A DNA stretch of 64,000 nt from Bacteroidales bacterium (GTDB lineage Bacteria > Bacteroidota > Bacteroidia > Bacteroidales > UBA932): positions 144,768-208,767 of the forward strand of contig JAFSSE010000041.1 of assembly GCA_017445755.1 (NCBI GenBank), given 5' to 3'. This document shows positions 1 to 64,000 of this stretch, in pieces. Made by a program: the position numbers and the translations under genes. The number at the start of each line of letters is the position of its first letter. Positions within the stretch are counted from its first letter, which is position 1. The notes beneath the pieces are model-generated. The model was given only the letters and a program-made list of their open reading frames with translations. It was not told the origin of the DNA and did not search any database.

Positions 1-241
1 ACCCGGACAATTCCTTTGCGTTATGTGCGATAACGGAAAGGTGGATGTGATCAGGCATCAGCGAAACCATCAGCAGCCTGACGTGATAATTTCGCGCTGT
101 TACACATAAGGTGGTGAAGTACACAAGATAGTCGCTGATGCAGTAAAAGATAAGAAAACCGTTGACGGTCCTTTGGTAAACATGGTTCAACACACCGCGA
201 GAAAAAGCACGTGAAGTTTTCTTGTTTATTGAAGTTTTCAT
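1..241 (-). CDS. Y1 (IS200-like/REP-associated type) HUH transposase, 5' part
   Basis: The reading frame starts at ATG 241 and runs leftwards off the window, so about 80 N-terminal residues are visible. They begin MKTSINKKTSRAF and include NHVYQRTVNGFLIFYCISDY, then MPDHIHLS near positions 34-57. The His-x-His of that last motif is the HUH metal-binding pair of Y1 single-strand transposases, and the preceding Y-x-R-x-V-x-G-F segment is typical of the Bacteroidales branch. A slightly longer frame starting near 263 reads METSIKLYENFN and stops at 51; it is a shadow, because the family motifs lie in the frame described here. The catalytic Tyr would lie outside the window, so completeness cannot be judged. 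A 108-bp palindromic repeat lies 98 bp upstream of the start, a layout seen with REP-associated transposases (RAYTs). Confidence 0.8.
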   Translation of the reverse strand, partial: MKTSINKKTSRAFSRGVLNHVYQRTVNGFLIFYCISDYLVYFTTLCVTARNYHVRLLMVSLMPDHIHLSVIAHNAKELSG

Positions 242-339
242 AAAGCTTAATTGAAGTTTCCATAAAGTTTATTGTTGCGAACTTAATGCTTTATGGCAAA
301 AATTCCAAAAAATAGAGAGAATAATCGCGGCAAAAGACC

Positions 340-447
340 CGTGGCGCGTAACTTAAAGACACTTAACTATTTGCGCGTAACGATGTGCCCATTTTCAGGC
401 ACGTTGTTTTGCGCAAAGCTCTGGATATAACGCACTTGCGCGCCACG
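340..447 (+). repeat. Palindromic interspersed repeat, copy A (108 bp)
   Basis: The element begins CGTGGCGCG and ends CGCGCCACG, a perfect 9-bp inverted repeat. Its centre forms a long hairpin: 370-376 pairs with 411-417 (TTTGCGC with GCGCAAA) and 379-389 pairs with 398-408, around a short loop. Copy B at 22652-22759 has the same length, the same ends, and the core ATTTTCAGG at the same internal position (52). It lies between the Y1 transposase and an oxidoreductase gene. A 45-codon basic ORF (293-430) crosses it but is not conserved in copy B. The rest of 242-526 holds only the promoter listed at 494. Confidence 0.8.
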
Positions 448-493
448 CCGCCGTACGCGGCCAGCAGTCACTTAAAATGTAATGAAAAATACC

Positions 494-502
494 TATATTT
501 GC
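494..502 (+). promoter_or_regulatory. Bacteroidetes -7 promoter box for the FAD oxidoreductase gene
   Basis: TATATTTGC matches the Bacteroidetes -7 consensus TAnnTTTG and ends 24 nt before the ATG at 527. No convincing -33 TTTG lies at the usual 19-21 bp spacing. Confidence 0.65.
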
Positions 503-526
503 GTACATAATTAAACAGCAACTCCT

Positions 527-1897
527 ATGAAAGAAATACTTGAGCCAGCAAGAAAAATTCCGGTGAGGGATGAAGTGGATGTCCTCGTAGTCGGAGGCGG
601 CCCGGCCGGCCTTATGGCGGCCCAGGCGGCGGCCCTTGAAAAAGGGACCCGTGTCATGCTTATCGAGAATCGCGGTTCCCTCGGCGGGAACATGACCCAG
701 GGGCTTCCCTTGCTCGGTTTTCTCGGAAGAAAAGGCAATGAAATAATAAAGGGCCTTCCCCTGCGTTTTGTAGAACGGCTCCGCGAAAGGGGACAGGCGA
801 CCCACCATCGCGCCTGCCCGCTCCATGTAAGCTTGACGATGATTGATCCGGAAGGGACCAAGCGCCTCGCGTGGGAGATCATGGAGGAGAGCGGCGTCAA
901 GGTTCTCATGTACGTGATGTGCGTGGATGTCATCAAGGAAGGCAGCCGGGTAAAAGGCGTCATAATCGAGTCGAAAAAGGGCCGGGAGGCGATTCTTGCG
1001 AAGGTCGTCGTCGACTGCAGCGGGGACGGGGACGTCGCTTTCCGCGCCGGAGTCCCGATGTGCTATGGCAATGAAAACGGCATTGCGCAGCCCCCGACGC
1101 TGATGTTCTCCATGCGTGGTGTCGATTCGCGGAAGCTTCGGGACGCGGTGGCCGACCACCCGGATGTATATGATATCGACTTCATCCCGAACGAGTTCTT
1201 CCGCTCCGACGACAACTGCACCATGGTCGGTTTCCGGAACCAGGTCAGAGCGGCGCGCGAGGCCGGATACAACATCCCGGTCGAGCGGACGATTTTCATG
1301 ACCGGAATGGCCCCGGACGAGTGGTGGGTCAACATGTCCCGGGTCAACGGGATAGACGCCACCGACCCGGAACAATATACCCGCGGTGAGGAAATATGTA
1401 TCCGCCAGAATGAGGAGATAGCCCGTTACCTGAAAAACTATATTCCCGGCTTCGAAAACGCCTATGTTGACAGGGTGGCACCCTTCATGGGAATCAGGGA
1501 AAGCCGCCGTATAGTAGGGGAGTATGTGCTGACGGAGGATGATATTTTCTCATGTGCGCGCTTCCCGGACGTCATCGGCGTCGCCTCATATCCGGTGGAC
1601 CTCCATCACCCTGTGGGCGGAGACTGCACCCTGATGTGGTGCCCCGACTGCTATGACATTCCTTACCGCTCCCTCGTTCCGAAGGAAGCGGACGGGCTTC
1701 TTTGCGCCGGAAGGAACATCTCGGCGACCCACCTTGCCCTCGCTTCGGTCAGGGTCATGGGCCCGGCCATGTGCCTCGGAGAGGCGGCCGGAAAGGCGGC
1801 GGCCCTCTGCGCCGCAAGCGGTGTGGAACCGCGTTATCTCGATGTGAAACGACTCCAGGAAGCCCTTCGGGAAGAAGGAGTCTATTTCAGACCTTAA
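527..1897 (+). CDS. FAD-dependent oxidoreductase (FAD_oxidored family)
   Basis: A 456-residue soluble protein with no signal peptide. Residues 17-60 form a Rossmann FAD-binding region: VDVLVVGGGPAG, then an acidic residue at the end of the second strand (MLIENRG) and a glycine-rich SLGGNMTQG. Residues near 155-170 hold VVDCSGDGD and residues near 395-430 hold LLCAGRNISATH and RVMGPAMCLGEAAG, the second FAD-contact segment of this family (PF12831). Members are oxidoreductases of mostly unknown substrate, and nothing here names the substrate. The start follows a good -7 box by 24 nt. The DUF456 gene begins 3 nt after the stop, so the two are probably cotranscribed, with no evident functional link. 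Confidence 0.85.
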   Translation: MKEILEPARKIPVRDEVDVLVVGGGPAGLMAAQAAALEKGTRVMLIENRGSLGGNMTQGLPLLGFLGRKGNEIIKGLPLRFVERLRERGQATHHRACPLHVSLTMIDPEGTKRLAWEIMEESGVKVLMYVMCVDVIKEGSRVKGVIIESKKGREAILAKVVVDCSGDGDVAFRAGVPMCYGNENGIAQPPTLMFSMRGVDSRKLRDAVADHPDVYDIDFIPNEFFRSDDNCTMVGFRNQVRAAREAGYNIPVERTIFMTGMAPDEWWVNMSRVNGIDATDPEQYTRGEEICIRQNEEIARYLKNYIPGFENAYVDRVAPFMGIRESRRIVGEYVLTEDDIFSCARFPDVIGVASYPVDLHHPVGGDCTLMWCPDCYDIPYRSLVPKEADGLLCAGRNISATHLALASVRVMGPAMCLGEAAGKAAALCAASGVEPRYLDVKRLQEALREEGVYFRP

Positions 1898-1900
1898 AAT

Positions 1901-2395
1901 ATGGAGACATTCATCATTGTACTGGCCGTTTTGGCCGGAGTCATCGGAATCCTCGGGAGCGTGCTTCCCGGGCTTGCCGGGCCGCCAATCAGCTGGCTCG
2001 GCCTTCTTATTCTCTATCTCTGGGGCAGCGGAACCAACGCCGTCGGTGAACCGGTATCGCTGACGCTTCTGCTTGTCCTTCTGGGAGTAGTCATTGTCGT
2101 AGGCCTTGTCAATTACATAGTTCCAGGGTATTTCACGAAGATGACCGGCGGAAGCAAATACGCCGGCTGGGGTGCCGTCATCGGTCTTTTCGTCGGTCTC
2201 ATCTATCCTCCCGTCGGCATGATTGCCGGTTCCCTCATCGGGGCCTTCATCGCGGAATACTTTTTCGCAAAGAAAGGCGCCGCCGACTCCGTCAAGGCCT
2301 CCCTCGGGGCCTTCCTCGGCTTCCTTTTCAGCACCGGCATCAATCTGATTCTCTCCGGAGTGATTTTCTATTACATTATCGTTTATCTGAAATAA
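1901..2395 (+). CDS. DUF456 family integral membrane protein
   Basis: A 164-residue, strongly hydrophobic protein with about four to five predicted membrane segments (residues 3-25, 28-45, 52-75, 88-115 and 140-162). The N-terminal motif GILGSVLPGLAGPPISWLG and the repeated glycine-rich GAVIGLFVGLIYPPVGMIAG pattern are characteristic of DUF456, a bacterial inner-membrane family of unknown function. It starts 3 nt after the oxidoreductase stop. The 2396-2603 gap downstream carries an imperfect inverted repeat at 2414-2439 with no T-tract on either strand, and the promoter of the SusC-like gene. Confidence 0.85.
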   Translation: METFIIVLAVLAGVIGILGSVLPGLAGPPISWLGLLILYLWGSGTNAVGEPVSLTLLLVLLGVVIVVGLVNYIVPGYFTKMTGGSKYAGWGAVIGLFVGLIYPPVGMIAGSLIGAFIAEYFFAKKGAADSVKASLGAFLGFLFSTGINLILSGVIFYYIIVYLK

Positions 2396-2521
2396 TCCGC
2401 CTGTTTTTTTCGCCAACCTACTCGTAAGAGGGCAGGTTGAAATTAATAAAAAAACTTAATAATCAAGGCCTGACTTTGTAAAAAAATAATAGGTAAAAGT
2501 TATTATTTGTGAAAAATAATA

Positions 2522-2530
2522 TATATTTGT
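2522..2530 (+). promoter_or_regulatory. -7 promoter box for the SusC/SusD operon
   Basis: TATATTTGT matches TAnnTTTG and lies 73 nt upstream of the SusC start in an AT-rich stretch (2440-2600). Several TTTG motifs occur upstream (2475, 2506), but none at the ideal 19-21 bp spacing, so the -33 element is unresolved. Confidence 0.55.
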
Positions 2531-2603
2531 ACGCTGAAGTTTTAGACCCATTTGCTTTGAAATTACATAAGCTAAAACATGTTATTAATTAAAACCAACA
2601 TCT

Positions 2604-5600
2604 ATGAATTTTAAAAAGATTCTAGCGGCATGTGTACTGACGGCCCTTCTCGGAGGGACGGCCGGTACGTATGCGTACGCCGTATCATCGAATGATTCGG
2701 CGTTGCAGCAGCAGAACGTCCGCGCGAGCGGCGTTGTAGTTGATGCCCAGGGTCAGCCGGTTCCCGGAGCGAGCGTCATCGTCAAGGGAACGACAAGCGG
2801 AACGATGACCGACCCCCAGGGACGGTTCGCGTTCTCCGTCAGGAGCGGTTCCACCCTCGAGATTTCATGCATCGGCTATGCAACAACGACAGTCGCTGCC
2901 GGTGAAAACATCCGTGTCACACTGAGTGATGACGCCGAGTTCCTCGACGAGGTCGTGGTCGTCGGTTTCGGTACCCAGAAGAAAGCCAACCTCACCGGCG
3001 CCGTTACGGCTGTCGATGTGGAAAAGACTTTCGGAAGCAAACCGATTTCGAATGTTTCCAAGGGCCTCCAGGGTGTTGTCCCCGGACTTACGATTACCTA
3101 CACATCCAACGACCTCGGGGAAAGCCCGACAATGAAAATCCGTGGTAGCGGTACGGTCAATGGAAATAACGCCCCGCTCATTCTCCTTGACGGTGTGGAG
3201 ATTCCCGACCTTTCTTTCGTGAACCCGGACAACATCAAGAGCATTTCCGTCCTGAAGGATGCGGCCTCCGCCTCCATCTATGGTACCCGCGCCGCCTTCG
3301 GTGTTATCCTTATCACCTCCAAGGATGGAGCCAGCGTCAAGGATCACGCGACGGTAACTTACTCCAACAACTTCTCCTGGAACCAGCCGATCGGCCTTCC
3401 GAAGTATATCACGACGAAGGATGGAATCCTCGCACAGCTCGAGGAAGGTATCCTCGCCCAGAAGAATACTGACGGTACCGACATCGAGGCCTTCGGTATG
3501 TATTACAACAAGATGGGAGACAAGATTGCCGAATGGTTTGACAACTATTCTTCCAATCTCAGCAACCCCGTTTACACCTATGGTCAGGACTGGGAGATTG
3601 TCGGCGGAACTCCTTATTATTACAGGGTTACCGATCCGAACAAGGAACTGTTCAAGACCGCCTTCCAGAAGAGCCACAATATCGGCGTATCCGGTAACTC
3701 CGGCAACACCCGCTACAACGTCTCCCTCGGCTACAGCAAGGAGGAATCCACCCTTCGTTACGCCCAGGACAACTACGTAGAGCGTTATAACGCAAATATT
3801 TCCACCAACACCCAGGTGTTCAAGTGGCTGAATATCGGAACGAAGGTCATGTATGTCGAGAAAGAGCACAGCTATCCTTACGGATATGAGGCGTCCAACT
3901 CGACCATGGGCCTCCTCTACTACACCATGCGTTTCCCGACGTTCTTCCCCTTCGGTATCTCTGACGGTGCCAAGCTTGCCGACGGAACGTACTATGACGC
4001 CCGCACCCAGGCGGCTGAAGGACTGTGGTTCCGCCATGGTAACGCCTATGTCGCAAATGAGTCGAACTGCGTCTCCAAGGACCAGTATCTGACAATTGGT
4101 GGCAATGTTACTATCAACATCGCTCCCGGACTTACCTTCTACGCAGATTACACCCGCGGACAGTACAATTACCTCAACCAGACTATCCGCCAGCCGTATT
4201 ACGTCGCCAACTGGAGCTTCCCTTCCCGCGCCGCCGTTACGACCAACAACTTCTCCAGAAGGACCTATGTCAACCGGGTAACCAATACGATGAATGCGTA
4301 TTTCGACTACCTGTACAGCATCAACGACGAGCATAATTTCGCCTTCAAGGTCGGTGCGAACGCTGAAGACCTCAGGTACAACTATCTGTACATGAGCGCA
4401 AACGGTGTCCAGAATCCCGACATGCCTACGATGAACCTTACGGACGACGCCGGTGGCAAGGCCACTGTCAGCGAAGCGCTCCGTGACAGGGCTTCCCTCG
4501 GTTTCTTCGGCAGAGTAAATTACAATTATAAGGAGAAATATCTCGCGGAATTCAATGTCCGTTACGACGGTTCCTCGACCTTTGCCCCCGGCAAGCGTTG
4601 GGCCCTGTTCTCCTCCGGTTCGGTAGGTTACAAACTTTCCGAGGAGGAATACTGGGACGCCATCCGTCCTTATGTACCGGTATTCAAGGTCCGCGCATCC
4701 TACGGTTCCGTAGGTAACCAGGCGCTGGGCTCCGCCTATGCGGCCAACAAGCAGTTCTACCCCTATATCGCCCTCCTGTCCTCGTCGACGTCTTCCTGGA
4801 TCGGAACTGATCTGAACCAGGCCAAGACCGTTGCGACTCCGGAACTTGTCAACGCAGGTATGACCTGGGAGAGGGTCCGTACTCTTGACTTCGGTTTCGA
4901 CGCTTCCCTCCTCAACAAGGAACTCAATGTCAGCTTCGACTGGTTCCAGAGGAACAATATCGGTATGCTCGTTCCCGGAAATGCCCTTGTCGGTTATATC
5001 GGCGCAGGCGCTCCGCTTGAGAATGGCGGTGACATGAGGACCCGCGGTTGGGAATTTGAACTGAATTACACCCACTCCTTCAACAAGGACTTCGCGGTCT
5101 ATGGAACCTTCACGCTCTCCGATGCCAAGTCTGTGATTACCAAGTGGAACACTGACACCAACGTTCTTACCGGATGGTATAAGGGCAAGGAAGTCGGTGA
5201 AATCTGGGGTCTTGTGACCGACCGTTACTGGACTTCTGCCGACAACGCGGCTGATATCGCAGCCCTCCAGAGTGGAATTGCCATGGGCTCATTCACCTAT
5301 GGTCCTGGTGACATCAAGTACAAGGATCTGGACGGAGACGGCGTCATCAGCGGTGGTGCCGGAAAGATTGATGATCATGGAGACCTTGTCCGCATCGGTA
5401 ACGACCTCCCGAGATATGAGTATGCCCTGCGCCTTGGAGCCATGTTCAAGGGCTTCGACGCGGAAATTCTCTTCCAGGGCGTCGGCAAGCGCGACATGTG
5501 GTCCTATTCCTCTCTCTTCACGACCCATACTGCAGGTGCCCAGATGAACATCTTCGAGTATCAGCTGGACTATTGGACCGAAACCAACCAGGACGCCGCT

Positions 5601-5963
5601 TATCCCCGGCCGTTCATCAACAACTCGGTCACTTCCGCAATCCAGGGTCTCCCGAACGCCGGTAACAACAACTTCTATCCCCAGACGAAATACCTTGCGA
5701 ACCTCGCATATCTCCGTATCAAGAACCTCACTCTCGGATATACCGTTCCGCAGAACCTGACCCGGAAGATTGCGGTCGAAAAGGCCCGCGTCTATGCGAG
5801 TGTCCAGAACCTTCTCACATTTGACCACATTAACGGTGTCATGGATCCTGAATGTACCGGTGGTTGGTCTTCTACGTATTATGATGGTATCGACCGCGCT
5901 TATGCAGGACGTGCCATGCCGTTCAACCGCCAGTGGTCGCTCGGTCTTCAGATTACCTTTTAA
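2604..5963 (+). CDS. SusC/RagA-family TonB-dependent outer-membrane receptor
   Basis: 1119 residues. A signal peptide covers about residues 1-26. A carboxypeptidase-like regulatory domain follows (about 40-115, VVVDAQGQPVPGASVIVKGT), then a TonB-box-like DEVVVVGFGTQKK near 120. The plug domain (about 125-240) contains PLILLDGVEIPD and SISVLKDAASASIYGTRAA, the SusC hallmark, and the rest is beta-barrel ending in an aromatic-terminated strand (LGLQITF). It would import an oligomer captured by the SusD-like lipoprotein encoded 17 nt downstream. No glycoside hydrolase, sensor or sigma/anti-sigma pair is adjacent, so the substrate cannot be inferred. Confidence 0.95.
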   Translation: MNFKKILAACVLTALLGGTAGTYAYAVSSNDSALQQQNVRASGVVVDAQGQPVPGASVIVKGTTSGTMTDPQGRFAFSVRSGSTLEISCIGYATTTVAAGENIRVTLSDDAEFLDEVVVVGFGTQKKANLTGAVTAVDVEKTFGSKPISNVSKGLQGVVPGLTITYTSNDLGESPTMKIRGSGTVNGNNAPLILLDGVEIPDLSFVNPDNIKSISVLKDAASASIYGTRAAFGVILITSKDGASVKDHATVTYSNNFSWNQPIGLPKYITTKDGILAQLEEGILAQKNTDGTDIEAFGMYYNKMGDKIAEWFDNYSSNLSNPVYTYGQDWEIVGGTPYYYRVTDPNKELFKTAFQKSHNIGVSGNSGNTRYNVSLGYSKEESTLRYAQDNYVERYNANISTNTQVFKWLNIGTKVMYVEKEHSYPYGYEASNSTMGLLYYTMRFPTFFPFGISDGAKLADGTYYDARTQAAEGLWFRHGNAYVANESNCVSKDQYLTIGGNVTINIAPGLTFYADYTRGQYNYLNQTIRQPYYVANWSFPSRAAVTTNNFSRRTYVNRVTNTMNAYFDYLYSINDEHNFAFKVGANAEDLRYNYLYMSANGVQNPDMPTMNLTDDAGGKATVSEALRDRASLGFFGRVNYNYKEKYLAEFNVRYDGSSTFAPGKRWALFSSGSVGYKLSEEEYWDAIRPYVPVFKVRASYGSVGNQALGSAYAANKQFYPYIALLSSSTSSWIGTDLNQAKTVATPELVNAGMTWERVRTLDFGFDASLLNKELNVSFDWFQRNNIGMLVPGNALVGYIGAGAPLENGGDMRTRGWEFELNYTHSFNKDFAVYGTFTLSDAKSVITKWNTDTNVLTGWYKGKEVGEIWGLVTDRYWTSADNAADIAALQSGIAMGSFTYGPGDIKYKDLDGDGVISGGAGKIDDHGDLVRIGNDLPRYEYALRLGAMFKGFDAEILFQGVGKRDMWSYSSLFTTHTAGAQMNIFEYQLDYWTETNQDAAYPRPFINNSVTSAIQGLPNAGNNNFYPQTKYLANLAYLRIKNLTLGYTVPQNLTRKIAVEKARVYASVQNLLTFDHINGVMDPECTGGWSSTYYDGIDRAYAGRAMPFNRQWSLGLQITF

Positions 5964-5980
5964 CCAACCGAGATAGCATT

Positions 5981-7801
5981 ATGAAAAATAGAATATTTGC
6001 AATGATCCTGACTGCTGCTGCAGTCTTCGGATTCACTTCCTGCTCGGATTATCTTGAAAGGACGCCCCTTGACAGCAATTCGGATGCGACCAACTGGAGT
6101 TCCGAAGCCTCCCTCGAGACGTATTCCTGGAACCTGTATTCTGATCTTTCCCAGTTCTCTTACGGATCTGGCTGGACCAGGGGACAGTATCATGCGGAAG
6201 GTCTCAGTGACGATTACTGCCCGGACTCCTTTGTCGAATTCACAAAGAATGTCCCGACTTCTTCCGGAAGCTGGACAAGCCCTTATACCTGTATCCGCAA
6301 GGCCAACATCCTTTATAACAGGGTGTCCCGCGTTCCCGATCTTTCGGAGGCCGCGGCCGGCCACTGGAAAGGTGTTGCCTGCTTCTTCCGTGCCCTCTTC
6401 CACTTCCAGCTTCTCAAGACCTATGGCGACATCGTCTGGGTAGATGACGAGCTTACCGACCTGACAAACGAAGGCGTCGTGAAGAAGAGCCGTGACACGC
6501 GTGTTACCGTATCCAGGAAAATCATTGCTGACCTGGAGTATGCTGCAGCGAATCTTTATCCCCTTGGCAAGGCAGGTACAAACACTGTAAACCAGGATGT
6601 CGCCAACGCCCTTCTTTCCAGAGTCGCCCTTTATGAGGCCGCATGGGAGAAGTATCACAACGTGAGCGGCGGTGATCCCACAGCCCTTTATACAACTGCC
6701 AAAAATGCCGCAAAGGCCGTTATGGACAGCGGAAACTACGAAATCGGTACGGATTATCGCGCCCCGTTCGTTTCTCTCGACCTTGCTGCAAACAAGGAAG
6801 TTCTTCTGTATAAGATTTATACCATTGCCAATGTAAACGGCGGTAAGGTTACTGCCGGACACAGCGCAGCCGGTTGGAGCGATTCTTCCACCCCGACCTG
6901 GGGACTTACGAAGAGCGCCATGGAGAACTATGCTTACATCACCGGTCTGCCTTGGCATATGAACCCTCTCCGCGACGACAAGACAATTGCCGGTATTTTC
7001 ACTGGCAGGGACAAGCGTCTCGCCGCTACTGTCTATTCCACGGATCTGTATCTTACCGGTGTCGCCGGTGATGACGGTATTGTTTCGACTACCGGATTCT
7101 GGACCTGGAAGTTCGTCCCGCTTGACAAGAGGACTGAGATGAAGGGTAACGGCACATGGAATGGTCCTTCCAACGATACTGACGGCCCGATTTTCCTCTA
7201 TGCTGAAGTTCTGGAGAACTATGCTGAGGCCTGCGCCGAGCTCGGCAGCATGACCCAGGCCGACATGGATGCTTCGATCAATGTGCTTCGTGAAAAGCAC
7301 GGCGGCCTTCCGAAACTCACCGTTTCCGGAACCGGCTGCTCCGTCGGAGGTGTTGCAATCACCAAGGACGCCAATGACCCTGCTGCAAATGTCCTGCTCC
7401 AGGAAGTTCGCCGTGACCGCAGAAGCGAGCTCATGTGCGACGGCTTCCGTCACGATGACCTTATGCGCTGGGCACTTGGTGAGAAGCTCGACTTTGCGAA
7501 GAACCCGGATGGTTACAAGGGTGTTTCCAAGGCGGCCCTCCAGGCCTATGCCCTCGCTTCCGGCAAGACCCTCGCTGACTGGAACGGTGCCCATACGGCT
7601 GAGAATCCCGGTATTGAGTGGGCTAATTTCTGGACCACGGACGGCTACAAGGCAGCTTTCTTCACGGACGCTGTCGCAGCGAACGCCCTTCAGACCGGCG
7701 CCCGCGTCAACCGTGTCTGGGATGACAAGTACTATCTTGAGCCGATTCCTTCAGGCCAGATCACCCTTGACGAGAACCTCGGCCAGAACCCTGGCTGGTA
7801 G
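5981..7801 (+). CDS. SusD/RagB-family substrate-binding lipoprotein
   Basis: 606 residues from ATG 5981; a frame upstream to 5933 overlaps the SusC 3' end and is not needed. The lipobox FTSCSDYLERTPLDS near residues 18-30 gives a lipidated Cys, and the DYLERTPLD stretch is typical of mature SusD starts. TPR-like helices follow (ACFFRALFHFQLLKTYGDIVWVD near 130-150), then the C-terminal RRDRRSELMCDGFRHDDLMRWALG motif of the family and an end reading LEPIPSGQITLDENLGQNPGW. It forms the lid of the SusC receptor at the cell surface. A strong terminator follows at 7824, so the operon is just this pair. Confidence 0.95.
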   Translation: MKNRIFAMILTAAAVFGFTSCSDYLERTPLDSNSDATNWSSEASLETYSWNLYSDLSQFSYGSGWTRGQYHAEGLSDDYCPDSFVEFTKNVPTSSGSWTSPYTCIRKANILYNRVSRVPDLSEAAAGHWKGVACFFRALFHFQLLKTYGDIVWVDDELTDLTNEGVVKKSRDTRVTVSRKIIADLEYAAANLYPLGKAGTNTVNQDVANALLSRVALYEAAWEKYHNVSGGDPTALYTTAKNAAKAVMDSGNYEIGTDYRAPFVSLDLAANKEVLLYKIYTIANVNGGKVTAGHSAAGWSDSSTPTWGLTKSAMENYAYITGLPWHMNPLRDDKTIAGIFTGRDKRLAATVYSTDLYLTGVAGDDGIVSTTGFWTWKFVPLDKRTEMKGNGTWNGPSNDTDGPIFLYAEVLENYAEACAELGSMTQADMDASINVLREKHGGLPKLTVSGTGCSVGGVAITKDANDPAANVLLQEVRRDRRSELMCDGFRHDDLMRWALGEKLDFAKNPDGYKGVSKAALQAYALASGKTLADWNGAHTAENPGIEWANFWTTDGYKAAFFTDAVAANALQTGARVNRVWDDKYYLEPIPSGQITLDENLGQNPGW

Positions 7802-7823
7802 TCGTCAAAGCTCATAACAAATT

Positions 7824-7856
7824 GAGGATGACTTCAAAGGTCATCCTCTTTTTTTT
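7824..7856 (+). terminator. Rho-independent terminator of the SusC/SusD operon
   Basis: GAGGATGAC (7824-7832) pairs perfectly with GTCATCCTC (7840-7848) around a 7-nt loop, followed by eight T residues. It lies just beyond the SusD stop and 22 bp before the convergent manC stop. The minus strand lacks a comparable T-run. Confidence 0.9.
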
Positions 7857-7878
7857 GTATTGATTGGTCCGGGCCGGG

Positions 7879-8961
7879 CTACCGGTACTTCTCAAACTCC
7901 GGCATGGCGATGCGGGAGGTGATTTCCTTGATGGAGCGGGCGTCGCGGGGGCAGATAAGGAGGACGTCGTTGGTGTCAACGACGAGATAGTCACGGAGCC
8001 CGCTGAGGGCGATGAGTTTTCCTTCCCTGGACGTTGCTACGATAGTCCCCCGGGTGTTCTCAAGGAGGGCCTTGCCGGCATAGGCCAGGTTGCCGTCCTC
8101 ATCCTTCCCGCCGAAGGCGAAGAAACGGTCCCAGTCGCCGATATCACTCCAGCCGAACCGGGCGGGGTAGAGCCAGGCGATGTCCGTCTTTTCGAGGACT
8201 CCGTAGTCGAGGGAGAGCTTCGGGCAGTCGGCATAGGCCTTCTCGATGAAGGCGGCTTCGTCCGGGGTGCCGATGTGCTCCTCCCAGCCCGCAAAGAGGC
8301 GGGTCACTTCAGGAACATGCTTCTCCAGCTCGCGCCGGACAGTCTTTGCGGACCAGATGTAAATACCTGAGTTCCAATAGAATTCTCCGCTTCGGAGGAA
8401 GACTTTTGCAAGCTCCTCGCTCGGCTTTTCGGTAAAGGTCTTGACCTTTATCGGCCTGGTCTCGTCGAGGTGGCGTCCGCCGGTCACCTGGATGTAACCG
8501 AAATCCGCCGAAGGGGATTCCGGGACGATCCCGATGGTCATGAGGACATCTTCCCGGGCGGCATGGTCCATGGCCGCGAGGACGACTTCGCGGAATTTCT
8601 CCTGCTCGGAAATGACATGGTCGGAAGGGGTCGCGACGATGACGGCGTCGGGGTTCCGTTTGAGAATCGTATAGACCGCATAGGTCATACAGGGGGCCGT
8701 CTGGCGGCTGTAGGGTTCCAAAAGAAGGTTTTCCTTCGGGAGCTCTGGGAGAATCGCTTCGGCGCCCTCCTTGTACCTTTCGAGGGTTACGACGAGGATG
8801 TTTTCCTTCGGGACAACGGCCGCGAAGCGGTCATAGGTCGTTCTGAGGAGCGGCGGTCCTCCGAGAGCGAGGAACTCCTTGGGCATATTTTCCCGGGACA
8901 CGGGCCAGAACTGGGAGCTCGAGCCGCCGGCCATAATGACACAATAGTGATTGTTATTCAT
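7879..8961 (-). CDS. manC: Mannose-1-phosphate guanylyltransferase (GDP-mannose synthesis)
   Basis: A 360-residue nucleotidyltransferase that makes GDP-mannose from GTP and mannose-1-phosphate. Family features are the N-terminal sugar-nucleotide signature, EPYSRQTAPC (substrate region), ATPSDHVI near 110, FTEKPS, and FYWNSGIYIWSA, followed by SLDYGVLEK and GWSDIGDW. It has the short form without a fused isomerase domain; the isomerase (manA) lies separately at 39313-40332. Odd point: the usual GGxGxRFWPxSR reads GGSSSQFWPVSR, with Gln17 (CAG) in place of the catalytic Arg. It overlaps yraN by 4 bp (ATGA) and is last in the smpB-cdaA-mutS2-yraN-manC run. Confidence 0.88.
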   Translation of the reverse strand: MNNNHYCVIMAGGSSSQFWPVSRENMPKEFLALGGPPLLRTTYDRFAAVVPKENILVVTLERYKEGAEAILPELPKENLLLEPYSRQTAPCMTYAVYTILKRNPDAVIVATPSDHVISEQEKFREVVLAAMDHAAREDVLMTIGIVPESPSADFGYIQVTGGRHLDETRPIKVKTFTEKPSEELAKVFLRSGEFYWNSGIYIWSAKTVRRELEKHVPEVTRLFAGWEEHIGTPDEAAFIEKAYADCPKLSLDYGVLEKTDIAWLYPARFGWSDIGDWDRFFAFGGKDEDGNLAYAGKALLENTRGTIVATSREGKLIALSGLRDYLVVDTNDVLLICPRDARSIKEITSRIAMPEFEKYR

Positions 8962-9347
8962 AGCGTATGTTTAAAATATGTGGGTATCCATGCCTGCGGG
9001 AAATACTTCACCTCGGTCTTTTCACCGTCGAAAACCACGGCAACGACGTCGAAGAATATTTCCCTGTTTCCGCCGAGCTTGGCTTCGTGGAGATACTTAA
9101 GGGCGGCAGTGGTTATGTTCCTCTGCTTGGGGGCCCTGACGTTCTCCTCCGGAGCGGCCTCGACTGGTGCCGTCCGGCTCTTTACCTCTACAAAATGTAC
9201 ACCAGAACCGTCGAGTGTTATGAGGTCAATTTCACAGTGGCCACCCCTCCAGTTCCGCTGGAGGACAGTGTGACCCTGGCGCTGGAGATAATCCGCGGCA
9301 ACCTGCTCTCCAAGGGCGCCCAGCGCCTTTTTTCCCTTTGTTATCAT
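8958..9347 (-). CDS. yraN: YraN/UPF0102 family PD-(D/E)XK nuclease-like protein
   Basis: A 129-residue cytoplasmic protein with the UPF0102 layout: KALGALGEQVAADYL at residues 6-20, QRNWRGGHCEIDLIT near 30-44, and VHFVEVKSR near 50-58. The Glu, Asp and E-x-K residues match a PD-(D/E)XK nuclease-like core. Family members resemble Holliday-junction resolvases, but their cellular role is unsettled. It overlaps mutS2 upstream and manC downstream by ATGA motifs, indicating translational coupling. Confidence 0.88.
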   Translation of the reverse strand: MITKGKKALGALGEQVAADYLQRQGHTVLQRNWRGGHCEIDLITLDGSGVHFVEVKSRTAPVEAAPEENVRAPKQRNITTAALKYLHEAKLGGNREIFFDVVAVVFDGEKTEVKYFPQAWIPTYFKHTL

Positions 9348-11869
9348 CGGAAAGAAATTACCGTTACACCGCTGCCTCCGAGCTGGATCCGCTCGTCTGA
9401 GACCCCGGTAACCCCGCGGACGGTCCGGGCGTATTTCTGGATTTCCTCGCGGAGGGCGCCCGTGCCCTTACCGTGGAGGATGCGGACCGACGGGACATCC
9501 AGCACAATGGCGTCGTCAAGGTACCGCATGACAATTTCAAGGGCTTCCGAAACCCTCAGCCCCCGGACATCGATTTCCGTCTTGAAATCGAGCTTCCTTT
9601 CGGAAAGGGAGGAGTCGTATTTCTGCCTCGGCTTTTCGGACGAGCGGACGGCGGAGCGGTATTCATTGGAAGTCACCCGCTCGACCCTTTCGGTGGGGAG
9701 TTTGGTCGTTATGTCCCCGACAATTACCGAGACGCTCTTGGAAGAGACCTTGCTGACCTCACCGACCATTCCGTTATCCTTTATCCGGACTTTCTCCCCG
9801 ACCTTGAGCGGGGCTGAGCGGAACACGGCGAGCCGTTCGGCCTCCCGCTCCTCTTCCTCGAGCTTTTCCTGAGCGGAAGCGCCGGCGCGGCGGGCCCTGC
9901 GGACCTTTTCGCGCTCCTTTCGCTCTTCGAGCTGTTTCATTTTTTTGTCGAGATAGGCCTCCCGGTTCTTCCGGTCGGTCTCCTTCTTTTCGAGGAAAGC
10001 GCTCATGAAGCCCTGAAGTTCTTTCCGGGCATCCTGGGTGGCCTCTTTTTCGGCCTGAGTCTCCCGAATTGTGCGGATTGTGTTCTCGACCTGGCGGTTG
10101 GCGCTCCGGATGATTTCCTCGGCCTCCTGCCGCGCTTCGGCGAGGATATTCTCGCGAAGCTGCTTTATATCAGAGAGTTCCTTATGGTATTTTTCGGTAA
10201 CGGCTTCGAGGGTCTTGTCGGTTGCACGGATTTTCTGGAGCTTCTCGTCCAGGGCGCGGCGGTTCCGCTCGATTTTCCTCAGGTTCCTCTCGATTCCGAC
10301 ATATTCCTCGCCGGCCCTCTGTTCGGCGTCATGGACAATCTGCTCCGGAAGGCCCATCTTCCTTGCGAGTTCGAAGGCAAAAGAGTTCCCCGGCAGCCCG
10401 ATTTCCAGGTTGAACAGGGGAGCGATGCCCTTCTGGTCGAACTGCATGGCGCCGTTCACGACCCCCGTTTCAGCTCCGGCGGCGTAGAGCTTGAGGTTGG
10501 TATAGTGGGTCGTAATTACTCCCCATGCCCCCCTGCGGTCCAGCTCGGAGAGGATCGCCTCGGCAATCGCCCCGCCCGCGGCCGGCTCGGTTCCGGAGCC
10601 GAACTCGTCGATAAGGACGAGGGTCTTCGCGTCGGCCTCGGCGAGGACGGATTTCATGTCCGCGAGGAAGGAGCTGTAGGTCGAGAGGTCATTGTCGATG
10701 GACTGATCATCCCCGATAGAGACCATAATCCTGTCGAAGACAGGCAGTTCCGAGGTCTCCGAAGTCGGTATGCTCATGCCCCACTGGAACATGTACTGGA
10801 GGAGTCCCGCAGTCTTGAGGCAGACGGATTTTCCGCCCGCGTTCGGCCCCGAAATCAGGAGAATCCGTTTCGCCGGGGTCAGGGTTATGGTGAGGGGGAC
10901 TATCTCCTTCTGCTCCTTCCGGAGGGCCTTTTCGAGGATGGGGTGACGGGCCTTCCGGAGCTGCATGGACCCGTCCTCCGAGAGGATGGGCATCCCCGCC
11001 CTCATCTCGAGAGCCAGCCGCGCCTTTGCGAGGAGGAAGTCAATCTCTCCGGTAAAAGCCGCTGCGTCAAGTAGTTCCGGGACATATGGGCGGACGAAGT
11101 CCGAGAATACATGGAGTATCCTTGAAATCTCCCTGGTTTCGGCAAAGCGGAGTTCGCTTATTTCATTTCCGAGTTCGACAATCTCGGCCGGTTCTATGAA
11201 GGTGGTCTTCCCGGAGGCGGATTCGTCATGGATAAAACCGGGGAGGAGGCGTTTTTTAGCGCTCGAAACCGGAAGCAGCATCTTCCCGTCCCGGACAACT
11301 ACGCCGGCGTCCGCTTCCGCGAGCCCGTCCTGCTGCGCCTTCTTAAGGAGGATTCCCATTCGCTTAGATATGGATGCCTCCTTTGTGCGGATGTCTTTCC
11401 GGATGGAGTAGAGTTCCTCTGAAGCCGTATCCTTAACCTCGCCATGGCGGTCGAGGATAAGGTCAATCCGCCTCTGGACCTCCGGGAAGGTCATAAGCGA
11501 TGAGGCGGCCTTCTTGAGCCGGGGGTAAACCCCGTCCTTTGAGTTTTCGAAGAAGCGGGAGATTTTCCGCACTGTATCGATAAGGGTCCTCAGTTTCCCG
11601 AGGGAAAGGAGGTCAATCGAGCCCTTTTCCCCAAGGGGTTCGAGGAAGCCGATACAGTCGATATAGCCGCTTGTCGGGAACTGGTCCTCGAACATGAGGA
11701 TGAGCCGCATCTCGTCGGTCAGGGCGAGGCGTTCCATGATTTCCTTTCCGGAGGTTGAAAATTCCTCTTCAGCGACCCTCGCGGCGGCATAATCCGTCGA
11801 GCAGCGGTCCCCGACCGCCTTCCGGATCCTCGAGAATCCAAGTTTTTCTTCCAGCCGTGAGTCGATCAT
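9344..11869 (-). CDS. mutS2: Endonuclease MutS2 (Smr-domain ATPase)
   Basis: 841 residues, normal for MutS2. The MutS-like core and clamp helices occupy about 1-310. The ATPase has Walker A GPNAGGKS near 335, STYSSFLADMKSVL, Walker B TLVLIDEFGSGTEP near 415 and the H-loop ITTHYTNLK. A long charged coiled coil (about 510-640) is followed by a KOW-like beta region (LKVGEKVRIKDNGMVGEV) and a C-terminal Smr nuclease domain (about 765-841) with LDFKTEIDVRGLRVSEAL and ILHGKGTGALREEI. MutS2 acts on branched DNA and, in some bacteria, on collided ribosomes; the latter would be interesting beside smpB. It follows the cdaA stop by 1 nt. Confidence 0.95.
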   Translation of the reverse strand: MIDSRLEEKLGFSRIRKAVGDRCSTDYAAARVAEEEFSTSGKEIMERLALTDEMRLILMFEDQFPTSGYIDCIGFLEPLGEKGSIDLLSLGKLRTLIDTVRKISRFFENSKDGVYPRLKKAASSLMTFPEVQRRIDLILDRHGEVKDTASEELYSIRKDIRTKEASISKRMGILLKKAQQDGLAEADAGVVVRDGKMLLPVSSAKKRLLPGFIHDESASGKTTFIEPAEIVELGNEISELRFAETREISRILHVFSDFVRPYVPELLDAAAFTGEIDFLLAKARLALEMRAGMPILSEDGSMQLRKARHPILEKALRKEQKEIVPLTITLTPAKRILLISGPNAGGKSVCLKTAGLLQYMFQWGMSIPTSETSELPVFDRIMVSIGDDQSIDNDLSTYSSFLADMKSVLAEADAKTLVLIDEFGSGTEPAAGGAIAEAILSELDRRGAWGVITTHYTNLKLYAAGAETGVVNGAMQFDQKGIAPLFNLEIGLPGNSFAFELARKMGLPEQIVHDAEQRAGEEYVGIERNLRKIERNRRALDEKLQKIRATDKTLEAVTEKYHKELSDIKQLRENILAEARQEAEEIIRSANRQVENTIRTIRETQAEKEATQDARKELQGFMSAFLEKKETDRKNREAYLDKKMKQLEERKEREKVRRARRAGASAQEKLEEEEREAERLAVFRSAPLKVGEKVRIKDNGMVGEVSKVSSKSVSVIVGDITTKLPTERVERVTSNEYRSAVRSSEKPRQKYDSSLSERKLDFKTEIDVRGLRVSEALEIVMRYLDDAIVLDVPSVRILHGKGTGALREEIQKYARTVRGVTGVSDERIQLGGSGVTVISFR

Positions 11870-11870
11870 A

Positions 11871-12680
11871 CTAGGAAAGGGAAGCTCCGAGTTTCAGTTT
11901 AAGGGCATTGATACTCTCAATCTTCGTGGCGACACCTCCGCTTACGAAGGTTATTCCGCCGGTCTCTTCGGAGACCACGATTACGTCGGCGTCGGTTTCC
12001 TCCGAGAGTCCGATGGCCGCCTTGTGGCGCATGCCCATCCATGCCGGGAGGTCCGTCCTCTGGGTTATCGGGAGGGTGCATCGGGCCGCGATGATGCGGT
12101 TCCCGCCGAGAATCACGGCCCCGTCATGGAGCGGAGAATTCTTGAAGAAGAGATTGAGTATGAGTCGGGTGCTGATTTCCGCATCAACGCGGTCCCCGGT
12201 CGAGACAATATAGTCAAGGGAGTCCTTGCGGTGGATAACGATGAGGGCGCCGGTCCGCTGCTCTGACATGGTCCTGCAGGCATCCGCGAGCTCGGCGACG
12301 GCCTCCGTGCCAATCGCATCCTCCCTCGTTCCTAATATCCTTGCGAAGAGGGCGCCGGTTTTCTTCGTGATACCCGAGCGGGCGCCGATCCGGTAGAGGA
12401 AGCGCCTGATTTCGGGCTGGAAAATGATCAGGATGGCGATTACACCGACGTCGAGGAGGGTGTTCATGATAACCGTCGTCATCTTCATCCCGAGGGCCGA
12501 GACAATCGCCTGGACGAGCAGGAGAAAGACCAGCACGAGGAAGATATTCATCGCGGAGGAATCCCGTATCAGCCGGATTATGAAGTAGATAATCAGGGCG
12601 ACCATAATGATGTCGAGGATATCCACCAGCGTCAGCTGGAGGATCCCGAACAGAGTCACCAGAATGCTTATTCCTGCCAT
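11871..12680 (-). CDS. cdaA: Diadenylate cyclase (c-di-AMP synthase, CdaA type)
   Basis: A 269-residue inner-membrane enzyme that makes c-di-AMP from ATP. Three N-terminal membrane segments (about 5-20, 22-40 and 45-65) precede the DisA_N catalytic domain (about 85-265). Catalytic DGA lies at residues 186-188 (SPLHDGAVIL). The second motif reads MRHKAA at 217-222, where classical enzymes have RHRxA, so Lys replaces the second Arg; I believe this is tolerated in Bacteroidetes. No CdaR partner gene is adjacent. It starts 3 nt after the smpB stop. Confidence 0.93.
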   Translation of the reverse strand: MAGISILVTLFGILQLTLVDILDIIMVALIIYFIIRLIRDSSAMNIFLVLVFLLLVQAIVSALGMKMTTVIMNTLLDVGVIAILIIFQPEIRRFLYRIGARSGITKKTGALFARILGTREDAIGTEAVAELADACRTMSEQRTGALIVIHRKDSLDYIVSTGDRVDAEISTRLILNLFFKNSPLHDGAVILGGNRIIAARCTLPITQRTDLPAWMGMRHKAAIGLSEETDADVIVVSEETGGITFVSGGVATKIESINALKLKLGASLS

Positions 12681-12683
12681 ATC

Positions 12684-13139
12684 CTAATATCCGTCACGTT
12701 CCATTTCCCGCCTCGTGTCCCTTTCCTTGATGCTTTCCCTCTTGTCGTATTCCCGCTTGCCTTTTGCGAGGGCTATGACCAGCTTTGCATAGCCGTTTTC
12801 GGCGATAAACAGCTTCACGGCGACGATTGTCGTGCCCTTGTTCTTTTCCTCGGCCCTGAGGTGGCGGAGCTCCCGGCGGTTTAAGAGGAGCTTCCGGTCC
12901 CGGAGGGGTTCATGCTGCCCCCAGGAACCCCAGGCGTAGAGGGCGACGTTCATCCCCCTGACATAGAGTTCGTTCCCGGAAAAGAAGCAGTAGGCGTCCT
13001 GGAGGGAACATTTTCCCGCACGGATGGATTTTATTTCCGTCCCGACGAGCCGGATTCCCGCAGTGTACGTCTCCAGGAAGGTGTAGTCGAAAGACGCCCT
13101 CCTGTTCGAAATCTGGACCGTATGCTTTTTCTTTTCCAT
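12684..13139 (-). CDS. smpB: SsrA-binding protein SmpB (trans-translation)
   Basis: 151 residues from ATG 13139. The protein has the SmpB OB-fold core: [40 protein letters not shown], then [12 protein letters not shown] and [28 protein letters not shown], the conserved C-terminal tail that enters the empty A site with tmRNA. A longer frame from 13175 adds 12 residues, but a TATCTTTGC -7 box sits at 13150-13158 inside that extension. Transcripts from it could not carry the longer start, which decides the start at 13139. The message would be nearly leaderless. smpB heads the minus-strand operon; no ssrA gene was found in the window. Confidence 0.95.
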
Positions 13140-13149
13140 GAGCCGTTCT

Positions 13150-13158
13150 GCAAAGATA
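13150..13158 (-). promoter_or_regulatory. -7 promoter box for smpB operon
   Basis: Read on the minus strand this is TATCTTTGC, a perfect TAnnTTTG box, ending 10 nt before the smpB ATG. A TTTG lies only 14 nt upstream of it, which is short for a -33 element. Confidence 0.7.
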
Positions 13159-13169
13159 CGACAAATCCC

Positions 13170-13200
13170 TTGCAAATGGAAAAAAAATACGTACCTTTGT
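13170..13200 (+). promoter_or_regulatory. metK promoter (-33 TTG, -7 TACCTTTGT)
   Basis: TTG at 13170-13172 and TACCTTTGT at 13192-13200 are separated by 19 bp, the expected Bacteroidetes spacing. The leader to ATG 13257 would be about 50 nt. The divergent smpB -7 box lies only 11 bp to the left, so the two promoters are packed back to back. Confidence 0.75.
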
Positions 13201-13256
13201 GTCCCTTAGACGTGGACAGATTTGACTGCTTGCAACCACGCGAAAAAATGCTAAAA

Positions 13257-14519
13257 ATGAAAAAAACTTATCTCTTTACGTCCGAATCGGTGTCCGAGGG
13301 GCACCCGGACAAAGTGGCGGATCAGATTTCAGACGCCATCCTCGACGAATTTCTCCGTAAAGACCCGGAATCCCGCGTGGCCTGCGAAACCCTCTGTTCG
13401 ACAGGGATGGTCGTAGTTGTCGGCGAGGTGACCTCCGAGGCGTATGTTGACGTCCAGGGCATCGCCCGCCGCGTAATCCGTGAAATCGGCTATGACAAAG
13501 CCGATTACATGTTCGAGGCCGCCTCCTGCGGCATCCTTTCCGCCCTCCATGAACAGAGTCCCGACATCGGCCGCGGCGTAACCCGCGAGACCCCCCTCGA
13601 CCAGGGGGCGGGGGACCAGGGCATGATGTTCGGCTATGCCTGCCGTGACACGGAGGATTATATGCCCCTGCCGCTCTATCTGAGCCACCTGACGCTGCGC
13701 CTTCTGGCTGCGATCCGCCGTGACGAGAACTCCCCCATGCCCTATCTCCGCCCGGACGCAAAGGCCCAATTTACAGTTGAATACGACGCGGAAACGAACC
13801 GTCCCCTGAGGGTCCATACGATCGTCCTTTCGACCCAGCACGACGAGTTCGATACCGATGAGGCGATGCACTCCAGGATAGAGGCGGATGTCAGGAACAT
13901 CCTTCTCCCGAAGGTCCGCGCCCTCCTCCCTCCGGAGACCGCCGTCCTCCTCGGCGACGATGTGATTCTCCATGTCAACCCTACCGGAAAATTCGTGATC
14001 GGAGGCCCTGCCGGGGATACCGGGCTCACGGGCCGGAAAATTATCGTCGATACCTACGGTGGCAAGGGAGCCCATGGCGGCGGCGCATTTTCCGGGAAGG
14101 ACCCATCGAAAGTTGACCGCAGCGCGGCCTATGCCGCAAGGTGGGTCGCGAAGAACATGGTCGCCGCCGGCGTCGCCGACGAGATGCTGGTCCAGATTTC
14201 ATACGCAATCGGCATCTCCCGCCCGGTCAGCATCTATGTAAACTCATACGGCACCGCCCGTCCCGGAATTAGCGACAGCGAAATTGCGGAAAAGATGGGG
14301 GAACTCTTCGACCTCCGGCCCGCGGCCATTATCCGGAAATTCGGGCTGAAAAATCCGATTTACGAGCCGACCGCCGCCTATGGCCATGTCGGACGGAAAC
14401 CCTACACCGCCCCGGTGGAAGTTGAAAGAAACGGGAAGAAGGAAACAGTCCCGGTCCGCTTCTTCGCATGGGAGGACCTCGACGCGGTTGAAACGATCCG
14501 CACGGCGTTCAAACTATAG
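13257..14519 (+). CDS. metK: S-adenosylmethionine synthase
   Basis: 420 residues; converts ATP and methionine to SAM. Motifs: [25 protein letters not shown] (residues 6-30, ATP/Mg site), [16 protein letters not shown], the [10 protein letters not shown] hexapeptide region near 120, the [22 protein letters not shown] motif, and AYGHVGR near the C-terminus. I place the start at MKKTYLF (13257). An in-frame ATG at 13248 (MLKMKK) is also possible, whereas the frame extending to 12912 overlaps smpB and the promoter and is rejected. Single-gene unit with its own promoter. Confidence 0.96.
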
Positions 14520-14552
14520 TAAAAAAAATTTCGAAAAGTCAGAGATTTATAG

Positions 14553-14561
14553 TAACTTCGC
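14553..14561 (+). promoter_or_regulatory. Possible weak -7 box upstream of the Oar-like receptor
   Basis: TAACTTCGC differs from TAnnTTTG at one position and lies 38 nt upstream of the ATG at 14600. A TTTCG at 14529 sits about 20 bp upstream. This could be a weak or regulated promoter; read-through from metK is the alternative. Confidence 0.3.
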
Positions 14562-14599
14562 CTCGGAAAAGAATTATCATTCTTAACTAATCAATATTT

Positions 14600-17500
14600 A
14601 TGATCAAAACATTCAAACGTTTGGCACTCGCAATCATTACATTGTTTGCGGGTATTGTATCCTATGCCCAGGTGACTACGTCCGCCATTAACGGCCGTGT
14701 CGTCGACGCACAGGGCGCTCCTCTCGAAGGCGTGGCGGTCATCGCAAGCCACCTTCCTTCGGGTACCGTCTACGGCGCCATCACCAATTCCGATGGCCGT
14801 TATACCATCCAGGGTATGCGTAGCGGCGGCCCCTACAAGGTTGAAGTTTCCTGCCTCGGCTATCAGAGTGTCGAGTACACGGACATCACCCTGAAGCTCG
14901 CAGAAAGCTATGGCCTCAACGCCCAGCTGAGCGACGCCAGCGAATTCCTCTCCGAAGCGAAGGTAATCGCCGCCCCGACCTCGAAGTTCGCCCTCGAGGA
15001 GAAGACCGGTGCGACGACCAACATCTCCAACGCGGACATTCTCACCCTTCCTTCGACGAGCCGCAGCATTACGGATATCGCTAAACTTTCCCCTTACGGC
15101 GGAAATGGAATGAACATCGCAGGTGGTGACGGCCGTAGCGCCAACTTCACCGTTGACGGTGCAAACTTCAACAACAACTTCGGTCTTTCTTCGACCCTCC
15201 CTGGCGGCGGTATGCCGATCTCCATGGACGCTATCGAGGAAGTTCAGATCGTGGTTTCCCCGTTTGATGTCCGCCAGTCCAACTTCATCGGCGGCGGTGT
15301 CAACGCCATCACCAAGTCCGGTACCAACACCGTGAAGGGAACCGCCTATGTTTATCACCAGAACGGCAAGCTCCGCGGAACCTATGTCGATGGTGACGAG
15401 GTTACCCAGGACCGCGATGAGAAGGAAACTGTTTACGGTGCGACCGTCGGCTTCCCGATCCTGAAGAACAAACTCTTCTTCTTCGGAAGCTTCGAGTACA
15501 CCTCGAACCCTACCATGCCTAACTACTGGCGTCCCTCCACGAACGGTGTGGCCGACAAGGATGCATACATCTCCCGTACGACCGTTGCCGACATGCAGAG
15601 AGTCTCCGACTTCCTGAAGAACACCTATGGCTACGACACGGGCGGCTGGTCCAACTACGGAAAGACCGAGAGCAACCTCAAGCTCCTCGCCCGTATCGAC
15701 TGGAACATCAGCCAGAAGCACCACCTCGCCTTCCGTTACAACTTTACGACGAACTCCTACTGGGTTGGAACGAACGGCTCTTCCGCCGACTTCAACGACC
15801 CGACCGGAATCAAGGGTACCCGTATGAGCTACAACCGTCTCTCCCAGTACTCGATGGCCTTCGTCAATTCGATGTACTCGATGGAGAACAACGTCCACTC
15901 CTTCTCGTTCGACCTCAACAGCCGCCTCGGAGACAACCTCTCCAACCAGCTCCTCGTTACCTGGTCCAACATTGAGGATGTCCGTGGTTCCGACTCCGAC
16001 AAGTTCCCCTTCATCGACATCCTGAACGGTTACACCGGTTCCATCGCCGGCGGAGACCTCAAGCAGACCCTCGAGCCGTACATGGCTGCCGGTTATGAGC
16101 TCTTCACCTGGTACAACGGTGTCCACAACCGCGTTCTCAACGCCAAGGACGATATCACCTACTACGCAGGCGCCCACAAGCTTACCGCAGGTGCCAGCTT
16201 CGAGTATCAGTTCGCTGACAACGCTTACATGAGGGAAGGTACCGGATACTACCGCTTCCGCAGCGTTGACGACCTCCTGAACGGTGCAGCTCCTGAAACC
16301 GTCGCCCTTACCTATGGTTACGGCGGCAACGAGACTCCTTCCGCACGTATCCGCTTCACTCAGGTCGGTCTCTATGGCCAGGATGAGTGGGATGTCAACG
16401 ACAAACTGAAAGTGACTGCCGGTGTTCGTTTCGACACGATTCTCTACAACAACGCCGACCTGATGACGAATAACGCCATCTATGCGGTTGACTTCGGCGG
16501 AAAGAAGCTCGATACCGGCAAGTGGCCTGCGACCAATGTCCAGGTTTCCCCCCGTATCGGTTTTACCTATGACATCTTCGGTGACAAGTCGCTGAAGGTC
16601 CGCGGCGGTACCGGTCTCTTCGCCGGCCGTCTCCCGCTCGTTTACATGACGAACATGCCTTCGAACGCCGCCATGTTCCAGCATCTGTCCGTTATGACGA
16701 CCCAGTACAACACCGACGGAACCATTGCCGCCCGCAACCCGAACCTCGACGCCTTTGCGGCGAGCGCCAACGGTGGCAAGTTCCCGACCGCTACTGCTGA
16801 CATCCTCGCGAAGCTCAACAAGCTCGATCCGGCCAACAACCCGACCGACATCACTCCTAAGGACGGCGCCCTCCAGTCGACCGTCAACGGTGTGGACCCG
16901 AACTTCAAGATGCCTCAGGTATGGAAGACTTCCCTCGCCCTCGACATGCGTCTCCCTACCTCCTTCCCGTTCAGCATGACCGCCGAAGGAACCTTCAACA
17001 AGACCATCAACGGTACTCTTATCGCCAACTGGAACAATACGGACAACACTACCTGGCCGACCTGGTCCGGTCCTGACAACCGTCACGTATATGGCACCTA
17101 CAGCAACTACACCAAGTATCCTTGCTATGTGCTGACCAATACCAACAAGGGTTACGGTTGGATCTTCGTCCTCTCCGCCAGCGCAGAGCCGGTCAAGAAC
17201 CTCAAGATCAACGCATCCTATACCCATACCGAGCAGTATGAGGTTACCGGTATGCCTGGTAACAACGCCGAGTCCGTGTTCACCGGTCTCCCGACCGTCG
17301 ACGGCCCGAACTTCGCCGTTCTCCACGGTTCCCAGTATGTCCGTCCTGACCGCCTCATGGCCTCCGTTTCCTATCGTCTCCCGATCGGAACCACGCTCAG
17401 CGTCTTCTATCAGGGCTACACTCCTACCGGAAACAGCTACCTCTATTCCAACGATGTCAATGGCGACGGTGTAAAGCAGGATCTTATCTATATCCCTGCC

Positions 17501-17935
17501 ACCAAGGACGAAATCAAGTGGACCTCCGCTGCCGAAGCTGACAAGTTCTGGAACTTCCTCGAGCAGGATTCCTACCTCTCGACCCACAAGGGCCAGTATG
17601 CCGAGTCATACGCCGTCCACGCTCCGATGGTCCACTATGTTGACCTCAGGGCTACCCAGGACTTCAAGATCCGCATCGGAAAGAGCGTCAATACACTCCA
17701 GCTCAGCTGCGACCTCATGAATGTTGGCAACCTCCTGAACAACAGCTGGGGCGCTATCAACATCTTCGACGAGAGCGTCAACGAAGGCCAGATCCTTACC
17801 ATGGATCACCTTGAGAACGGCGAGCCCGTCTTCAAGACCAATTTCAAGGGTGACTCCCCCAAGACCTGGAACCACTCCCACTCCGTTGGCTCGCTGTGGT
17901 ATCTCCAGCTTGGTCTCAAGTATATGTTTAATTAA
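14600..17935 (+). CDS. Oar-type TonB-dependent outer-membrane receptor
   Basis: 1111 residues with a signal peptide (cleavage near SYAQ, residue 23). A carboxypeptidase-like regulatory domain (about 30-110, [19 protein letters not shown]) is followed by an Oar-family plug: [74 protein letters not shown]. A large barrel ends [10 protein letters not shown]. Oar-like receptors are a different clade from SusC and have no SusD partner; in some species they export or import macromolecules. The next gene, a surface-type lipoprotein with BACON and GLUG repeats, starts 14 nt after the stop, and a terminator then closes the unit. Substrate unknown; the next operon suggests nucleic acids or nucleotides. 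Confidence 0.9.
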   Translation: [1111 protein letters not shown]

Positions 17936-17949
17936 TCACATAACCTGGC

Positions 17950-20900
17950 ATGAAACTTAACAGAATCATCCTCGGTATCTTCGCCGGCGCAGCCCTTCTC
18001 TGGGGCTGTCAGCCGGACAATGCCGTAAATGCGGGTGACGGTGTCATCACTGTCGACCCTTCAATCGTTGAGGCCGCCAGCGCCGGCGAGACCCTTACCC
18101 TTTCGGTAACGTCTTCCGAGGCCTGGACAGCCAAGAGTGAATCCGACTGGGTCACTATTTCTCCTGCAAGCGGAGCGGCTTCCGCATCTACCGTAAAAGT
18201 ATCCGTAACCGTTGGGAAGAATCCCAATGAGAAGGCCCGTTCGGCTGAGATTACCTTTACCGCCGGTGCTTCCAAGAAGATTGTCTCCATTACCCAGAAA
18301 GCAGGCGGTATCGAATACGGTACGCTTGAAAATCCTTATACCGTCGCAAAGGTTGTCGAATTCTGCGGCGACCTCGCTGACAAGACCCCGACCTCCGCGT
18401 CGTACTATGTAAAGGGTATCGTAAGCCAGGTTGTCGAGGAGTTCGGCACCCAGTATGGTAACGGTACCTTCTGGATTTCCGATGACGGATCCAGGGACGG
18501 TGCCCAGTTCGAGGCATACCGTATCCTCTACCTCGAGAATGAGAAATGGGCCCAGAAGCACGTTGACGCCAAGGCGAAGAATGTCGCCGTCGGTGATGTC
18601 GTCGTGATCTACGGTCCTGTCCAGAACTACGGCGGTACCCCTGAGACCGCTTCCGGCGCCTACCTCTATTCCATCGAGGAGGGAACCGCTCCGATTCTTT
18701 CATGCTCCAACGCCGAGCAGACTGTCGTCGCTTCCACGACCGAGGTGAAATTCACCATCACCCCCGCCAATGTCTCTGCTTGGACCGCAAAGGCGAAGGA
18801 GACCTATGACTGGGTCACCGACTTTACGAAGAGCGGTGAAGGTGAGTCCGACCTTACGGTCACCATCCAGCCGAATACCGGCACCGAGGCACGTACCGCT
18901 GTCTTTGTAGTCTCCGCTGAAGGTGCTGCCGACATCGAGGTCTCCCTGACCCAGGCCGCCCCGGCTGTCGCTACTACGGTTGCAGAGCTCGTCGCCCTCA
19001 TTACCTCGACCGACAGCAAGAATCCTTCCGTCTATGAGGCCAACATCCCGGAGACCGCTCCGATTGTCGTTTCCTATGTAAATGGCGGCAACGTCCATAT
19101 GGAAGACGCTACCGGCGGTATCCTCTTATACAAGACCGACTCCGGCCTTGCCGCAGGCGACAAGATTTCAGGCAAGCTCTCAGGTACCGGTTATATCTTC
19201 AACGGCCTTCCCGAGATTACCGCATTGGGTGATGCATATGTAAAGACCGCAGGTACCGATATCCCCGAGACCGTCGTTACCATCTCCGCCCTACTTACCG
19301 ATTTCGATAAGTACATGAGCCGCCGCGTCAAACTCGAGAACGTCACTGTGACGAAGGTTGTCGATGACGCCAACCGTACCGGCGAAGTCGCCCAGGGCGA
19401 TGACAAGATCGCGGTCTATGCGGGTCTCAAGAACTCCGGGCTCACCCTTGCCGAAGGCGCCACTGGCGACCTCATCTGCTTCCCTCATCCTTACAAGGAC
19501 AGCAAGCAGGTCTACTTCTGGGACAACGCCGACTTCTCCGGCGGAGCTACCAAGCTCACGACCATCAAGTCTGCTGACGACTGGGCCAAGTTCGCCGCAG
19601 CCGCAGCCGAGTATACCGCTGAAGAGACCGTCACCCTTGCCGCTGACATTACCGTCACCGCACCGGTCGATACTCTCTTCTGCAACTTCGACGGTGGTAA
19701 CCACACCGTTACCTACGCATTCACCGCCGGAGAAAACGACGGACTCAAGGATGCTTCAGGTAGTGTAATCGAAGGCAATGAGAAGAAAGCGAACCTCGGT
19801 CTTTTCCGCGTCGTAAAGAACGTCAAGGTCAGTAATGTAAAGACCGCCGGTTCCATTGCGTTCGCCCCCGCAGCCGGTTCCGGTACGTACCATATAGGCG
19901 GTATCGCCGGTATGGCTCGTGCGGGAGTTACCCTTGAGAACTGCGTGAACGGCGTCGACATCCTCGCCACTACAAAGGTTACCCACCACGAAGGCGGTAT
20001 CATCGGTTACACCGAGCCCGCCGACGGCGCTCCGGTTAAAATCAGCGGCTGTACCAACAACGGTAAAGTCGAAATGGTTATTGACGGAGCTTCAAATGCT
20101 TCCCAGATCGGCGGTATTGTGGGCCATATCCAACTCAGCGCCGATGTTCTCTCCTGCGTCAACAACGGAATTGTCAACTATACAGGTACCGGTACCCCCC
20201 GTATCGGCGGTGTGGTCGGCTATGCCAATTTCCCGACGGACATCAAGTTTGTCGACTGTATTAATAACGGAGCTGTTTCCTCGCTTGCCGTCGGAACATC
20301 TACGTCCACTTCTTATAGCTATGCAGGAGGTATTTCCGGGTACTACGGAACCTCAACCGCAGATGGATATGCCGGAAGCGGCACCGTAGTTTATACCAAC
20401 TGCGTCAACAACGGCGATATTACCATTGACTGCGGAACCGCTTCCACCAAATTCCGTAACCGCGCCGGCGGTATTGCCTCCCTGATTTCCTGCGGAACCG
20501 GAACGGCGACTCTGACCGGCTGCGAAAACAATGGTAAGATAAGTATCCTGAACGCCAAGGGTAACGGTGGCCACGCAGGTGGTATTGCGGGTTATGTTGA
20601 GTCCACATCAACAGCTACATTCGACTCCTGCACCAACGACGCTACGATTATCAATGAAACAGGCAATTATGCCAACAGCAGCACCGCGGCGATTCTCGGA
20701 TCCCTTGCGGCCAATGCCAACGATGCAACTCACTCAGCTGTCAACTCCACGTTCAAGAATGTCAAGGTTACGGCTAACACTGTAATCAGCTCGACGACCG
20801 CCGGAGCAACTTCAAAGCTTGGCATCATCCTCGCTCCTCAGGTTGCAATCACAACCGATATGACCGGTGAAGTAGCCGCCTGCAAGATTATCCGCGGCGC

Positions 20901-22551
20901 AACTACGACCGAAATTACGGCTGAGAACTATCAGGATTACCTCGTTCAGGTCAAGGGCACAGCCAGCACCGCCGGCGTCACCTTCGCAGGTGCCTCCGAG
21001 CCGGCCGGCATCAAGACGGCAGCAGAGCTCCTCGCCTACCTTGCCAATCCGACTGAGGATCAGGTAATTGGAAAGGACATCGATATGACCGGTGTAACCG
21101 TCGTTCCCGCGACTGATTTCACCTTCACTCTCGATGGCCAGAACCATTCTATCAAGGGGCTCAGCGGTTCCCAGCCGCTCTTCCTCAAGAACAGCGGTAC
21201 CATTAAGAACATCGTTACCGAAGGCGCACTTACCCCTTCAGACAAAGAATTCGCCGTTATCGCCAAGGAGAACGCCGGAACCATCGAGAACGTAGTCAAC
21301 AAGGCCACTGTCACCTATTCAATCGGGGCGGCTGAGGACTATATCCTTATGGCAGGTATCGCAGCCAAGACCTCTGGTACGATCAAAGACTGCGTCAACG
21401 AAGGTGCTGTCACTATCACTTCCACGAGCTCTGTCAAGGGTGTCGGTCTCGGCGGTATCGTGGCTTATCAGGATGCCGCGGTTTCCGGCTGCGTCAATAA
21501 GGGTGACATTTCCCTTTCCGCAGTGAACGTCTCCGCGAAGTCTACGGTTTATGACGCCTCAGGTGTCCTTCCCAATATCGGAGGTGTTGCCGGTTTGGGC
21601 GGAAAGACCGGATTTGCTCTTACGGACTGCGAGAACTACGGAAAGGTCAGCTACTCCCTGTCCGGAGCGGATGTCGACCTTACAGCCAACCTCAACCGCA
21701 ACCAGATTGGTGGCGTTGTCGGTGGTCCTGTAGGCCCTGTAACCGGCTGCAAGAACTTCGGCGAGGTCAACGTTTCCCTCAAGCACAGTACTCCCGGTAC
21801 AGGGCTCGGCAAAGAGATGATTGTCAATGTCGGCGGTATCGGCGGCGGCGACTATCTGTTTACCAGCACTAGCGGAACCTTCGCCAATACGAGCTACACG
21901 AACTGCGTCAATGAGGGTAATGTTACTGTAGACAGCGACGCCTCCGCTTCCAACTCTGCCATCGGCGGTATCGTCGGATGGCCTGGCCAGGAGAAAGCCA
22001 TTACCGACATTAAGACCAGCGGATGCACCAATAAGGGTACTATTACCGGACGGGGTGCAATGAAGTGCCGTCTTGGCGGTATCCAGGGCGGAACCGGCGT
22101 TATCGAGAACTGTGTAAACGAGGGTAATATCGTCCTCGAGTCCGGCAATGTCGCTTCCGCAATCGGCTCTGTCGCCGGTTTCCATTCCCAGGGTCACGCC
22201 CTCACCGGCAGTAAGGCCGGCGGAAAGGTCGAGGCCAAGGTTGAACTCACAGGCGGATGCGGCGGCCTGATCGGCAACATCGGAAATGCCGCCCATACGA
22301 CCGGCGAGGGCTGCGAGGTTAATGCAGAAATCGTCATGGCAACGCCGGATGCGACGACAACCGGTCTTGTTGTAGGAAAGTTCAACGGTAATACCAAGGC
22401 AATCACGCTCGGAACGGCTGAGAGCCCCATCAAGGTCTCCGGATCCGTCAACGGAACTGCCGTAACTGCTGATAATTACGCCAGCTACCTTTATGGTTCT
22501 GCTAATTACACCGCCGGAACCCACGTTATCAACGCTGTCTTCGGCAATTAG
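17950..22551 (+). CDS. Large BACON/OB-module/GLUG-repeat surface lipoprotein
   Basis: 1533 residues. The lipobox ends LLWGCQPDN (Cys20). Domain order: BACON domain (about 30-115, ending VSITQKAG); OB-like module (about 120-235, YYVKGIVSQVVEEF then GDVVVIYGPVQNYGGTPE); second BACON-like domain (about 245-335, EVSLTQAAP); a DUF5689-like segment (about 340-510). About 1000 residues of GLUG-like repeats follow, recognisable by recurring GGI(A/V)G and NC(V/T)N(N/E)G motifs every 40-60 residues, as in a parallel beta-helix. Such proteins are surface-exposed binding or adhesion modules. Shared modules with the lipoprotein at 22940-24874 tie the two operons together. The product is unnamed; binding of an extracellular polymer is inference. 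Confidence 0.8.
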   Translation: MKLNRIILGIFAGAALLWGCQPDNAVNAGDGVITVDPSIVEAASAGETLTLSVTSSEAWTAKSESDWVTISPASGAASASTVKVSVTVGKNPNEKARSAEITFTAGASKKIVSITQKAGGIEYGTLENPYTVAKVVEFCGDLADKTPTSASYYVKGIVSQVVEEFGTQYGNGTFWISDDGSRDGAQFEAYRILYLENEKWAQKHVDAKAKNVAVGDVVVIYGPVQNYGGTPETASGAYLYSIEEGTAPILSCSNAEQTVVASTTEVKFTITPANVSAWTAKAKETYDWVTDFTKSGEGESDLTVTIQPNTGTEARTAVFVVSAEGAADIEVSLTQAAPAVATTVAELVALITSTDSKNPSVYEANIPETAPIVVSYVNGGNVHMEDATGGILLYKTDSGLAAGDKISGKLSGTGYIFNGLPEITALGDAYVKTAGTDIPETVVTISALLTDFDKYMSRRVKLENVTVTKVVDDANRTGEVAQGDDKIAVYAGLKNSGLTLAEGATGDLICFPHPYKDSKQVYFWDNADFSGGATKLTTIKSADDWAKFAAAAAEYTAEETVTLAADITVTAPVDTLFCNFDGGNHTVTYAFTAGENDGLKDASGSVIEGNEKKANLGLFRVVKNVKVSNVKTAGSIAFAPAAGSGTYHIGGIAGMARAGVTLENCVNGVDILATTKVTHHEGGIIGYTEPADGAPVKISGCTNNGKVEMVIDGASNASQIGGIVGHIQLSADVLSCVNNGIVNYTGTGTPRIGGVVGYANFPTDIKFVDCINNGAVSSLAVGTSTSTSYSYAGGISGYYGTSTADGYAGSGTVVYTNCVNNGDITIDCGTASTKFRNRAGGIASLISCGTGTATLTGCENNGKISILNAKGNGGHAGGIAGYVESTSTATFDSCTNDATIINETGNYANSSTAAILGSLAANANDATHSAVNSTFKNVKVTANTVISSTTAGATSKLGIILAPQVAITTDMTGEVAACKIIRGATTTEITAENYQDYLVQVKGTASTAGVTFAGASEPAGIKTAAELLAYLANPTEDQVIGKDIDMTGVTVVPATDFTFTLDGQNHSIKGLSGSQPLFLKNSGTIKNIVTEGALTPSDKEFAVIAKENAGTIENVVNKATVTYSIGAAEDYILMAGIAAKTSGTIKDCVNEGAVTITSTSSVKGVGLGGIVAYQDAAVSGCVNKGDISLSAVNVSAKSTVYDASGVLPNIGGVAGLGGKTGFALTDCENYGKVSYSLSGADVDLTANLNRNQIGGVVGGPVGPVTGCKNFGEVNVSLKHSTPGTGLGKEMIVNVGGIGGGDYLFTSTSGTFANTSYTNCVNEGNVTVDSDASASNSAIGGIVGWPGQEKAITDIKTSGCTNKGTITGRGAMKCRLGGIQGGTGVIENCVNEGNIVLESGNVASAIGSVAGFHSQGHALTGSKAGGKVEAKVELTGGCGGLIGNIGNAAHTTGEGCEVNAEIVMATPDATTTGLVVGKFNGNTKAITLGTAESPIKVSGSVNGTAVTADNYASYLYGSANYTAGTHVINAVFGN

Positions 22552-22572
22552 TACTTCACTGTAAAGTTTTTT

Positions 22573-22601
22573 AAGGGTGGCCGATTCGGTCACCCTTTTT
22601 T
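22573..22601 (+). terminator. Rho-independent terminator after the GLUG lipoprotein gene
   Basis: AAGGGTGGCCGA and TCGGTCACCCTT form an imperfect stem with one G-T wobble and a tight loop, followed by a T-run at 22596-22601. It lies 21 nt after the stop at 22551. It separates the Oar/GLUG unit from the downstream nuclease unit. Confidence 0.85.
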
Positions 22602-22651
22602 GACGTTTCGTGATCAAGGACGGATGCTTGTTGTCCAGTCCTCCTAAATGT

Positions 22652-22759
22652 CGTGGCGCGGAACAAATTATTACACAACAAATTACGCAAGATGACATAC
22701 TGATTTTCAGGTACGTCGTTTATGATAAAAAGTTGACCATAAGGCACTTTCGCGCCACG
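22652..22759 (+). repeat. Palindromic interspersed repeat, copy B (108 bp)
   Basis: The same 108-bp length and the same CGTGGCGCG/CGCGCCACG ends as copy A, with the shared core ATTTTCAGG at internal position 52 and GCACTT-type sequence before the right end. Positions 22692-22701 pair with 22710-22719 in the same register as copy A. Relative to copy A a G-C pair has become A-T (22699 with 22712). It occupies the 22602-22876 gap between a terminator and the next promoter; nothing else is recognisable in that stretch. Confidence 0.8.
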
Positions 22760-22876
22760 GGTTTTCATTCAAACTAAACAATACTTATATTGAACCTTGA
22801 ACTGAGGGACTGAGGGCAGAGGACAAACTTTTTTCAGCACTATACGGTAGGGGTTAAAAATTTCTAAAAATATTGG

Positions 22877-22885
22877 TATATTTGC
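22877..22885 (+). promoter_or_regulatory. -7 promoter box for the nuclease operon
   Basis: TATATTTGC is a perfect TAnnTTTG box in an AT-rich stretch, 54 nt before ATG 22940. An in-frame ATG at 22886 directly abuts the box and would lie upstream of, or at, the transcript start, so it is not the real start. Confidence 0.75.
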
Positions 22886-22939
22886 ATGATATGGGACAGA
22901 ATTGACGAAGAGAAGATAACAAAAATAATATCAAATAAA

Positions 22940-24874
22940 ATGAAAACAAGAAGTTTGCTGCTGATGGCCCTGACGCTGGTGCTGAGCGTCTCCTGCGACC
23001 TCCTGTCGCAAAACGAAGAAGACTTCGGGGAAGCCGATATCCAGGTGAATCCGACGACCCTCTCCTTCGACCAGGGAGTTTCTTCAAGGACAGTTACAAT
23101 CCTTGCGACCCGCCCCTGGCAGGCGGAATTCAGCGAAAGCTGGATTGCGGTTGATCCCGCCAAGGGCCCTGCATCCCTGTCAGGACAGGAAATTACCATT
23201 ACAGTCCTCGAGAACAAATCCGTCGAGCGCACGGGGAAGGTCGTCTTCAACGCCGGTATTGTCAGCGCATCGCTGACCCTTACCCAGCCGGGCGACGGAA
23301 GCCAGGGAAACGGCTCCGCGGAGAGTCCCTATACGGTAAATGCCGCCATGGAGATTATCTCAGGGATGAATTCGTCCGAAAGCAAGACCGTCTATGTCAA
23401 GGGTAAGGTTTCGAAACTTGGAGAGTTCGGCGGATCCTACGGGAACTATACCTACTATATTTCCGACACTGACTCGACAAGGACCAACCTCGAGGTGTAC
23501 CGCGGGTATGGACTCAATAAGGCGAAATTCACCTCGGCTGACGACCTGAAACTCGGAGACGAAGTCGTAGTCTACGGAGATGTCGTAAACTTCAAGGGGA
23601 ACACTCCCGAATTCACTTCCGGAAGCCAGCTCGTTTATCTCAACGGGCAGACGGCGCCCATCGTCGAAGAGACTCCTGGAACGCCCGAAGGCGCGGGAAC
23701 TGCCGAGAGCCCCTTCAATGTAGCCGCAGCAATCGCCAAGTGCCAGGAAATCGGAACGACCGCATCGACGGACAAGTACTATGTCAAGGGCATCGTGACC
23801 GGCTCAAACGGCATCGACGCGTCCTGGGGCAATGCAACCTTCTATATCAAGGATGCGAACGCCACCGCGACCTTCTATATCTATCGCTGCTTCTCCTTCG
23901 ACGGGGCTCAGTTTACGACAAACGATGTCTTCAAGGAAGGTGACGAGGTCGTCGTCTGCGGTCCTCTCGTAAACTATCAGGGCAACACTCCCGAGATGAC
24001 TACCGGCGGATTTCTCGTCACGGTCAACGGTGCCGGAGCTCCCGAGCCCGTGGTCGGTACGCCGGAGGGCAGCGGAACGGCAGAGAGCCCCTTCAATGTC
24101 TCCGCGGCAATCGCAAAGGCAAAGGAGACCGGCGAAACCGAGACTACGGATTCCTACTATGTCAAGGGAACGATTAAGGGCAGCATTGACCTCAGCGCGA
24201 CGAACGGCAATGTTTCCTTCAATATTACCGACGGGGGAGAAACGACGGCTGTGTTCAGGATCTTCCGCGCGGTCGGCTTCGGCGGCGCCGCCATGGTCGG
24301 TGATGAAATCATCAAGGAAGGCGACGAGGTCGTAATCTGCGGAAAGATTGTCAATTATCAGGGTAAGACCCCCGAAACGGCCCAGGGTGCATCTTTCGTC
24401 TCGATTAACGGGAAGACCGAATTCGAGAGGAAGGAAACCGAGCCGGTTACGGGAGATGCCGCTGAGTTCGCGAGTAATATTTCCTTCTCGGCCGGGACCA
24501 ATGCCTATACCGAGAAAGCGACAGTGAACGGAATTGCCGACGTAGTTGTATATAAGCTCGGAAAGAGCTCGGCTGCCGGCGAGGCGACCGTAACGATTCC
24601 TGCAGGAACGAAGTCCATCTCCTTCTATGGAGTCTCCTGGAAGGCCAAGGAAGCGACCCTGGATATCAAGATTGGCGGATCTTCGGTCTATACCCAGGCG
24701 CTTGCCGCCAACGAAGGCGCCTCCAACAACTCCCCGTATACTCTGACGGTAACCTCTTCCGACAAGTACACGTACGCTTTTGACACCGCGCTCACCGAAG
24801 CGGTTACGGCGACAGTGACGACCACTGGGACCAATACCCGTGTCATCCTCTTCGGCATTCAGGCCGCCAAGTAG
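22940..24874 (+). CDS. BACON lipoprotein with three repeated OB-like modules
   Basis: 644 residues from ATG 22940, which gives a clean lipoprotein signal (SLLLMALTLVLSVSC, Cys18). Domain order: one BACON domain (about 25-105), then three copies of an approximately 125-residue module. Each copy opens GxAESPxxVxAAxxI, continues YYVKGxVxG, and ends EGDEVVVxGxxVNYxGxTPE with a short linker. A C-terminal jelly-roll-like domain (about 525-644) ends RVILFGIQAAK. The modules resemble OB-fold domains that accompany nucleases in Bacteroidales (DUF6359/YhcR-like, assigned from memory). The next gene, a secreted nuclease, starts 1 nt after the stop, so a surface nucleic-acid-binding role is a reasonable inference. 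Confidence 0.8.
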   Translation: MKTRSLLLMALTLVLSVSCDLLSQNEEDFGEADIQVNPTTLSFDQGVSSRTVTILATRPWQAEFSESWIAVDPAKGPASLSGQEITITVLENKSVERTGKVVFNAGIVSASLTLTQPGDGSQGNGSAESPYTVNAAMEIISGMNSSESKTVYVKGKVSKLGEFGGSYGNYTYYISDTDSTRTNLEVYRGYGLNKAKFTSADDLKLGDEVVVYGDVVNFKGNTPEFTSGSQLVYLNGQTAPIVEETPGTPEGAGTAESPFNVAAAIAKCQEIGTTASTDKYYVKGIVTGSNGIDASWGNATFYIKDANATATFYIYRCFSFDGAQFTTNDVFKEGDEVVVCGPLVNYQGNTPEMTTGGFLVTVNGAGAPEPVVGTPEGSGTAESPFNVSAAIAKAKETGETETTDSYYVKGTIKGSIDLSATNGNVSFNITDGGETTAVFRIFRAVGFGGAAMVGDEIIKEGDEVVICGKIVNYQGKTPETAQGASFVSINGKTEFERKETEPVTGDAAEFASNISFSAGTNAYTEKATVNGIADVVVYKLGKSSAAGEATVTIPAGTKSISFYGVSWKAKEATLDIKIGGSSVYTQALAANEGASNNSPYTLTVTSSDKYTYAFDTALTEAVTATVTTTGTNTRVILFGIQAAK

Positions 24875-24875
24875 T

Positions 24876-26042
24876 ATGAAACGCCATCTCAGCTTGCTGT
24901 TTTCCCTCTTTATCGGGGCCGTTCTCTCCGGCGGGTGCTTTGCACCTTCCGGGGATGCGGAGACGGTAGAGTTGTCCTCTCCGGGAGGATACTCACTTTC
25001 CCAAAAGGGTGGAAGCATGTTCCTTTCCGTCTCGTCGAACGCCAGCTGGACCCTTGAAATCGTCTTCGAGGGCGAGGATGAGGGCTGGGCGGAGATTACC
25101 CCTTCCTCCGGCACCGGAGACAAGTCGAGCATAGTCCTCTCCTGGAAGACCAACAATTCTGACAGCGAGCGCTCGTTCCGTGTTGTCGCTTCGACAAAGT
25201 CGGTTACCCCCACGGAAGGAGTCCTGTTTACCCAGGTCGGCCCTTCCCGGCCGGTAAACCATGACGGCACATCGACGAAGGCCGGATGGCTGGAGCTCCC
25301 TGAAACGAAGGATGGAGACGGGTTGGATTTCTTTGTCCATGACATGCCCCTCGGCGGCCAGACGGTCCGGAATTACTCCTTCTACTGGGACTATGACGCC
25401 CTTGTGGCCCACTGGGTAGCGTATCCGCTGAACAAGGGGCTTTACGGGAGCGGTACCCGTTCGGATGCATGGGCCCTCGACCCGCTGATTCCCGAGGCGG
25501 GACAGCCGGTCCTTTTCAAGGGCTTCCAGGAGAGCGGTACATATGCCCGCGGCCACCAGCTTCCTTCGGCCCACCGGCTGAACTACCAGGCCAATATCCA
25601 GACCTTCTACGGGACGAACATGACCCCGCAGCGTCATACCTTCAACGAAGGGATCTGGGCAACCCTGGAGGCGAGGGTCAAGGACTGGAGCTCCTCCTGC
25701 GATACTCTCTACTGCGTCACCGGCTGCGACCTCAAAGGCAGTACGCAGTACGCCCATGACAACTACGGCTCGCCGGTTGCGATTCCGACGGCCTACTGGA
25801 AGGCCTGTCTCCGTTACAGCAGCGCCGGAACCGTCGGCTTCAACGGCTACTCCGCCTGCGCCTTCTACCTCAAGCACGACTACAGCGGAAGTTCGCTGAC
25901 TTCCTCTATGGCCATTTCCATCGACGAACTTGAAGAAATCCTCGGAATAGACCTCTTTGTGAACCTCCCCTCGAAAGTCGGCGCCGAAACGGCTGCGAAG
26001 ATAGAAAGCCAGAATCCGTCTTCGGTTTCCCTCTGGTGGTGA
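24876..26042 (+). CDS. BACON-domain lipoprotein with NUC1-type DNA/RNA non-specific endonuclease domain
   Basis: 388 residues from ATG 24876, with lipobox LSGGC at Cys21. A BACON domain (about 30-122, ending LFTQVG) precedes a beta-beta-alpha-Me nuclease domain (about 135-380). The catalytic segment reads YARGHQLPSAHR with His227, and the metal/structural segment reads YGTNMTPQRHTFN (Asn248, Asn257) followed by Glu265. These match endonuclease G/NucA-type enzymes that cut DNA and RNA without sequence preference. Odd: the usual Asp of DRGH is Ala here, and the SADR-like motif reads SAHR. Surface location follows from the lipid anchor. It is followed after 24 nt by an EEP phosphodiesterase gene. 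Confidence 0.9.
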   Translation: MKRHLSLLFSLFIGAVLSGGCFAPSGDAETVELSSPGGYSLSQKGGSMFLSVSSNASWTLEIVFEGEDEGWAEITPSSGTGDKSSIVLSWKTNNSDSERSFRVVASTKSVTPTEGVLFTQVGPSRPVNHDGTSTKAGWLELPETKDGDGLDFFVHDMPLGGQTVRNYSFYWDYDALVAHWVAYPLNKGLYGSGTRSDAWALDPLIPEAGQPVLFKGFQESGTYARGHQLPSAHRLNYQANIQTFYGTNMTPQRHTFNEGIWATLEARVKDWSSSCDTLYCVTGCDLKGSTQYAHDNYGSPVAIPTAYWKACLRYSSAGTVGFNGYSACAFYLKHDYSGSSLTSSMAISIDELEEILGIDLFVNLPSKVGAETAAKIESQNPSSVSLWW

Positions 26043-26066
26043 TTCTTTGAAAACAAACCCTGACAA

Positions 26067-27143
26067 ATGAAACGAATACTAACCGCACTCCTCGCCCTTC
26101 TGTTTCTTTCCGCCCCCTTCTCGGATGCGGAGAAGCGGACTTACGTGATCGGGTTCTACAATCTTGAGAACCTGTTCGATACCTACCACGACGACGGGAA
26201 GAACGACTACGAGTACCTCCCGGACGGAGCAAACCAGTGGACAGAGGCGAAATATCGGAAGAAACTCCGGAACATGGCCCATGTCATCGCCGAGATGAAA
26301 AAGGACAACGGTCGCTGGCATACCGTTCTCGGTGTCAGCGAGATTGAGAACCGCCATGTCCTCGAAGACCTCGTAATGGAATCGGAAATCGCCGAAGCGA
26401 ACTACCAGATTGTCCATTATGACGGTCCGGACCGCCGAGGTGTCGATGTCGCCCTCTTATACAAGCCCGACCAGATGACCCTTGTCGAGAGCGAGTCCAT
26501 CCCCTTCGACTTCAATTCCAGCAAAATCCGCTTCGATATGACGAAGGAGGATATGGATTATTTCCGCACCCGCGACATCCTGATGGTCCATGGCATCATC
26601 GACGGCGAGCACTTCGCCTTCTATGTCTGCCACCTTCCCTCCCGCCTCGGCGGCAAGGGGCAGGACCTCCGCGCCCGCGGCGGGGAAATCATCTATGAGC
26701 ACTCGATGAAGATGATGAAAAAGTACCCCGGAATCAAGTGCGTGGTCATGGGCGACATGAACGACAACCCGACGGACGAATCCATGGCCGTCTATCTCCG
26801 CGGCAGGGAAAAACTCTCCCAGGTCGGCCCGGAGGACTATTTCTCGCCTTTTCTGTCCATGCTGAAGGCGGGCTACGGCTCCCTTGCGTACAGGGGCGAA
26901 TGGAACATCTACGACTGCATCCTTGTGAATTACGCCCTCGCCCACCCGGACAAGGGGACCTTCCAGATCATGCCGATTATAAAGAAGAAAAAGCATAAAT
27001 ACTACGGCCGCATATTCTCGAAACCCTTCATGACCAACCAGTCCGGCCAGTATAAGGACACCCCTTTCAGGACCTTCTCCAACGGGGCCTTCGTCGGGGG
27101 CTATTCTGACCATTATCCTACGTATATTGTTATCAGTAAATAA
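26067..27143 (+). CDS. Secreted endonuclease/exonuclease/phosphatase (EEP) family protein
   Basis: 358 residues; a signal peptide covers about residues 1-21 (LLALLFLSAPFSDA). The EEP fold is shown by FYNLENLFDTYHDDG (residues 29-43), LGVSEIENRHVLEDL (catalytic Glu), HYDGPDRRGVDVALLY, CHLPSR near 190, VVMGDMNDNPTDES near 222 and SDHYPTYIVI at the C-terminus (catalytic Asp-His). Members hydrolyse phosphodiester bonds in nucleic acids or lipids. Placement directly after a NUC1-type nuclease and directly before a TonB receptor (the stop TAA abuts the next ATG) favours an extracellular or periplasmic nucleic-acid substrate, but this is inference. Confidence 0.9.
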   Translation: MKRILTALLALLFLSAPFSDAEKRTYVIGFYNLENLFDTYHDDGKNDYEYLPDGANQWTEAKYRKKLRNMAHVIAEMKKDNGRWHTVLGVSEIENRHVLEDLVMESEIAEANYQIVHYDGPDRRGVDVALLYKPDQMTLVESESIPFDFNSSKIRFDMTKEDMDYFRTRDILMVHGIIDGEHFAFYVCHLPSRLGGKGQDLRARGGEIIYEHSMKMMKKYPGIKCVVMGDMNDNPTDESMAVYLRGREKLSQVGPEDYFSPFLSMLKAGYGSLAYRGEWNIYDCILVNYALAHPDKGTFQIMPIIKKKKHKYYGRIFSKPFMTNQSGQYKDTPFRTFSNGAFVGGYSDHYPTYIVISK

Positions 27144-30116
27144 ATGAAAGCGAGATTATTCCTTCTTTCTCTTCTCGTAGCTTTCGCCGCTGTTCCCCGG
27201 ATTTCGGCCCAGGAACTTACCGGCGGGGTCAAGGGAACGGTCATAAACCGCACCGACCGCACGGCGGTGGAGAACGCCCGTCTGGTACTTTACCAGGGGG
27301 CGACCGAGGTTGCAGAGGTACGTTCTTCCTCAGACGGCAGCTTCTATATCCCCCGGCTTGACAACGGGATGTATACTCTCTCGATTTATTCCGAAGAGTT
27401 TCTCGAAACCCAGGTCCAGGTAACCGTCAACGACGGATATGTCAAGAACATGTTCAACATCGGCCTCACCCCGGCACGGAAAGTTTCCGAGGTCGTTGAT
27501 GAAAGCTTGGCGGAGTTCGACATGGACGACAGCGGGTATAACGACAACCCGACCGTCCTTTTCGGCTCCAATGACGTGTTCTCCAACATCGTCGGCTACA
27601 ACTTCTCCTCCGTACGTTTCCGCCAGAGGGGTTATCTCGGTGAATCCCAGGATGTTCTCCTTGCCGGAGTAAAGATGAACGACGCTATTACGGGCTACTC
27701 TCCCTTCAGCTTGTGGAGCGGACTTAACGAGGCGATGCGTTCCAAGGATGCGACCCTCGGAAACGACGCCCTGGATTACGGGCTGGGCGGTTACAACGGC
27801 ATCACCAATATTTACGGGAACGCCTCTTCTGTCCGTAAGGGACTCAGGGGAAGCGTCTTGACCAACAGCGCCCTCTACCGGCTCCGCCTCATGGCTTCCT
27901 ATGCGACGGGTGTCATGGACAACGGCTGGTCCTTCGCGGCCAACGTCTCCGCCCGACTCGGCGGAAACGACTGGATAGACGGTGTTTACTACCGCTCCTT
28001 CGCATACTACCTCGCCGCGGACAAGCAGCTTGACGAGAAGAACCGTATCGGCTTTGTCTTCTTTGCCACCCCCGGGCAGCGCGGCGCCCAGAACGCCTCG
28101 ACCCAGGAGGTATATGACCTCATCGGAGACAACATGTATAACTCCAACTGGGGTTATCAGAACGGGGTTGTCCGTAACGCCCGCGTCCGCAAGACCAATG
28201 AGCCGGTCGCGATTCTCCGCTACGACTATACCCCTACGGACAATTTCCAGGCGGGAGCGACCCTCCTCTACCGCTTCGGCAAGAACGGCTACACCGCCCT
28301 CGACTGGTATGATTCCGCAGATCCCCGTCCGGATTACTACCGCAATCTCCCGAGCTACTTCAACATGGACAACGACGACCTCAACCGGAGCAATTACACC
28401 AAGGCCGGCTGGGCCCGCGAGGCATGGACCCACCCGTCCCTCTACCCGGACATCGTCCATGTCAACTGGGACCGCCTCTATACGGTCAACTCGATGAACT
28501 ATGACACCTATGGCTCGACGAGCGGAAACCGCTCCAAATATGTCCAGGAGGAGCGTCATGTTGACCAGAGGGACCTTAATTTCGCGGCCAATTTCAAGTG
28601 GCGCCCCAACGCCGAAACAATCATAACTGGCGGTGCCAACGCGAAAATCAACCGTACCGAGAACTATAAGATCATCGCCGACCTCCTCGGAGGCGACTAC
28701 TATGTCAATATCGACAACTTTGCCGACCGCGACTACGGTTCCACTCCTGCGAAGGTCCAGAATGACCTCGACTACTATATGGCCAACGGCTCGGCTGAGG
28801 TCCTCCATGTAGGCGACAAGTACGGTTACGACTATCTTGCACAGATCCGCAAAGGTGAGGTATGGGCGAACGGAGTTTTCTCCCGCGGAAACCTTTCCAC
28901 CACCGTCGGCGCCCGCCTCGGAGTCGAGAGCTTCTGGAGGGAAGGCCTGATGAGGAAGGGACTTTTCCCGGGTGTGGATGACAACGGGAACGCCTTTGTG
29001 GTGGACGGGGTCGCCCTGGATGTCGCAAAGGACCATAACGGAGAGGTCATTACCTCCTACGGGAAGTCCAAGGTCGCTACCTTTGTGACCGGCGCCTTCA
29101 AACTCGGACTCAACTACGTCCTCGGCGGAAACCAGAGGGTTTACGCCAATGCCGGCTGGTTCCGCGACGCCCCGAAGTTCAACCAGGTTTTCCTCTCCCC
29201 GAGGACCCGGAACTCCATGATGGACGAGCTTAAGCCGGTAAGGACTGCCGCCTACGATATCAACTGGCAGTTCACGGGAGGCGGTTACAACGCCCGCGTA
29301 ACGGCTTACTACACGTCGATAAAGGACCAGTCCAAGGTCATGAGCGCCTATGACGACCTCCAGAACGCCTTCTCGAACTTCGCCCTCACGGGAATCGACG
29401 AGCGCCATGTCGGCGTGGAGGTCGGCGTCAAGGTTCCGACCCCCGTCCCGTCCCTCTTCGTCCAGGGAGCCCTCAGCGCAGGTCGCTATGTCTATACGTC
29501 CAATCCGTATATGACTCAGACGGTTGACAACAGCGCCGACCTCGTTATCGACAACGCCCTCGTTCCCTACTGGAAGGAGACCCCGGTTTACGTGAAGGAC
29601 GCTTCCGGGAACTACCAGACGAACGCCTCCGGTGAGTTTACGAAGAAGGTGTCCGGCTTCCAGGAGCACTATGTCCCTTCGACCCCTCAGCTGGCTGCGA
29701 GCATCGGCCTTTCCTACAACTGGAACTACTGGTTCATCGACGCCGACATCCAGTATTTTGCCGAGTCATACCTCGACATGAACCCGCTCTACCGCACCGA
29801 CTATGCCGTTGCGGGACCGGACGGAATAGTCTCGCCGGTTGAGGTCGAGTACATGACCTCCCAGGAGAAGTTCGATCCCGCCTGCCTCCTCAACCTCTCG
29901 GTCGGCAAGTCCTGGTACATCCAGCGGAAGTACCAGCTCGGCTTCTCGCTCAACGCACGGAACCTCCTCAACAACACCTCGGTGAAGACCGGTGGTTATG
30001 AGCAGACCCGTATCGTTGACAATACCGTCAATAAGGAACGTTACTATCGGTTTGACCCGAAGTATTTCTATATGAGCGGTTTCAATTATATGTTGAACAT
30101 CTATTTCAGATTCTAG
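27144..30116 (+). CDS. TonB-dependent outer-membrane receptor of the nuclease operon
   Basis: 990 residues; signal peptide to about residue 22 (VPRISAQE). A carboxypeptidase-like regulatory domain (about 25-105, GVKGTVINRTDRTAVENARLVLY) is followed by a plug-like region (about 130-260, VGYNFSSVRFRQRGYLGESQDVLLAGVKMND) and a barrel ending LNIYFRF. It lacks the SusC signature and no SusD gene is nearby. The start ATG abuts the stop of the EEP gene, and a DUF5689 lipoprotein gene starts 4 nt after its stop. Import of nuclease products (oligonucleotides, nucleosides or phosphate) is the likely role by context only. Confidence 0.9.
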   Translation: MKARLFLLSLLVAFAAVPRISAQELTGGVKGTVINRTDRTAVENARLVLYQGATEVAEVRSSSDGSFYIPRLDNGMYTLSIYSEEFLETQVQVTVNDGYVKNMFNIGLTPARKVSEVVDESLAEFDMDDSGYNDNPTVLFGSNDVFSNIVGYNFSSVRFRQRGYLGESQDVLLAGVKMNDAITGYSPFSLWSGLNEAMRSKDATLGNDALDYGLGGYNGITNIYGNASSVRKGLRGSVLTNSALYRLRLMASYATGVMDNGWSFAANVSARLGGNDWIDGVYYRSFAYYLAADKQLDEKNRIGFVFFATPGQRGAQNASTQEVYDLIGDNMYNSNWGYQNGVVRNARVRKTNEPVAILRYDYTPTDNFQAGATLLYRFGKNGYTALDWYDSADPRPDYYRNLPSYFNMDNDDLNRSNYTKAGWAREAWTHPSLYPDIVHVNWDRLYTVNSMNYDTYGSTSGNRSKYVQEERHVDQRDLNFAANFKWRPNAETIITGGANAKINRTENYKIIADLLGGDYYVNIDNFADRDYGSTPAKVQNDLDYYMANGSAEVLHVGDKYGYDYLAQIRKGEVWANGVFSRGNLSTTVGARLGVESFWREGLMRKGLFPGVDDNGNAFVVDGVALDVAKDHNGEVITSYGKSKVATFVTGAFKLGLNYVLGGNQRVYANAGWFRDAPKFNQVFLSPRTRNSMMDELKPVRTAAYDINWQFTGGGYNARVTAYYTSIKDQSKVMSAYDDLQNAFSNFALTGIDERHVGVEVGVKVPTPVPSLFVQGALSAGRYVYTSNPYMTQTVDNSADLVIDNALVPYWKETPVYVKDASGNYQTNASGEFTKKVSGFQEHYVPSTPQLAASIGLSYNWNYWFIDADIQYFAESYLDMNPLYRTDYAVAGPDGIVSPVEVEYMTSQEKFDPACLLNLSVGKSWYIQRKYQLGFSLNARNLLNNTSVKTGGYEQTRIVDNTVNKERYYRFDPKYFYMSGFNYMLNIYFRF

Positions 30117-30120
30117 GGCC

Positions 30121-31200
30121 ATGAGAAAGTTCTTTTTTGCATCCATCGCCGCCCTTGTGGCGCTTGTCTCCTGCGAAGAGTGGGAGCCGGTAATGACCCT
30201 TTCATACGATGAGCCCGAGGCCTTTGTTCCGGTTGACATGGATGACCAGGTCAACATGTCCATCGCGGAGCTGAAGGCCAAATACCCCGGCCATGGAACC
30301 CCTCTCGAGATTACCGAGAACTGGATTATCAAGGGCCAGGTCATTTCCTCGGACAAGTCCGGCAACGTCTACCGCGAGCTCTATATCCAGGATGCGACCG
30401 GCGGAATCGACGTGAAGGTCGGGAAGTCCTCTATGTACAACGACTATAAGGAAGGCCAGTGGATCTACGTCAAGTGCCGCGACCTCACCCTCGGCGAGTA
30501 TGGCTACAAGAGCGGGAATTACGGCGGGGACGGCATGCTCCAGCTGGGCATGGCCGATCCGACCGGCTCCTATGAAACGGCCTACATCGACGTGCAGCTC
30601 CTGATTGACCGCCATATTTTCCGCGGCAAGGTCGACACCCCCGTCACCCCGACGGTCCTCACCGAGAACCAGGTTTCCGACAGCCGCTATGACGGCACCC
30701 TCGTGACGCTCAAGGGGCTGAAATTCGCCGATGAGCAGTTCGCCCTCGTCTATGTCTCTTCCGCCCTTGACACCAAGGCCGCCAACAACCGCGTTTTCCT
30801 CTCCGACAAGAACTGGGGCATCACCACCTGGGCCTTCTCGAAGAACAAGTTCCTCGAGTATATCAACTCCGGAATCTGGGATACCGCCACCGTCGGCAGC
30901 GGAAATGAGAATTACGGGGCCATCACCGGCAAGGCGACGGCCATCGAAGGCAAGGACGCCGTCCATACCTATAAGGAACTGATGATTGCAAACGCCGCCG
31001 CGAACTCCGTCAGCCAGTACTTCAAGATGGGTTCCACGGAGATTCAAATCCGCACGAGCGGCTACTCACGCTTCTCCGACACCGAAATCGACCCTGCAAT
31101 CCTCTCCGGAGCGAAGACCATCGACGTAACCGGTATCCTGACCCGCTACCAGGGCGCCGCACAGTTCACCCTCCTGGACCTCGACGGGGTGGTGTATTGA
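30121..31200 (+). CDS. DUF5689 domain lipoprotein
   Basis: 359 residues with lipobox ALVSCEEWE (Cys18). The DUF5689 hallmark ISIAELKAKY-type helix (MSIAELKAKYPGHGTPLEI near residues 40-58) is followed by WIIKGQVISSDKSGNVYREL and YIQDATGGIDVKVG, an OB-fold-like strand pattern. A second OB-like segment (about 180-355) ends RYQGAAQFTLLDLDGVVY. DUF5689 proteins accompany TonB receptors and EEP nucleases in Bacteroidales and are thought to be surface accessory binders; the precise role is unknown. It is the last gene of the nuclease operon; the 31201-31365 gap carries a repeat copy and the hairpin at 31336. Confidence 0.88.
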   Translation: MRKFFFASIAALVALVSCEEWEPVMTLSYDEPEAFVPVDMDDQVNMSIAELKAKYPGHGTPLEITENWIIKGQVISSDKSGNVYRELYIQDATGGIDVKVGKSSMYNDYKEGQWIYVKCRDLTLGEYGYKSGNYGGDGMLQLGMADPTGSYETAYIDVQLLIDRHIFRGKVDTPVTPTVLTENQVSDSRYDGTLVTLKGLKFADEQFALVYVSSALDTKAANNRVFLSDKNWGITTWAFSKNKFLEYINSGIWDTATVGSGNENYGAITGKATAIEGKDAVHTYKELMIANAAANSVSQYFKMGSTEIQIRTSGYSRFSDTEIDPAILSGAKTIDVTGILTRYQGAAQFTLLDLDGVVY

Positions 31201-31222
31201 TAATCATTGAATAAAAGAAGAG

Positions 31223-31327
31223 GGTGGCCAATAAGGTCTCTGGTGCTACTGAACGTACACGTTTTTGACCTATTTTGTGCACGTCAAGTACCATTAGAAC
31301 GTTTTCATGGGCACCGCTGCTGGCGGA
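31223..31327 (+). repeat. Palindromic interspersed repeat, diverged copy C (~105 bp)
   Basis: It aligns with copies A and B along its length. The left end GGTGGCC resembles CGTGGCGC, ATTTTGTGCACGTC sits where A and B have ATTTTCAGGYACGTY, and GGGCACC sits where they have GGCACTT. TTGAC (31265-31269) pairs with GTCAA (31283-31287) around the core. In addition GGTGC (31242) and GCACC (31311) are inverted. The right end is not clearly conserved, so boundaries are approximate. Confidence 0.5.
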
Positions 31328-31335
31328 AGGGCAAA

Positions 31336-31363
31336 AATAAGGTGACCAGGCGGTCACCTTATT
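31336..31363 (-). terminator. Terminator ending the minus-strand galE-to-GLUG run (bidirectional-looking)
   Basis: AATAAGGTGACC (31336-31347) and GGTCACCTTATT (31352-31363) form a perfect 12-bp stem with a 4-nt loop. On the minus strand the stem is followed by TTTTTGC after the stop at 31366. It may also stop plus-strand transcription from the nuclease operon. Confidence 0.85.
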
Positions 31364-31365
31364 CT

Positions 31366-34134
31366 TTACTCTGCAAGGAACTTCACGTTGTCGGCATTCC
31401 AGGTCGAGGCGGAGACGCCGGAGGCGAAGGAAACGCTTAGGGGGAGGTAGTTCTCCGCTGTTGCCGTAACGGCGTCGCTGCCGTCGGCGGCCTTTCCGAT
31501 GGAGCCCCGGACCGCGCAGTTCGCGAAGCTGGATTCAGTGGTGGCAGAGGTAATCTGGCCGACCAGGAGGCCACGGCCTCCGTCAGGTCCGGCCACGCGA
31601 CCGGTGTTCCTGGCTCCGTCGAGAGGGAAGCAGCGCATGAGCCCTACTACACCTCCTACTGCGCTCCCGTCCTGGGAAGAGACGATCGTGCCGTTATTGA
31701 TGCAGTCCTTGATAAGGGCGTCGGTTGCGACAGTGGCGCTGCAGTAGGCCATGATTCCGCCGACCCGGGTCCCGGTAATCGTCGTTTCCGCTGCATTGGC
31801 GGACCAGTTGACCGTTATGTTTCCGTTGTTCGTGCAGTTTTCAATGCGGGAGTGGAAGCCGCTGCTGATAATGCCGGCGACGCGGTGGAGCTTGGCATTG
31901 ATCTCCGCATTGTTCGTACAGCCGGAGATTAGGACGGTCATGCAGGAGGAAACGTTCTCAACGGCGCAGACGATGCCTGCAGCCATCGCGGTATTAGTGT
32001 TCGAGTATTTCGATCCGACATCGTTGAGGATCTTTCCGTCGAAGGTGCAGTCCTTTACTACGGAGGCGTCGGCTTCAGTCGCGGCCATGGTTCCGACAAT
32101 ACCTCCTATGGCCACATGACGGGCGGCGGTTGATGTCGCCGAACCGGAGAATTCGGCGTATACCTTGACGTTTTCAACCTTTGTGTTGAGGGCATAGGCG
32201 ACAACCGTTCCTATGCTTATGTTTCCGGAACTGATGCCGCTGCTGTTGAACTTGAGAGTTACATCCTCGAAGTTGACATTCCGGATGACCGCGTCCTTTG
32301 TCGCCCCGAAAAAGCCCATCACATTTACGTCGTTCGAGGAAATCACAAAGTCGAGACCGGTTATGGTATGGCCCTGGCCGTCGAATACCCCTGAGAAGGC
32401 GATGGCTGGAGTGACTATGGAATTGTAGTTGACGCCGGTCGCGGAGCCGATAGGAGTCCACGAGCCGTTCTGGACTTCGATGTCATCGAGGAGGACAACC
32501 TCGCCTGCGGCATTCTTATAGGAGGAGATGTCCCCGCCCTGATTTACGAGTGCGGCGAAGGAAATGAGCTGCGCAGCGGTGCGGATACCGTTTTCACCGG
32601 AGACAATCTCGACGTCACTGCTTCCGCCGCCGAGCGAGATCCCCGCTCCCGGGACTACGGAAGATGCGTCCGGATTGCGGTACTGCTGTATCTTTCCGAG
32701 AACCGTCTCTTCAGCGATGTCGCGGAGTTTCTTTGCGGTAGCTGCGTCAATGCCGCAGTCCGGAACGTTAGCGTCAAAAGCGGTCCCGTAGAGTGTGAGG
32801 TAGTTGACGCAGGCCTTCAGGTAGGCCCCGTTGGGACCGGGATGCTTCGAATCGGTATGGAACATGGACCCGATTCCGGCTTTCCGGGCAGCCGTAAAGG
32901 CCTCTCCGATAGGGGATATCCAGCAGTCGTTCTCGTCTGCTACCAGAAGGCAGCCGCCCTGGAGGGCGGTGTCGAAGTTCTCGTAATTTTCGAGTCCGGC
33001 ATAGTTGGTGCTTCCGCTATAGGCCCATGTCTGCTCAAGAACCGGCACCACGGAGGGCGCCCCCCTCTTTATTCTTGCGAGAATAGTCTTTGTGTCTGAC
33101 ATGACGGCCGCGTTCGTCTTCGTATCCATGTAATAATCGGCGTGCCGCGTCGACATGTCCTGGAGCAGGCAGAGGTCATACCCGCCTTCGTCAATCGCAG
33201 CGAGGGTACGCTCCCGGGTCATGTGTTCCCCGAAGTCCTGGCCGCCCTTGAGGTGGGTCCTCATCCGGAGGTCATGGCCCTCGGCCCTCGCAATCCTCTT
33301 CAGGAGGAAATCGGTCTCATAGTAATACGAGAATGAGTTTCCGAGGACGAGCATCTTCTTGGTGTCGGTAACCGGAATCCCCTGGAAAACATTGACCTCA
33401 AGAGCTCTCCACCGGCTGTTTACAAAGCTGATTGCAGCGGTCGAAGGGGAGAGCGACCCGCCGCCACCATTGAATTTTCCGACGGCCCTCATCCTCATCT
33501 TCAGGTCCTCTCCCGCGAGCCCCTTTTCAAGGGTAAAGCTCTGGGTGAAGGTGGTATATTCGTATGCGCTGAAGTATTTTACATAGAAGGAGTACTTCAG
33601 GGAAGGATCCTCTTTGGCCGCTACGAGGTCTTCTTCGACGCTCTTCCACTGCCCGTCTTCGAAGTATTCGAAAATCCAGTACTTCGGGGCGGTGTTGGCG
33701 GTTGCCATGAGCGTTGTCATGAAGGAGACCGTGCTCCCTTCGGCAACGGTGAGGGAAGGGTAGGTGACGCAGATGCAGTCTCCTTCTGAGAGGTTCGATA
33801 CGGATACCCTGCTGTCGGTTACCGACCGGGCCGGCTCAGTGCTGCCGCCTTTTTCAGTGCTGATATAGGCCTTGCCCTTGCCGTCTTCGGTGAGGGCGTA
33901 GAAGCGGTTGCTTCCGGTCCATGATGACGCCCCGGAGGAGGCGAGGGAAGAGGTGATATCCCACCTTGCGGTCAGCTGCATCGGGGTGGCCGAAACTACC
34001 GGCGGCTGAGGAGGGTCGGGATTAACTATGGGATCCGGATCCGTTTTTTCTTCCTGAGTGATATCCGGTTTGGAACACGCCTGGAAAAAGCAGGCCGCAA
34101 TAGCTGCCACTAGGAGTAAATACTTGGTTTTCAT
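31366..34134 (-). CDS. Lipoprotein with SGNH-hydrolase-like (DUF4886) domain and GLUG repeats
   Basis: 922 residues from ATG 34134 (MKTKYLL), which gives a good lipobox FFQACSKPD; an in-frame ATG at 34155 only adds a polar prefix. Order: a Pro-rich linker, a beta-sandwich (about 45-235), an SGNH-like domain (about 245-475) with MLVLGNSFSYYY (nucleophile Ser block), DLCLLQDMS and HTDSKHPGPNGAYL (Asp/His block), then about 420 residues of GLUG-like repeats (NCTNNGNITVN and similar). SGNH enzymes are esterases or lipases and may deacetylate glycans; the substrate is unknown. It starts 22 nt after the dcp stop and is last in the run. A second DUF4886 protein lies two genes upstream. Confidence 0.82.
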   Translation of the reverse strand: MKTKYLLLVAAIAACFFQACSKPDITQEEKTDPDPIVNPDPPQPPVVSATPMQLTARWDITSSLASSGASSWTGSNRFYALTEDGKGKAYISTEKGGSTEPARSVTDSRVSVSNLSEGDCICVTYPSLTVAEGSTVSFMTTLMATANTAPKYWIFEYFEDGQWKSVEEDLVAAKEDPSLKYSFYVKYFSAYEYTTFTQSFTLEKGLAGEDLKMRMRAVGKFNGGGGSLSPSTAAISFVNSRWRALEVNVFQGIPVTDTKKMLVLGNSFSYYYETDFLLKRIARAEGHDLRMRTHLKGGQDFGEHMTRERTLAAIDEGGYDLCLLQDMSTRHADYYMDTKTNAAVMSDTKTILARIKRGAPSVVPVLEQTWAYSGSTNYAGLENYENFDTALQGGCLLVADENDCWISPIGEAFTAARKAGIGSMFHTDSKHPGPNGAYLKACVNYLTLYGTAFDANVPDCGIDAATAKKLRDIAEETVLGKIQQYRNPDASSVVPGAGISLGGGSSDVEIVSGENGIRTAAQLISFAALVNQGGDISSYKNAAGEVVLLDDIEVQNGSWTPIGSATGVNYNSIVTPAIAFSGVFDGQGHTITGLDFVISSNDVNVMGFFGATKDAVIRNVNFEDVTLKFNSSGISSGNISIGTVVAYALNTKVENVKVYAEFSGSATSTAARHVAIGGIVGTMAATEADASVVKDCTFDGKILNDVGSKYSNTNTAMAAGIVCAVENVSSCMTVLISGCTNNAEINAKLHRVAGIISSGFHSRIENCTNNGNITVNWSANAAETTITGTRVGGIMAYCSATVATDALIKDCINNGTIVSSQDGSAVGGVVGLMRCFPLDGARNTGRVAGPDGGRGLLVGQITSATTESSFANCAVRGSIGKAADGSDAVTATAENYLPLSVSFASGVSASTWNADNVKFLAE

Positions 34135-34156
34135 GTTATTATTATGGTTAATCATA

Positions 34157-36181
34157 TTATATCAGTCCACGTCCCCGGAGCAGCGCTGCCGGGTCGGGGT
34201 CGGCGCCCCTCCATGAACGGAACAGCGTCATCGGCTCTTCGCTTCCGCCTCTTTCGAGGAAGGTTTTCCGGAAGGATGATGCAGTTTCGGCGTTATAAAG
34301 CCCGTCCTCCTGGAATTTCTCGAAGGCGTCCCTGTCGAGGACCTCCGACCATAGGTAGCTGTAGTATCCGGCGCTGTATCCGCTGTTGAAGATATGGTTG
34401 AAGTAGGTCGTCCGGTAACGGGGGATAATCTCGTCGATAAGCCCCATTTCCCTGCAGACCTTCTCTTCAAAGGCGCGGATATCCTCAGCCGAGCGGAATT
34501 TCCCGAGTTCCTCGAGGGTCAGCTCGTGCCACTTCATGTCGAGGATTGAGGCCGCGCAGAGTTCTCCGGTCATGAATCCCTGGTTGAACTTGAGGGCGTT
34601 TCCGATCTTCTCGACAAGGGCCGCGGGAATAGTCTCCCCGGTCTTATAGTGGTGGGCGTACTGTGAGAGTATTTCCGGCTCGACGGCCCAGTGTTCGTTG
34701 AACTGGGAGAACATCTCGACGAAGTCCCTCGTCACATTGGTCCCGCTTACATCGGGGTAGCGGCACTTGGTAAGGAAGCCGTGGAGTGCATGGCCGAACT
34801 CATGGAAGGCGGTCTGGAGCTCATCCACAGTCAGCATAGAAGGAGTGTCCTCCGTAGGCGGCGGGAAGTTGCAGACGTTGACGATGACAGGCCGGATATC
34901 GACACCGTCCGCACCAACCTCCTGCTCGCGGAAATTGTTCATCCAAGCTCCGCCCCTCTTGGTCTCCCTGGAGAAATAATCGGCATAGAAGATCCCGAGG
35001 AGAGTGCCGTCGGCGTCCGTGAGCCGGTACGCCTTTACGACCGGATTGTAAACCTCCACCTCCGGGGCTTCCTCCACATTGATGCCGTACAGCTTATGGG
35101 CGGCGTAGAAAACGCCCTTCCGGACGCTGTCAATCTGGAAATAGGGCTTCGTCTGCTCCTCGTCGAGGTCGAATTTTTCCTTCCTGACCTTCTCGGCATA
35201 GTACCACCAGTCCCAAGGGGCTATCTTAGTCCCCTCCGGAAGGAGTCCTTCGGCGATTTCGCGGTCCATAACCTTCTGCATGTCATATATTTCCTCTTTC
35301 GCCTTCTTCATGGAGGCCTCCATGATGGGCGCGAGGAAGCCGTCAACCGTTTCCGGGTTCCCTGCCATTTTGTTGGCGAGGAGGTACTCCGCGGACGTGG
35401 AGTAACCGAGAAGGCGGGCCTGTTCGGTACGAAGGGTCATAATTTCGAGGACGACGGAATTGTTGTCATACTCATTGCCCCGGTTGCAGCGGGAAGAGTA
35501 TGCCTTGAAGGCCTTTTCGCGCTTTGCCCTGTCCGGTTCCGACGCCATGAAGGAGGGATAGGCGGAGACGGTAATCCCGATTTCCTCCTTGAAGGCGTTG
35601 TTCTCCGCCAGGAGGTTGTTCCCGAATTTCTGGCTTAGGGCGGCGAGGCGGCCGTTGATTTCGGAGAAGCGCGCCTTCCCGGCCTCGTCGAGGGCGACAC
35701 CATTCCGGACGAAGCGGTCATAGAGTTTTTTCGTTACCATCTGCTGCTCCCTGTCGAGCCCCTCAGATGCCTCATAGACGGTTTTCACGCGTTTGAAAAA
35801 TTTTTCATTCATGAAAATCTCATCATCGGCGGCCGTCGTCAGCGCGGTAATCTGTTCCTCAATTTCCTGTATCTTCGGGGTTGAATCCGACTCCGAGAGG
35901 TTGTAGAAGACCCCTGTAACCTTCGCGAGAAGCTTTCCGGACCGCTCATACGCGGCAACGGTATTCTCGAAAGTCGGCTCCTCCACAGAGGCCAGAATCG
36001 CGTCGATTTCCTCTTTTTGCTGTCTGATTCCTTCCTTTACCGCAGGAAGGAACATTCCTTCCGTGATCTTTGAAAACGGGGCCGTTCCGTAAGGTGTTTC
36101 CCACTCCTGAAGAAACACATTTTTCTCTCCACATGCTGTCATCATCATTACTGCTGTAAATAGTACAAGTGTCCTTTTCAT
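34157..36181 (-). CDS. dcp: M3 family peptidyl-dipeptidase Dcp, lipoprotein form
   Basis: 674 residues. Zinc motif HEFGH at residues 460-464 (ELQTAFHEFGHALHG), with the third ligand probably Glu489 (DFVEMFSQFNEHW), as in the M3 metallopeptidases; total length fits Dcp. The N-terminal signal ends MMMTACGEK, a lipobox, so the enzyme should be membrane-anchored in the periplasm or on the surface, while the E. coli enzyme is cytoplasmic or periplasmic. It releases C-terminal dipeptides from peptides. It starts 7 nt after the DUF4886 gene stop. Functional partners in this run (serpin, glycosidase, D,D-carboxypeptidase) suggest envelope or surface polymer turnover. Confidence 0.93.
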   Translation of the reverse strand: MKRTLVLFTAVMMMTACGEKNVFLQEWETPYGTAPFSKITEGMFLPAVKEGIRQQKEEIDAILASVEEPTFENTVAAYERSGKLLAKVTGVFYNLSESDSTPKIQEIEEQITALTTAADDEIFMNEKFFKRVKTVYEASEGLDREQQMVTKKLYDRFVRNGVALDEAGKARFSEINGRLAALSQKFGNNLLAENNAFKEEIGITVSAYPSFMASEPDRAKREKAFKAYSSRCNRGNEYDNNSVVLEIMTLRTEQARLLGYSTSAEYLLANKMAGNPETVDGFLAPIMEASMKKAKEEIYDMQKVMDREIAEGLLPEGTKIAPWDWWYYAEKVRKEKFDLDEEQTKPYFQIDSVRKGVFYAAHKLYGINVEEAPEVEVYNPVVKAYRLTDADGTLLGIFYADYFSRETKRGGAWMNNFREQEVGADGVDIRPVIVNVCNFPPPTEDTPSMLTVDELQTAFHEFGHALHGFLTKCRYPDVSGTNVTRDFVEMFSQFNEHWAVEPEILSQYAHHYKTGETIPAALVEKIGNALKFNQGFMTGELCAASILDMKWHELTLEELGKFRSAEDIRAFEEKVCREMGLIDEIIPRYRTTYFNHIFNSGYSAGYYSYLWSEVLDRDAFEKFQEDGLYNAETASSFRKTFLERGGSEEPMTLFRSWRGADPDPAALLRGRGLI

Positions 36182-36188
36182 ACAATCG

Positions 36189-37073
36189 CTATTTTTCTTC
36201 TCTGACGGTGCGGATCGCTATTCCTTGGAGCTTCCTCGCCATCTTCGGGGTTATTTCGTATTCGGTTCCCTGCATGCGGAAGGCGTTGCCTTTCACCGAC
36301 TTTCCGAATACAGGGCGGATCAGGGCTTCGAACCATGTACACGCCGCCAGATAGCGGGTGTAGCCCTTGTTCAGGTGGTAGCCGTCGCGGAGCAGGTCTT
36401 TCCCGTCCGCGAGTCCGCGGGTCCAGCGGGCGTTCTGGACGGCCGTACCTGTCGGTATCATGACAGGGATGTTGTATTCTTTCCGGACCCTGTTCGAACA
36501 CTCCACGATACCGCGGTACATGATCATCTGGTTGTTCCCATAGCGCGGGAAATCCTTGTGTTTAGAGCTTCTGGCATAGGCCCATGTCCTGTTCCAGACG
36601 ATTGTGGCTTCGGGGTTCGGGCAGTGGGCCCGGATGATTTTTATCAGTTCTCCCGCCCACGGGACGAAATGGGAGTAGTCTCCGGAGTACCCTGAGCGCT
36701 CATGGATTGTCACGATGTCCCATGGCTCATCCTCGAGACCGGTCAGAATCCCGGTTTTTGTGGAAACGGTCGTCCATTTGTTGTCCACGGTCTTCTGGTA
36801 ACGGTAATTCTCGGTCCTGTTCTGATACTCCCTGCAGTGGCGCTCCAGGGAGCAGCCGCCGATATAGAGCCGTGCGATAGTGACATTGTGGATGTCCGCC
36901 GCCTCGAGAAGGTCCGGCAGCCACTGGGTGGAATCATCGCCGTAGCTGTTCGCGATTACCAGAATGCGGAGGGAGTCGGGATTCTGGGGCAGGGGATAAT
37001 TTACCGGCTGCGCGGAAGACAGGACCGTAAAAACGGCGGCGGCAGCCGCGAGTATAAACCTTTTAACCATCAT
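36189..37073 (-). CDS. Secreted DUF4886 (SGNH-hydrolase-like) protein
   Basis: 294 residues, or 293 if the second Met is used. Signal peptide FILAAAAAVFTVLSSAQ. SGNH-like blocks: RILVIANSYGDDSTQW (residues 36-51; the Ser of NSYG is the likely nucleophile), DIVTIHERSGYSGDYSHF, AIVWNRTWAYAR and LLRDGYHLNKGYTRYLAA (Asp and His of the catalytic block). The family is common in Bacteroides polysaccharide loci and probably contains glycan esterases; no substrate can be read here. It starts 8 nt after the GH3 gene stop and 7 nt before dcp. Confidence 0.85.
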   Translation of the reverse strand: MMVKRFILAAAAAVFTVLSSAQPVNYPLPQNPDSLRILVIANSYGDDSTQWLPDLLEAADIHNVTIARLYIGGCSLERHCREYQNRTENYRYQKTVDNKWTTVSTKTGILTGLEDEPWDIVTIHERSGYSGDYSHFVPWAGELIKIIRAHCPNPEATIVWNRTWAYARSSKHKDFPRYGNNQMIMYRGIVECSNRVRKEYNIPVMIPTGTAVQNARWTRGLADGKDLLRDGYHLNKGYTRYLAACTWFEALIRPVFGKSVKGNAFRMQGTEYEITPKMARKLQGIAIRTVREEK

Positions 37074-37081
37074 GTGTGTTT

Positions 37082-39319
37082 TTATATCCGAATTCTTTTT
37101 CTGATTCCCCGGTCGGAGGCGTTCCTGGCGGCGGACAGGGTATAGCGTCCTTTTTCCGTCACCCAGGTCGCGGAGTCCTCGTCATAGGAAGCGAGAGAGC
37201 CGCTCGGGAGGAGTATGGTGACCGTCTCGGAACAGCCGGGATCGAGGAGCGAAGTCTTTGCAAAACCCTTCAGCTCACGCTTCGGCTTTTCCATGTCTTT
37301 GCCGGGGGCGGAGACATAAAGCTCAACCACATCCTTCCCGGCCATCTTTCCGGTATTCTTTACTGTGAGGGTAACTTCCCATCCGTCAGATGTTTCCTTG
37401 ACTTTCATCCCGCTCCAGCGGAAGGAAGTGTAGCTCAGTCCGAAACCGAAGGGCCAGGCGATTTTCTTTTTCGCGAAGGTATTGAACCAGCGGTATCCGA
37501 CAAAGATATCTTCTTTGTACTCAGTATAGTCGATATCCTTGACACTCATGTCTTTCCGGTTATTCTCCAGCCGGCGGTAGAAGGAATAGTTGAAGGGCTT
37601 GTCGGCATAGATGAGGGGGAAGTTCGGAGCCGACGGCTCGTCCTCATACCTCATCGAAAGGGTCATTGGAAGGCGTCCGGAAGGGTTTACCGCTCCGGAA
37701 AGCACGGAGGCGACGGTATGGCCTCCCTCTTCACCCGGCTGCCATGCGAGGACAATCGCGTCAGCGAGATCCCTCCATGAAGCCGTCTCTACGGCTCCGC
37801 CGATATTGAGGATGACGACAACCTTCTTGCCCTCCTTGTGGAAAGCGCTGGAAACGGCCTCCAGAAGCTCCCTTTCTCGGCTCTGGAGCATGTAGCTGTG
37901 GTAGAGGTCCCTGTCTTTTCCTTCCCCGAATACCCGGCCGAAGGTGATGACCGCTTCGCCCGCCTCCTTGGCTGAAGAGGCGATTAGATCCATGGGAACA
38001 ATCTCTATCGGACGCTCCCTGTCGATGACCCAGGAGTTGTTTCCGTCTATCATCCTGCAGCGCCAGTCCTCGTCCTTCATGTATTCGGTATAGAAGCCGT
38101 CGAGAGGGGCGTAAAGCTCATATCCCTCGTCCGAGAGTCCCTGCTTGAGGTCCACGACATACGGCCTGTGGACATCTCCGGAGCCGGTTCCGCCCGCAAT
38201 GAAGCGGTATGAAGTTACCCCGAACAGGGCGACGTTCCCCTTGTAGGGAAGGGCTTTCCGGTTCTTCAGGAGGATCACTCCTTCGTCGGCGGCCTTCCGG
38301 CAGACGGCCGCATGGGCCGTAAGATCCGGGTCATTGGAATAGGCGTATCCCTTGTAGCGCGGGGACTTTACGATGAGTTTCAGAACACGGGCGACGCACT
38401 TGTCGAGGTCTGCCACCTCGAGCCGGCCTTCCTTGACGGCGTCGATGAGCTCGAAATAGCGCCGGTCAGAGCCGGACTGGACCATGTCGTTGCCGGCATG
38501 GACCTGGGCCGCGGTGTCATAGCCGCCGCCCCAGTCCGTCATCACGGTCCCTTCGAAGCCCCAGGTATCCCGCAGGATGGCTGTCAGAAGGTCCGGACTT
38601 TCGGAGGCATGGATCCCGTTGATGTAGTTGTACGAGGTCATGATTGTCCATGGCTGGGCCTTCCGGACGGCGATTTCAAAGGGTTTGAGGTAGATTTCCC
38701 GCATCGCCCTTTCCGAGACCAGCGCGTCGTTGTGGAGCCGGTTCAGTTCCTGGTTGTTGAGGGCGAAGTGCTTGATGCAGGCCCCGACTCCATTGGACTG
38801 GATGCCGCTGACCATCGCAGCCGCCATCTCCCCGGCGAGCAGCGGATCCTCCGAATAATACTCGAAGTTCCTGCCGCATAGGGGGTTGCGGTGGATATTG
38901 ATGCCAGGGCCGAGGAGGACGTCAACTCCGTATTCGAGGACCTCGTTTCCCATCGCCCGGCCGACCTCTTCTACAAGGTCGGTGTTCCATGTCGATGAGA
39001 GCATGGTCCCGATAGGGAAGCCGGTGCAGTAATAGGTTTTTTCATCTCCCTCGCGGGTCGGGTTGATCCTTAGTCCGGCAGGGCCGTCGGCGAGCACAAT
39101 GAACGGAATCCCGAGCCGGGGGATGGCATGGGTGTTTCCGGCGCTTCCCTTGACGGGGTCGCAGTCCCGGCCGATGCCGTCGAAGGCGCGGGAAGCCCCT
39201 CCTACAACGATGGCGGCCTTTTCTTCGAGGGTCATCATCGAGACGATTTCAGGAATATTGTCCTCCCGGAGTACGGGAGTGGCTGCCACGAGGGCTGCGC
39301 TGAGAAGGAGTGTCAGCAT
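37082..39319 (-). CDS. Glycoside hydrolase family 3 (beta-glucosidase-like)
   Basis: 745 residues from ATG 39319; the longer frame to 39505 lies inside manA and is rejected. Short signal-like N-terminus (MLTLLLSAALVAATPV). The GH3 N-domain carries ADGPAGLR near 78, GPGINIHRNPLCGRNFEYYSEDP near 138-159, KHFALNNQE and the nucleophile Asp262 in VMTDWGGGYD. The C-domain runs from about 330 (EGVILLKNRKALP) and a fibronectin-like domain follows (YTSFRWSG onward, about 610-745). It cleaves beta-linked glucosides or related sugars, exact specificity unknown. Its ATG overlaps the manA stop (ATGCTGA, 7 bp), showing coupling. Confidence 0.93.
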   Translation of the reverse strand: MLTLLLSAALVAATPVLREDNIPEIVSMMTLEEKAAIVVGGASRAFDGIGRDCDPVKGSAGNTHAIPRLGIPFIVLADGPAGLRINPTREGDEKTYYCTGFPIGTMLSSTWNTDLVEEVGRAMGNEVLEYGVDVLLGPGINIHRNPLCGRNFEYYSEDPLLAGEMAAAMVSGIQSNGVGACIKHFALNNQELNRLHNDALVSERAMREIYLKPFEIAVRKAQPWTIMTSYNYINGIHASESPDLLTAILRDTWGFEGTVMTDWGGGYDTAAQVHAGNDMVQSGSDRRYFELIDAVKEGRLEVADLDKCVARVLKLIVKSPRYKGYAYSNDPDLTAHAAVCRKAADEGVILLKNRKALPYKGNVALFGVTSYRFIAGGTGSGDVHRPYVVDLKQGLSDEGYELYAPLDGFYTEYMKDEDWRCRMIDGNNSWVIDRERPIEIVPMDLIASSAKEAGEAVITFGRVFGEGKDRDLYHSYMLQSRERELLEAVSSAFHKEGKKVVVILNIGGAVETASWRDLADAIVLAWQPGEEGGHTVASVLSGAVNPSGRLPMTLSMRYEDEPSAPNFPLIYADKPFNYSFYRRLENNRKDMSVKDIDYTEYKEDIFVGYRWFNTFAKKKIAWPFGFGLSYTSFRWSGMKVKETSDGWEVTLTVKNTGKMAGKDVVELYVSAPGKDMEKPKRELKGFAKTSLLDPGCSETVTILLPSGSLASYDEDSATWVTEKGRYTLSAARNASDRGIRKRIRI

Positions 39320-40332
39320 ATGTAAGATGTTATTAGTTTCATGGAACCCTGCGGGATGAAGTTCACCCCGAGGGAGGTTGCGGGAATGAGGACGGTCGTC
39401 CCCTCGCGGAGCATGACATGGTGCCCCTTGGTCGGGCCCCTCTTTCCGGTTTCCGGGTCGATGACGGGCTCGGAGTCGAGAAGAGTCCCGGCCCCTTCGA
39501 CGCACATTACGGCGAGGAATGAATCGACAGCGGAAAGGTCCTTGCTTACCGGGGCGTCCAGGGTGTAGAGGGAAGTGGTGAAGTACGGGCAGTCGACAAG
39601 GACTACCTCTTTGTTCGGAACCTCCTGGTACTCAGTTCTGTACGAGGGATAGACGTGGTAGTCGATAGCGTCCTTGGCCTCTTCCGTATGGAGCTGGCGG
39701 GGCTTCCCGTCCAGTCCGAGGCGTCCGTAGTCGTAAATCCGGTAGGTGATGTCGGAGGTCTCCTGGATCTCGGTTATGAAACAGCCCTTGCAGATAGCAT
39801 GGATACGCCCTGCAGGGAGGTGGAATACATCCCCCTTATGGGCCTCATGGCAGGCGAGGACCTCCGTGATCCGGTCCTCCCTGACGAGGCGGACATAGTC
39901 CTCGGGGCAAATTTCTTCCTTCAGTCCGCTGTAGATTTTCGCTCCGGGATCGGCATCAACGACATACCACATTTCGGTCTTTCCGCGGCACCCGTGGCGT
40001 TTCTCTGCGAGGGCGTCATCCGGATGGACCTGGATGGAAAGATCCTTCAGGGCGTCGATGAATTTGATGAGAAGGGGGAACTCGTCGCCGAAGCGCTCGT
40101 AAACATGTTCCCCGACAAGAAGCCCCTTGTAGGTCCTGACCAGCTCCGGGAGGGTCTTTCCCTCGAGCGAACCCAGTGCAACTACGGATTCCCGTGTCGG
40201 ATAAGCCGAGACCTCCCAGCTTTCGCCGATATGGTCTTCCGATGTTTCAATGCCCTTCCACGGGGCTATTTTTTCTCCACCCCAGACGAACTGTTTGAGG
40301 TTCGGGCGGAATGTAAGGGGGTACAGTGTCAT
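39313..40332 (-). CDS. manA: Mannose-6-phosphate isomerase, class I
   Basis: 339 residues from ATG 40332, 1 nt after the preceding stop; an in-frame ATG at 40356 would overlap the upstream gene. Zinc-site motifs: IQVHPDD (Gln, His; near 97-103), GKTEMWYV (Glu; near 114-121) and PAGRIHAICKG (His; near 168-178). Interconverts fructose-6-P and mannose-6-P, feeding GDP-mannose synthesis with the manC gene at the other end of the window. Cytoplasmic enzyme placed between exported envelope enzymes, overlapping GH3 by 7 bp. Confidence 0.94.
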   Translation of the reverse strand: MTLYPLTFRPNLKQFVWGGEKIAPWKGIETSEDHIGESWEVSAYPTRESVVALGSLEGKTLPELVRTYKGLLVGEHVYERFGDEFPLLIKFIDALKDLSIQVHPDDALAEKRHGCRGKTEMWYVVDADPGAKIYSGLKEEICPEDYVRLVREDRITEVLACHEAHKGDVFHLPAGRIHAICKGCFITEIQETSDITYRIYDYGRLGLDGKPRQLHTEEAKDAIDYHVYPSYRTEYQEVPNKEVVLVDCPYFTTSLYTLDAPVSKDLSAVDSFLAVMCVEGAGTLLDSEPVIDPETGKRGPTKGHHVMLREGTTVLIPATSLGVNFIPQGSMKLITSYIC

Positions 40333-40333
40333 C

Positions 40334-41848
40334 TTATTGTTCTGTGGTCTGGACAAGGGCCGTAATCAGCCCCATTATGGTTGATCGCACCGACTCTACC
40401 GGGGCGGTGCAGTTGTTTGTCATTATGGAAAAGACGACGGGGGCGTCCTCCGAGCCCTCCGGAGGGAGGATGTACCCGCTGTAGCAGAGACCTCCGCCGA
40501 TTGTGCCGCTCTTCATCCTTATCCGCTGCCGGGTCTCGGCCGGAAGATTCGGGAGCAGCCGTTTGAGCGTATCGTTGCCTCCCGGGTAGGGAAGGGCCCA
40601 TGTGAGCGAAGGGAAGGCGGGGGATTTTTCCATGGCCGTCAGATAACGGACGAGGGCCTCCGGCGAAACGTAATTGTGCCGGGAAAGGCCGCTTCCGTCC
40701 ATGATGTCGATCATGGAAGAAAGCCCTGGAGACAGGTCCTCAAGGACTTCCGCTTCGGCGACGCGGCAGCTGTCATAGACGGAAATCCCGGAAGAGCGCT
40801 CGCCCATGGCCCGAAGAATCGCTTCGGCGTAAAAGTTGTCGCTCCGGCCGAGGGTCTCCCTTGAAATCACATCGAGGGTCGGGGAGTAGGTCGTAATAAT
40901 GATTTTCGGCTTCTCTGCGGCCTTTTCCCCGGAGGAGAAGTCGCGTCCGTCCCGGATTCGGCCGCTGCGGTCTATGTCGGCATAGCCGCCGCTTACTTCC
41001 CAGCCCGTGTCCTTCAGGTTCTTCCAGAAATAGTAAGCGCAGGTCAGGGCCCCGTACTTGTTTGCAAACCGCTCCGTTTTCGGCCTCCTGCCGATGGCGA
41101 AGGTCCCGCGGAGCTCGGCGAACGGGGAGAGGTCGGTGGTGTAGAGGTAGAGGGAATTTCCCGTTCCTTCCGGTCCGGTCACGCCTCTGTTTTCGAAGTG
41201 CAGCCATGGGGTTTCGGGATAGGTGATGTTGACCGGGACGGGGTCTCCGGGAGCTGCCCCGGCGCGGACCTCGTATTCCTGGGCATTGGCATAGAAGGAA
41301 AGCGCAGAACCGCCTGGCGCATAATATGTTCCTATGTCCTCATATTCCCATGATCCATGTTCCAGATATCCTTCGAACAGGCGTCCGTCGCCGATAATCC
41401 GTCCGTGGATGGCCCGGATTCCGGCCGCCTTGACTGCGCTCTTCCACTTCCAGAAGAGGGCGTCCGTCTTCAGGACTACGGAGTCTGCCGTCGCAAGGGT
41501 CGGGTCGCCGCCGCCGATGATATAGAGGTCCCCTTCCAGGACACCGTCGACTATGGCCCCGCTGTATCCTATCGAGGTTTCGAACCGGAAGTCCTTACCG
41601 AGAGAGTGGAGGGCGCAGCCGGTCGTTATGAGCTTCATGTTTGAAGCAGGGTTGAGCTTGGTTTCACTCCTGTACTGCGCCAGAACGCGGCCTTTTCCGT
41701 CCACCGCTTTCATGCCCCACGCGGCAGTCCCGAGCGTTTCGCTTCGGGCGGCCCTGTCCACCGCCCTCTGAAGGGGCGACTGGGCGGATGAGAAAGATGA
41801 AAGCGAAACCGCGAGGACGGCTGAAAGGATGAGTTTACTTGCCTGCAT
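40334..41848 (-). CDS. dacB: D-alanyl-D-alanine carboxypeptidase/endopeptidase (PBP4, peptidase S13)
   Basis: 504 residues, signal peptide to about residue 22 (SLSSFSSAQS). The three penicillin-binding motifs are present: SxxK as SNMK at residues 69-72 (LNPASNMKLIT), SxN as SDN in TLGRSDNFYAE (about 335), and KTG-type KSGT in IRMKSGTIGGG (about 445). The large insert between the first two motifs is typical of class C PBP4. Acts in the periplasm trimming peptidoglycan stems and cross-links. Its start overlaps the serpin stop by 14 bp. Confidence 0.93.
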   Translation of the reverse strand: MQASKLILSAVLAVSLSSFSSAQSPLQRAVDRAARSETLGTAAWGMKAVDGKGRVLAQYRSETKLNPASNMKLITTGCALHSLGKDFRFETSIGYSGAIVDGVLEGDLYIIGGGDPTLATADSVVLKTDALFWKWKSAVKAAGIRAIHGRIIGDGRLFEGYLEHGSWEYEDIGTYYAPGGSALSFYANAQEYEVRAGAAPGDPVPVNITYPETPWLHFENRGVTGPEGTGNSLYLYTTDLSPFAELRGTFAIGRRPKTERFANKYGALTCAYYFWKNLKDTGWEVSGGYADIDRSGRIRDGRDFSSGEKAAEKPKIIITTYSPTLDVISRETLGRSDNFYAEAILRAMGERSSGISVYDSCRVAEAEVLEDLSPGLSSMIDIMDGSGLSRHNYVSPEALVRYLTAMEKSPAFPSLTWALPYPGGNDTLKRLLPNLPAETRQRIRMKSGTIGGGLCYSGYILPPEGSEDAPVVFSIMTNNCTAPVESVRSTIMGLITALVQTTEQ

Positions 41849-43094
41849 ATTGTCCCATGAATAGAATTGCTCCGGTAGATACCTCCGAGATGGAGTAGAG
41901 GAACGGCCGGTCAGCCGTAAAGTAAATCTCGTTTCCGGGTCCTGCCGAAGTAAGTTTCATCTCGATGACCGTGACCGCAGCGGCCTCTGAACCATCCTCG
42001 TCGGTCTTTATCCGGGCCTTCTGGAAGACACGGCTGACGTGAAGGGGCCCTTCTGAGAGGTTCGAGAAATCCGCTGCCGTCGTGAACATGTCGGTCATTC
42101 CGAAGCTCCTCATGATATCGTTTAGTTCGAGAGTCGAGCTGGTTTCGAATTTCGGAAGGGACAGGATTACATTGGCCGTTGAGGCGGACGCGAGTTTCCG
42201 CCACGACCCCGCGTCAAGGGCTGCAGCGACATCGGTGCAGGTTTTTCCCTTGTCGGGAAGAACCACCGTCATCCGGAAGGCCCCGTTCCCGTAGGGGAGC
42301 GAGATTGCGCTGAAACCCTCTCCGGAGAAATACCCCATGTCGCCCGACCGGTGCATCATGTCGACGCTCGTCTTCCCCCCGCTTTCGAGGGTGAAGTCCT
42401 GCTTCCGGGTGCTGCTCTTATCGAACTTGTCAACCCATTTCCCCTTGAAGTAAATGGCGTTCATAAGGTAGGAGAAGGCGTCGCTGTCAACTTCGTCGAG
42501 GAGCGGGTTAATCATCCCGTTGGTCTGCTTCGAGGCCCATGAATTTATGGCCCTTAGGGCCGTGGCGTTATCCCTTCCGAAGTCATAGCCGCTCACCTCC
42601 GCTCCGTAATTGTCCTTCAGGGCGTTGGAGAAGGAGGGGAGGATGCCGCCGAAGACGGAGTCATAGGCGGTGTTATAGACAAAGCAGTTGGCGATGTTTA
42701 TGGCGGTTGTCTTGTCAACGGAAAGGAGGGACGAGGAAAGAAGGTAGTAGTAATCGTTTATCTTTTCGATATCGTTTTCCTCGAAGCCCAGTGCGTCGCT
42801 GATCTGTTTTTGGGTATTTCCGGCGGCTCCGTTATCGAGCATCGCGAGGGCGTACTGGACGCTCATGGGCGAGAAGATAACGCTTTTGTCGCTTTGGCAG
42901 ACTGCCCTTAGAAGCTTGACGGAGAATTCGTTACCTGTAGAGACCATGGCGCTTTGGGCCTTGGTCAGGACGATGTTTTCCCTCTCGTTGGTTTCATTTT
43001 CACCCTCGGTTGAGGCCACTGCGCAGGATAGGCACATGGCGGCCAGGGCGGCGCTTGCCGCGAGGATTCCCATGGTGAATTTAAACGTTTTCAT
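41835..43094 (-). CDS. Serpin-family serine protease inhibitor, lipoprotein
   Basis: 419 residues from ATG 43094; the frame extending to 43184 runs inside galE. Signal with lipobox MCLSCAVAS. Serpin core: NEFSVKLLRAVCQSDKSVIFSPMSVQYALAMLDNGAAGNT, NAIYFKGKWVDKF, and C-terminal FTADRPFLYSISEVSTGAILFMGQY. The reactive-centre hinge reads EDGSEAAAVT, with small residues at P12-P10, as in inhibitory serpins. The scissile region falls around MKLTS, so the P1 residue is uncertain (Leu, Thr or Ser). A surface serpin could block host or rival serine proteases; inference from gut-commensal serpins. It overlaps galE by 14 bp. Confidence 0.94.
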   Translation of the reverse strand: MKTFKFTMGILAASAALAAMCLSCAVASTEGENETNERENIVLTKAQSAMVSTGNEFSVKLLRAVCQSDKSVIFSPMSVQYALAMLDNGAAGNTQKQISDALGFEENDIEKINDYYYLLSSSLLSVDKTTAINIANCFVYNTAYDSVFGGILPSFSNALKDNYGAEVSGYDFGRDNATALRAINSWASKQTNGMINPLLDEVDSDAFSYLMNAIYFKGKWVDKFDKSSTRKQDFTLESGGKTSVDMMHRSGDMGYFSGEGFSAISLPYGNGAFRMTVVLPDKGKTCTDVAAALDAGSWRKLASASTANVILSLPKFETSSTLELNDIMRSFGMTDMFTTAADFSNLSEGPLHVSRVFQKARIKTDEDGSEAAAVTVIEMKLTSAGPGNEIYFTADRPFLYSISEVSTGAILFMGQYAGK

Positions 43095-44124
43095 ATCCGG
43101 CAAGGTGTTTTTCCCATTTCCATGCGGCCTCGAGGGTCTCCTCGATGGTCCTGGTCGCTTTCCACCCCATCTCCGTGTTGGCAAGGGTCGGGTCCGCCCA
43201 TATCGCGGTCACGTCCCCGGCGCGGCGGGGGGCAAACTTATAGTTGAGTTTCAGATTGTTGACCTTTTCGAAGGCGTTTACGAGCTCGAGTACCGACAGC
43301 GGCCTTCCGGTTCCGATGTTGAAGACCTCGCAGTCCTCTTTCATCTTCCCTTCCAGCATGCGGCCGACGGCTGATACATGGGCCTTCGCGAGGTCAACAA
43401 TGTCGATATAATCCCTCAGGCAGGTGCCGTCCGGGGTCGGGTAGTCGTTCCCGAAGATGGAAAGGCATTCGCGTTTTCCGATGGCGGTCTGGGTGATGAA
43501 TGGCACGAGGTTGTTGGGGACTCCTCTCGGGAGTTCGCCGATAAGGGCTGACGGATGGGCGCCGATAGGGTTGAAATAGCGGAGAAGGATTCCCTTAATC
43601 TCGCCATCTGACCCCTTTGTCGCCTTTACGGTATCCTGGAGGATATCTTCGCACATCTGTTTGGTGTTCCCATAGGGCGAGGTGGCCGGTTTTCTCGGGC
43701 TCTTCTCCGTCACCGGTACGGCGTCGGGCTCCCCATAGACCGTCGCCGAAGAGGAAAAGAGGATGTTGTGGCAGCCGTGTCCCGAAGCGGCTTCAAGTAC
43801 GTTGAGGAAGGACTCAAGGTTATTCTTATAGTACATCACCGGCTTTGCGACGGACTCTCCTACGGCCTTGAAGGCGGCGAAATGGATTACCGCATCAATC
43901 CGGTTCTCCGAGAAAAGCTTATTGACCGCCTCCATGTCGCAGAAGTCTACGAGATTGAATTTCAGGTCTTTCCCGGTGATTTTCTTTACGCCTTCGAAGC
44001 AGGTTTTATCACAATTGGACATATTGTCGGCGACGACGACATCGTAGCCGGCTTCAATAAGTTCGACGGTCACGTGGCTTCCGATGAAACCCGCCCCGCC
44101 CGATACCAGAACGGTCTTTTTCAT
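43081..44124 (-). CDS. galE: UDP-glucose 4-epimerase
   Basis: 347 residues. SDR Rossmann start VLVSGGAGFIGSHVTVEL (residues 4-21), DNMSNCDKT, HFAAFKAVGESV (near 82), Ser/Tyr/Lys catalytic set in FSSSATVYGEP and SPYGNTKQMCEDIL (YxxxN-like TxK segment), then RYFNPIGAHPS and the C-terminal ADPTLANTEMGWKATRTIEE. Interconverts UDP-glucose and UDP-galactose for surface polysaccharide. First gene of the minus-strand run; its promoter (44171-44202) overlaps the terminator of the gene upstream. Confidence 0.95.
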   Translation of the reverse strand: MKKTVLVSGGAGFIGSHVTVELIEAGYDVVVADNMSNCDKTCFEGVKKITGKDLKFNLVDFCDMEAVNKLFSENRIDAVIHFAAFKAVGESVAKPVMYYKNNLESFLNVLEAASGHGCHNILFSSSATVYGEPDAVPVTEKSPRKPATSPYGNTKQMCEDILQDTVKATKGSDGEIKGILLRYFNPIGAHPSALIGELPRGVPNNLVPFITQTAIGKRECLSIFGNDYPTPDGTCLRDYIDIVDLAKAHVSAVGRMLEGKMKEDCEVFNIGTGRPLSVLELVNAFEKVNNLKLNYKFAPRRAGDVTAIWADPTLANTEMGWKATRTIEETLEAAWKWEKHLAGYENV

Positions 44125-44170
44125 ACAGGTCTTTATGTGTGTTAGTTTTAACTAAACTTATGTATAACTT

Positions 44171-44202
44171 GCAAAAATATAAAAAAACCGGCAGTCTTCA
44201 AA
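44171..44202 (-). promoter_or_regulatory. galE operon promoter (-33 TTTG, -7 TATTTTTGC)
   Basis: On the minus strand TTTG (44202-44199) and TATTTTTGC (44179-44171) are separated by 19 bp, a full Bacteroidetes consensus. The -33 element lies in the loop side of the terminator hairpin 44188-44211. The leader to galE is about 40 nt. Confidence 0.75.
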
Positions 44203-44211
44203 GACCGCCGG
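44188..44211 (-). terminator. Terminator of the small conserved gene 44238-44522
   Basis: CCGGCAGTCTT and AAGACCGCCGG pair with one wobble around a minimal loop; on the minus strand a seven-T run follows (44187-44181). Confidence 0.85.
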
Positions 44212-44237
44212 GAATTGGTTTAGCGCCGTTTCCGGGA

Positions 44238-44522
44238 TTATTTTTCCAGACCTTTCTTCACCGCCGCGCTGAGTCGGTCGTAAAGAGCGTCCGTCTTTTC
44301 GAGCAGTTCCTTGCGGATCTCGTTATAATACGCCTTTTTACCTCCTTCCGCCGGTGCATTCACCTTGTCGCGGAGATTGTTGTAAAGGTCAATGGCCTCG
44401 TCGACCAGATCGGCGATCTCATCGGCGTTTTTTCCGGGATTCACGGTCAGGAACAGCGCGCAGTCGTCCACGAAAGCGCCGACCACGTACTCGATGTCTT
44501 TCTTGATGTCTCTTAAATTCAT
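44238..44522 (-). CDS. Small conserved Bacteroidales protein of unknown function
   Basis: 94 residues from ATG 44522; a longer frame to 44573 reaches through the -7 box and is rejected. The sequence MNLRDIKKDIEYVVGAFVDD, followed by DEIADLVDEAIDLYNNLRDKV and YYNEIRKELLEKTDALYDRLS, is strongly helical, acidic and without signal or membrane segment. I recognise similar short proteins as conserved hypotheticals across Bacteroidales but know no function. It has its own promoter and terminator, so it is a monocistronic unit and probably constitutively expressed. Confidence 0.8.
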   Translation of the reverse strand: MNLRDIKKDIEYVVGAFVDDCALFLTVNPGKNADEIADLVDEAIDLYNNLRDKVNAPAEGGKKAYYNEIRKELLEKTDALYDRLSAAVKKGLEK

Positions 44523-44544
44523 ATCGTTCTGAATTAATTCGAGT

Positions 44545-44553
44545 GCAAATATA
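44545..44553 (-). promoter_or_regulatory. -7 promoter box for the small conserved gene
   Basis: TATATTTGC on the minus strand, 22 nt before ATG 44522; perfect TAnnTTTG match. Confidence 0.7.
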
Positions 44554-44606
44554 GTGATTTTTCTGCAAATCACAGCACCTTCACAATATCCTCGAGCGGC
44601 TTGCGC

Positions 44607-46769
44607 TCAGAGTGTAGTTCCGTGGGGCTGTATCCACGCCTGTTCAAAGTCATGGATATCCTGGTCAAGGATGAAGGCGCGGGGGCTGTCTTCCGGGGTG
44701 CCGGATAGGTTCCGGTGCCGGTGGTTGAGGTTAATGAACGGCTCTCCGGCATCATATGCGGCGATGACAGCGTCGAAGAACATGCTCCACCGCTCTTTGT
44801 AGAAGGTTTCCACGAGTCCGTCAAAGTCACGGTTCGCATAGTCGTTGAGGACCGGGGAGTCTCCCCAGATGCTGATGATTGTCCTTGCGTTCATTTCCAT
44901 ATAGTCCTTCTCGGCGGGATCCTTTCCCCAGGCGCGGGCGTCTTTTATCCACAGGTCAAGAGAGAACTCGTCCCTGGTTTTAAGCACGGCCGTAAGGTCG
45001 TCGCACATCTGGAGGAACTCATCCCTTGCAGCTACCATCCCGTCCCGGTCTCCGGCGTTGTACGCGGCGGTGAAGCGATCCCGTACAGCCAGGGCCCGGT
45101 TTCTTATGGACTGTCTGCGGGCGTTTGCGAGGTCGAATTCAAAATAATCCGTCTTCCCTTCCACTGTCTCCAACACGGAAAGCGCCCTGTCCATATGGGA
45201 GATGTCGTAGCCGCGGATGAAATATGTAGTACCGTTCCATACCCCGGACAGGTTGGGATGTGCGCAGATGATGCTGGAAGAGGCGGTGCTGGTATGGGTC
45301 ACGCACACGCTGTCGGCCAGCATATGCCAGTATGTCCGGAAGGTGGAATCCACCCTGCCGATGTGGCGGTCGGCAATATTGTCGATATATTCCGATGTCC
45401 CTATTCCCGTATCCCATGCCTGGGCCAGGAGGGCTTCATAAACCGGCTCGTTGACGCCGAATCCTTCGAGGGTGGCTCCCAGCCCGATGAATCCCGGCCC
45501 GCCTTCCTCCATTGTCCCGGCAATGAGCCGGGCATTATGATAATAATCCCCCTCAATTTCCGTCATGCCGCCGAAATTACCCAGATAGCACCAGATGAAA
45601 TTCTGTCCATGGAACCGCTCGGTCCGCCGCCAGATTTCAACATAGTCGCCTTCATAGTCCAGCAGAATCATCCGGCCCTTTGGAACGGCTGTAAGGTAGG
45701 CGTTAATCCTTTCCGGAGTCCAGTTTTTCCGGGCATTGATGAAGAGCCAGCCCATATGGACCCAGAGAGCATCGGGGTCGACAGCCGTCATGGACTCAAA
45801 GACCCCGGCCGACATCTTGGCCAGTTCTTCCGGCTCCCATGAAGGCGGGGGGACTTCATTGAAAAGGTCGGCGCCGTAGAGATGGTCGGTGCCGTACATC
45901 TTCGTCTGCTCCTTAAGGTAATCCTTCTGGATGCGGGCAAACAGGGGGTCCGACGGGACGAGGAAAGAGCAGTGGTATTTTTCATCAAAGCCGGCCCACC
46001 TTCTTACAGGGGTGATATTGATGGAGTCCTTCACGACGTCCTGCAATTCTGCGGGAACATGGCCGGAAAAGGCAGGGAGGACGGGTTTCATGCCGAGCAT
46101 CCGCTCTCTTTGAAGAATGCGCTTCTGAAGCTTGGCCTGGCCGTCTATCCAGCTCTGCGGGAGCGGGCCCTGCCAGCGGTCGATGTTGGACATGCGGTGC
46201 CATGGCAGGTGGGCCGGACCGGTGAAGTAAGCGCGTATCTGCTCGTCCGTCATCCCATATTTGCGCCACACTTTCTGCCAGACGGCCTCCTGTCCGGTAA
46301 TTGCCAGCGGCATGTTTACGCCATTGAGCGCCATCCAGTCTATGAATCGTTCCCATTGTTTCCATCCCCACCAGGGAAGCGTGTATCCGAAAGTGCAATA
46401 ATTCAGGAAGAAGCGGGCCGGGACCCTGGCCTCGACCAATACCTTTTCCGGGACCTCCGGCATCACCTCCGGCAGTTCCACCGGATTGAAATCGTACCAG
46501 CTGACATTGGTCAGGCAGTACTGCTGAAGGTACCTGTTCAGCCCCACGGCCATGGAATTGGCATTATTTCCCCGGATAAGGACTTTTCCGCCCTTCTGTG
46601 AAAGTTCATAGGTGTCTTCCTGCCAGTCGGCCTGTTCAAAAACAACGCTCCGGGCCTTATCGCCCATCACCCTCCGGGCCAGCGCCTCAGCGGCTCTCTC
46701 GTCCGCCGTCCTGCAAGATAATACAACAGCAGTTACGACTAAAAGGGAAAATAATTTTGCGGTTTTCAT
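44607..46769 (-). CDS. Alpha-N-acetylglucosaminidase, GH89 (NAGLU-like) lipoprotein
   Basis: 720 residues; lipobox VVLSCRTAD (Cys19). An N-terminal domain (about 25-110) is followed by the NAGLU catalytic TIM-barrel: RFFLNYCTFGYTLPWWGWKQWERFIDWMALNG (119-150), MPLAITGQEAVWQ, and GADLFNEVPPPSW with Glu305. GLGATLEGFGVNEPVYE with Glu435 matches the second catalytic Glu of human NAGLU. A helical C-terminal domain completes the family length. It removes terminal alpha-GlcNAc from heparan sulfate or mucin-type glycans; the lipid anchor puts it on the envelope. Monocistronic, divergent from an EEP-family gene, with its own promoter at 46801. Confidence 0.95.
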   Translation of the reverse strand: MKTAKLFSLLVVTAVVLSCRTADERAAEALARRVMGDKARSVVFEQADWQEDTYELSQKGGKVLIRGNNANSMAVGLNRYLQQYCLTNVSWYDFNPVELPEVMPEVPEKVLVEARVPARFFLNYCTFGYTLPWWGWKQWERFIDWMALNGVNMPLAITGQEAVWQKVWRKYGMTDEQIRAYFTGPAHLPWHRMSNIDRWQGPLPQSWIDGQAKLQKRILQRERMLGMKPVLPAFSGHVPAELQDVVKDSINITPVRRWAGFDEKYHCSFLVPSDPLFARIQKDYLKEQTKMYGTDHLYGADLFNEVPPPSWEPEELAKMSAGVFESMTAVDPDALWVHMGWLFINARKNWTPERINAYLTAVPKGRMILLDYEGDYVEIWRRTERFHGQNFIWCYLGNFGGMTEIEGDYYHNARLIAGTMEEGGPGFIGLGATLEGFGVNEPVYEALLAQAWDTGIGTSEYIDNIADRHIGRVDSTFRTYWHMLADSVCVTHTSTASSSIICAHPNLSGVWNGTTYFIRGYDISHMDRALSVLETVEGKTDYFEFDLANARRQSIRNRALAVRDRFTAAYNAGDRDGMVAARDEFLQMCDDLTAVLKTRDEFSLDLWIKDARAWGKDPAEKDYMEMNARTIISIWGDSPVLNDYANRDFDGLVETFYKERWSMFFDAVIAAYDAGEPFINLNHRHRNLSGTPEDSPRAFILDQDIHDFEQAWIQPHGTTL

Positions 46770-46800
46770 TTTCTGTCGGGTTAGAAATACAATGGTGGTT

Positions 46801-46809
46801 ACAAAGGTA
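46801..46809 (-). promoter_or_regulatory. -7 promoter box for the GH89 gene
   Basis: TACCTTTGT on the minus strand matches TAnnTTTG and lies 31 nt before the GH89 start codon. Confidence 0.65.
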
Positions 46810-46828
46810 ATAATTTTTGATAGTTACG

Positions 46829-46857
46829 CAGCCCTCCTGAAAATGCCGTGGCGGAGA
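46829..46857 (+). repeat. Possible end fragment of the palindromic repeat (copy D)
   Basis: CAGCCCTCCTGAAAATGCCG followed by TGGCGG closely matches 22636-22661 (the left flank and left end of copy B) with two small indels. No core or right end follows. It lies between the divergent GH89 and EEP promoters. Weak, could be chance. Confidence 0.35.
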
Positions 46858-46893
46858 GAGCACCGCTTTGAGAGAGGAGTCGCAAAAAAACCG

Positions 46894-46902
46894 TACCTTT
46901 GG
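46894..46902 (+). promoter_or_regulatory. -7 promoter box for the EEP lipoprotein gene
   Basis: TACCTTTGG matches TAnnTTTG, 31 nt before ATG 46934. A TTTG at 46867-46870 lies 23 bp upstream, slightly beyond the usual spacing. Confidence 0.6.
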
Positions 46903-46933
46903 AAAATTCATCGAACACAAAAAGATTCAGAGT

Positions 46934-47890
46934 ATGAAAAAGACAACAGTTCTGCTTTTTGCCATCTGCCTTCTCTTTGGCTGCGGGAGGGCGGAAAAAG
47001 AAGTGACAGTCCTTTATTGGAACATCCAGAACGGGATGTGGCATGACCAGGAGGCGAATTACGACAACTTCGTCGCATATGTCAGGGACATCGACCCCGA
47101 TATATGCATATGGTGCGAGGCGGAATCGCGTTATGTGACGGACACCTGCGTAAAGATGCAGATGCCGGAGGATCAGTACCTTCCGTGGAACTGGGACCTC
47201 CTTGCGGAGCGGTATGGCCATAAGTACACGCTGATCTGCGGGAAGAGGGACACCTTCCCCCAGGTAATCACCTCAAAGTATCCGCTTCGGATAGTGAAGC
47301 GGATTACCGGCAACGGAGAAGACATTATTGTGGTCCATGGAGCCGGTTGGGCGAAGGTGGATATCGGGGGAGAGGAGCTGAACATCGTAACCCTCCACAC
47401 ATGGCCCCAGAAGTTCGCTTACCGCGCAGAGGACGAGAAGGCGGATGCTGCGGCCCAGGGCGGAGACCGCTTCCGGGCAAAGGAGGTGCAGTACATCTGC
47501 GAAGAGACGATCGGGACCGTTCCGGGAGCTGAAAAGCAGCTATGGCTCATGACCGGTGATTTCAACGCCCTTTCCCCGGTGGACAACTTCCACTATGGAA
47601 AAGACCTTGAGGACCCCTGTTTCCTTACCCACGGATATGTCCGGAACAACACTCCCTACATTGATCTGGTCGAGAAATTCCACCCCGGGGAGTTCTGCAG
47701 GAGTACGCTTTCCGGGAGGCGGATCGACATCGTTTACGCCACTCCCGCGCTGGAGGAGAAGGCCCTTTCCGCCGAGCCGCTTTACGACGGATTCGCCAAG
47801 TCATACCGTGACCCCCGTAAAATTCATGGATTCTGCCACCCGTCAGACCATTATCCGATCCTGGTTCGTTTCCGACTTGGTTCGAAATAG
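46934..47890 (+). CDS. Endonuclease/exonuclease/phosphatase (EEP) family lipoprotein
   Basis: 318 residues from ATG 46934, with lipobox LLFGCGRAE; a longer frame to 46868 begins upstream of the promoter. EEP motifs: VLYWNIQNGMWHD (Asn), DPDICIWCEAES (catalytic Glu), TLHTWPQKF, WLMTGDFNALSPVD (Asp/Asn) and CHPSDHYPILVRF (Asp-His) at the C-terminus. Possible substrates are nucleic acids, phosphoinositides or sphingolipids; nothing local decides. It is not part of the nuclease locus and shares only the fold with the protein at 26067-27143. No terminator separates it from guaB. Confidence 0.88.
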   Translation: MKKTTVLLFAICLLFGCGRAEKEVTVLYWNIQNGMWHDQEANYDNFVAYVRDIDPDICIWCEAESRYVTDTCVKMQMPEDQYLPWNWDLLAERYGHKYTLICGKRDTFPQVITSKYPLRIVKRITGNGEDIIVVHGAGWAKVDIGGEELNIVTLHTWPQKFAYRAEDEKADAAAQGGDRFRAKEVQYICEETIGTVPGAEKQLWLMTGDFNALSPVDNFHYGKDLEDPCFLTHGYVRNNTPYIDLVEKFHPGEFCRSTLSGRRIDIVYATPALEEKALSAEPLYDGFAKSYRDPRKIHGFCHPSDHYPILVRFRLGSK

Positions 47891-47909
47891 GGATTCCGCG
47901 AATTATTCG

Positions 47910-47918
47910 TATATTTGC
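47910..47918 (+). promoter_or_regulatory. -7 promoter box abutting guaB
   Basis: TATATTTGC ends only 5 nt before ATG 47924, implying a leaderless or nearly leaderless guaB message. It also excludes the upstream in-frame TTG at 47915 as the start. Confidence 0.7.
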
Positions 47919-47923
47919 AGGTT

Positions 47924-49006
47924 ATGAAAGAAAGTCGCATACTGCCGGAAGGTTTGACCTTCGATGATGTCCTCCTCGTACCCGCCCATTCAGACGTGCT
48001 GCCAAGGGAGGTCGATACCACAGCCCGCTTTACCCGGGACATTACGCTTCGTATCCCGGTCCTCTCTTCGGCCATGGACACCGTGACCGAGGCCCCGATG
48101 GCAAAGGCCCTCGCCCGGGCGGGAGGTATTGGCGTGATTCATAAGAACATGACCCTCGAGCGCCAGTGCGGCGAAGTAAGGGCCGTAAAGGCGGAGGACC
48201 TTCTGGTTGCCGCCGCGGTGGGCGTGAAGGACGATACCCTGGAGAGGATTGAAGCCCTCGTTGCCGCGGGTGCCGATGCGGTTGTGATTGACACGGCCCA
48301 CGGCCACTCCGAAGGTGTCCTGAAGGTAATCCGGAGCGCCTGCGACGCCTTCCCGGATCTCCAGATAGTTGCAGGGAACGTTGCTACGGCCGAAGGGGCC
48401 AGGGCCCTCGCCGATGCGGGGGTGTCCGCCGTGAAGGTAGGCATCGGACCCGGCTCAATCTGCACGACCCGCATCGTCGCCGGAGTCGGCGTTCCCCAGC
48501 TGACGGCCGTCATGATGGCCTCCGAGGCCCTGGAAGGGACCGGAGTGCCGGTGATTGCAGACGGCGGTATCCGCTATTCCGGTGACATAGTCAAGGCCCT
48601 CGCCGCCGGAGCCGACACCATCATGGCCGGGTCCCTCCTTGCCGGAACCGACGAGACCCCGGGCGCAGCGGTTGAGGTGGACGGCCGGCTCTTCAAGGAA
48701 TATCGCGGCATGGGATCGCTCGACGCCATGGCCGCCGGCTCGAAAGACCGGTATTTCCAGGAAAACTGCGACAACAAGAAACTCGTCCCGGAGGGAATCG
48801 TTTCCCGCGTTCCCTGCAAGGGCCCTGTTGCAGACGTGATTTATCAGCTCATGGGCGGGCTCCGCTCCGGCATGGGCTACTGCGGCGCCCGGACCCTCGA
48901 CGACTTGAAGAAGGCGCAGTTCATCCGCATAACCGCCTCCGGCATGAAGGAATCCCATCCTCATGATGTCCAGATGTCAAAAGAAGCCCCGAATTACCAC
49001 CTATGA
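47924..49006 (+). CDS. guaB: IMP dehydrogenase lacking the CBS (Bateman) domain
   Basis: 360 residues; oxidises IMP to XMP in guanine nucleotide synthesis. The TIM barrel is intact: [17 protein letters not shown] (11-27), [19 protein letters not shown], catalytic Cys180 in [22 protein letters not shown], the [11 protein letters not shown] flap and the Arg276-Tyr277 pair in SKDRYFQ. Ordinary GuaB is about 490 residues, with two CBS motifs inserted after the NMTxExQ helix. Here that helix ([19 protein letters not shown]) joins straight to VAAAVGV, so the regulatory insert is absent. It overlaps the next gene by ATGA and heads a unit of periplasmic chaperones. Confidence 0.95.
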
Positions 49007-49869
49007 AAAAGACGGCCCTCATAGCGCTGGTCATGCTCTCCACGGTCTCCTGTACCTGGATTGACGCCCTGAAGCACTCCGTCCGGGAGTTCTTCGGAGA
49101 GGAAGTCGTAGCCCGCGTCGGAAGCGAGCGGCTCTACCGGTCTGCGCTGGAGGATGTCGTTCCCCGCGGGCTGTCCCCGGAAGACAGCGTCGCCTTCGTC
49201 CGCCAGTACATAAATTCATGGGCTTCGGAAAAAATCTTCCTGGACGTCGCAGATAAGGAGCTTTCAAAGTCGGAAAAAGATGTGACAAAGGAGCTTGAAG
49301 ATTACCGGATGTCCCTTTTGAAATACCGTTTCGAGCAGCGTTACATCAATGAACGCCTCGACACGGTTATCACCGAGCATGAAATCCGCTCCTACTATGA
49401 GGCCAACCCCGAGCGCTTCATTCTCCAGGATCCGATAGTGAAGGTCCGTTACATGGTTATTCCCGCCTCGTCCAAGTCGCTGAAGAAGATTACGGAGAAA
49501 ATGTCTTCCAACGACGTTGCGGACGTGTTGGAGGCCGAAACCCTCGCTTCCTCCGCCGCAATCCGCTATGTGGACCATTCGGAGAAGTGGATGGACATCC
49601 TTCCGCTCGCGCTGGAGGCCCGGACGGACGTTACGACCCTTCTCGGGGCCATGGACAAGTCCTTCATCCGTATTCCCGACTCCGAGGGCAACCTCTTTGT
49701 CGCCTATGTTACGGACATGGTCCGGAAAGGGAAGCCGGCCCCCCTGGAGTACTGCACTGATAGAATCCGGGATATCATCCTGAGTTCACGCAAACATGAC
49801 CTTGTCACCAGTTTGGAACAAGACTTGCTGGAAGACGCCCGGTCAAACGGAAAATTTAAAATATTATGA
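49003..49869 (+). CDS. SurA-like periplasmic lipoprotein (degenerate PPIase/chaperone)
   Basis: 288 residues; lipobox STVSCTWID (Cys17). The helical N-terminal part ([42 protein letters not shown]) resembles the SurA/PpiC N-terminal chaperone region (VARVGxxxLYxxDL). The following [18 protein letters not shown] segment lies where a parvulin domain would begin, but parvulin signature residues are not recognisable. It may be a chaperone without isomerase activity. It overlaps guaB and the downstream SurA-like gene by 4 bp each, so translation is coupled. Confidence 0.75.
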
Positions 49870-51245
49870 GATATCTTTTGAAGACTGCGGCCGTGATTTC
49901 GGCGCTTGCGATGTCCCTGACCCTGTCGGCCCAGAAGTACCCGGGCGGGCTCATCGACAAGACCATCGCAGTCGTCGGCAATGAAGCCATCACCATCTCC
50001 GACATTGAGAACCAGGTCCAGACGATGCGCGCCCAGGGCATGTCCTCCGACCGGAACATGCGCTGTGAGGTGCTTGAATCCATGATGGAATCGAAGATCT
50101 TCCTGATGCAGGCGCGGATTGACTCCCTGACGGTCAATAACGACATGGTCAACAGCGAGATGTCGCAGCGGCTCGACCAGATCCGGACGACCCTCGGAGG
50201 GGACGAGGAGGTGGAGAAATATTTCGGGAAGCCCCTTTACAAGCTTCGCCAGGAGTGGAAAGCAGTCCTTGAGGACCAGTCCCTTACCCAGCAGGAACAG
50301 TCTCGGGTCGCCTCCGACATTCCAGACCTGACCCCCTATGATGTCAAGCAGTATCTCGACACCGCATCGACCGAAGTCCTGCCCATCGTCCCGGTCAAAT
50401 ACCGGCTGAGCCAGATATGTATCTATCCCGACCGGGAGAGCGCGAATCTCGCCGTGAAGGAAAAGCTCATCTCCCTACGCGAACGCATCATCGCAGGGGA
50501 AAAGTTCTCGACCCTCGCCAGAATCTACTCCGAAGATCCGGGCAGCGCCCGAAGGGGTGGTGAGCTCGGAATGGCCTCAAAATCAATTTTCTGGCCGGTC
50601 TTCTCGGATGCGGCCATGGCCCTCAAGCCGGGCGTTATTTCCCAGATTGTCGAGACCCCGGACGGCTTCCATATCATTGAGGTGCTGGAGAAGAAGGGGG
50701 ACATGTTCAATGCCCGCCACATCCTTATCAAGCCCCAATATACCGCCGAAGACCGTGAGAAGGCCTTCCATAAGCTCGATTCCCTCCGGAACGAGATTCT
50801 TGCCGAGGCCGTGACCTTCCCGCTCGCCGCGAGATTCTATTCCGAGGATCCGTCCACGAGGACCAACGGCGGCCAGATGGCCGACCCTTCGACGGGCTCC
50901 TCCTATTTCGAAATTGACCAGCTGAAGCCGCAGGATTACGCCGCCATCAAGGACCTTAAGGAAGGGGAGATCTCCACTCCTGTGGAATCACTTGACAATG
51001 AGGGTCGTAGCGGCAACACCGTCTATAAGATTATCCGTGTCGACCAGATTCTTCCGTCCCACACCGCCACCTTCGAGAATGACTACACCGAAATTCTCCA
51101 GGGCGTGAAACAGCGCAAGCAGATGGAGGCCATCGACGCCTTCCTCGAGAAGAAGATAAAGGAAACCCACATCGTTATCGACCCGCTGTTCCGGGAATGT
51201 CCTTTTGCCCGCGATACATGGTCTGAGAAATTCAGGAAAGACTGA
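49866..51245 (+). CDS. SurA-like peptidyl-prolyl cis-trans isomerase with two parvulin domains
   Basis: 459 residues; signal peptide to about residue 22 (SLTLSAQKY). The N-terminal chaperone domain starts IDKTIAVVGNEAITISDIENQV. Parvulin domain 1 (about 175-275) includes FSTLARIYSEDPGSARRGGELGM and MALKPGVISQIVETPDGFHIIEVLEKKG. Parvulin domain 2 (about 280-395) includes NARHILIKPQY and FYSEDPSTRTNGGQM. The layout is that of SurA, a periplasmic chaperone for outer-membrane beta-barrels. Coupled on both sides (ATGA with the upstream gene, TGATG with the OstA-like gene), which fits envelope biogenesis. Confidence 0.92.
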   Translation: MRYLLKTAAVISALAMSLTLSAQKYPGGLIDKTIAVVGNEAITISDIENQVQTMRAQGMSSDRNMRCEVLESMMESKIFLMQARIDSLTVNNDMVNSEMSQRLDQIRTTLGGDEEVEKYFGKPLYKLRQEWKAVLEDQSLTQQEQSRVASDIPDLTPYDVKQYLDTASTEVLPIVPVKYRLSQICIYPDRESANLAVKEKLISLRERIIAGEKFSTLARIYSEDPGSARRGGELGMASKSIFWPVFSDAAMALKPGVISQIVETPDGFHIIEVLEKKGDMFNARHILIKPQYTAEDREKAFHKLDSLRNEILAEAVTFPLAARFYSEDPSTRTNGGQMADPSTGSSYFEIDQLKPQDYAAIKDLKEGEISTPVESLDNEGRSGNTVYKIIRVDQILPSHTATFENDYTEILQGVKQRKQMEAIDAFLEKKIKETHIVIDPLFRECPFARDTWSEKFRKD

Positions 51246-53920
51246 TGCGGCTCCGGAGGACCCTGATAGCGCTTGGCGCACTGCTTTTGCTCTGCCTGAC
51301 CCTTCCCGCCCAGAAAAAAGATGACGGGAATGATGATGTAGTAGTGCTTGTCAGGGCTAAATCGGCCATGCTCATCGATGAGAACGGACAGAGTTTCCGA
51401 AAGGTCATAGGCCCGGCCCGCTTCCTCCACAACAATACCTATCTCCTCTGCGACAGCGCCCTCTGGAACGTCCAGACCAATATTATCAACGCTTACGGCC
51501 ATGTCCGGATTATCCAGGACCGGACGCAGCTGACGAGCGAAACGCTCGAGTATGTAGTGGACGAAGACCTCGCGAAGTTCCGCGGGGCCCTGGTTCAGCT
51601 CGAGGACAAGGACAAGAACACCCTTCGGACGCGCTATCTCGACTATAACACCCGGGACTCCGTCGCTATCTTCGAAGGCGGCGCCTCCATGAGGGACAAG
51701 GACGGCCAGATTATTGAGAGCCGTTTCGGCTCATATGACGGCAAGGCCGGAATCTTCACGTTCATGGACAATGTCAACATGTTCACGGATTCGACCTTCG
51801 TCAAGACTTCCCGCCTGGAATACAACAACCCCGAGAATACCGCGTATTTCGCTTACGGGACCGATGCCTGGGAGCACGATAAAATGCTCTCCGCAGACGA
51901 CGGCTGGTATAACCGCGAAAAGGAAATCTTCTTTTTCAGGCGCAATGTCCATGTGATGACAAAGGAATACGAGGGCTGGTCCGATACACTGTATTACCAC
52001 CGTGGACAGAACGACGTGGAGATGCGTGGCAGGGCCGAGCTCATGGACACGACCCGGAACATTTATGCCCTTGCGGGCCGCCTGGAGTACTCCGACACCC
52101 TTTCCAGGATAAAGATGACCCGGGATCCGGCGATCATGTCAATCACCGAAGAGAACGGTCAGCGGGATACGCTCTGGTTCGGGGCCGATACGCTGATCCA
52201 TCAGTCCATCCGCATGTGCGACATCCCCGAATCCCAGATAAAGGGCTCGAAAAAACGCCTGGAGGATATTTCCGGAGACCCGGTTGCGGAATATCGCCGG
52301 AAGGCCGCGGAAGCGGCTGCAAAGGCGGCTGCAGAGGCTGCGGCGAAGGATCCGAACCGCCCGCCGGAAAGGAACAAGCTGATCGCTCCTCCGCCTGCCG
52401 TTGAGGATGAGAGCGAAGGAGAGAGCGAGAATAGTGGTGAGATTGAGAGCGAGGGCGAGGATGAGCCAATGGACGCTCCGCTGCCACCGGTTGACTCCCT
52501 GGCTGTTCCGGCAGACACCCTGACCGTTCCGGCAGACACCCTGACCGTTCCGACAGACACACTGACTGCCCCTCCGGACACGCTTTCAATGCCCACGGAC
52601 ACGCTTTCAATGCTTCCGGATTCCCTTGAGTCGCCGGAAAGCCCGGTTGATACCACCTCAGCCCCCGAACCCCCGAAGGACACGACCCGGGTGGGTCATG
52701 TCTGGGCCGTAAACCATGTGAAACTCTTCCGCCGGGACATCCAGTTCGCCTGCGATTCCCTTGTTTTCACGGAGCTTGATTCCCTTGTGAGGATGTACCG
52801 GGAGCCGTTCATATACAATGAAGGGAACCGGCAGTACTCTGCGGACAGCATTTTCGTCTCCATTAAGGACAAGGCGGTGGATAAGGCGAACCTTCTTTCA
52901 AACGCCTTTATTTCCATCGAACAGGACAGCGTCCTCTTTGACCAGATTCGCTCGACCGAGATGGTCGCCTACTTCGATTCCACCCGTGCCCTGGAACGTT
53001 TCGACGGACTTGGCGGGGCCTCGGCCCTCTTCTACCTTGAGGAGAACGGGTCCCTTGCGACGGTCAATAAAGTGGACGCCAAGATGCTCTATGCCATTTT
53101 TGAGGAGGGCAATATAAACGAAATCTATTATTACGAAAGCGCCAAGAATGACGCCTATCCGATAGTTCAGCTTCCGAGGGATGAGCGCTTCCTGAAGGGC
53201 TATGTATGGAAACCGGAACTCCGCCCCTCCGGTCCGAAAGATATAACGTCCCTGGTTCCGAGAAAGAGCCAGCGCCGAAGCTATGAGGCCCGTCCCCAGG
53301 CGACCTTCCCTTATACCGAAGTTTATTTCCCCGGCTATATTGCCCGAATGCACCGTGAAATCGCGCTCCGGGATTCACTCAAGGCCGAAAGGGACCGTCA
53401 GAAGGAGGCCGCGGACAGGGAGCGGGAGCGTTTTGTCGCCGACTCCATTGCGAGGGCGTCGCTTGACTCCCTTGACCGTATCGTACTGCCTGAACTTGAT
53501 ACCCTTGCGACTCCTCCTGCCGTAGATTCCCTTTCAACAGGAAAGGACTCCCTTTCTGTTCCTCCGGCGGATACCGTATCGGTTGCACATGTTCCGGAAA
53601 AACCTGAGCCGGAAAATGTTGAACCGGAGACTCCTGAGCAGCGAAAAGAGCGGCTGAAGGCGGAAAAGGCGGCGGCCAAGGAGGCGCGCCGGGCAGAGCG
53701 CGCCGCCAGGAAGAAGGAGCGGGAGCTGGCGCTGGAGGCAAAATGGGCCGAAGAAGACCGAATCTATGCTGAAAAACAGGCGGCCAAGCGGCAGAAAGCC
53801 CTTGAAAAGGAAAGGGCGAAGAAGTTGAAGCAACTTAAAAAACGGGAGGAGAAATCCCGAAAAGAGCGCTCAATACTGATGGATTATATCCGGAAATACA
53901 GCAGGGAGAGGCGCCGGTAA
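51245..53920 (+). CDS. OstA-like (LptA/LptD N-terminal domain) envelope protein with repeat linker and basic coiled-coil tail
   Basis: 891 residues, signal peptide to about residue 23. The OstA-like beta-jellyroll (about 30-345) shows the expected ladder: FLHNNTYLLCDSALWNVQTN, NIINAYGHVRIIQDRTQLTSE, MRDKDGQIIESRFGSYDGKAG and MFTDSTFVKTSRLEYNNPE. An Ala/Lys/Glu helix and a Pro/Asp/Thr-rich linker with 7-residue repeats follow (about 360-480). A second OstA-like part (about 485-680) comes next, and then a long Arg/Lys/Glu coiled coil to the end. LptA-like domains carry lipopolysaccharide across the periplasm; the highly basic tail is odd for the family. It starts within the stop of the SurA-like gene. 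Confidence 0.85.
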   Translation: MRLRRTLIALGALLLLCLTLPAQKKDDGNDDVVVLVRAKSAMLIDENGQSFRKVIGPARFLHNNTYLLCDSALWNVQTNIINAYGHVRIIQDRTQLTSETLEYVVDEDLAKFRGALVQLEDKDKNTLRTRYLDYNTRDSVAIFEGGASMRDKDGQIIESRFGSYDGKAGIFTFMDNVNMFTDSTFVKTSRLEYNNPENTAYFAYGTDAWEHDKMLSADDGWYNREKEIFFFRRNVHVMTKEYEGWSDTLYYHRGQNDVEMRGRAELMDTTRNIYALAGRLEYSDTLSRIKMTRDPAIMSITEENGQRDTLWFGADTLIHQSIRMCDIPESQIKGSKKRLEDISGDPVAEYRRKAAEAAAKAAAEAAAKDPNRPPERNKLIAPPPAVEDESEGESENSGEIESEGEDEPMDAPLPPVDSLAVPADTLTVPADTLTVPTDTLTAPPDTLSMPTDTLSMLPDSLESPESPVDTTSAPEPPKDTTRVGHVWAVNHVKLFRRDIQFACDSLVFTELDSLVRMYREPFIYNEGNRQYSADSIFVSIKDKAVDKANLLSNAFISIEQDSVLFDQIRSTEMVAYFDSTRALERFDGLGGASALFYLEENGSLATVNKVDAKMLYAIFEEGNINEIYYYESAKNDAYPIVQLPRDERFLKGYVWKPELRPSGPKDITSLVPRKSQRRSYEARPQATFPYTEVYFPGYIARMHREIALRDSLKAERDRQKEAADRERERFVADSIARASLDSLDRIVLPELDTLATPPAVDSLSTGKDSLSVPPADTVSVAHVPEKPEPENVEPETPEQRKERLKAEKAAAKEARRAERAARKKERELALEAKWAEEDRIYAEKQAAKRQKALEKERAKKLKQLKKREEKSRKERSILMDYIRKYSRERRR
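52493..52618 (+). repeat. 21-bp tandem repeats inside the OstA-like gene
   Basis: Six units of 21 bp, each starting GACACxCT, encode (D)(T/S)L(T/S)xPx heptapeptides (DTLTVPA, DTLSMPT and variants). Units 2 and 3 differ at one base; the flanking units are more diverged. In-frame expansion or contraction would alter linker length without frameshift. Confidence 0.85.
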
Positions 53921-53951
53921 TTGTTTTTACTGTTAAAAACCGTAACTTTGC
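53921..53951 (+). promoter_or_regulatory. Promoter of the 53977-60463 operon
   Basis: TTG at 53921 and TAACTTTGC at 53943-53951 are spaced 19 bp; the -33 element immediately follows the OstA-like stop codon. Leader about 20-25 nt. Confidence 0.75.
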
Positions 53952-53976
53952 AAAAGTATATTTAAGTTTATATACC

Positions 53977-55608
53977 ATGAAACTGAGAAAACTATTGTTC
54001 CTTGCCGCACTCTGTGCAATTGCGGCTTCATGTGAAAAAAAACCTATCGACGAACGGACTGAAATCGAGGAGCCGGAGAAAACCCCTGTCCTCTATGATC
54101 AGCCACAGCAGAAACAGAAGATAGATTCTGTCGCGACGGATATCCTGGCCCTGACCGACGTTGACAATTGGAAAGAGGCCTTCACGGCTTTCTATAATTT
54201 CGTGGAAGAAGGTTTCAACTCCGGGAAATATGACATTACCGAATTCGATGAGCATCTCGGTACCGGATCCAACTACAACGCGGATGAATGGATAGACAGG
54301 GGTCCCCGCTGCTATATCCGTGAAGCGGGGGAGAAGAAACGGGAGCGGAACGAAACTATCCGCCTTTCTGATTACAAGGGCGCTTTCACTCTCGATAAAA
54401 CGGCAAAAAAGTGGGTTTACGCTGCAGCGGACAAGTTTACGCTGAAATCCGACGAGGGAGAAGTTGAGATATCCTTTACCGACTATCCGGAAAAGGTGAC
54501 GGTGAATATGAGATACGAGGAGCAGAGCGAGGGCTGGAGCGAATATACCACAGGTCCGGCCTGGTGCAAGAATGAACCCCTGCCCCAGGAGACCCTCAAT
54601 GCAATGTATGAAGAATACAACCTTCTCCAGGATCACTATTATTCCGGTTCGGGAAGCGACTTCTCTTCCACAATCGTATGGTACGACCCCATAACGTACA
54701 ATGAACTTGGCAAATATCCTGCTTTCAATCCGTTCACGTACGAGGTCGGGATGCCCGCCGGTTCGATGAAGAGTATTACCTCCGATGTGGATGAGCTTTA
54801 TATGCCTAAGACGGCCAGCGGCACATTTAGCGCGGGGAAGGGGATTGCCGCCATTTCAGCAGAGGTTGACTATGAGAACAAGAACCCTGAGAAGAAGCTG
54901 GATTTTTCCACCGACCGCTTCGGCCTGACCTCTTCCTTCACCTTCGGAGACTATACCCTCAAGTCCACCAGCGGCTCGTTCAGCAGCGAAAACGGAACCG
55001 TCGGTTATGTCTTCTCAAAGGGAGAAACTCCCATCGTAACCTTCTCGTTTACGGAAAAGGGAGTGACCCTTTCCGGACGCCGGGTGTCTGAAGATTCGAG
55101 CAACAACCAGTGGGAAGGCGGCTATTATTCATGGAAATACTCTTCCGACAACCTCGCCCTCAATTTATCAGAGGTCCCTTCAGAGGTCACCGTCTCCGTC
55201 GATATCCTCGGCGCCATCCAGGTCAAGGGGAAGGTCGACGCTGCAACCCTGAGCGGTCTTATGGACGGCCTCAGCCCTGAAGCGGGCATAGCGGATGCCC
55301 AGGATGCTGCCGCCAAGGCGGAGGAGTGCTGCGACCTTGGAGTTTACTTCGACGGGAATGACCTTCTCCAGGCGGAACTCGGTTTCATGGCCGATACCAA
55401 GACGATTGACGGACAGACGAAGAACTCTGTGATTCCCGTAATCCGTTTCGGTGACGGAACCAGCTACGCCCCCTTCGAGGCCTTCTTCAACGAGAACGAC
55501 TTCGCCTCCCTGATTGAGAAGATTACCTCCTGGCGGGATCGTATCGAGCAGTACTTTATTTCCATCGGGCTGATCCACAAGGAAGAAGAAGTGGCACAGC
55601 CGCTATAG
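53977..55608 (+). CDS. Uncharacterised lipoprotein
   Basis: 543 residues; lipobox AIAASCEKK (Cys19). After a Glu/Pro/Gln-rich linker the protein has a helical stretch (DVDNWKEAFTAFYNFVEEGF) and then mainly beta-rich repeats with alternating hydrophobic residues and GTF/GSFS motifs, e.g. ASGTFSAGKGIAAISAEVDYENKN and SGSFSSENGTVGYVFSKGET. A helical C-terminus reads NDFASLIEKITSWRDRIEQYF. I do not recognise a family. First gene of the five-gene unit that also encodes a small outer-membrane protein, a PAP2/VanX fusion, a TonB receptor and a DUF4249 lipoprotein; next start is 10 nt downstream. Confidence 0.8.
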   Translation: MKLRKLLFLAALCAIAASCEKKPIDERTEIEEPEKTPVLYDQPQQKQKIDSVATDILALTDVDNWKEAFTAFYNFVEEGFNSGKYDITEFDEHLGTGSNYNADEWIDRGPRCYIREAGEKKRERNETIRLSDYKGAFTLDKTAKKWVYAAADKFTLKSDEGEVEISFTDYPEKVTVNMRYEEQSEGWSEYTTGPAWCKNEPLPQETLNAMYEEYNLLQDHYYSGSGSDFSSTIVWYDPITYNELGKYPAFNPFTYEVGMPAGSMKSITSDVDELYMPKTASGTFSAGKGIAAISAEVDYENKNPEKKLDFSTDRFGLTSSFTFGDYTLKSTSGSFSSENGTVGYVFSKGETPIVTFSFTEKGVTLSGRRVSEDSSNNQWEGGYYSWKYSSDNLALNLSEVPSEVTVSVDILGAIQVKGKVDAATLSGLMDGLSPEAGIADAQDAAAKAEECCDLGVYFDGNDLLQAELGFMADTKTIDGQTKNSVIPVIRFGDGTSYAPFEAFFNENDFASLIEKITSWRDRIEQYFISIGLIHKEEEVAQPL

Positions 55609-55618
55609 TTTTTGAATC

Positions 55619-56224
55619 ATGAAAAAGACTAAAGTAATCCTTTCGGCGATTCTTTTCGCCCTTTCCTCCTTCGTCGCGCAGGCGCAGGGGGGTTATGCCT
55701 TCGGTGAAAAAGAAATCACCCTTTTCGATTTTCCCCTCAATACCAATCGCCTGGAGGCCGGACTTACCTTCGGCCAGGTCGGTTCGACTACTGACTATGC
55801 CCGTTTTGGAATGGGTGGATACGTCCTTGTCAGCGGCGTCTATGTGGACTTTGTCCATGCCCAGCCGCAACATAAGTATAACCACCAGGTGAGCGACACG
55901 AAGTGGAACGACACCTCTGTCTTTTCAATCAATGCGGGATATCAGATTCCTGTTCTGAGCTGGCTCCGCCTTATGCCGCTGGTCGGTTATACCCAGACAA
56001 ATGACGGTATTACGGATGCTTCCACCGTAGAAGTGGATGTGGACGAAAACGGTTCCTCATGGTACCACCACTATACCGTTACCCCGGGATCCCGCACCCA
56101 TTATTTCAACTTCGGAGGAGGTATCTCCATCCAGCCGCTGAAGTGGGTCAGCATCCATTTTGTGTACTCCCGCTATGCCATCTACGGCGGAATCGGGCTG
56201 GATATCCTTTCCGTAGCGAAATAA
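55619..56224 (+). CDS. Small outer-membrane beta-barrel-like protein
   Basis: 201 residues; signal peptide to about residue 22 (FVAQAQGGY). The mature part has regularly alternating beta-strands with Gly and aromatic girdle residues: LEAGLTFGQVGS, YARFGMGGYVLVSGVYVDFVHA, FSINAGYQIPVLSWLRLMPLVGYT and HYFNFGGGISIQPLKWVSIHFVYS. That fits an eight-strand barrel, though no named family is certain. It ends one nt before the next ATG. Confidence 0.75.
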   Translation: MKKTKVILSAILFALSSFVAQAQGGYAFGEKEITLFDFPLNTNRLEAGLTFGQVGSTTDYARFGMGGYVLVSGVYVDFVHAQPQHKYNHQVSDTKWNDTSVFSINAGYQIPVLSWLRLMPLVGYTQTNDGITDASTVEVDVDENGSSWYHHYTVTPGSRTHYFNFGGGISIQPLKWVSIHFVYSRYAIYGGIGLDILSVAK

Positions 56225-56225
56225 A

Positions 56226-57617
56226 ATGAAAACAAGATCCTCAGCCCTGTCTCTTTTCGCGGCGGTCATGGCCCTGTGCCTTGGCCTGAGCGCGCGTTCC
56301 CAGGAGGTTTCCGTCTATTTCAGCACCGAAGAGCTGCCGGATCTGGTAAAGTGCCTCCCGGCGCCTCCCTCCAAGGGTAGCGCGGCTTTCAATGCGGATG
56401 TCTCGAGGTACCGCTGGGGGAAGCAGCAGCGTAAGGATCCCGTCCGTTCGGCAGAGGTATTCCGCGATGCCGTATGGACATACGAAGCCCTCGTCGATGA
56501 ACTTGACGAGCCCTTCGGGATGGTGGTGTCGAAGGACGCCACGCCGCGGATCTGGACGGTGCTGGAGCGGAGTCTCCTGACAGTGGACCAGATAAGGGTG
56601 TATCCGAAGGCGTATTTCCACCGGATCCGTCCTTTCGAGTTCTTCAAGGAAGAGACCCTGACGGGGGAGGACGATATCCTCCGCGGCGAGGGAAGCTATC
56701 CTTCCGGCCATACAATCCGCTCCTGGCTTGTCGCCATGCTCCTTTCGGAGCTGAATCCGGAAAGGGCTGACGCCATCTATGCGAGGGCATGGACCTACGG
56801 GGACAACCGGGTCATTGCGGGCGCCCACGGGCAGAGCGACATTGACGCGAGCCGGGTCGCGGCGGCCATCGGCTATTCCCGCCTCCAGTCAAGCCCCGAG
56901 TTCCGCTCCGACATGGATGCGGCCCGGGAGGAATTCCGCCGGATCTCCAGCGGGGAGGAAGGGTTTGTGGCAATCGCGGAAGCCGTTCCGGACGCCATTC
57001 TTGAAATCCGCTATTACGGGACATATAACTTTGTCGGAGAGCGGATTGACGGTTATGAGCAGCCGACGGCCCTCCTTTCAAAGCAGGCGGCTGCGGCCCT
57101 GAAAGCCGTCAGTGACGATCTGAAAGCCCGGGGATACCGGCTGAAGATTTACGATGCCTACCGCCCCCAGTGCGCCGTTGACCACTTTGTGCGCTGGGCG
57201 GCCGACCTTTCCGCCACCCAGATGAAGTCATACTTCTATCCGGATCTCGACAAGAGTGTCCTTTTCGACCAGGAGTATATCATGGCAAAGAGCGGCCATA
57301 CCCGCGGCTCGACCGTGGACCTGACCCTCTTTGACATGAGGACAGAGAAGGAGGTGGATATGGGAGGGACCTTCGACTGGTTCGGGCCGGAAAGCCATCC
57401 AGACTTCTGCGGAAATCCCGAAACGGGAGAGTACACGGGGGATAACAGCAAATCCCCGATTGGCCGCAGCATCACTCCGGAGCAGTTTTCGAACCGGATG
57501 ATTCTCCGGAGGGCCATGCTCTCCCACGGTTTCAAGCCGCTCTCCAGCGAGTGGTGGCATTTCACTCTGAAGGACGAGCCCTTCCCGGATACTTATTTCA
57601 CCTTCCCTGTTAAATAA
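56226..57617 (+). CDS. Fused class A acid phosphatase (PAP2) and VanX-type D-Ala-D-Ala dipeptidase
   Basis: 463 residues with a signal peptide to about residue 25. Residues 30-235 carry all three PAP2/class A motifs: Lys128-x6-Arg135-Pro136, Pro159-Ser-Gly-His162, and Asn194-Arg195-x5-His201-x3-Asp205 (Asn where Ser is usual). Residues 245-463 carry a peptidase M15D (VanX/DdpX) domain: YDAYRP (Arg313), SGHTRGSTVD with zinc ligands His358 and Asp365, and EWWH with Glu442 and His445. All key catalytic residues of both enzymes appear intact. The exported protein could remove phosphate and cleave D-Ala-D-Ala in the periplasm. This is a genuine single ORF, not an overlap. The next gene starts 2 nt after the stop. 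Confidence 0.92.
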   Translation: MKTRSSALSLFAAVMALCLGLSARSQEVSVYFSTEELPDLVKCLPAPPSKGSAAFNADVSRYRWGKQQRKDPVRSAEVFRDAVWTYEALVDELDEPFGMVVSKDATPRIWTVLERSLLTVDQIRVYPKAYFHRIRPFEFFKEETLTGEDDILRGEGSYPSGHTIRSWLVAMLLSELNPERADAIYARAWTYGDNRVIAGAHGQSDIDASRVAAAIGYSRLQSSPEFRSDMDAAREEFRRISSGEEGFVAIAEAVPDAILEIRYYGTYNFVGERIDGYEQPTALLSKQAAAALKAVSDDLKARGYRLKIYDAYRPQCAVDHFVRWAADLSATQMKSYFYPDLDKSVLFDQEYIMAKSGHTRGSTVDLTLFDMRTEKEVDMGGTFDWFGPESHPDFCGNPETGEYTGDNSKSPIGRSITPEQFSNRMILRRAMLSHGFKPLSSEWWHFTLKDEPFPDTYFTFPVK

Positions 57618-57619
57618 GA

Positions 57620-59638
57620 TTGGGAAAGTCAAGACATTATCCGCCGGTTTTACTATCCGTGCTGCTCTTCCTGGGACTTTTTCCCCAGGCCGTTGCAGCA
57701 CGGATTTTTACTGTCTCGGATACCCTTGCCATCTCCCTTGACTCAACTATCGTGACGGGGGCCCGCAGGACCTCCTTCCTGAAGGAAACCCCGGGCGCCA
57801 CCTTTTCGGTTGAAACGGAAGGCATTTCCCGGCTCCCTTCCCTTCTCGGGTCGGCTGATCCGCTTCGCTTCACCCGCTATCTTCCGAGCGTCCAGACCGG
57901 AAGCGAGCTGGACGCCGGGGTCCATATCGAGGGCTGCGATTCCGGCCACAACATAATCTCCGTCGGAGGTGTTCCGGTTTACGGCCCCAACCACCTTCTC
58001 GGGCTCTTTTCCGTATTCAATCCCTTACATTTCTCCTCCATGGACTACTCCACCACGGCAAAGGACGCGAACCGCCTTGGCGGAAGCATCGACATGATGC
58101 CGGATCTCAATCTTCCGGAAGAAGATATGGGGGATATTTCGATAGGTCTGGCCTCCGTCCAGGGGACCTGCCAGGGTTATATCGGGGACAGCTCTACAAT
58201 GGCTGTGTCTTTACGAAAATCCATTCTGAACCTTCTGTACGGGTCTTTTCTCAAGGTTGACGACACTCCTTTCAATTACGATTTCGGGGATATCAACCTA
58301 AGCTGGGTCTATCGTCCGACTAGGAAAGACCTCATCTGGACCGACGTTTATTTCGGCGCCGATGTCGTAGAATTTGACAATCCCGCCCTTACGCTCGGGT
58401 CCAAGGCCGCATGGAAGAACGCCTACGGGGCTGTCCACTGGAACCATGGCTCCCTCGGGCAGACCCTCTACATCAGTTATTTCGACCTCGACATAGCCCT
58501 GGAGTACACCAGCGCCTCCGGCTCCGCGCTGTCCTCCATTCGGACCATCGGCTACAAGGGCTCATACAGCAGCGGACCATGGCGGCTGCGCCTCGACGCC
58601 GCGCGCCATGACGCCCTCCCCCAGAGGGTTGTCCTCAGCATTGCGGAAGAGCCCGCCGAGGAGCGTCAAAGCGCCCTGGAAACCACCGCAGGAGCCGCCT
58701 GGGAGCATACTTTCTGGGACCGTCTTCGCCTCGGGGCTTCGCTCGACGGAATGTTCTACCTTTCCCCGGAGAAGGAGCCGTTTTTCTTCGCAGCCCCCGG
58801 ATTGTCGGCTGAGCTGAACCTTTTCAGGGCGGGAAAACTCGGGTTGAGGACCGGACTCCACCGCCAGCACCTTTTCCAGACAGGGCTGACGTCCATAGGC
58901 CTCCCGTCGGAATTCTGGTTTCTCGCCGGGAAATACAGCGCTCCGCAGACCTCGTTGAACAGCGCCCTGACCCACGAGATGCTTTTCCTCCAGGACCGCT
59001 ACTCCCTTTCAGTCGAGGGATATTACCGACGTCTTTTCAACCAGGTGGAATACGACGGCAGCGTTTTCGACCTTTTTTCTCCGTCATATGACCTGGAAGA
59101 CATGCTGATCAAGGGTGACGGGTGGAATTACGGGTTGAACCTGATGCTTCATAAGCGGAGCGGCAAGCTTACCGGCTGGCTCTCGGCTTCCCTCGGAAGG
59201 TCGCTCCGGAGGTCCTCCGACGGGGATATATTCCCTTCAGCCCATGAGCGGCTCTATGAATTCAAGGCGGTTGCAACCTGGAACGGCGGGCGCTGGGACG
59301 CGGGGGCAAGCTTTGTTGCCGCTTCCGGGACTCCTTATACGGCCCCGGAGGCCCTCTATCTCGTCGGGAACCGGATAATCTGCCGCTACGGGGACCATAA
59401 CGGCGAGCGCCTCAGTCCCTATATCCGGCTGGATATAAGTTCCAACATCTATTTCCGCCGCACCGGGAGGTTTACCCATGGGCTTAACTTATCCCTCTAC
59501 AACGCCCTTGGAAGGGACAATGAGATCGCCCGCCGGCTGAAGGTCAGTCAGTCGGACGGAGAGCTCTCTTTTTCGTATTCCCCCTTCAGTTTCGCCCTTA
59601 AATTCATGCCCTCAATCGGGTGGTTTATGCGTTTTTAA
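57620..59638 (+). CDS. TonB-dependent receptor, short form
   Basis: 672 residues starting with TTG at 57620; no ATG is available upstream in the 2-nt gap, and the next residues (PPVLLSVLLFLGLFPQAVAAR) form a good signal peptide. It lacks the carboxypeptidase-like domain and begins almost directly with a TonB-box-like DSTIVTGARRTSF, then the plug (LPSLLGSADPLRFTRYLPSVQTGSELDAGVHIEGCDSGHNIISVGGVPVYGPNHLLG). The barrel ends SFALKFMPSIGWFMRF. Such receptors pair with DUF4249 lipoproteins, as here (next start 3 nt after the stop). Substrate unknown; the upstream phosphatase/dipeptidase fusion hints at phosphorylated or D-amino-acid-containing ligands. Confidence 0.88.
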   Translation: MGKSRHYPPVLLSVLLFLGLFPQAVAARIFTVSDTLAISLDSTIVTGARRTSFLKETPGATFSVETEGISRLPSLLGSADPLRFTRYLPSVQTGSELDAGVHIEGCDSGHNIISVGGVPVYGPNHLLGLFSVFNPLHFSSMDYSTTAKDANRLGGSIDMMPDLNLPEEDMGDISIGLASVQGTCQGYIGDSSTMAVSLRKSILNLLYGSFLKVDDTPFNYDFGDINLSWVYRPTRKDLIWTDVYFGADVVEFDNPALTLGSKAAWKNAYGAVHWNHGSLGQTLYISYFDLDIALEYTSASGSALSSIRTIGYKGSYSSGPWRLRLDAARHDALPQRVVLSIAEEPAEERQSALETTAGAAWEHTFWDRLRLGASLDGMFYLSPEKEPFFFAAPGLSAELNLFRAGKLGLRTGLHRQHLFQTGLTSIGLPSEFWFLAGKYSAPQTSLNSALTHEMLFLQDRYSLSVEGYYRRLFNQVEYDGSVFDLFSPSYDLEDMLIKGDGWNYGLNLMLHKRSGKLTGWLSASLGRSLRRSSDGDIFPSAHERLYEFKAVATWNGGRWDAGASFVAASGTPYTAPEALYLVGNRIICRYGDHNGERLSPYIRLDISSNIYFRRTGRFTHGLNLSLYNALGRDNEIARRLKVSQSDGELSFSYSPFSFALKFMPSIGWFMRF

Positions 59639-59641
59639 GCC

Positions 59642-60463
59642 ATGAAAAAGTTTCTTCCGGTCCTTCTCCTTTCATGTCTTGTAAGCTGCACTCCCTCTCC
59701 GGAGGCGGCAGAAGACACCCTTGTCGTCGAGGGATGGATCGAGAGCGGACTTCCGCCCGTAGTGATGCTGACAACGTCCTTCTCCCCGTCAGAGGAGCCG
59801 ACGACCCTGAGTTCCCTTGAAGACCACGTCATCAAATGGGCAAAGGTAACTGTCAGCGACGGGACTTCGGAGGTTGTCCTGATGGGGAAATCCGACCGGA
59901 ACTATTACCCGCCGTATATCTATACTTCATCATATATCCTGGGCGAGCCGGGGAAGACCTATACCCTGAAGGTGGACTATAAGGATTACCACGCCGAGGC
60001 GAAAACAACGGTTCCGCTCCCTTCGGCGCTCGATTCCATAGCGGTGAAGCAACCCTCGGACACCATTTATACCCTTTCCGCCTTCATGACGCCCCGCTCC
60101 GGGGAATATTACCGGTTCTTCCTCAGGATAGAAGGTCGGGACGAGGCGTATGTGCCCTCGATGAACGGGACTTTCAGCGGCTCCGGGATGGGTTCTTCCC
60201 AGGTCGAGGTACCCCTTGTCGTGAACCGTTCCCTGTCTTCCTGGGATTACCGCGAGGGCTTCCGGAAGGGCGAGAAGGTCCACATCCGGCTCTCTACCAT
60301 GGACCGGAGTTCCTGGGAGTTCTGGTCTGATTTCGAAGAAGTTTCCGCCATGGCCGCCTCCCCGGTCTTCCCGGTACGGTACAACATCCGCTCCAACGTC
60401 GTCGGAGCGGAAGGATACTGGGCCGGTTACGGCTCGGTTTATTACACGGTTACCATAGAGTGA
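59642..60463 (+). CDS. DUF4249 family lipoprotein
   Basis: 273 residues; lipobox CLVSCTPSP (Cys16). DUF4249 features: DTLVVEGWIESGLPPVVMLTTS after the lipobox, KVTVSDGTSEVVLMG, YTSSYILGEPGKTYTLKVDYKDYHAEAKTTVP (Ig-like strands), and C-terminal RYNIRSNVVGAEGYWAGYGS. These lipoproteins regularly follow TonB receptors in Bacteroidetes and probably sit on the surface as accessory ligand binders. The stop is directly adjacent to the stop of convergent pepT, with no intergenic base. Confidence 0.9.
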   Translation: MKKFLPVLLLSCLVSCTPSPEAAEDTLVVEGWIESGLPPVVMLTTSFSPSEEPTTLSSLEDHVIKWAKVTVSDGTSEVVLMGKSDRNYYPPYIYTSSYILGEPGKTYTLKVDYKDYHAEAKTTVPLPSALDSIAVKQPSDTIYTLSAFMTPRSGEYYRFFLRIEGRDEAYVPSMNGTFSGSGMGSSQVEVPLVVNRSLSSWDYREGFRKGEKVHIRLSTMDRSSWEFWSDFEEVSAMAASPVFPVRYNIRSNVVGAEGYWAGYGSVYYTVTIE

Positions 60464-61687
60464 CTATTCGGCGAAGAGCCGGATGATGTTGAGGATCACC
60501 TTCGAGGCGGCTTCAATGCTCTCGAGGGGCACGTATTCCATCTTTCCATGGAAATTGAGCCCGCCCGCGAAGATATTCGGGCAGGGGAGTCCCATGTAAC
60601 TCAGGTTGGCCCCGTCGGTACCGCCCCGGATTGGCTGGATCTTAACCTTGATACCCTCCATTTCCATGGCCTTGACGGCCTTTTCGACAATGTGGTAATG
60701 GGGTTCGACCTGTTCCCTCATGTTACGGTACTGGTCTTTCAGGGTAAGCTGCACGGTGCCCTCGCCGTATTTTTTGTTCATGAAATCGGCAATCTCCCGG
60801 ATCATGACCTTCTTCTTCTCGAACTTCTCGGCGTCATGGTCCCGGATAATATAGGCGAAGTCGGCCTCCTCGACAGAGCCCTTGAAGGAGATGAGGTGGA
60901 AGAAGCCCTCGTATCCTTCAGTATATTCCGGGCGCTGCTCAATCGGCAGGAGGGAATTGAACTCCTGGCCAATCAGGATGGCGTTTTTCATCTTGCCCTT
61001 GGCGCTTCCGGGATGGACGTTCCGACCCTGGATATGGATTTTCGCGCTGGCCGCGTTGAAGTTTTCGAACTCGAGTTCCCCGATTTCCCCGCCGTCCATC
61101 GTATAGGCGTAGTCGGCTCCGAAACGTTTTACGTCAAACTTGATTACCCCGCGGCCGATTTCTTCGTCGGGGGTGAAGCCGATTTTTACGGGTCCGTGCT
61201 TGAATTCCGGATGCTCCATGATCCAGGCGGCGGCATTCATAATTTCCGCCACCCCGGCCTTGTCGTCGGCCCCGAGAAGGGTGGTTCCGTCGGTCGTAAT
61301 AAGGGTCTGGCCCTTGAAATGGAGGAGTTCCGGGAACTCGGACGGCTTCAGGAATAGCCCCGGGACGCCCTTGAGGGCGATATCGGATCCGTCATAATCC
61401 GGAATAATCTGGGGCTTGACATCCTTTCCCGAAGCATCCGGCGCGGTGTCCACATGGGCGATGAACCCTACTGCGGGAATATCCTTCCCGGGGATGTTCG
61501 AGGGGATGGTTCCCATCACATAGCCGTATTCATCGAGCTCTGCCTCGATACCCATCTCCTGGAGTTCGGCGCACAGCATCTTCAGAAGGTCCCACTGCTT
61601 AGCCGTTGAGGGCTGGGTCTCCGACTCTTCGTTACTCTGGGTGTCTACTCCCACATACCTTAAAAATCTGTCAAGTATCTTTTCCAT
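60464..61687 (-). CDS. pepT: Peptidase T (tripeptide aminopeptidase)
   Basis: 407 residues, cytoplasmic M20B metallopeptidase. Motifs: IAHVDTAPD (first zinc ligand, near residue 78), TTLLGADDKAG (bridging Asp), FTPDEEIGRG (catalytic Glu pair), NVHPGSAKGKMKNA and PIRGGTDGANLSYMGLPCPNIFAGG near the C-terminus. Cleaves N-terminal residues from tripeptides. The start shares one base with the stop of the upstream OPT transporter gene (TAATG), so peptide uptake and hydrolysis are coupled. Confidence 0.96.
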   Translation of the reverse strand: MEKILDRFLRYVGVDTQSNEESETQPSTAKQWDLLKMLCAELQEMGIEAELDEYGYVMGTIPSNIPGKDIPAVGFIAHVDTAPDASGKDVKPQIIPDYDGSDIALKGVPGLFLKPSEFPELLHFKGQTLITTDGTTLLGADDKAGVAEIMNAAAWIMEHPEFKHGPVKIGFTPDEEIGRGVIKFDVKRFGADYAYTMDGGEIGELEFENFNAASAKIHIQGRNVHPGSAKGKMKNAILIGQEFNSLLPIEQRPEYTEGYEGFFHLISFKGSVEEADFAYIIRDHDAEKFEKKKVMIREIADFMNKKYGEGTVQLTLKDQYRNMREQVEPHYHIVEKAVKAMEMEGIKVKIQPIRGGTDGANLSYMGLPCPNIFAGGLNFHGKMEYVPLESIEAASKVILNIIRLFAE

Positions 61688-63660
61688 TATTTTTCAGTTT
61701 TCATTGAAGCGTAGATAGTATATGCGATAAGGGCGATGAAGGGCACGATTGCTATCGCCTCCCCGAAATGGGCGTTCCACTCCGTTAGGAAGAGGTCCAC
61801 GGAAGCGAAGCGCAGGATTGCGCTTACGACACCCATGAGGGCGCCTCCGGCGATGAATCCCGAGGCGATTAGGGTTCCCTTTTCATGGCGCCTGGCGTTG
61901 AGGGCCGCATCCTTGGAGCGGGTGCTGACATACCATGAAATTGCACCTCCGACGACCAGGGGGAGGTTGAGGTCAATCGGGATGAACATTCCGAGGGCGA
62001 ATGGCAGGGCCGGGACCTTGAAGAAATTGAGTATGAGGGCGATAGCGGCTCCGATTCCATAGAGGAGCCACGGGGCTCCGCCGCCGCTGAACATCGGCTG
62101 GATGACTGCGGCCATAGCATTGGCCTGGGGCGCTACGAGGGCGTTCTCTCCGGTAAAGCCGTAGGTCTTGTTGAGAACCAGCATGACCCCGCAGACGGTA
62201 ACGGCCGAAACTGCGACTCCGAGGAACTTCCATCCCTCCTGTTTTTTCGGGGTTGAACCAATCCAGTAGCCGATTTTAAGGTCGGTGATAAAGGATCCGG
62301 CAACCGAGAGCGCCGTGCACACCACTCCGCCGATCAGAAGGGCGGCCGCCATGCCCGCGTTCCCCCTCAGCCCGACTGCGACGAGGATGAGCGAGGCGAT
62401 GATAAGGGTCATAAGGGTCATCCCGCTGACCGGGTTGGAACCCACTATGGCTATGGCGTTGGCGGCTACAGTCGTGAACAGGAAGGCGATGACCGCGACT
62501 ATGACGAGTCCGACAAGCGCCTGGCCGACATTATGTACAACCCCGCCGAAGGCGAAGAAAGCGAAAACGGCAAGCAGGGCTATTGCAATCCCGAAAACGA
62601 GGGTTTTCATGGGCATGTCCTCCTCTGTCCGGAGCGGCTTTTCGCCGGAGGCGCCGGGCTTCTTCTTGAACTCCTTGACAGCCAGCGAAGCGGCGCTTTT
62701 AATAACCCCGAAGGACTTGACGATTCCGATGATACCGGCCGTCGCGATGCCTCCGATGCCGATATGGCGCGCATAGGTCTTGAAAATCTCTTCCGGTGCC
62801 ATCTCTCCGATGGTGGTTGCGATTCCCGTGTGCATGAGGTCAATGACCTGCCCGCCCCAGATTAGGTTCATAAAGGGGATGATCACCAGCCACACCAGCA
62901 GGGAGCCGCAGGTGATTATGAAGGCGTATTTCAGCCCAATGATATAGCCGAGTCCGAGGACCGCCGCTCCGGTATTCATCTTGAGGACCACCTTGGCCTT
63001 GTCCGCGACGACCTGTCCCCAGTGCATCACCGTCGTCGATACGGTCTCGGCCCATGTCCCGAAGGTGGCGACGAGGAAGTCGTACACGCCGCCCACAAGG
63101 CCGGCCGCGATCAGCGTCTTTGCGCTGTCACCGCCGCTTTCCCCGCTGACGAGCACCTGGGTGGTCGCGGTCGCTTCGGGGAAGGGGTATTTCCCGTGCA
63201 TCTCCTTGACGAAGTATTTCCGGAAGGGAATCAGGAAAAGAATCCCGAGGAAACCGCCGAGGAGCGAGCTCAGGACCATCTGCCAGTAGTTCACTTCCAC
63301 ACCCAGTATATATATGGCGGGAAGGGTGAAGATGGCGCCGGCGACGACTGCTCCGGAGCATCCGCCTATCGACTGGATAATTACGTTCTGGGCTAGGGAA
63401 TCTTTTTTCTTCAGGGCCGAGGTAAGTCCCACTGCGATAATTGCAATGGGGATTGCGGCCTCGAAGACCTGGCCCACCTTGAGCCCGAGGTATGCCGCCG
63501 CGGCGCTGAAGAGGATGACCATCAGGATGCCTACCGCTACGGAGTAGGGCGTAACCTCAGAGTAGGTTTTTCCGGGATTCAGAAGCGGTTGATACGCTTC
63601 TCCCGGCTTCAGCTCCCGGTGGGCATTCTCCGGCAGCTGCATGTTTTTCTTTTCTTCCAT
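61687..63660 (-). CDS. OPT family oligopeptide transporter
   Basis: 657 residues from ATG 63660; the longer frame to 63723 runs through the promoter. About 14-16 hydrophobic segments with OPT-family signatures: SVAVGILMVILFSAAAAYLGLKVGQVFEAAIP (41-72), SIGGCSGAVVAGAIFTLPA, YPFPEATATTQVLVSGE near 170 and NPVSGMTLMTLIIASL near 420. Inner-membrane importer of peptides or metal-peptide complexes, paired with pepT for degradation. Its -7 box at 63665-63673 abuts the start codon. Confidence 0.94.
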   Translation of the reverse strand: MEEKKNMQLPENAHRELKPGEAYQPLLNPGKTYSEVTPYSVAVGILMVILFSAAAAYLGLKVGQVFEAAIPIAIIAVGLTSALKKKDSLAQNVIIQSIGGCSGAVVAGAIFTLPAIYILGVEVNYWQMVLSSLLGGFLGILFLIPFRKYFVKEMHGKYPFPEATATTQVLVSGESGGDSAKTLIAAGLVGGVYDFLVATFGTWAETVSTTVMHWGQVVADKAKVVLKMNTGAAVLGLGYIIGLKYAFIITCGSLLVWLVIIPFMNLIWGGQVIDLMHTGIATTIGEMAPEEIFKTYARHIGIGGIATAGIIGIVKSFGVIKSAASLAVKEFKKKPGASGEKPLRTEEDMPMKTLVFGIAIALLAVFAFFAFGGVVHNVGQALVGLVIVAVIAFLFTTVAANAIAIVGSNPVSGMTLMTLIIASLILVAVGLRGNAGMAAALLIGGVVCTALSVAGSFITDLKIGYWIGSTPKKQEGWKFLGVAVSAVTVCGVMLVLNKTYGFTGENALVAPQANAMAAVIQPMFSGGGAPWLLYGIGAAIALILNFFKVPALPFALGMFIPIDLNLPLVVGGAISWYVSTRSKDAALNARRHEKGTLIASGFIAGGALMGVVSAILRFASVDLFLTEWNAHFGEAIAIVPFIALIAYTIYASMKTEK

Positions 63661-63664
63661 AAAT

Positions 63665-63673
63665 ACAAAAATA
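63665..63673 (-). promoter_or_regulatory. -7 promoter box abutting the OPT transporter start
   Basis: TATTTTTGT on the minus strand matches TAnnTTTG and ends 4 nt before ATG 63660, implying a leaderless message. Confidence 0.65.
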
Positions 63674-63739
63674 GCAAAAAATCGGCTCACCCGCAAAACT
63701 CCGTGTCTGAGCAGAAACAGCAAATAGTGCTAACGCCTC

Positions 63740-63771
63740 TTGCGGGTTTCATTTTTGTTACTTATCTTTGC
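63740..63771 (+). promoter_or_regulatory. Promoter of the DUF4160 gene (-33 TTG, -7 TATCTTTGC)
   Basis: TTG at 63740-63742 and TATCTTTGC at 63763-63771 are spaced 20 bp. The box ends 13 nt before ATG 63785. Confidence 0.75.
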
Positions 63772-63784
63772 AAAAAGAATTGTC

Positions 63785-64000
63785 ATGCCAGAATTATTCA
63801 GACAATACGGTTTCGTCTTCCTGTTCTTCTCCAAGGAACATGAGCCAATCCATGTCCACGTGCGTGGACACGATGGAGATGCCAAGTTCAATTGGGACGG
63901 AGAGGGCTTCGTGATGGAGTATGTCCATAACATCAAGGCGAATGATCTAAAGCGCATCGAAAGGATGATTGCCGAGAATACGGACATCATCATCAACCGC
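63785..64000 (+). CDS. DUF4160 domain protein, 5' part
   Basis: 72 residues are visible before the window ends. The sequence MPELFRQYGFVFLFFSKEHEPIHVHVRGHDGDAKF is the DUF4160 signature (FFS-x-E-H-x-P-x-H-V-H-V). Small cytoplasmic proteins of this family are often encoded beside a DUF2442 gene, a pairing discussed as toxin-antitoxin-like but unproven. The partner, if any, would lie beyond the window. Confidence 0.88.
   Translation, partial: MPELFRQYGFVFLFFSKEHEPIHVHVRGHDGDAKFNWDGEGFVMEYVHNIKANDLKRIERMIAENTDIIINR

Follow-up and report, generated by a model that had tools for sequence, protein, structure and literature searches.

The DNA analysed here, a stretch of 64,000 nucleotides from a Bacteroidales genome (the window), contains seven consecutive open reading frames between positions 14600 and 31200, all on the + strand (Table 1). 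The source genome is a 2.18 Mb draft that is 83% complete. The original prediction described a locus for the use of extracellular nucleic acid with two TonB receptors and no SusD. All seven genes exist and Pfam agrees with their assignment except for GLUG repeats in gene 2 and a plug and barrel in gene 6; no SusD was found by Pfam among the seven proteins. Gene 1 matched OMP_b-brl_4 (1.5e-44), CarboxypepD_reg (6.7e-22) and a TonB barrel family (1.4e-9). Gene 2 matched BACON alone, with no GLUG family at E 0.01, and its GLUG-like repeats were seen only by eye.

Table 1. Genes and sequence signals of the locus, in window coordinates.
Feature	Position	Strand	Basis
Gene 1, Oar-type TonB-dependent receptor; first unit, lineage-specific	14600..17935	+	Pfam
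Gene 2, BACON + OB-like lipoprotein, GLUG-like repeats (by eye)	17950..22551	+	Pfam BACON
Terminator-like hairpin with T run, between units	22573..22597	+	fold z -5.89, 0/200 shuffles as good
TAtaTTTG box ahead of gene 3	22877..22884	+	box search
Gene 3, lipoprotein, BACON + three OB-like modules; opens conserved cassette	22940..24874	+	Pfam, internal repeats, lipobox
Gene 4, lipid-anchored NUC1 (Endonuclease_NS) nuclease	24876..26042	+	Pfam 2.8e-32
Gene 5, secreted EEP phosphodiesterase	26067..27143	+	Pfam Exo_endo_phos_3 PF19580 3.2e-88
Gene 6, outer-membrane receptor, homologue of RA0C_RS04915	27144..30116	+	identity, tree clade
Gene 7, DUF5689 surface lipoprotein, homologue of RA0C_RS04920	30121..31200	+	Pfam DUF5689 1.2e-45
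Terminator-like hairpin past gene 7	31336..31363	+	scan + fold, z -5.13

Gene 3 matched BACON as well as OB-fold families (tRNA_anti_2, 2.3e-9; tRNA_anti-codon, 2.2e-7). It shares a BACON + OB unit with gene 2 (32% identity over 265 columns), and its other OB modules align to the same region of gene 2. A pattern search detected a lipobox in genes 3, 4 and 7; the lipobox of gene 2 and the signal-peptide-like N-terminal starts of genes 5 and 6 were recognised by eye. The starts of gene 3 (22,940) and gene 4 (24,876) were set from the lipoprotein signal. The predicted structure of gene 7 has a mean pLDDT of 89.9 and its OB assignment comes from a sub-threshold Pfam match (E 0.0021). Elsewhere in the same genome two tandem BACON/DUF5689 lipoproteins lie beside SusD and SusC genes (L161:3942-13541, contig C12 of G000), and DUF5689 modules also serve in this classic SusCD-type locus. 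Because of this neighbourhood BACON or DUF5689 is no proof of a nucleic-acid substrate.

The NUC1 nuclease keeps R225, G226, H227 and N248, which are invariant in 12 of 12 sequences; R-G-H forms the core and the Asn binds the metal. The residue before R-G-H is Asp in nine sequences, Ser in one and Ala in two, the window included. The closest solved relatives of gene 4 are NucA-type nucleases. For the EEP protein a set of Asn, Glu, Asp and His is likewise kept in 12/12. Many phosphodiesters are substrates of the EEP class as a whole, and the PDB matches of the EEP profile were only weak ones, to Nocturnin. From the conserved residues we infer that both gene 4 and gene 5 encode active enzymes. 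The genome contains relatives of both: a second Endonuclease_NS gene adjoins a BACON lipoprotein, with no receptor pair in the stretch examined (L160:3743-7012, contig C4 of G000), and a second EEP-family gene (G000:C20:106021-106971, - strand) is 36% identical to gene 5.

The spacing of the genes is uneven, with 14 nt between genes 1 and 2, 388 nt between genes 2 and 3, and then 1, 24, 0 and 4 nt up to gene 7. The hairpin at 22573..22597 is absent from the list of a simple terminator scan, which showed no enrichment: it counted 11 terminators, and shuffled sequence gave 17.5 on average. Two boxes of the Bacteroidales -7 type occur in 14,401-31,400, the TAtaTTTG box before gene 3 and one within gene 6; a full TTTG...TAnnTTTG Bacteroidales-type promoter was not found within the locus. 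A single seven-gene operon was rejected on the hairpin, the gaps and the patchy occurrence of the Oar gene in relatives. The seven genes are thus probably two units by their sequence signals, and genes 3-7 (22,940-31,200) are best read as one transcription unit. Of the seven-gene locus first proposed, genes 3-7 are the conserved unit. Past the locus a convergent gene (31366-34155, - strand) encodes a DUF4886 protein in which GLUG-like repeats were seen by eye.

The predicted second TonB receptor, gene 6, was upheld in part. Its own Pfam match is CarboxypepD_reg, with no plug or barrel family, but Plug was matched in 11 of the 22 members of its family and the family profile aligns to the Oar profile over residues 1-379 with a probability of 94%. 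Judged by these matches gene 6 is probably a divergent TonB-receptor-type protein. The best solved barrel was OprC, a weak match of 15.2 bits, and together with the missing SusD and the lack of an own barrel-family match this led us to reject an ordinary SusC. As in a SusCD-type PUL, a TonB-type receptor, surface lipoproteins and secreted enzymes are found in one locus; unlike in such a PUL, the seven genes include neither SusD nor a glycan enzyme and the receptor matches no standard barrel family.

Homologues of genes 5, 6 and 7 are neighbours in the duck bacterium Riemerella anatipestifer. In PMC8459023, unmarked deletion of RA0C_RS04915 or RA0C_RS04920 abolished natural transformation, leaving no detectable transformants, and the transformation genes are termed a unique machinery; at one point homologues of all four new genes are said to occur widely in the phylum Bacteroidetes, and elsewhere RS04915 homologues are placed in Flavobacteriaceae only. 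In the open-licence literature we found no other paper linking these genes to DNA uptake. The locus of RA0C_RS04915 and RA0C_RS04920 (L154) was identified by two published primers for comEC of R. anatipestifer ATCC 11845 (PMC8383284) that match it exactly inside the ComEC frame, and by its gene order: recA, dinB, sdhB, sdhA, sdhC, comEC, a small ORF, a carboxyltransferase, EEP, receptor and DUF5689, which fits the tags 04870, 04895, 04915 and 04920 if tag numbers rise by five from one gene to the next. The primer matches establish R. anatipestifer at the level of the species, and the EEP gene beside the pair would carry the tag RS04910.

Gene 6 is homologous to the Riemerella receptor over its full length, with 27% identity (298 bits, E 1e-90), and gene 5 is 29% identical to the EEP protein beside the pair (181 bits). 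Gene 7 matches the Riemerella DUF5689 protein with 60 bits by BLAST, and hhalign aligned the two at 99.7% over 257 columns. At 599 bits the Riemerella protein belongs fully to NCBIfam NF052645 (M949_1556), whereas gene 7, at 63.5 bits against a cut-off of 475, is a relative and not a member. Both loci have a receptor with a CarboxypepD_reg N-terminus followed by a DUF5689 lipoprotein, an adjoining EEP gene, and receptors of one clade. They differ in that the window EEP gene is co-directional, upstream and in the same unit while that of Riemerella is divergent, that the window adds the NUC1 nuclease and the BACON/OB lipoprotein, that identity is only 27-30%, that gene 7 lacks the choice-of-anchor-J end present in the Riemerella protein, and that the window module is not near comEC or recA in the stretch examined.

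A Riemerella M949_1556 mutant, a DUF5689-family mutant, is reported to have altered antigenicity and pathogenicity, a phenotype that could reflect a general surface role of the family. It is conceivable, though in our view improbable, that the receptor imports something else, such as a phosphodiester compound, a metal complex or a glycan, or that it helps to maintain the outer membrane, and that transformation in Riemerella was lost indirectly. Such a role would suit the altered antigenicity, the DUF5689/BACON lipoproteins beside SusC and SusD, and an EEP class of wide phosphodiester range whose profile finds Nocturnin weakly. It accords poorly with NUC1 being of a DNA/RNA nuclease family, with the OB-fold matches in gene 3, and with the finding in PMC8459023 that either deletion left no detectable transformants and not just fewer. 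We favour, with moderate confidence and from sequence comparison, the reading that genes 3-7 serve Bacteroidota as a module for capturing DNA at the outer membrane and importing it.

To place the receptor we built a tree of 60 receptors by a quick method with no bootstrap, after excluding seven matches (three below 40 bits, one fragment and three copies of included genes). The window and Riemerella receptors fall in one 49-row clade with an SH-aLRT of 100, apart from 11 paralogues. A paralogous receptor family (L052-L062, L110, L111) is about 21-25% identical to gene 6 and forms its own clade; in genomes G019 and G007 a DUF5689 gene is close by. The 15 rows marked as having NUC1 in the cassette are one clade of the tree, and in gut Bacteroidales (Cryptobacteroides-like genomes, Alistipes and some Bacteroides) one clade has added the tandem NUC1. 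The nearest row outside the NUC1 clade is the receptor of L144 (L144:3873-11773, G184), where NUC1 lies about 1.8 kb from the DUF5689 gene and the EEP gene is still divergent, possibly an intermediate arrangement.

Conservation of gene order had been proposed as a check, and the order of genes 4-7 does recur in relatives, which makes the arrangement more than chance. In a sample of 99 genomes of the class we found 28 with a receptor match at 1e-10, 17 of them (the own genome included) of 1e-50 quality or better, and compared the neighbourhoods of the other 16 together with the window. DUF5689 lies directly downstream of the receptor in 15/17 loci; one miss is at a contig end and the other has a DUF5689 gene on another contig. 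In 13/17 loci an EEP gene lies no more than about 2 kb from the pair; in 4/17 it is not near. From 149 genomes of the order, 73 match the receptor at 1e-20, and we examined 20 of these, the best-scoring apart from the window and one examined before: DUF5689 is directly downstream in 19/20 and about 1.8 kb away in one, and EEP is near in 15/20, with a contig end accounting for at least one of the five other loci. Receptor matches are present in 116/120 genomes of Riemerella's family (searched with a relative's receptor) and in 47/61 genomes of the window's genus, or 22/25 of those of good quality. Receptor and DUF5689, mostly with EEP nearby, thus recur across the class Bacteroidia.

Closer relatives were taken from the best 80 of 589 confirmed stretches, a set that leans to the window's kin. 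They are mostly rumen or gut Bacteroidales and include Candidatus Cryptobacteroides, Coprenecus, Alistipes, Tidjanibacter, Bacteroides pyogenes and B. reticulotermitis. Among these best 80 of 589, EEP immediately precedes the receptor in 78 (the misses, L213 and L218, are contig ends), DUF5689 immediately follows it in 78 (L204 and L210, again contig ends) and NUC1 is in tandem in 73, so that the check came out positive. Seven lack the tandem NUC1: L183, L213 and L218 are cut, in L237, L238 and L240 it is further off, and L236 has none. In eight loci that were scanned, the lipoprotein upstream of NUC1 carries BACON in six and DUF5689 in five. An Oar gene is found upstream in 21 of 36 close loci and in 0 of 18 more distant ones, counting loci with at least 9 kb upstream, where long genes could hide a few. 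The two halves, expected to occur together, do so in part of the close loci and in none of the more distant ones counted, and the Oar half (genes 1-2) is lineage-specific and patchy.

Homologues of ComEC, DprA and NamZ were searched in the genus, where ComEC is present in 60/61 genomes, DprA in 58/61 and NamZ/DUF1343 in 61/61 at 1e-5 (55/61 at 1e-50); the own genome has both ComEC and DprA. Their presence says little because both are common, with ComEC in 94/99 class genomes and both genes in 10/14 control genomes. The own ComEC is a 356-aa frame (L159:4681-5748) covering positions 2-237 of 270 of the Competence domain, compared with 602 aa in Riemerella, and the domain match runs over a stop. 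A broken ComEC particular to this genome was rejected, since the match stops at much the same point in nearly all genomes of the genus. ComEC is compact across the genus, with frames mostly of 351-430 aa ending near position 240 of 270.

In the DNA capture and import module that we propose, the surface DUF5689 and BACON/OB lipoproteins would bind DNA and the gene 6 receptor would carry the bound DNA into the periplasm, probably powered by TonB. EEP, joined in the NUC1 clade by the lipid-anchored NUC1, would trim or cut the DNA, as their conserved residues suggest, and NUC1 may prepare it for entry or digest it as food. In Riemerella, tonBA and tonBB mutants are reported to show lower transformation with an iron defect in tonBB only, which agrees with a TonB drive without proving it. 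Support for the import module comes from the homology of genes 5, 6 and 7 to the adjacent Riemerella EEP-receptor-DUF5689 set, the requirement for receptor and DUF5689 gene in transformation (PMC8459023), the common receptor clade, the gene order conserved in Bacteroidia, the NUC1 and OB-fold domains in one unit, and ComEC, DprA and NamZ in the genus. Against it stand the 27-30% identity, a gene 7 far below the NF052645 cut-off and devoid of the choice-of-anchor-J end, the compact ComEC of the genus with ComEC and DprA too common to discriminate, and the loci where EEP is not near the pair (4/17 in the class, 5/20 in the order). A nonspecific surface nuclease would moreover shorten incoming DNA, and what the Riemerella deletions demonstrate is that transformation requires the genes; transport of DNA by the receptor itself does not follow from them.

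By their domains the parts do add up, as predicted, to proteins that catch nucleic acid at the surface, cut it and import it; the nutritional purpose given to them fits these parts as well, but the sole experiment found on homologues (PMC8459023) points to natural transformation. In a purely nutritional locus NUC1 and EEP would break down DNA or RNA on the cell surface, and the fragments would enter through the receptor to supply phosphate, nitrogen, nucleosides or carbon; the DNA-import pair would then be ancestral and would have been diverted to feeding once NUC1 was added. Two nuclease-type enzymes with capture lipoproteins in one unit, the joining of NUC1 in one clade of gut lineages, the other NUC1 of the genome, which adjoins a BACON lipoprotein, and the compact ComEC would all agree with feeding. 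We nevertheless hold a purely nutritional role to be rather unlikely: the only homologues tested were required for transformation (PMC8459023), no nucleotide-catabolism gene recurs in the 43 compared neighbourhoods, and no regulator gene lies inside the interval. Besides the cassette genes, the families in these 43 neighbourhoods occur in at most 7 loci each, and the minor ones, named by eye, include glycosyltransferase-like and dihydroorotase-like proteins.

The import module may serve transformation, feeding or both in the gut lineage, as a DNA-import machine rather than a feeding device only. EndA of Streptococcus pneumoniae is a DNA-entry nuclease, and like it gene 4 is a surface-anchored enzyme of the Endonuclease_NS family in what may be a DNA-entry setting; NUC1 could prepare DNA for entry as EndA does. 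Gene 4 differs in being lipid-anchored with a BACON-like part, and its link to uptake is put forward here by inference. We speculate, tentatively and with more doubt than confidence, that gut Bacteroidales such as Cryptobacteroides, Alistipes and some Bacteroides can, in suitable conditions, be transformed naturally by means of a TonB-driven outer-membrane DNA importer that requires no type IV pilus and whose dedicated surface nuclease readies the incoming DNA. The passage of DNA across the outer membrane of Bacteroidota is poorly known. If the gut cassette works as its Riemerella counterpart does, the uptake of free DNA in gut and rumen would become open to test, and EEP and NUC1 would be new candidates for parts of the machinery; should the cassette serve feeding instead, it would show how a DNA importer can be put to such a use.
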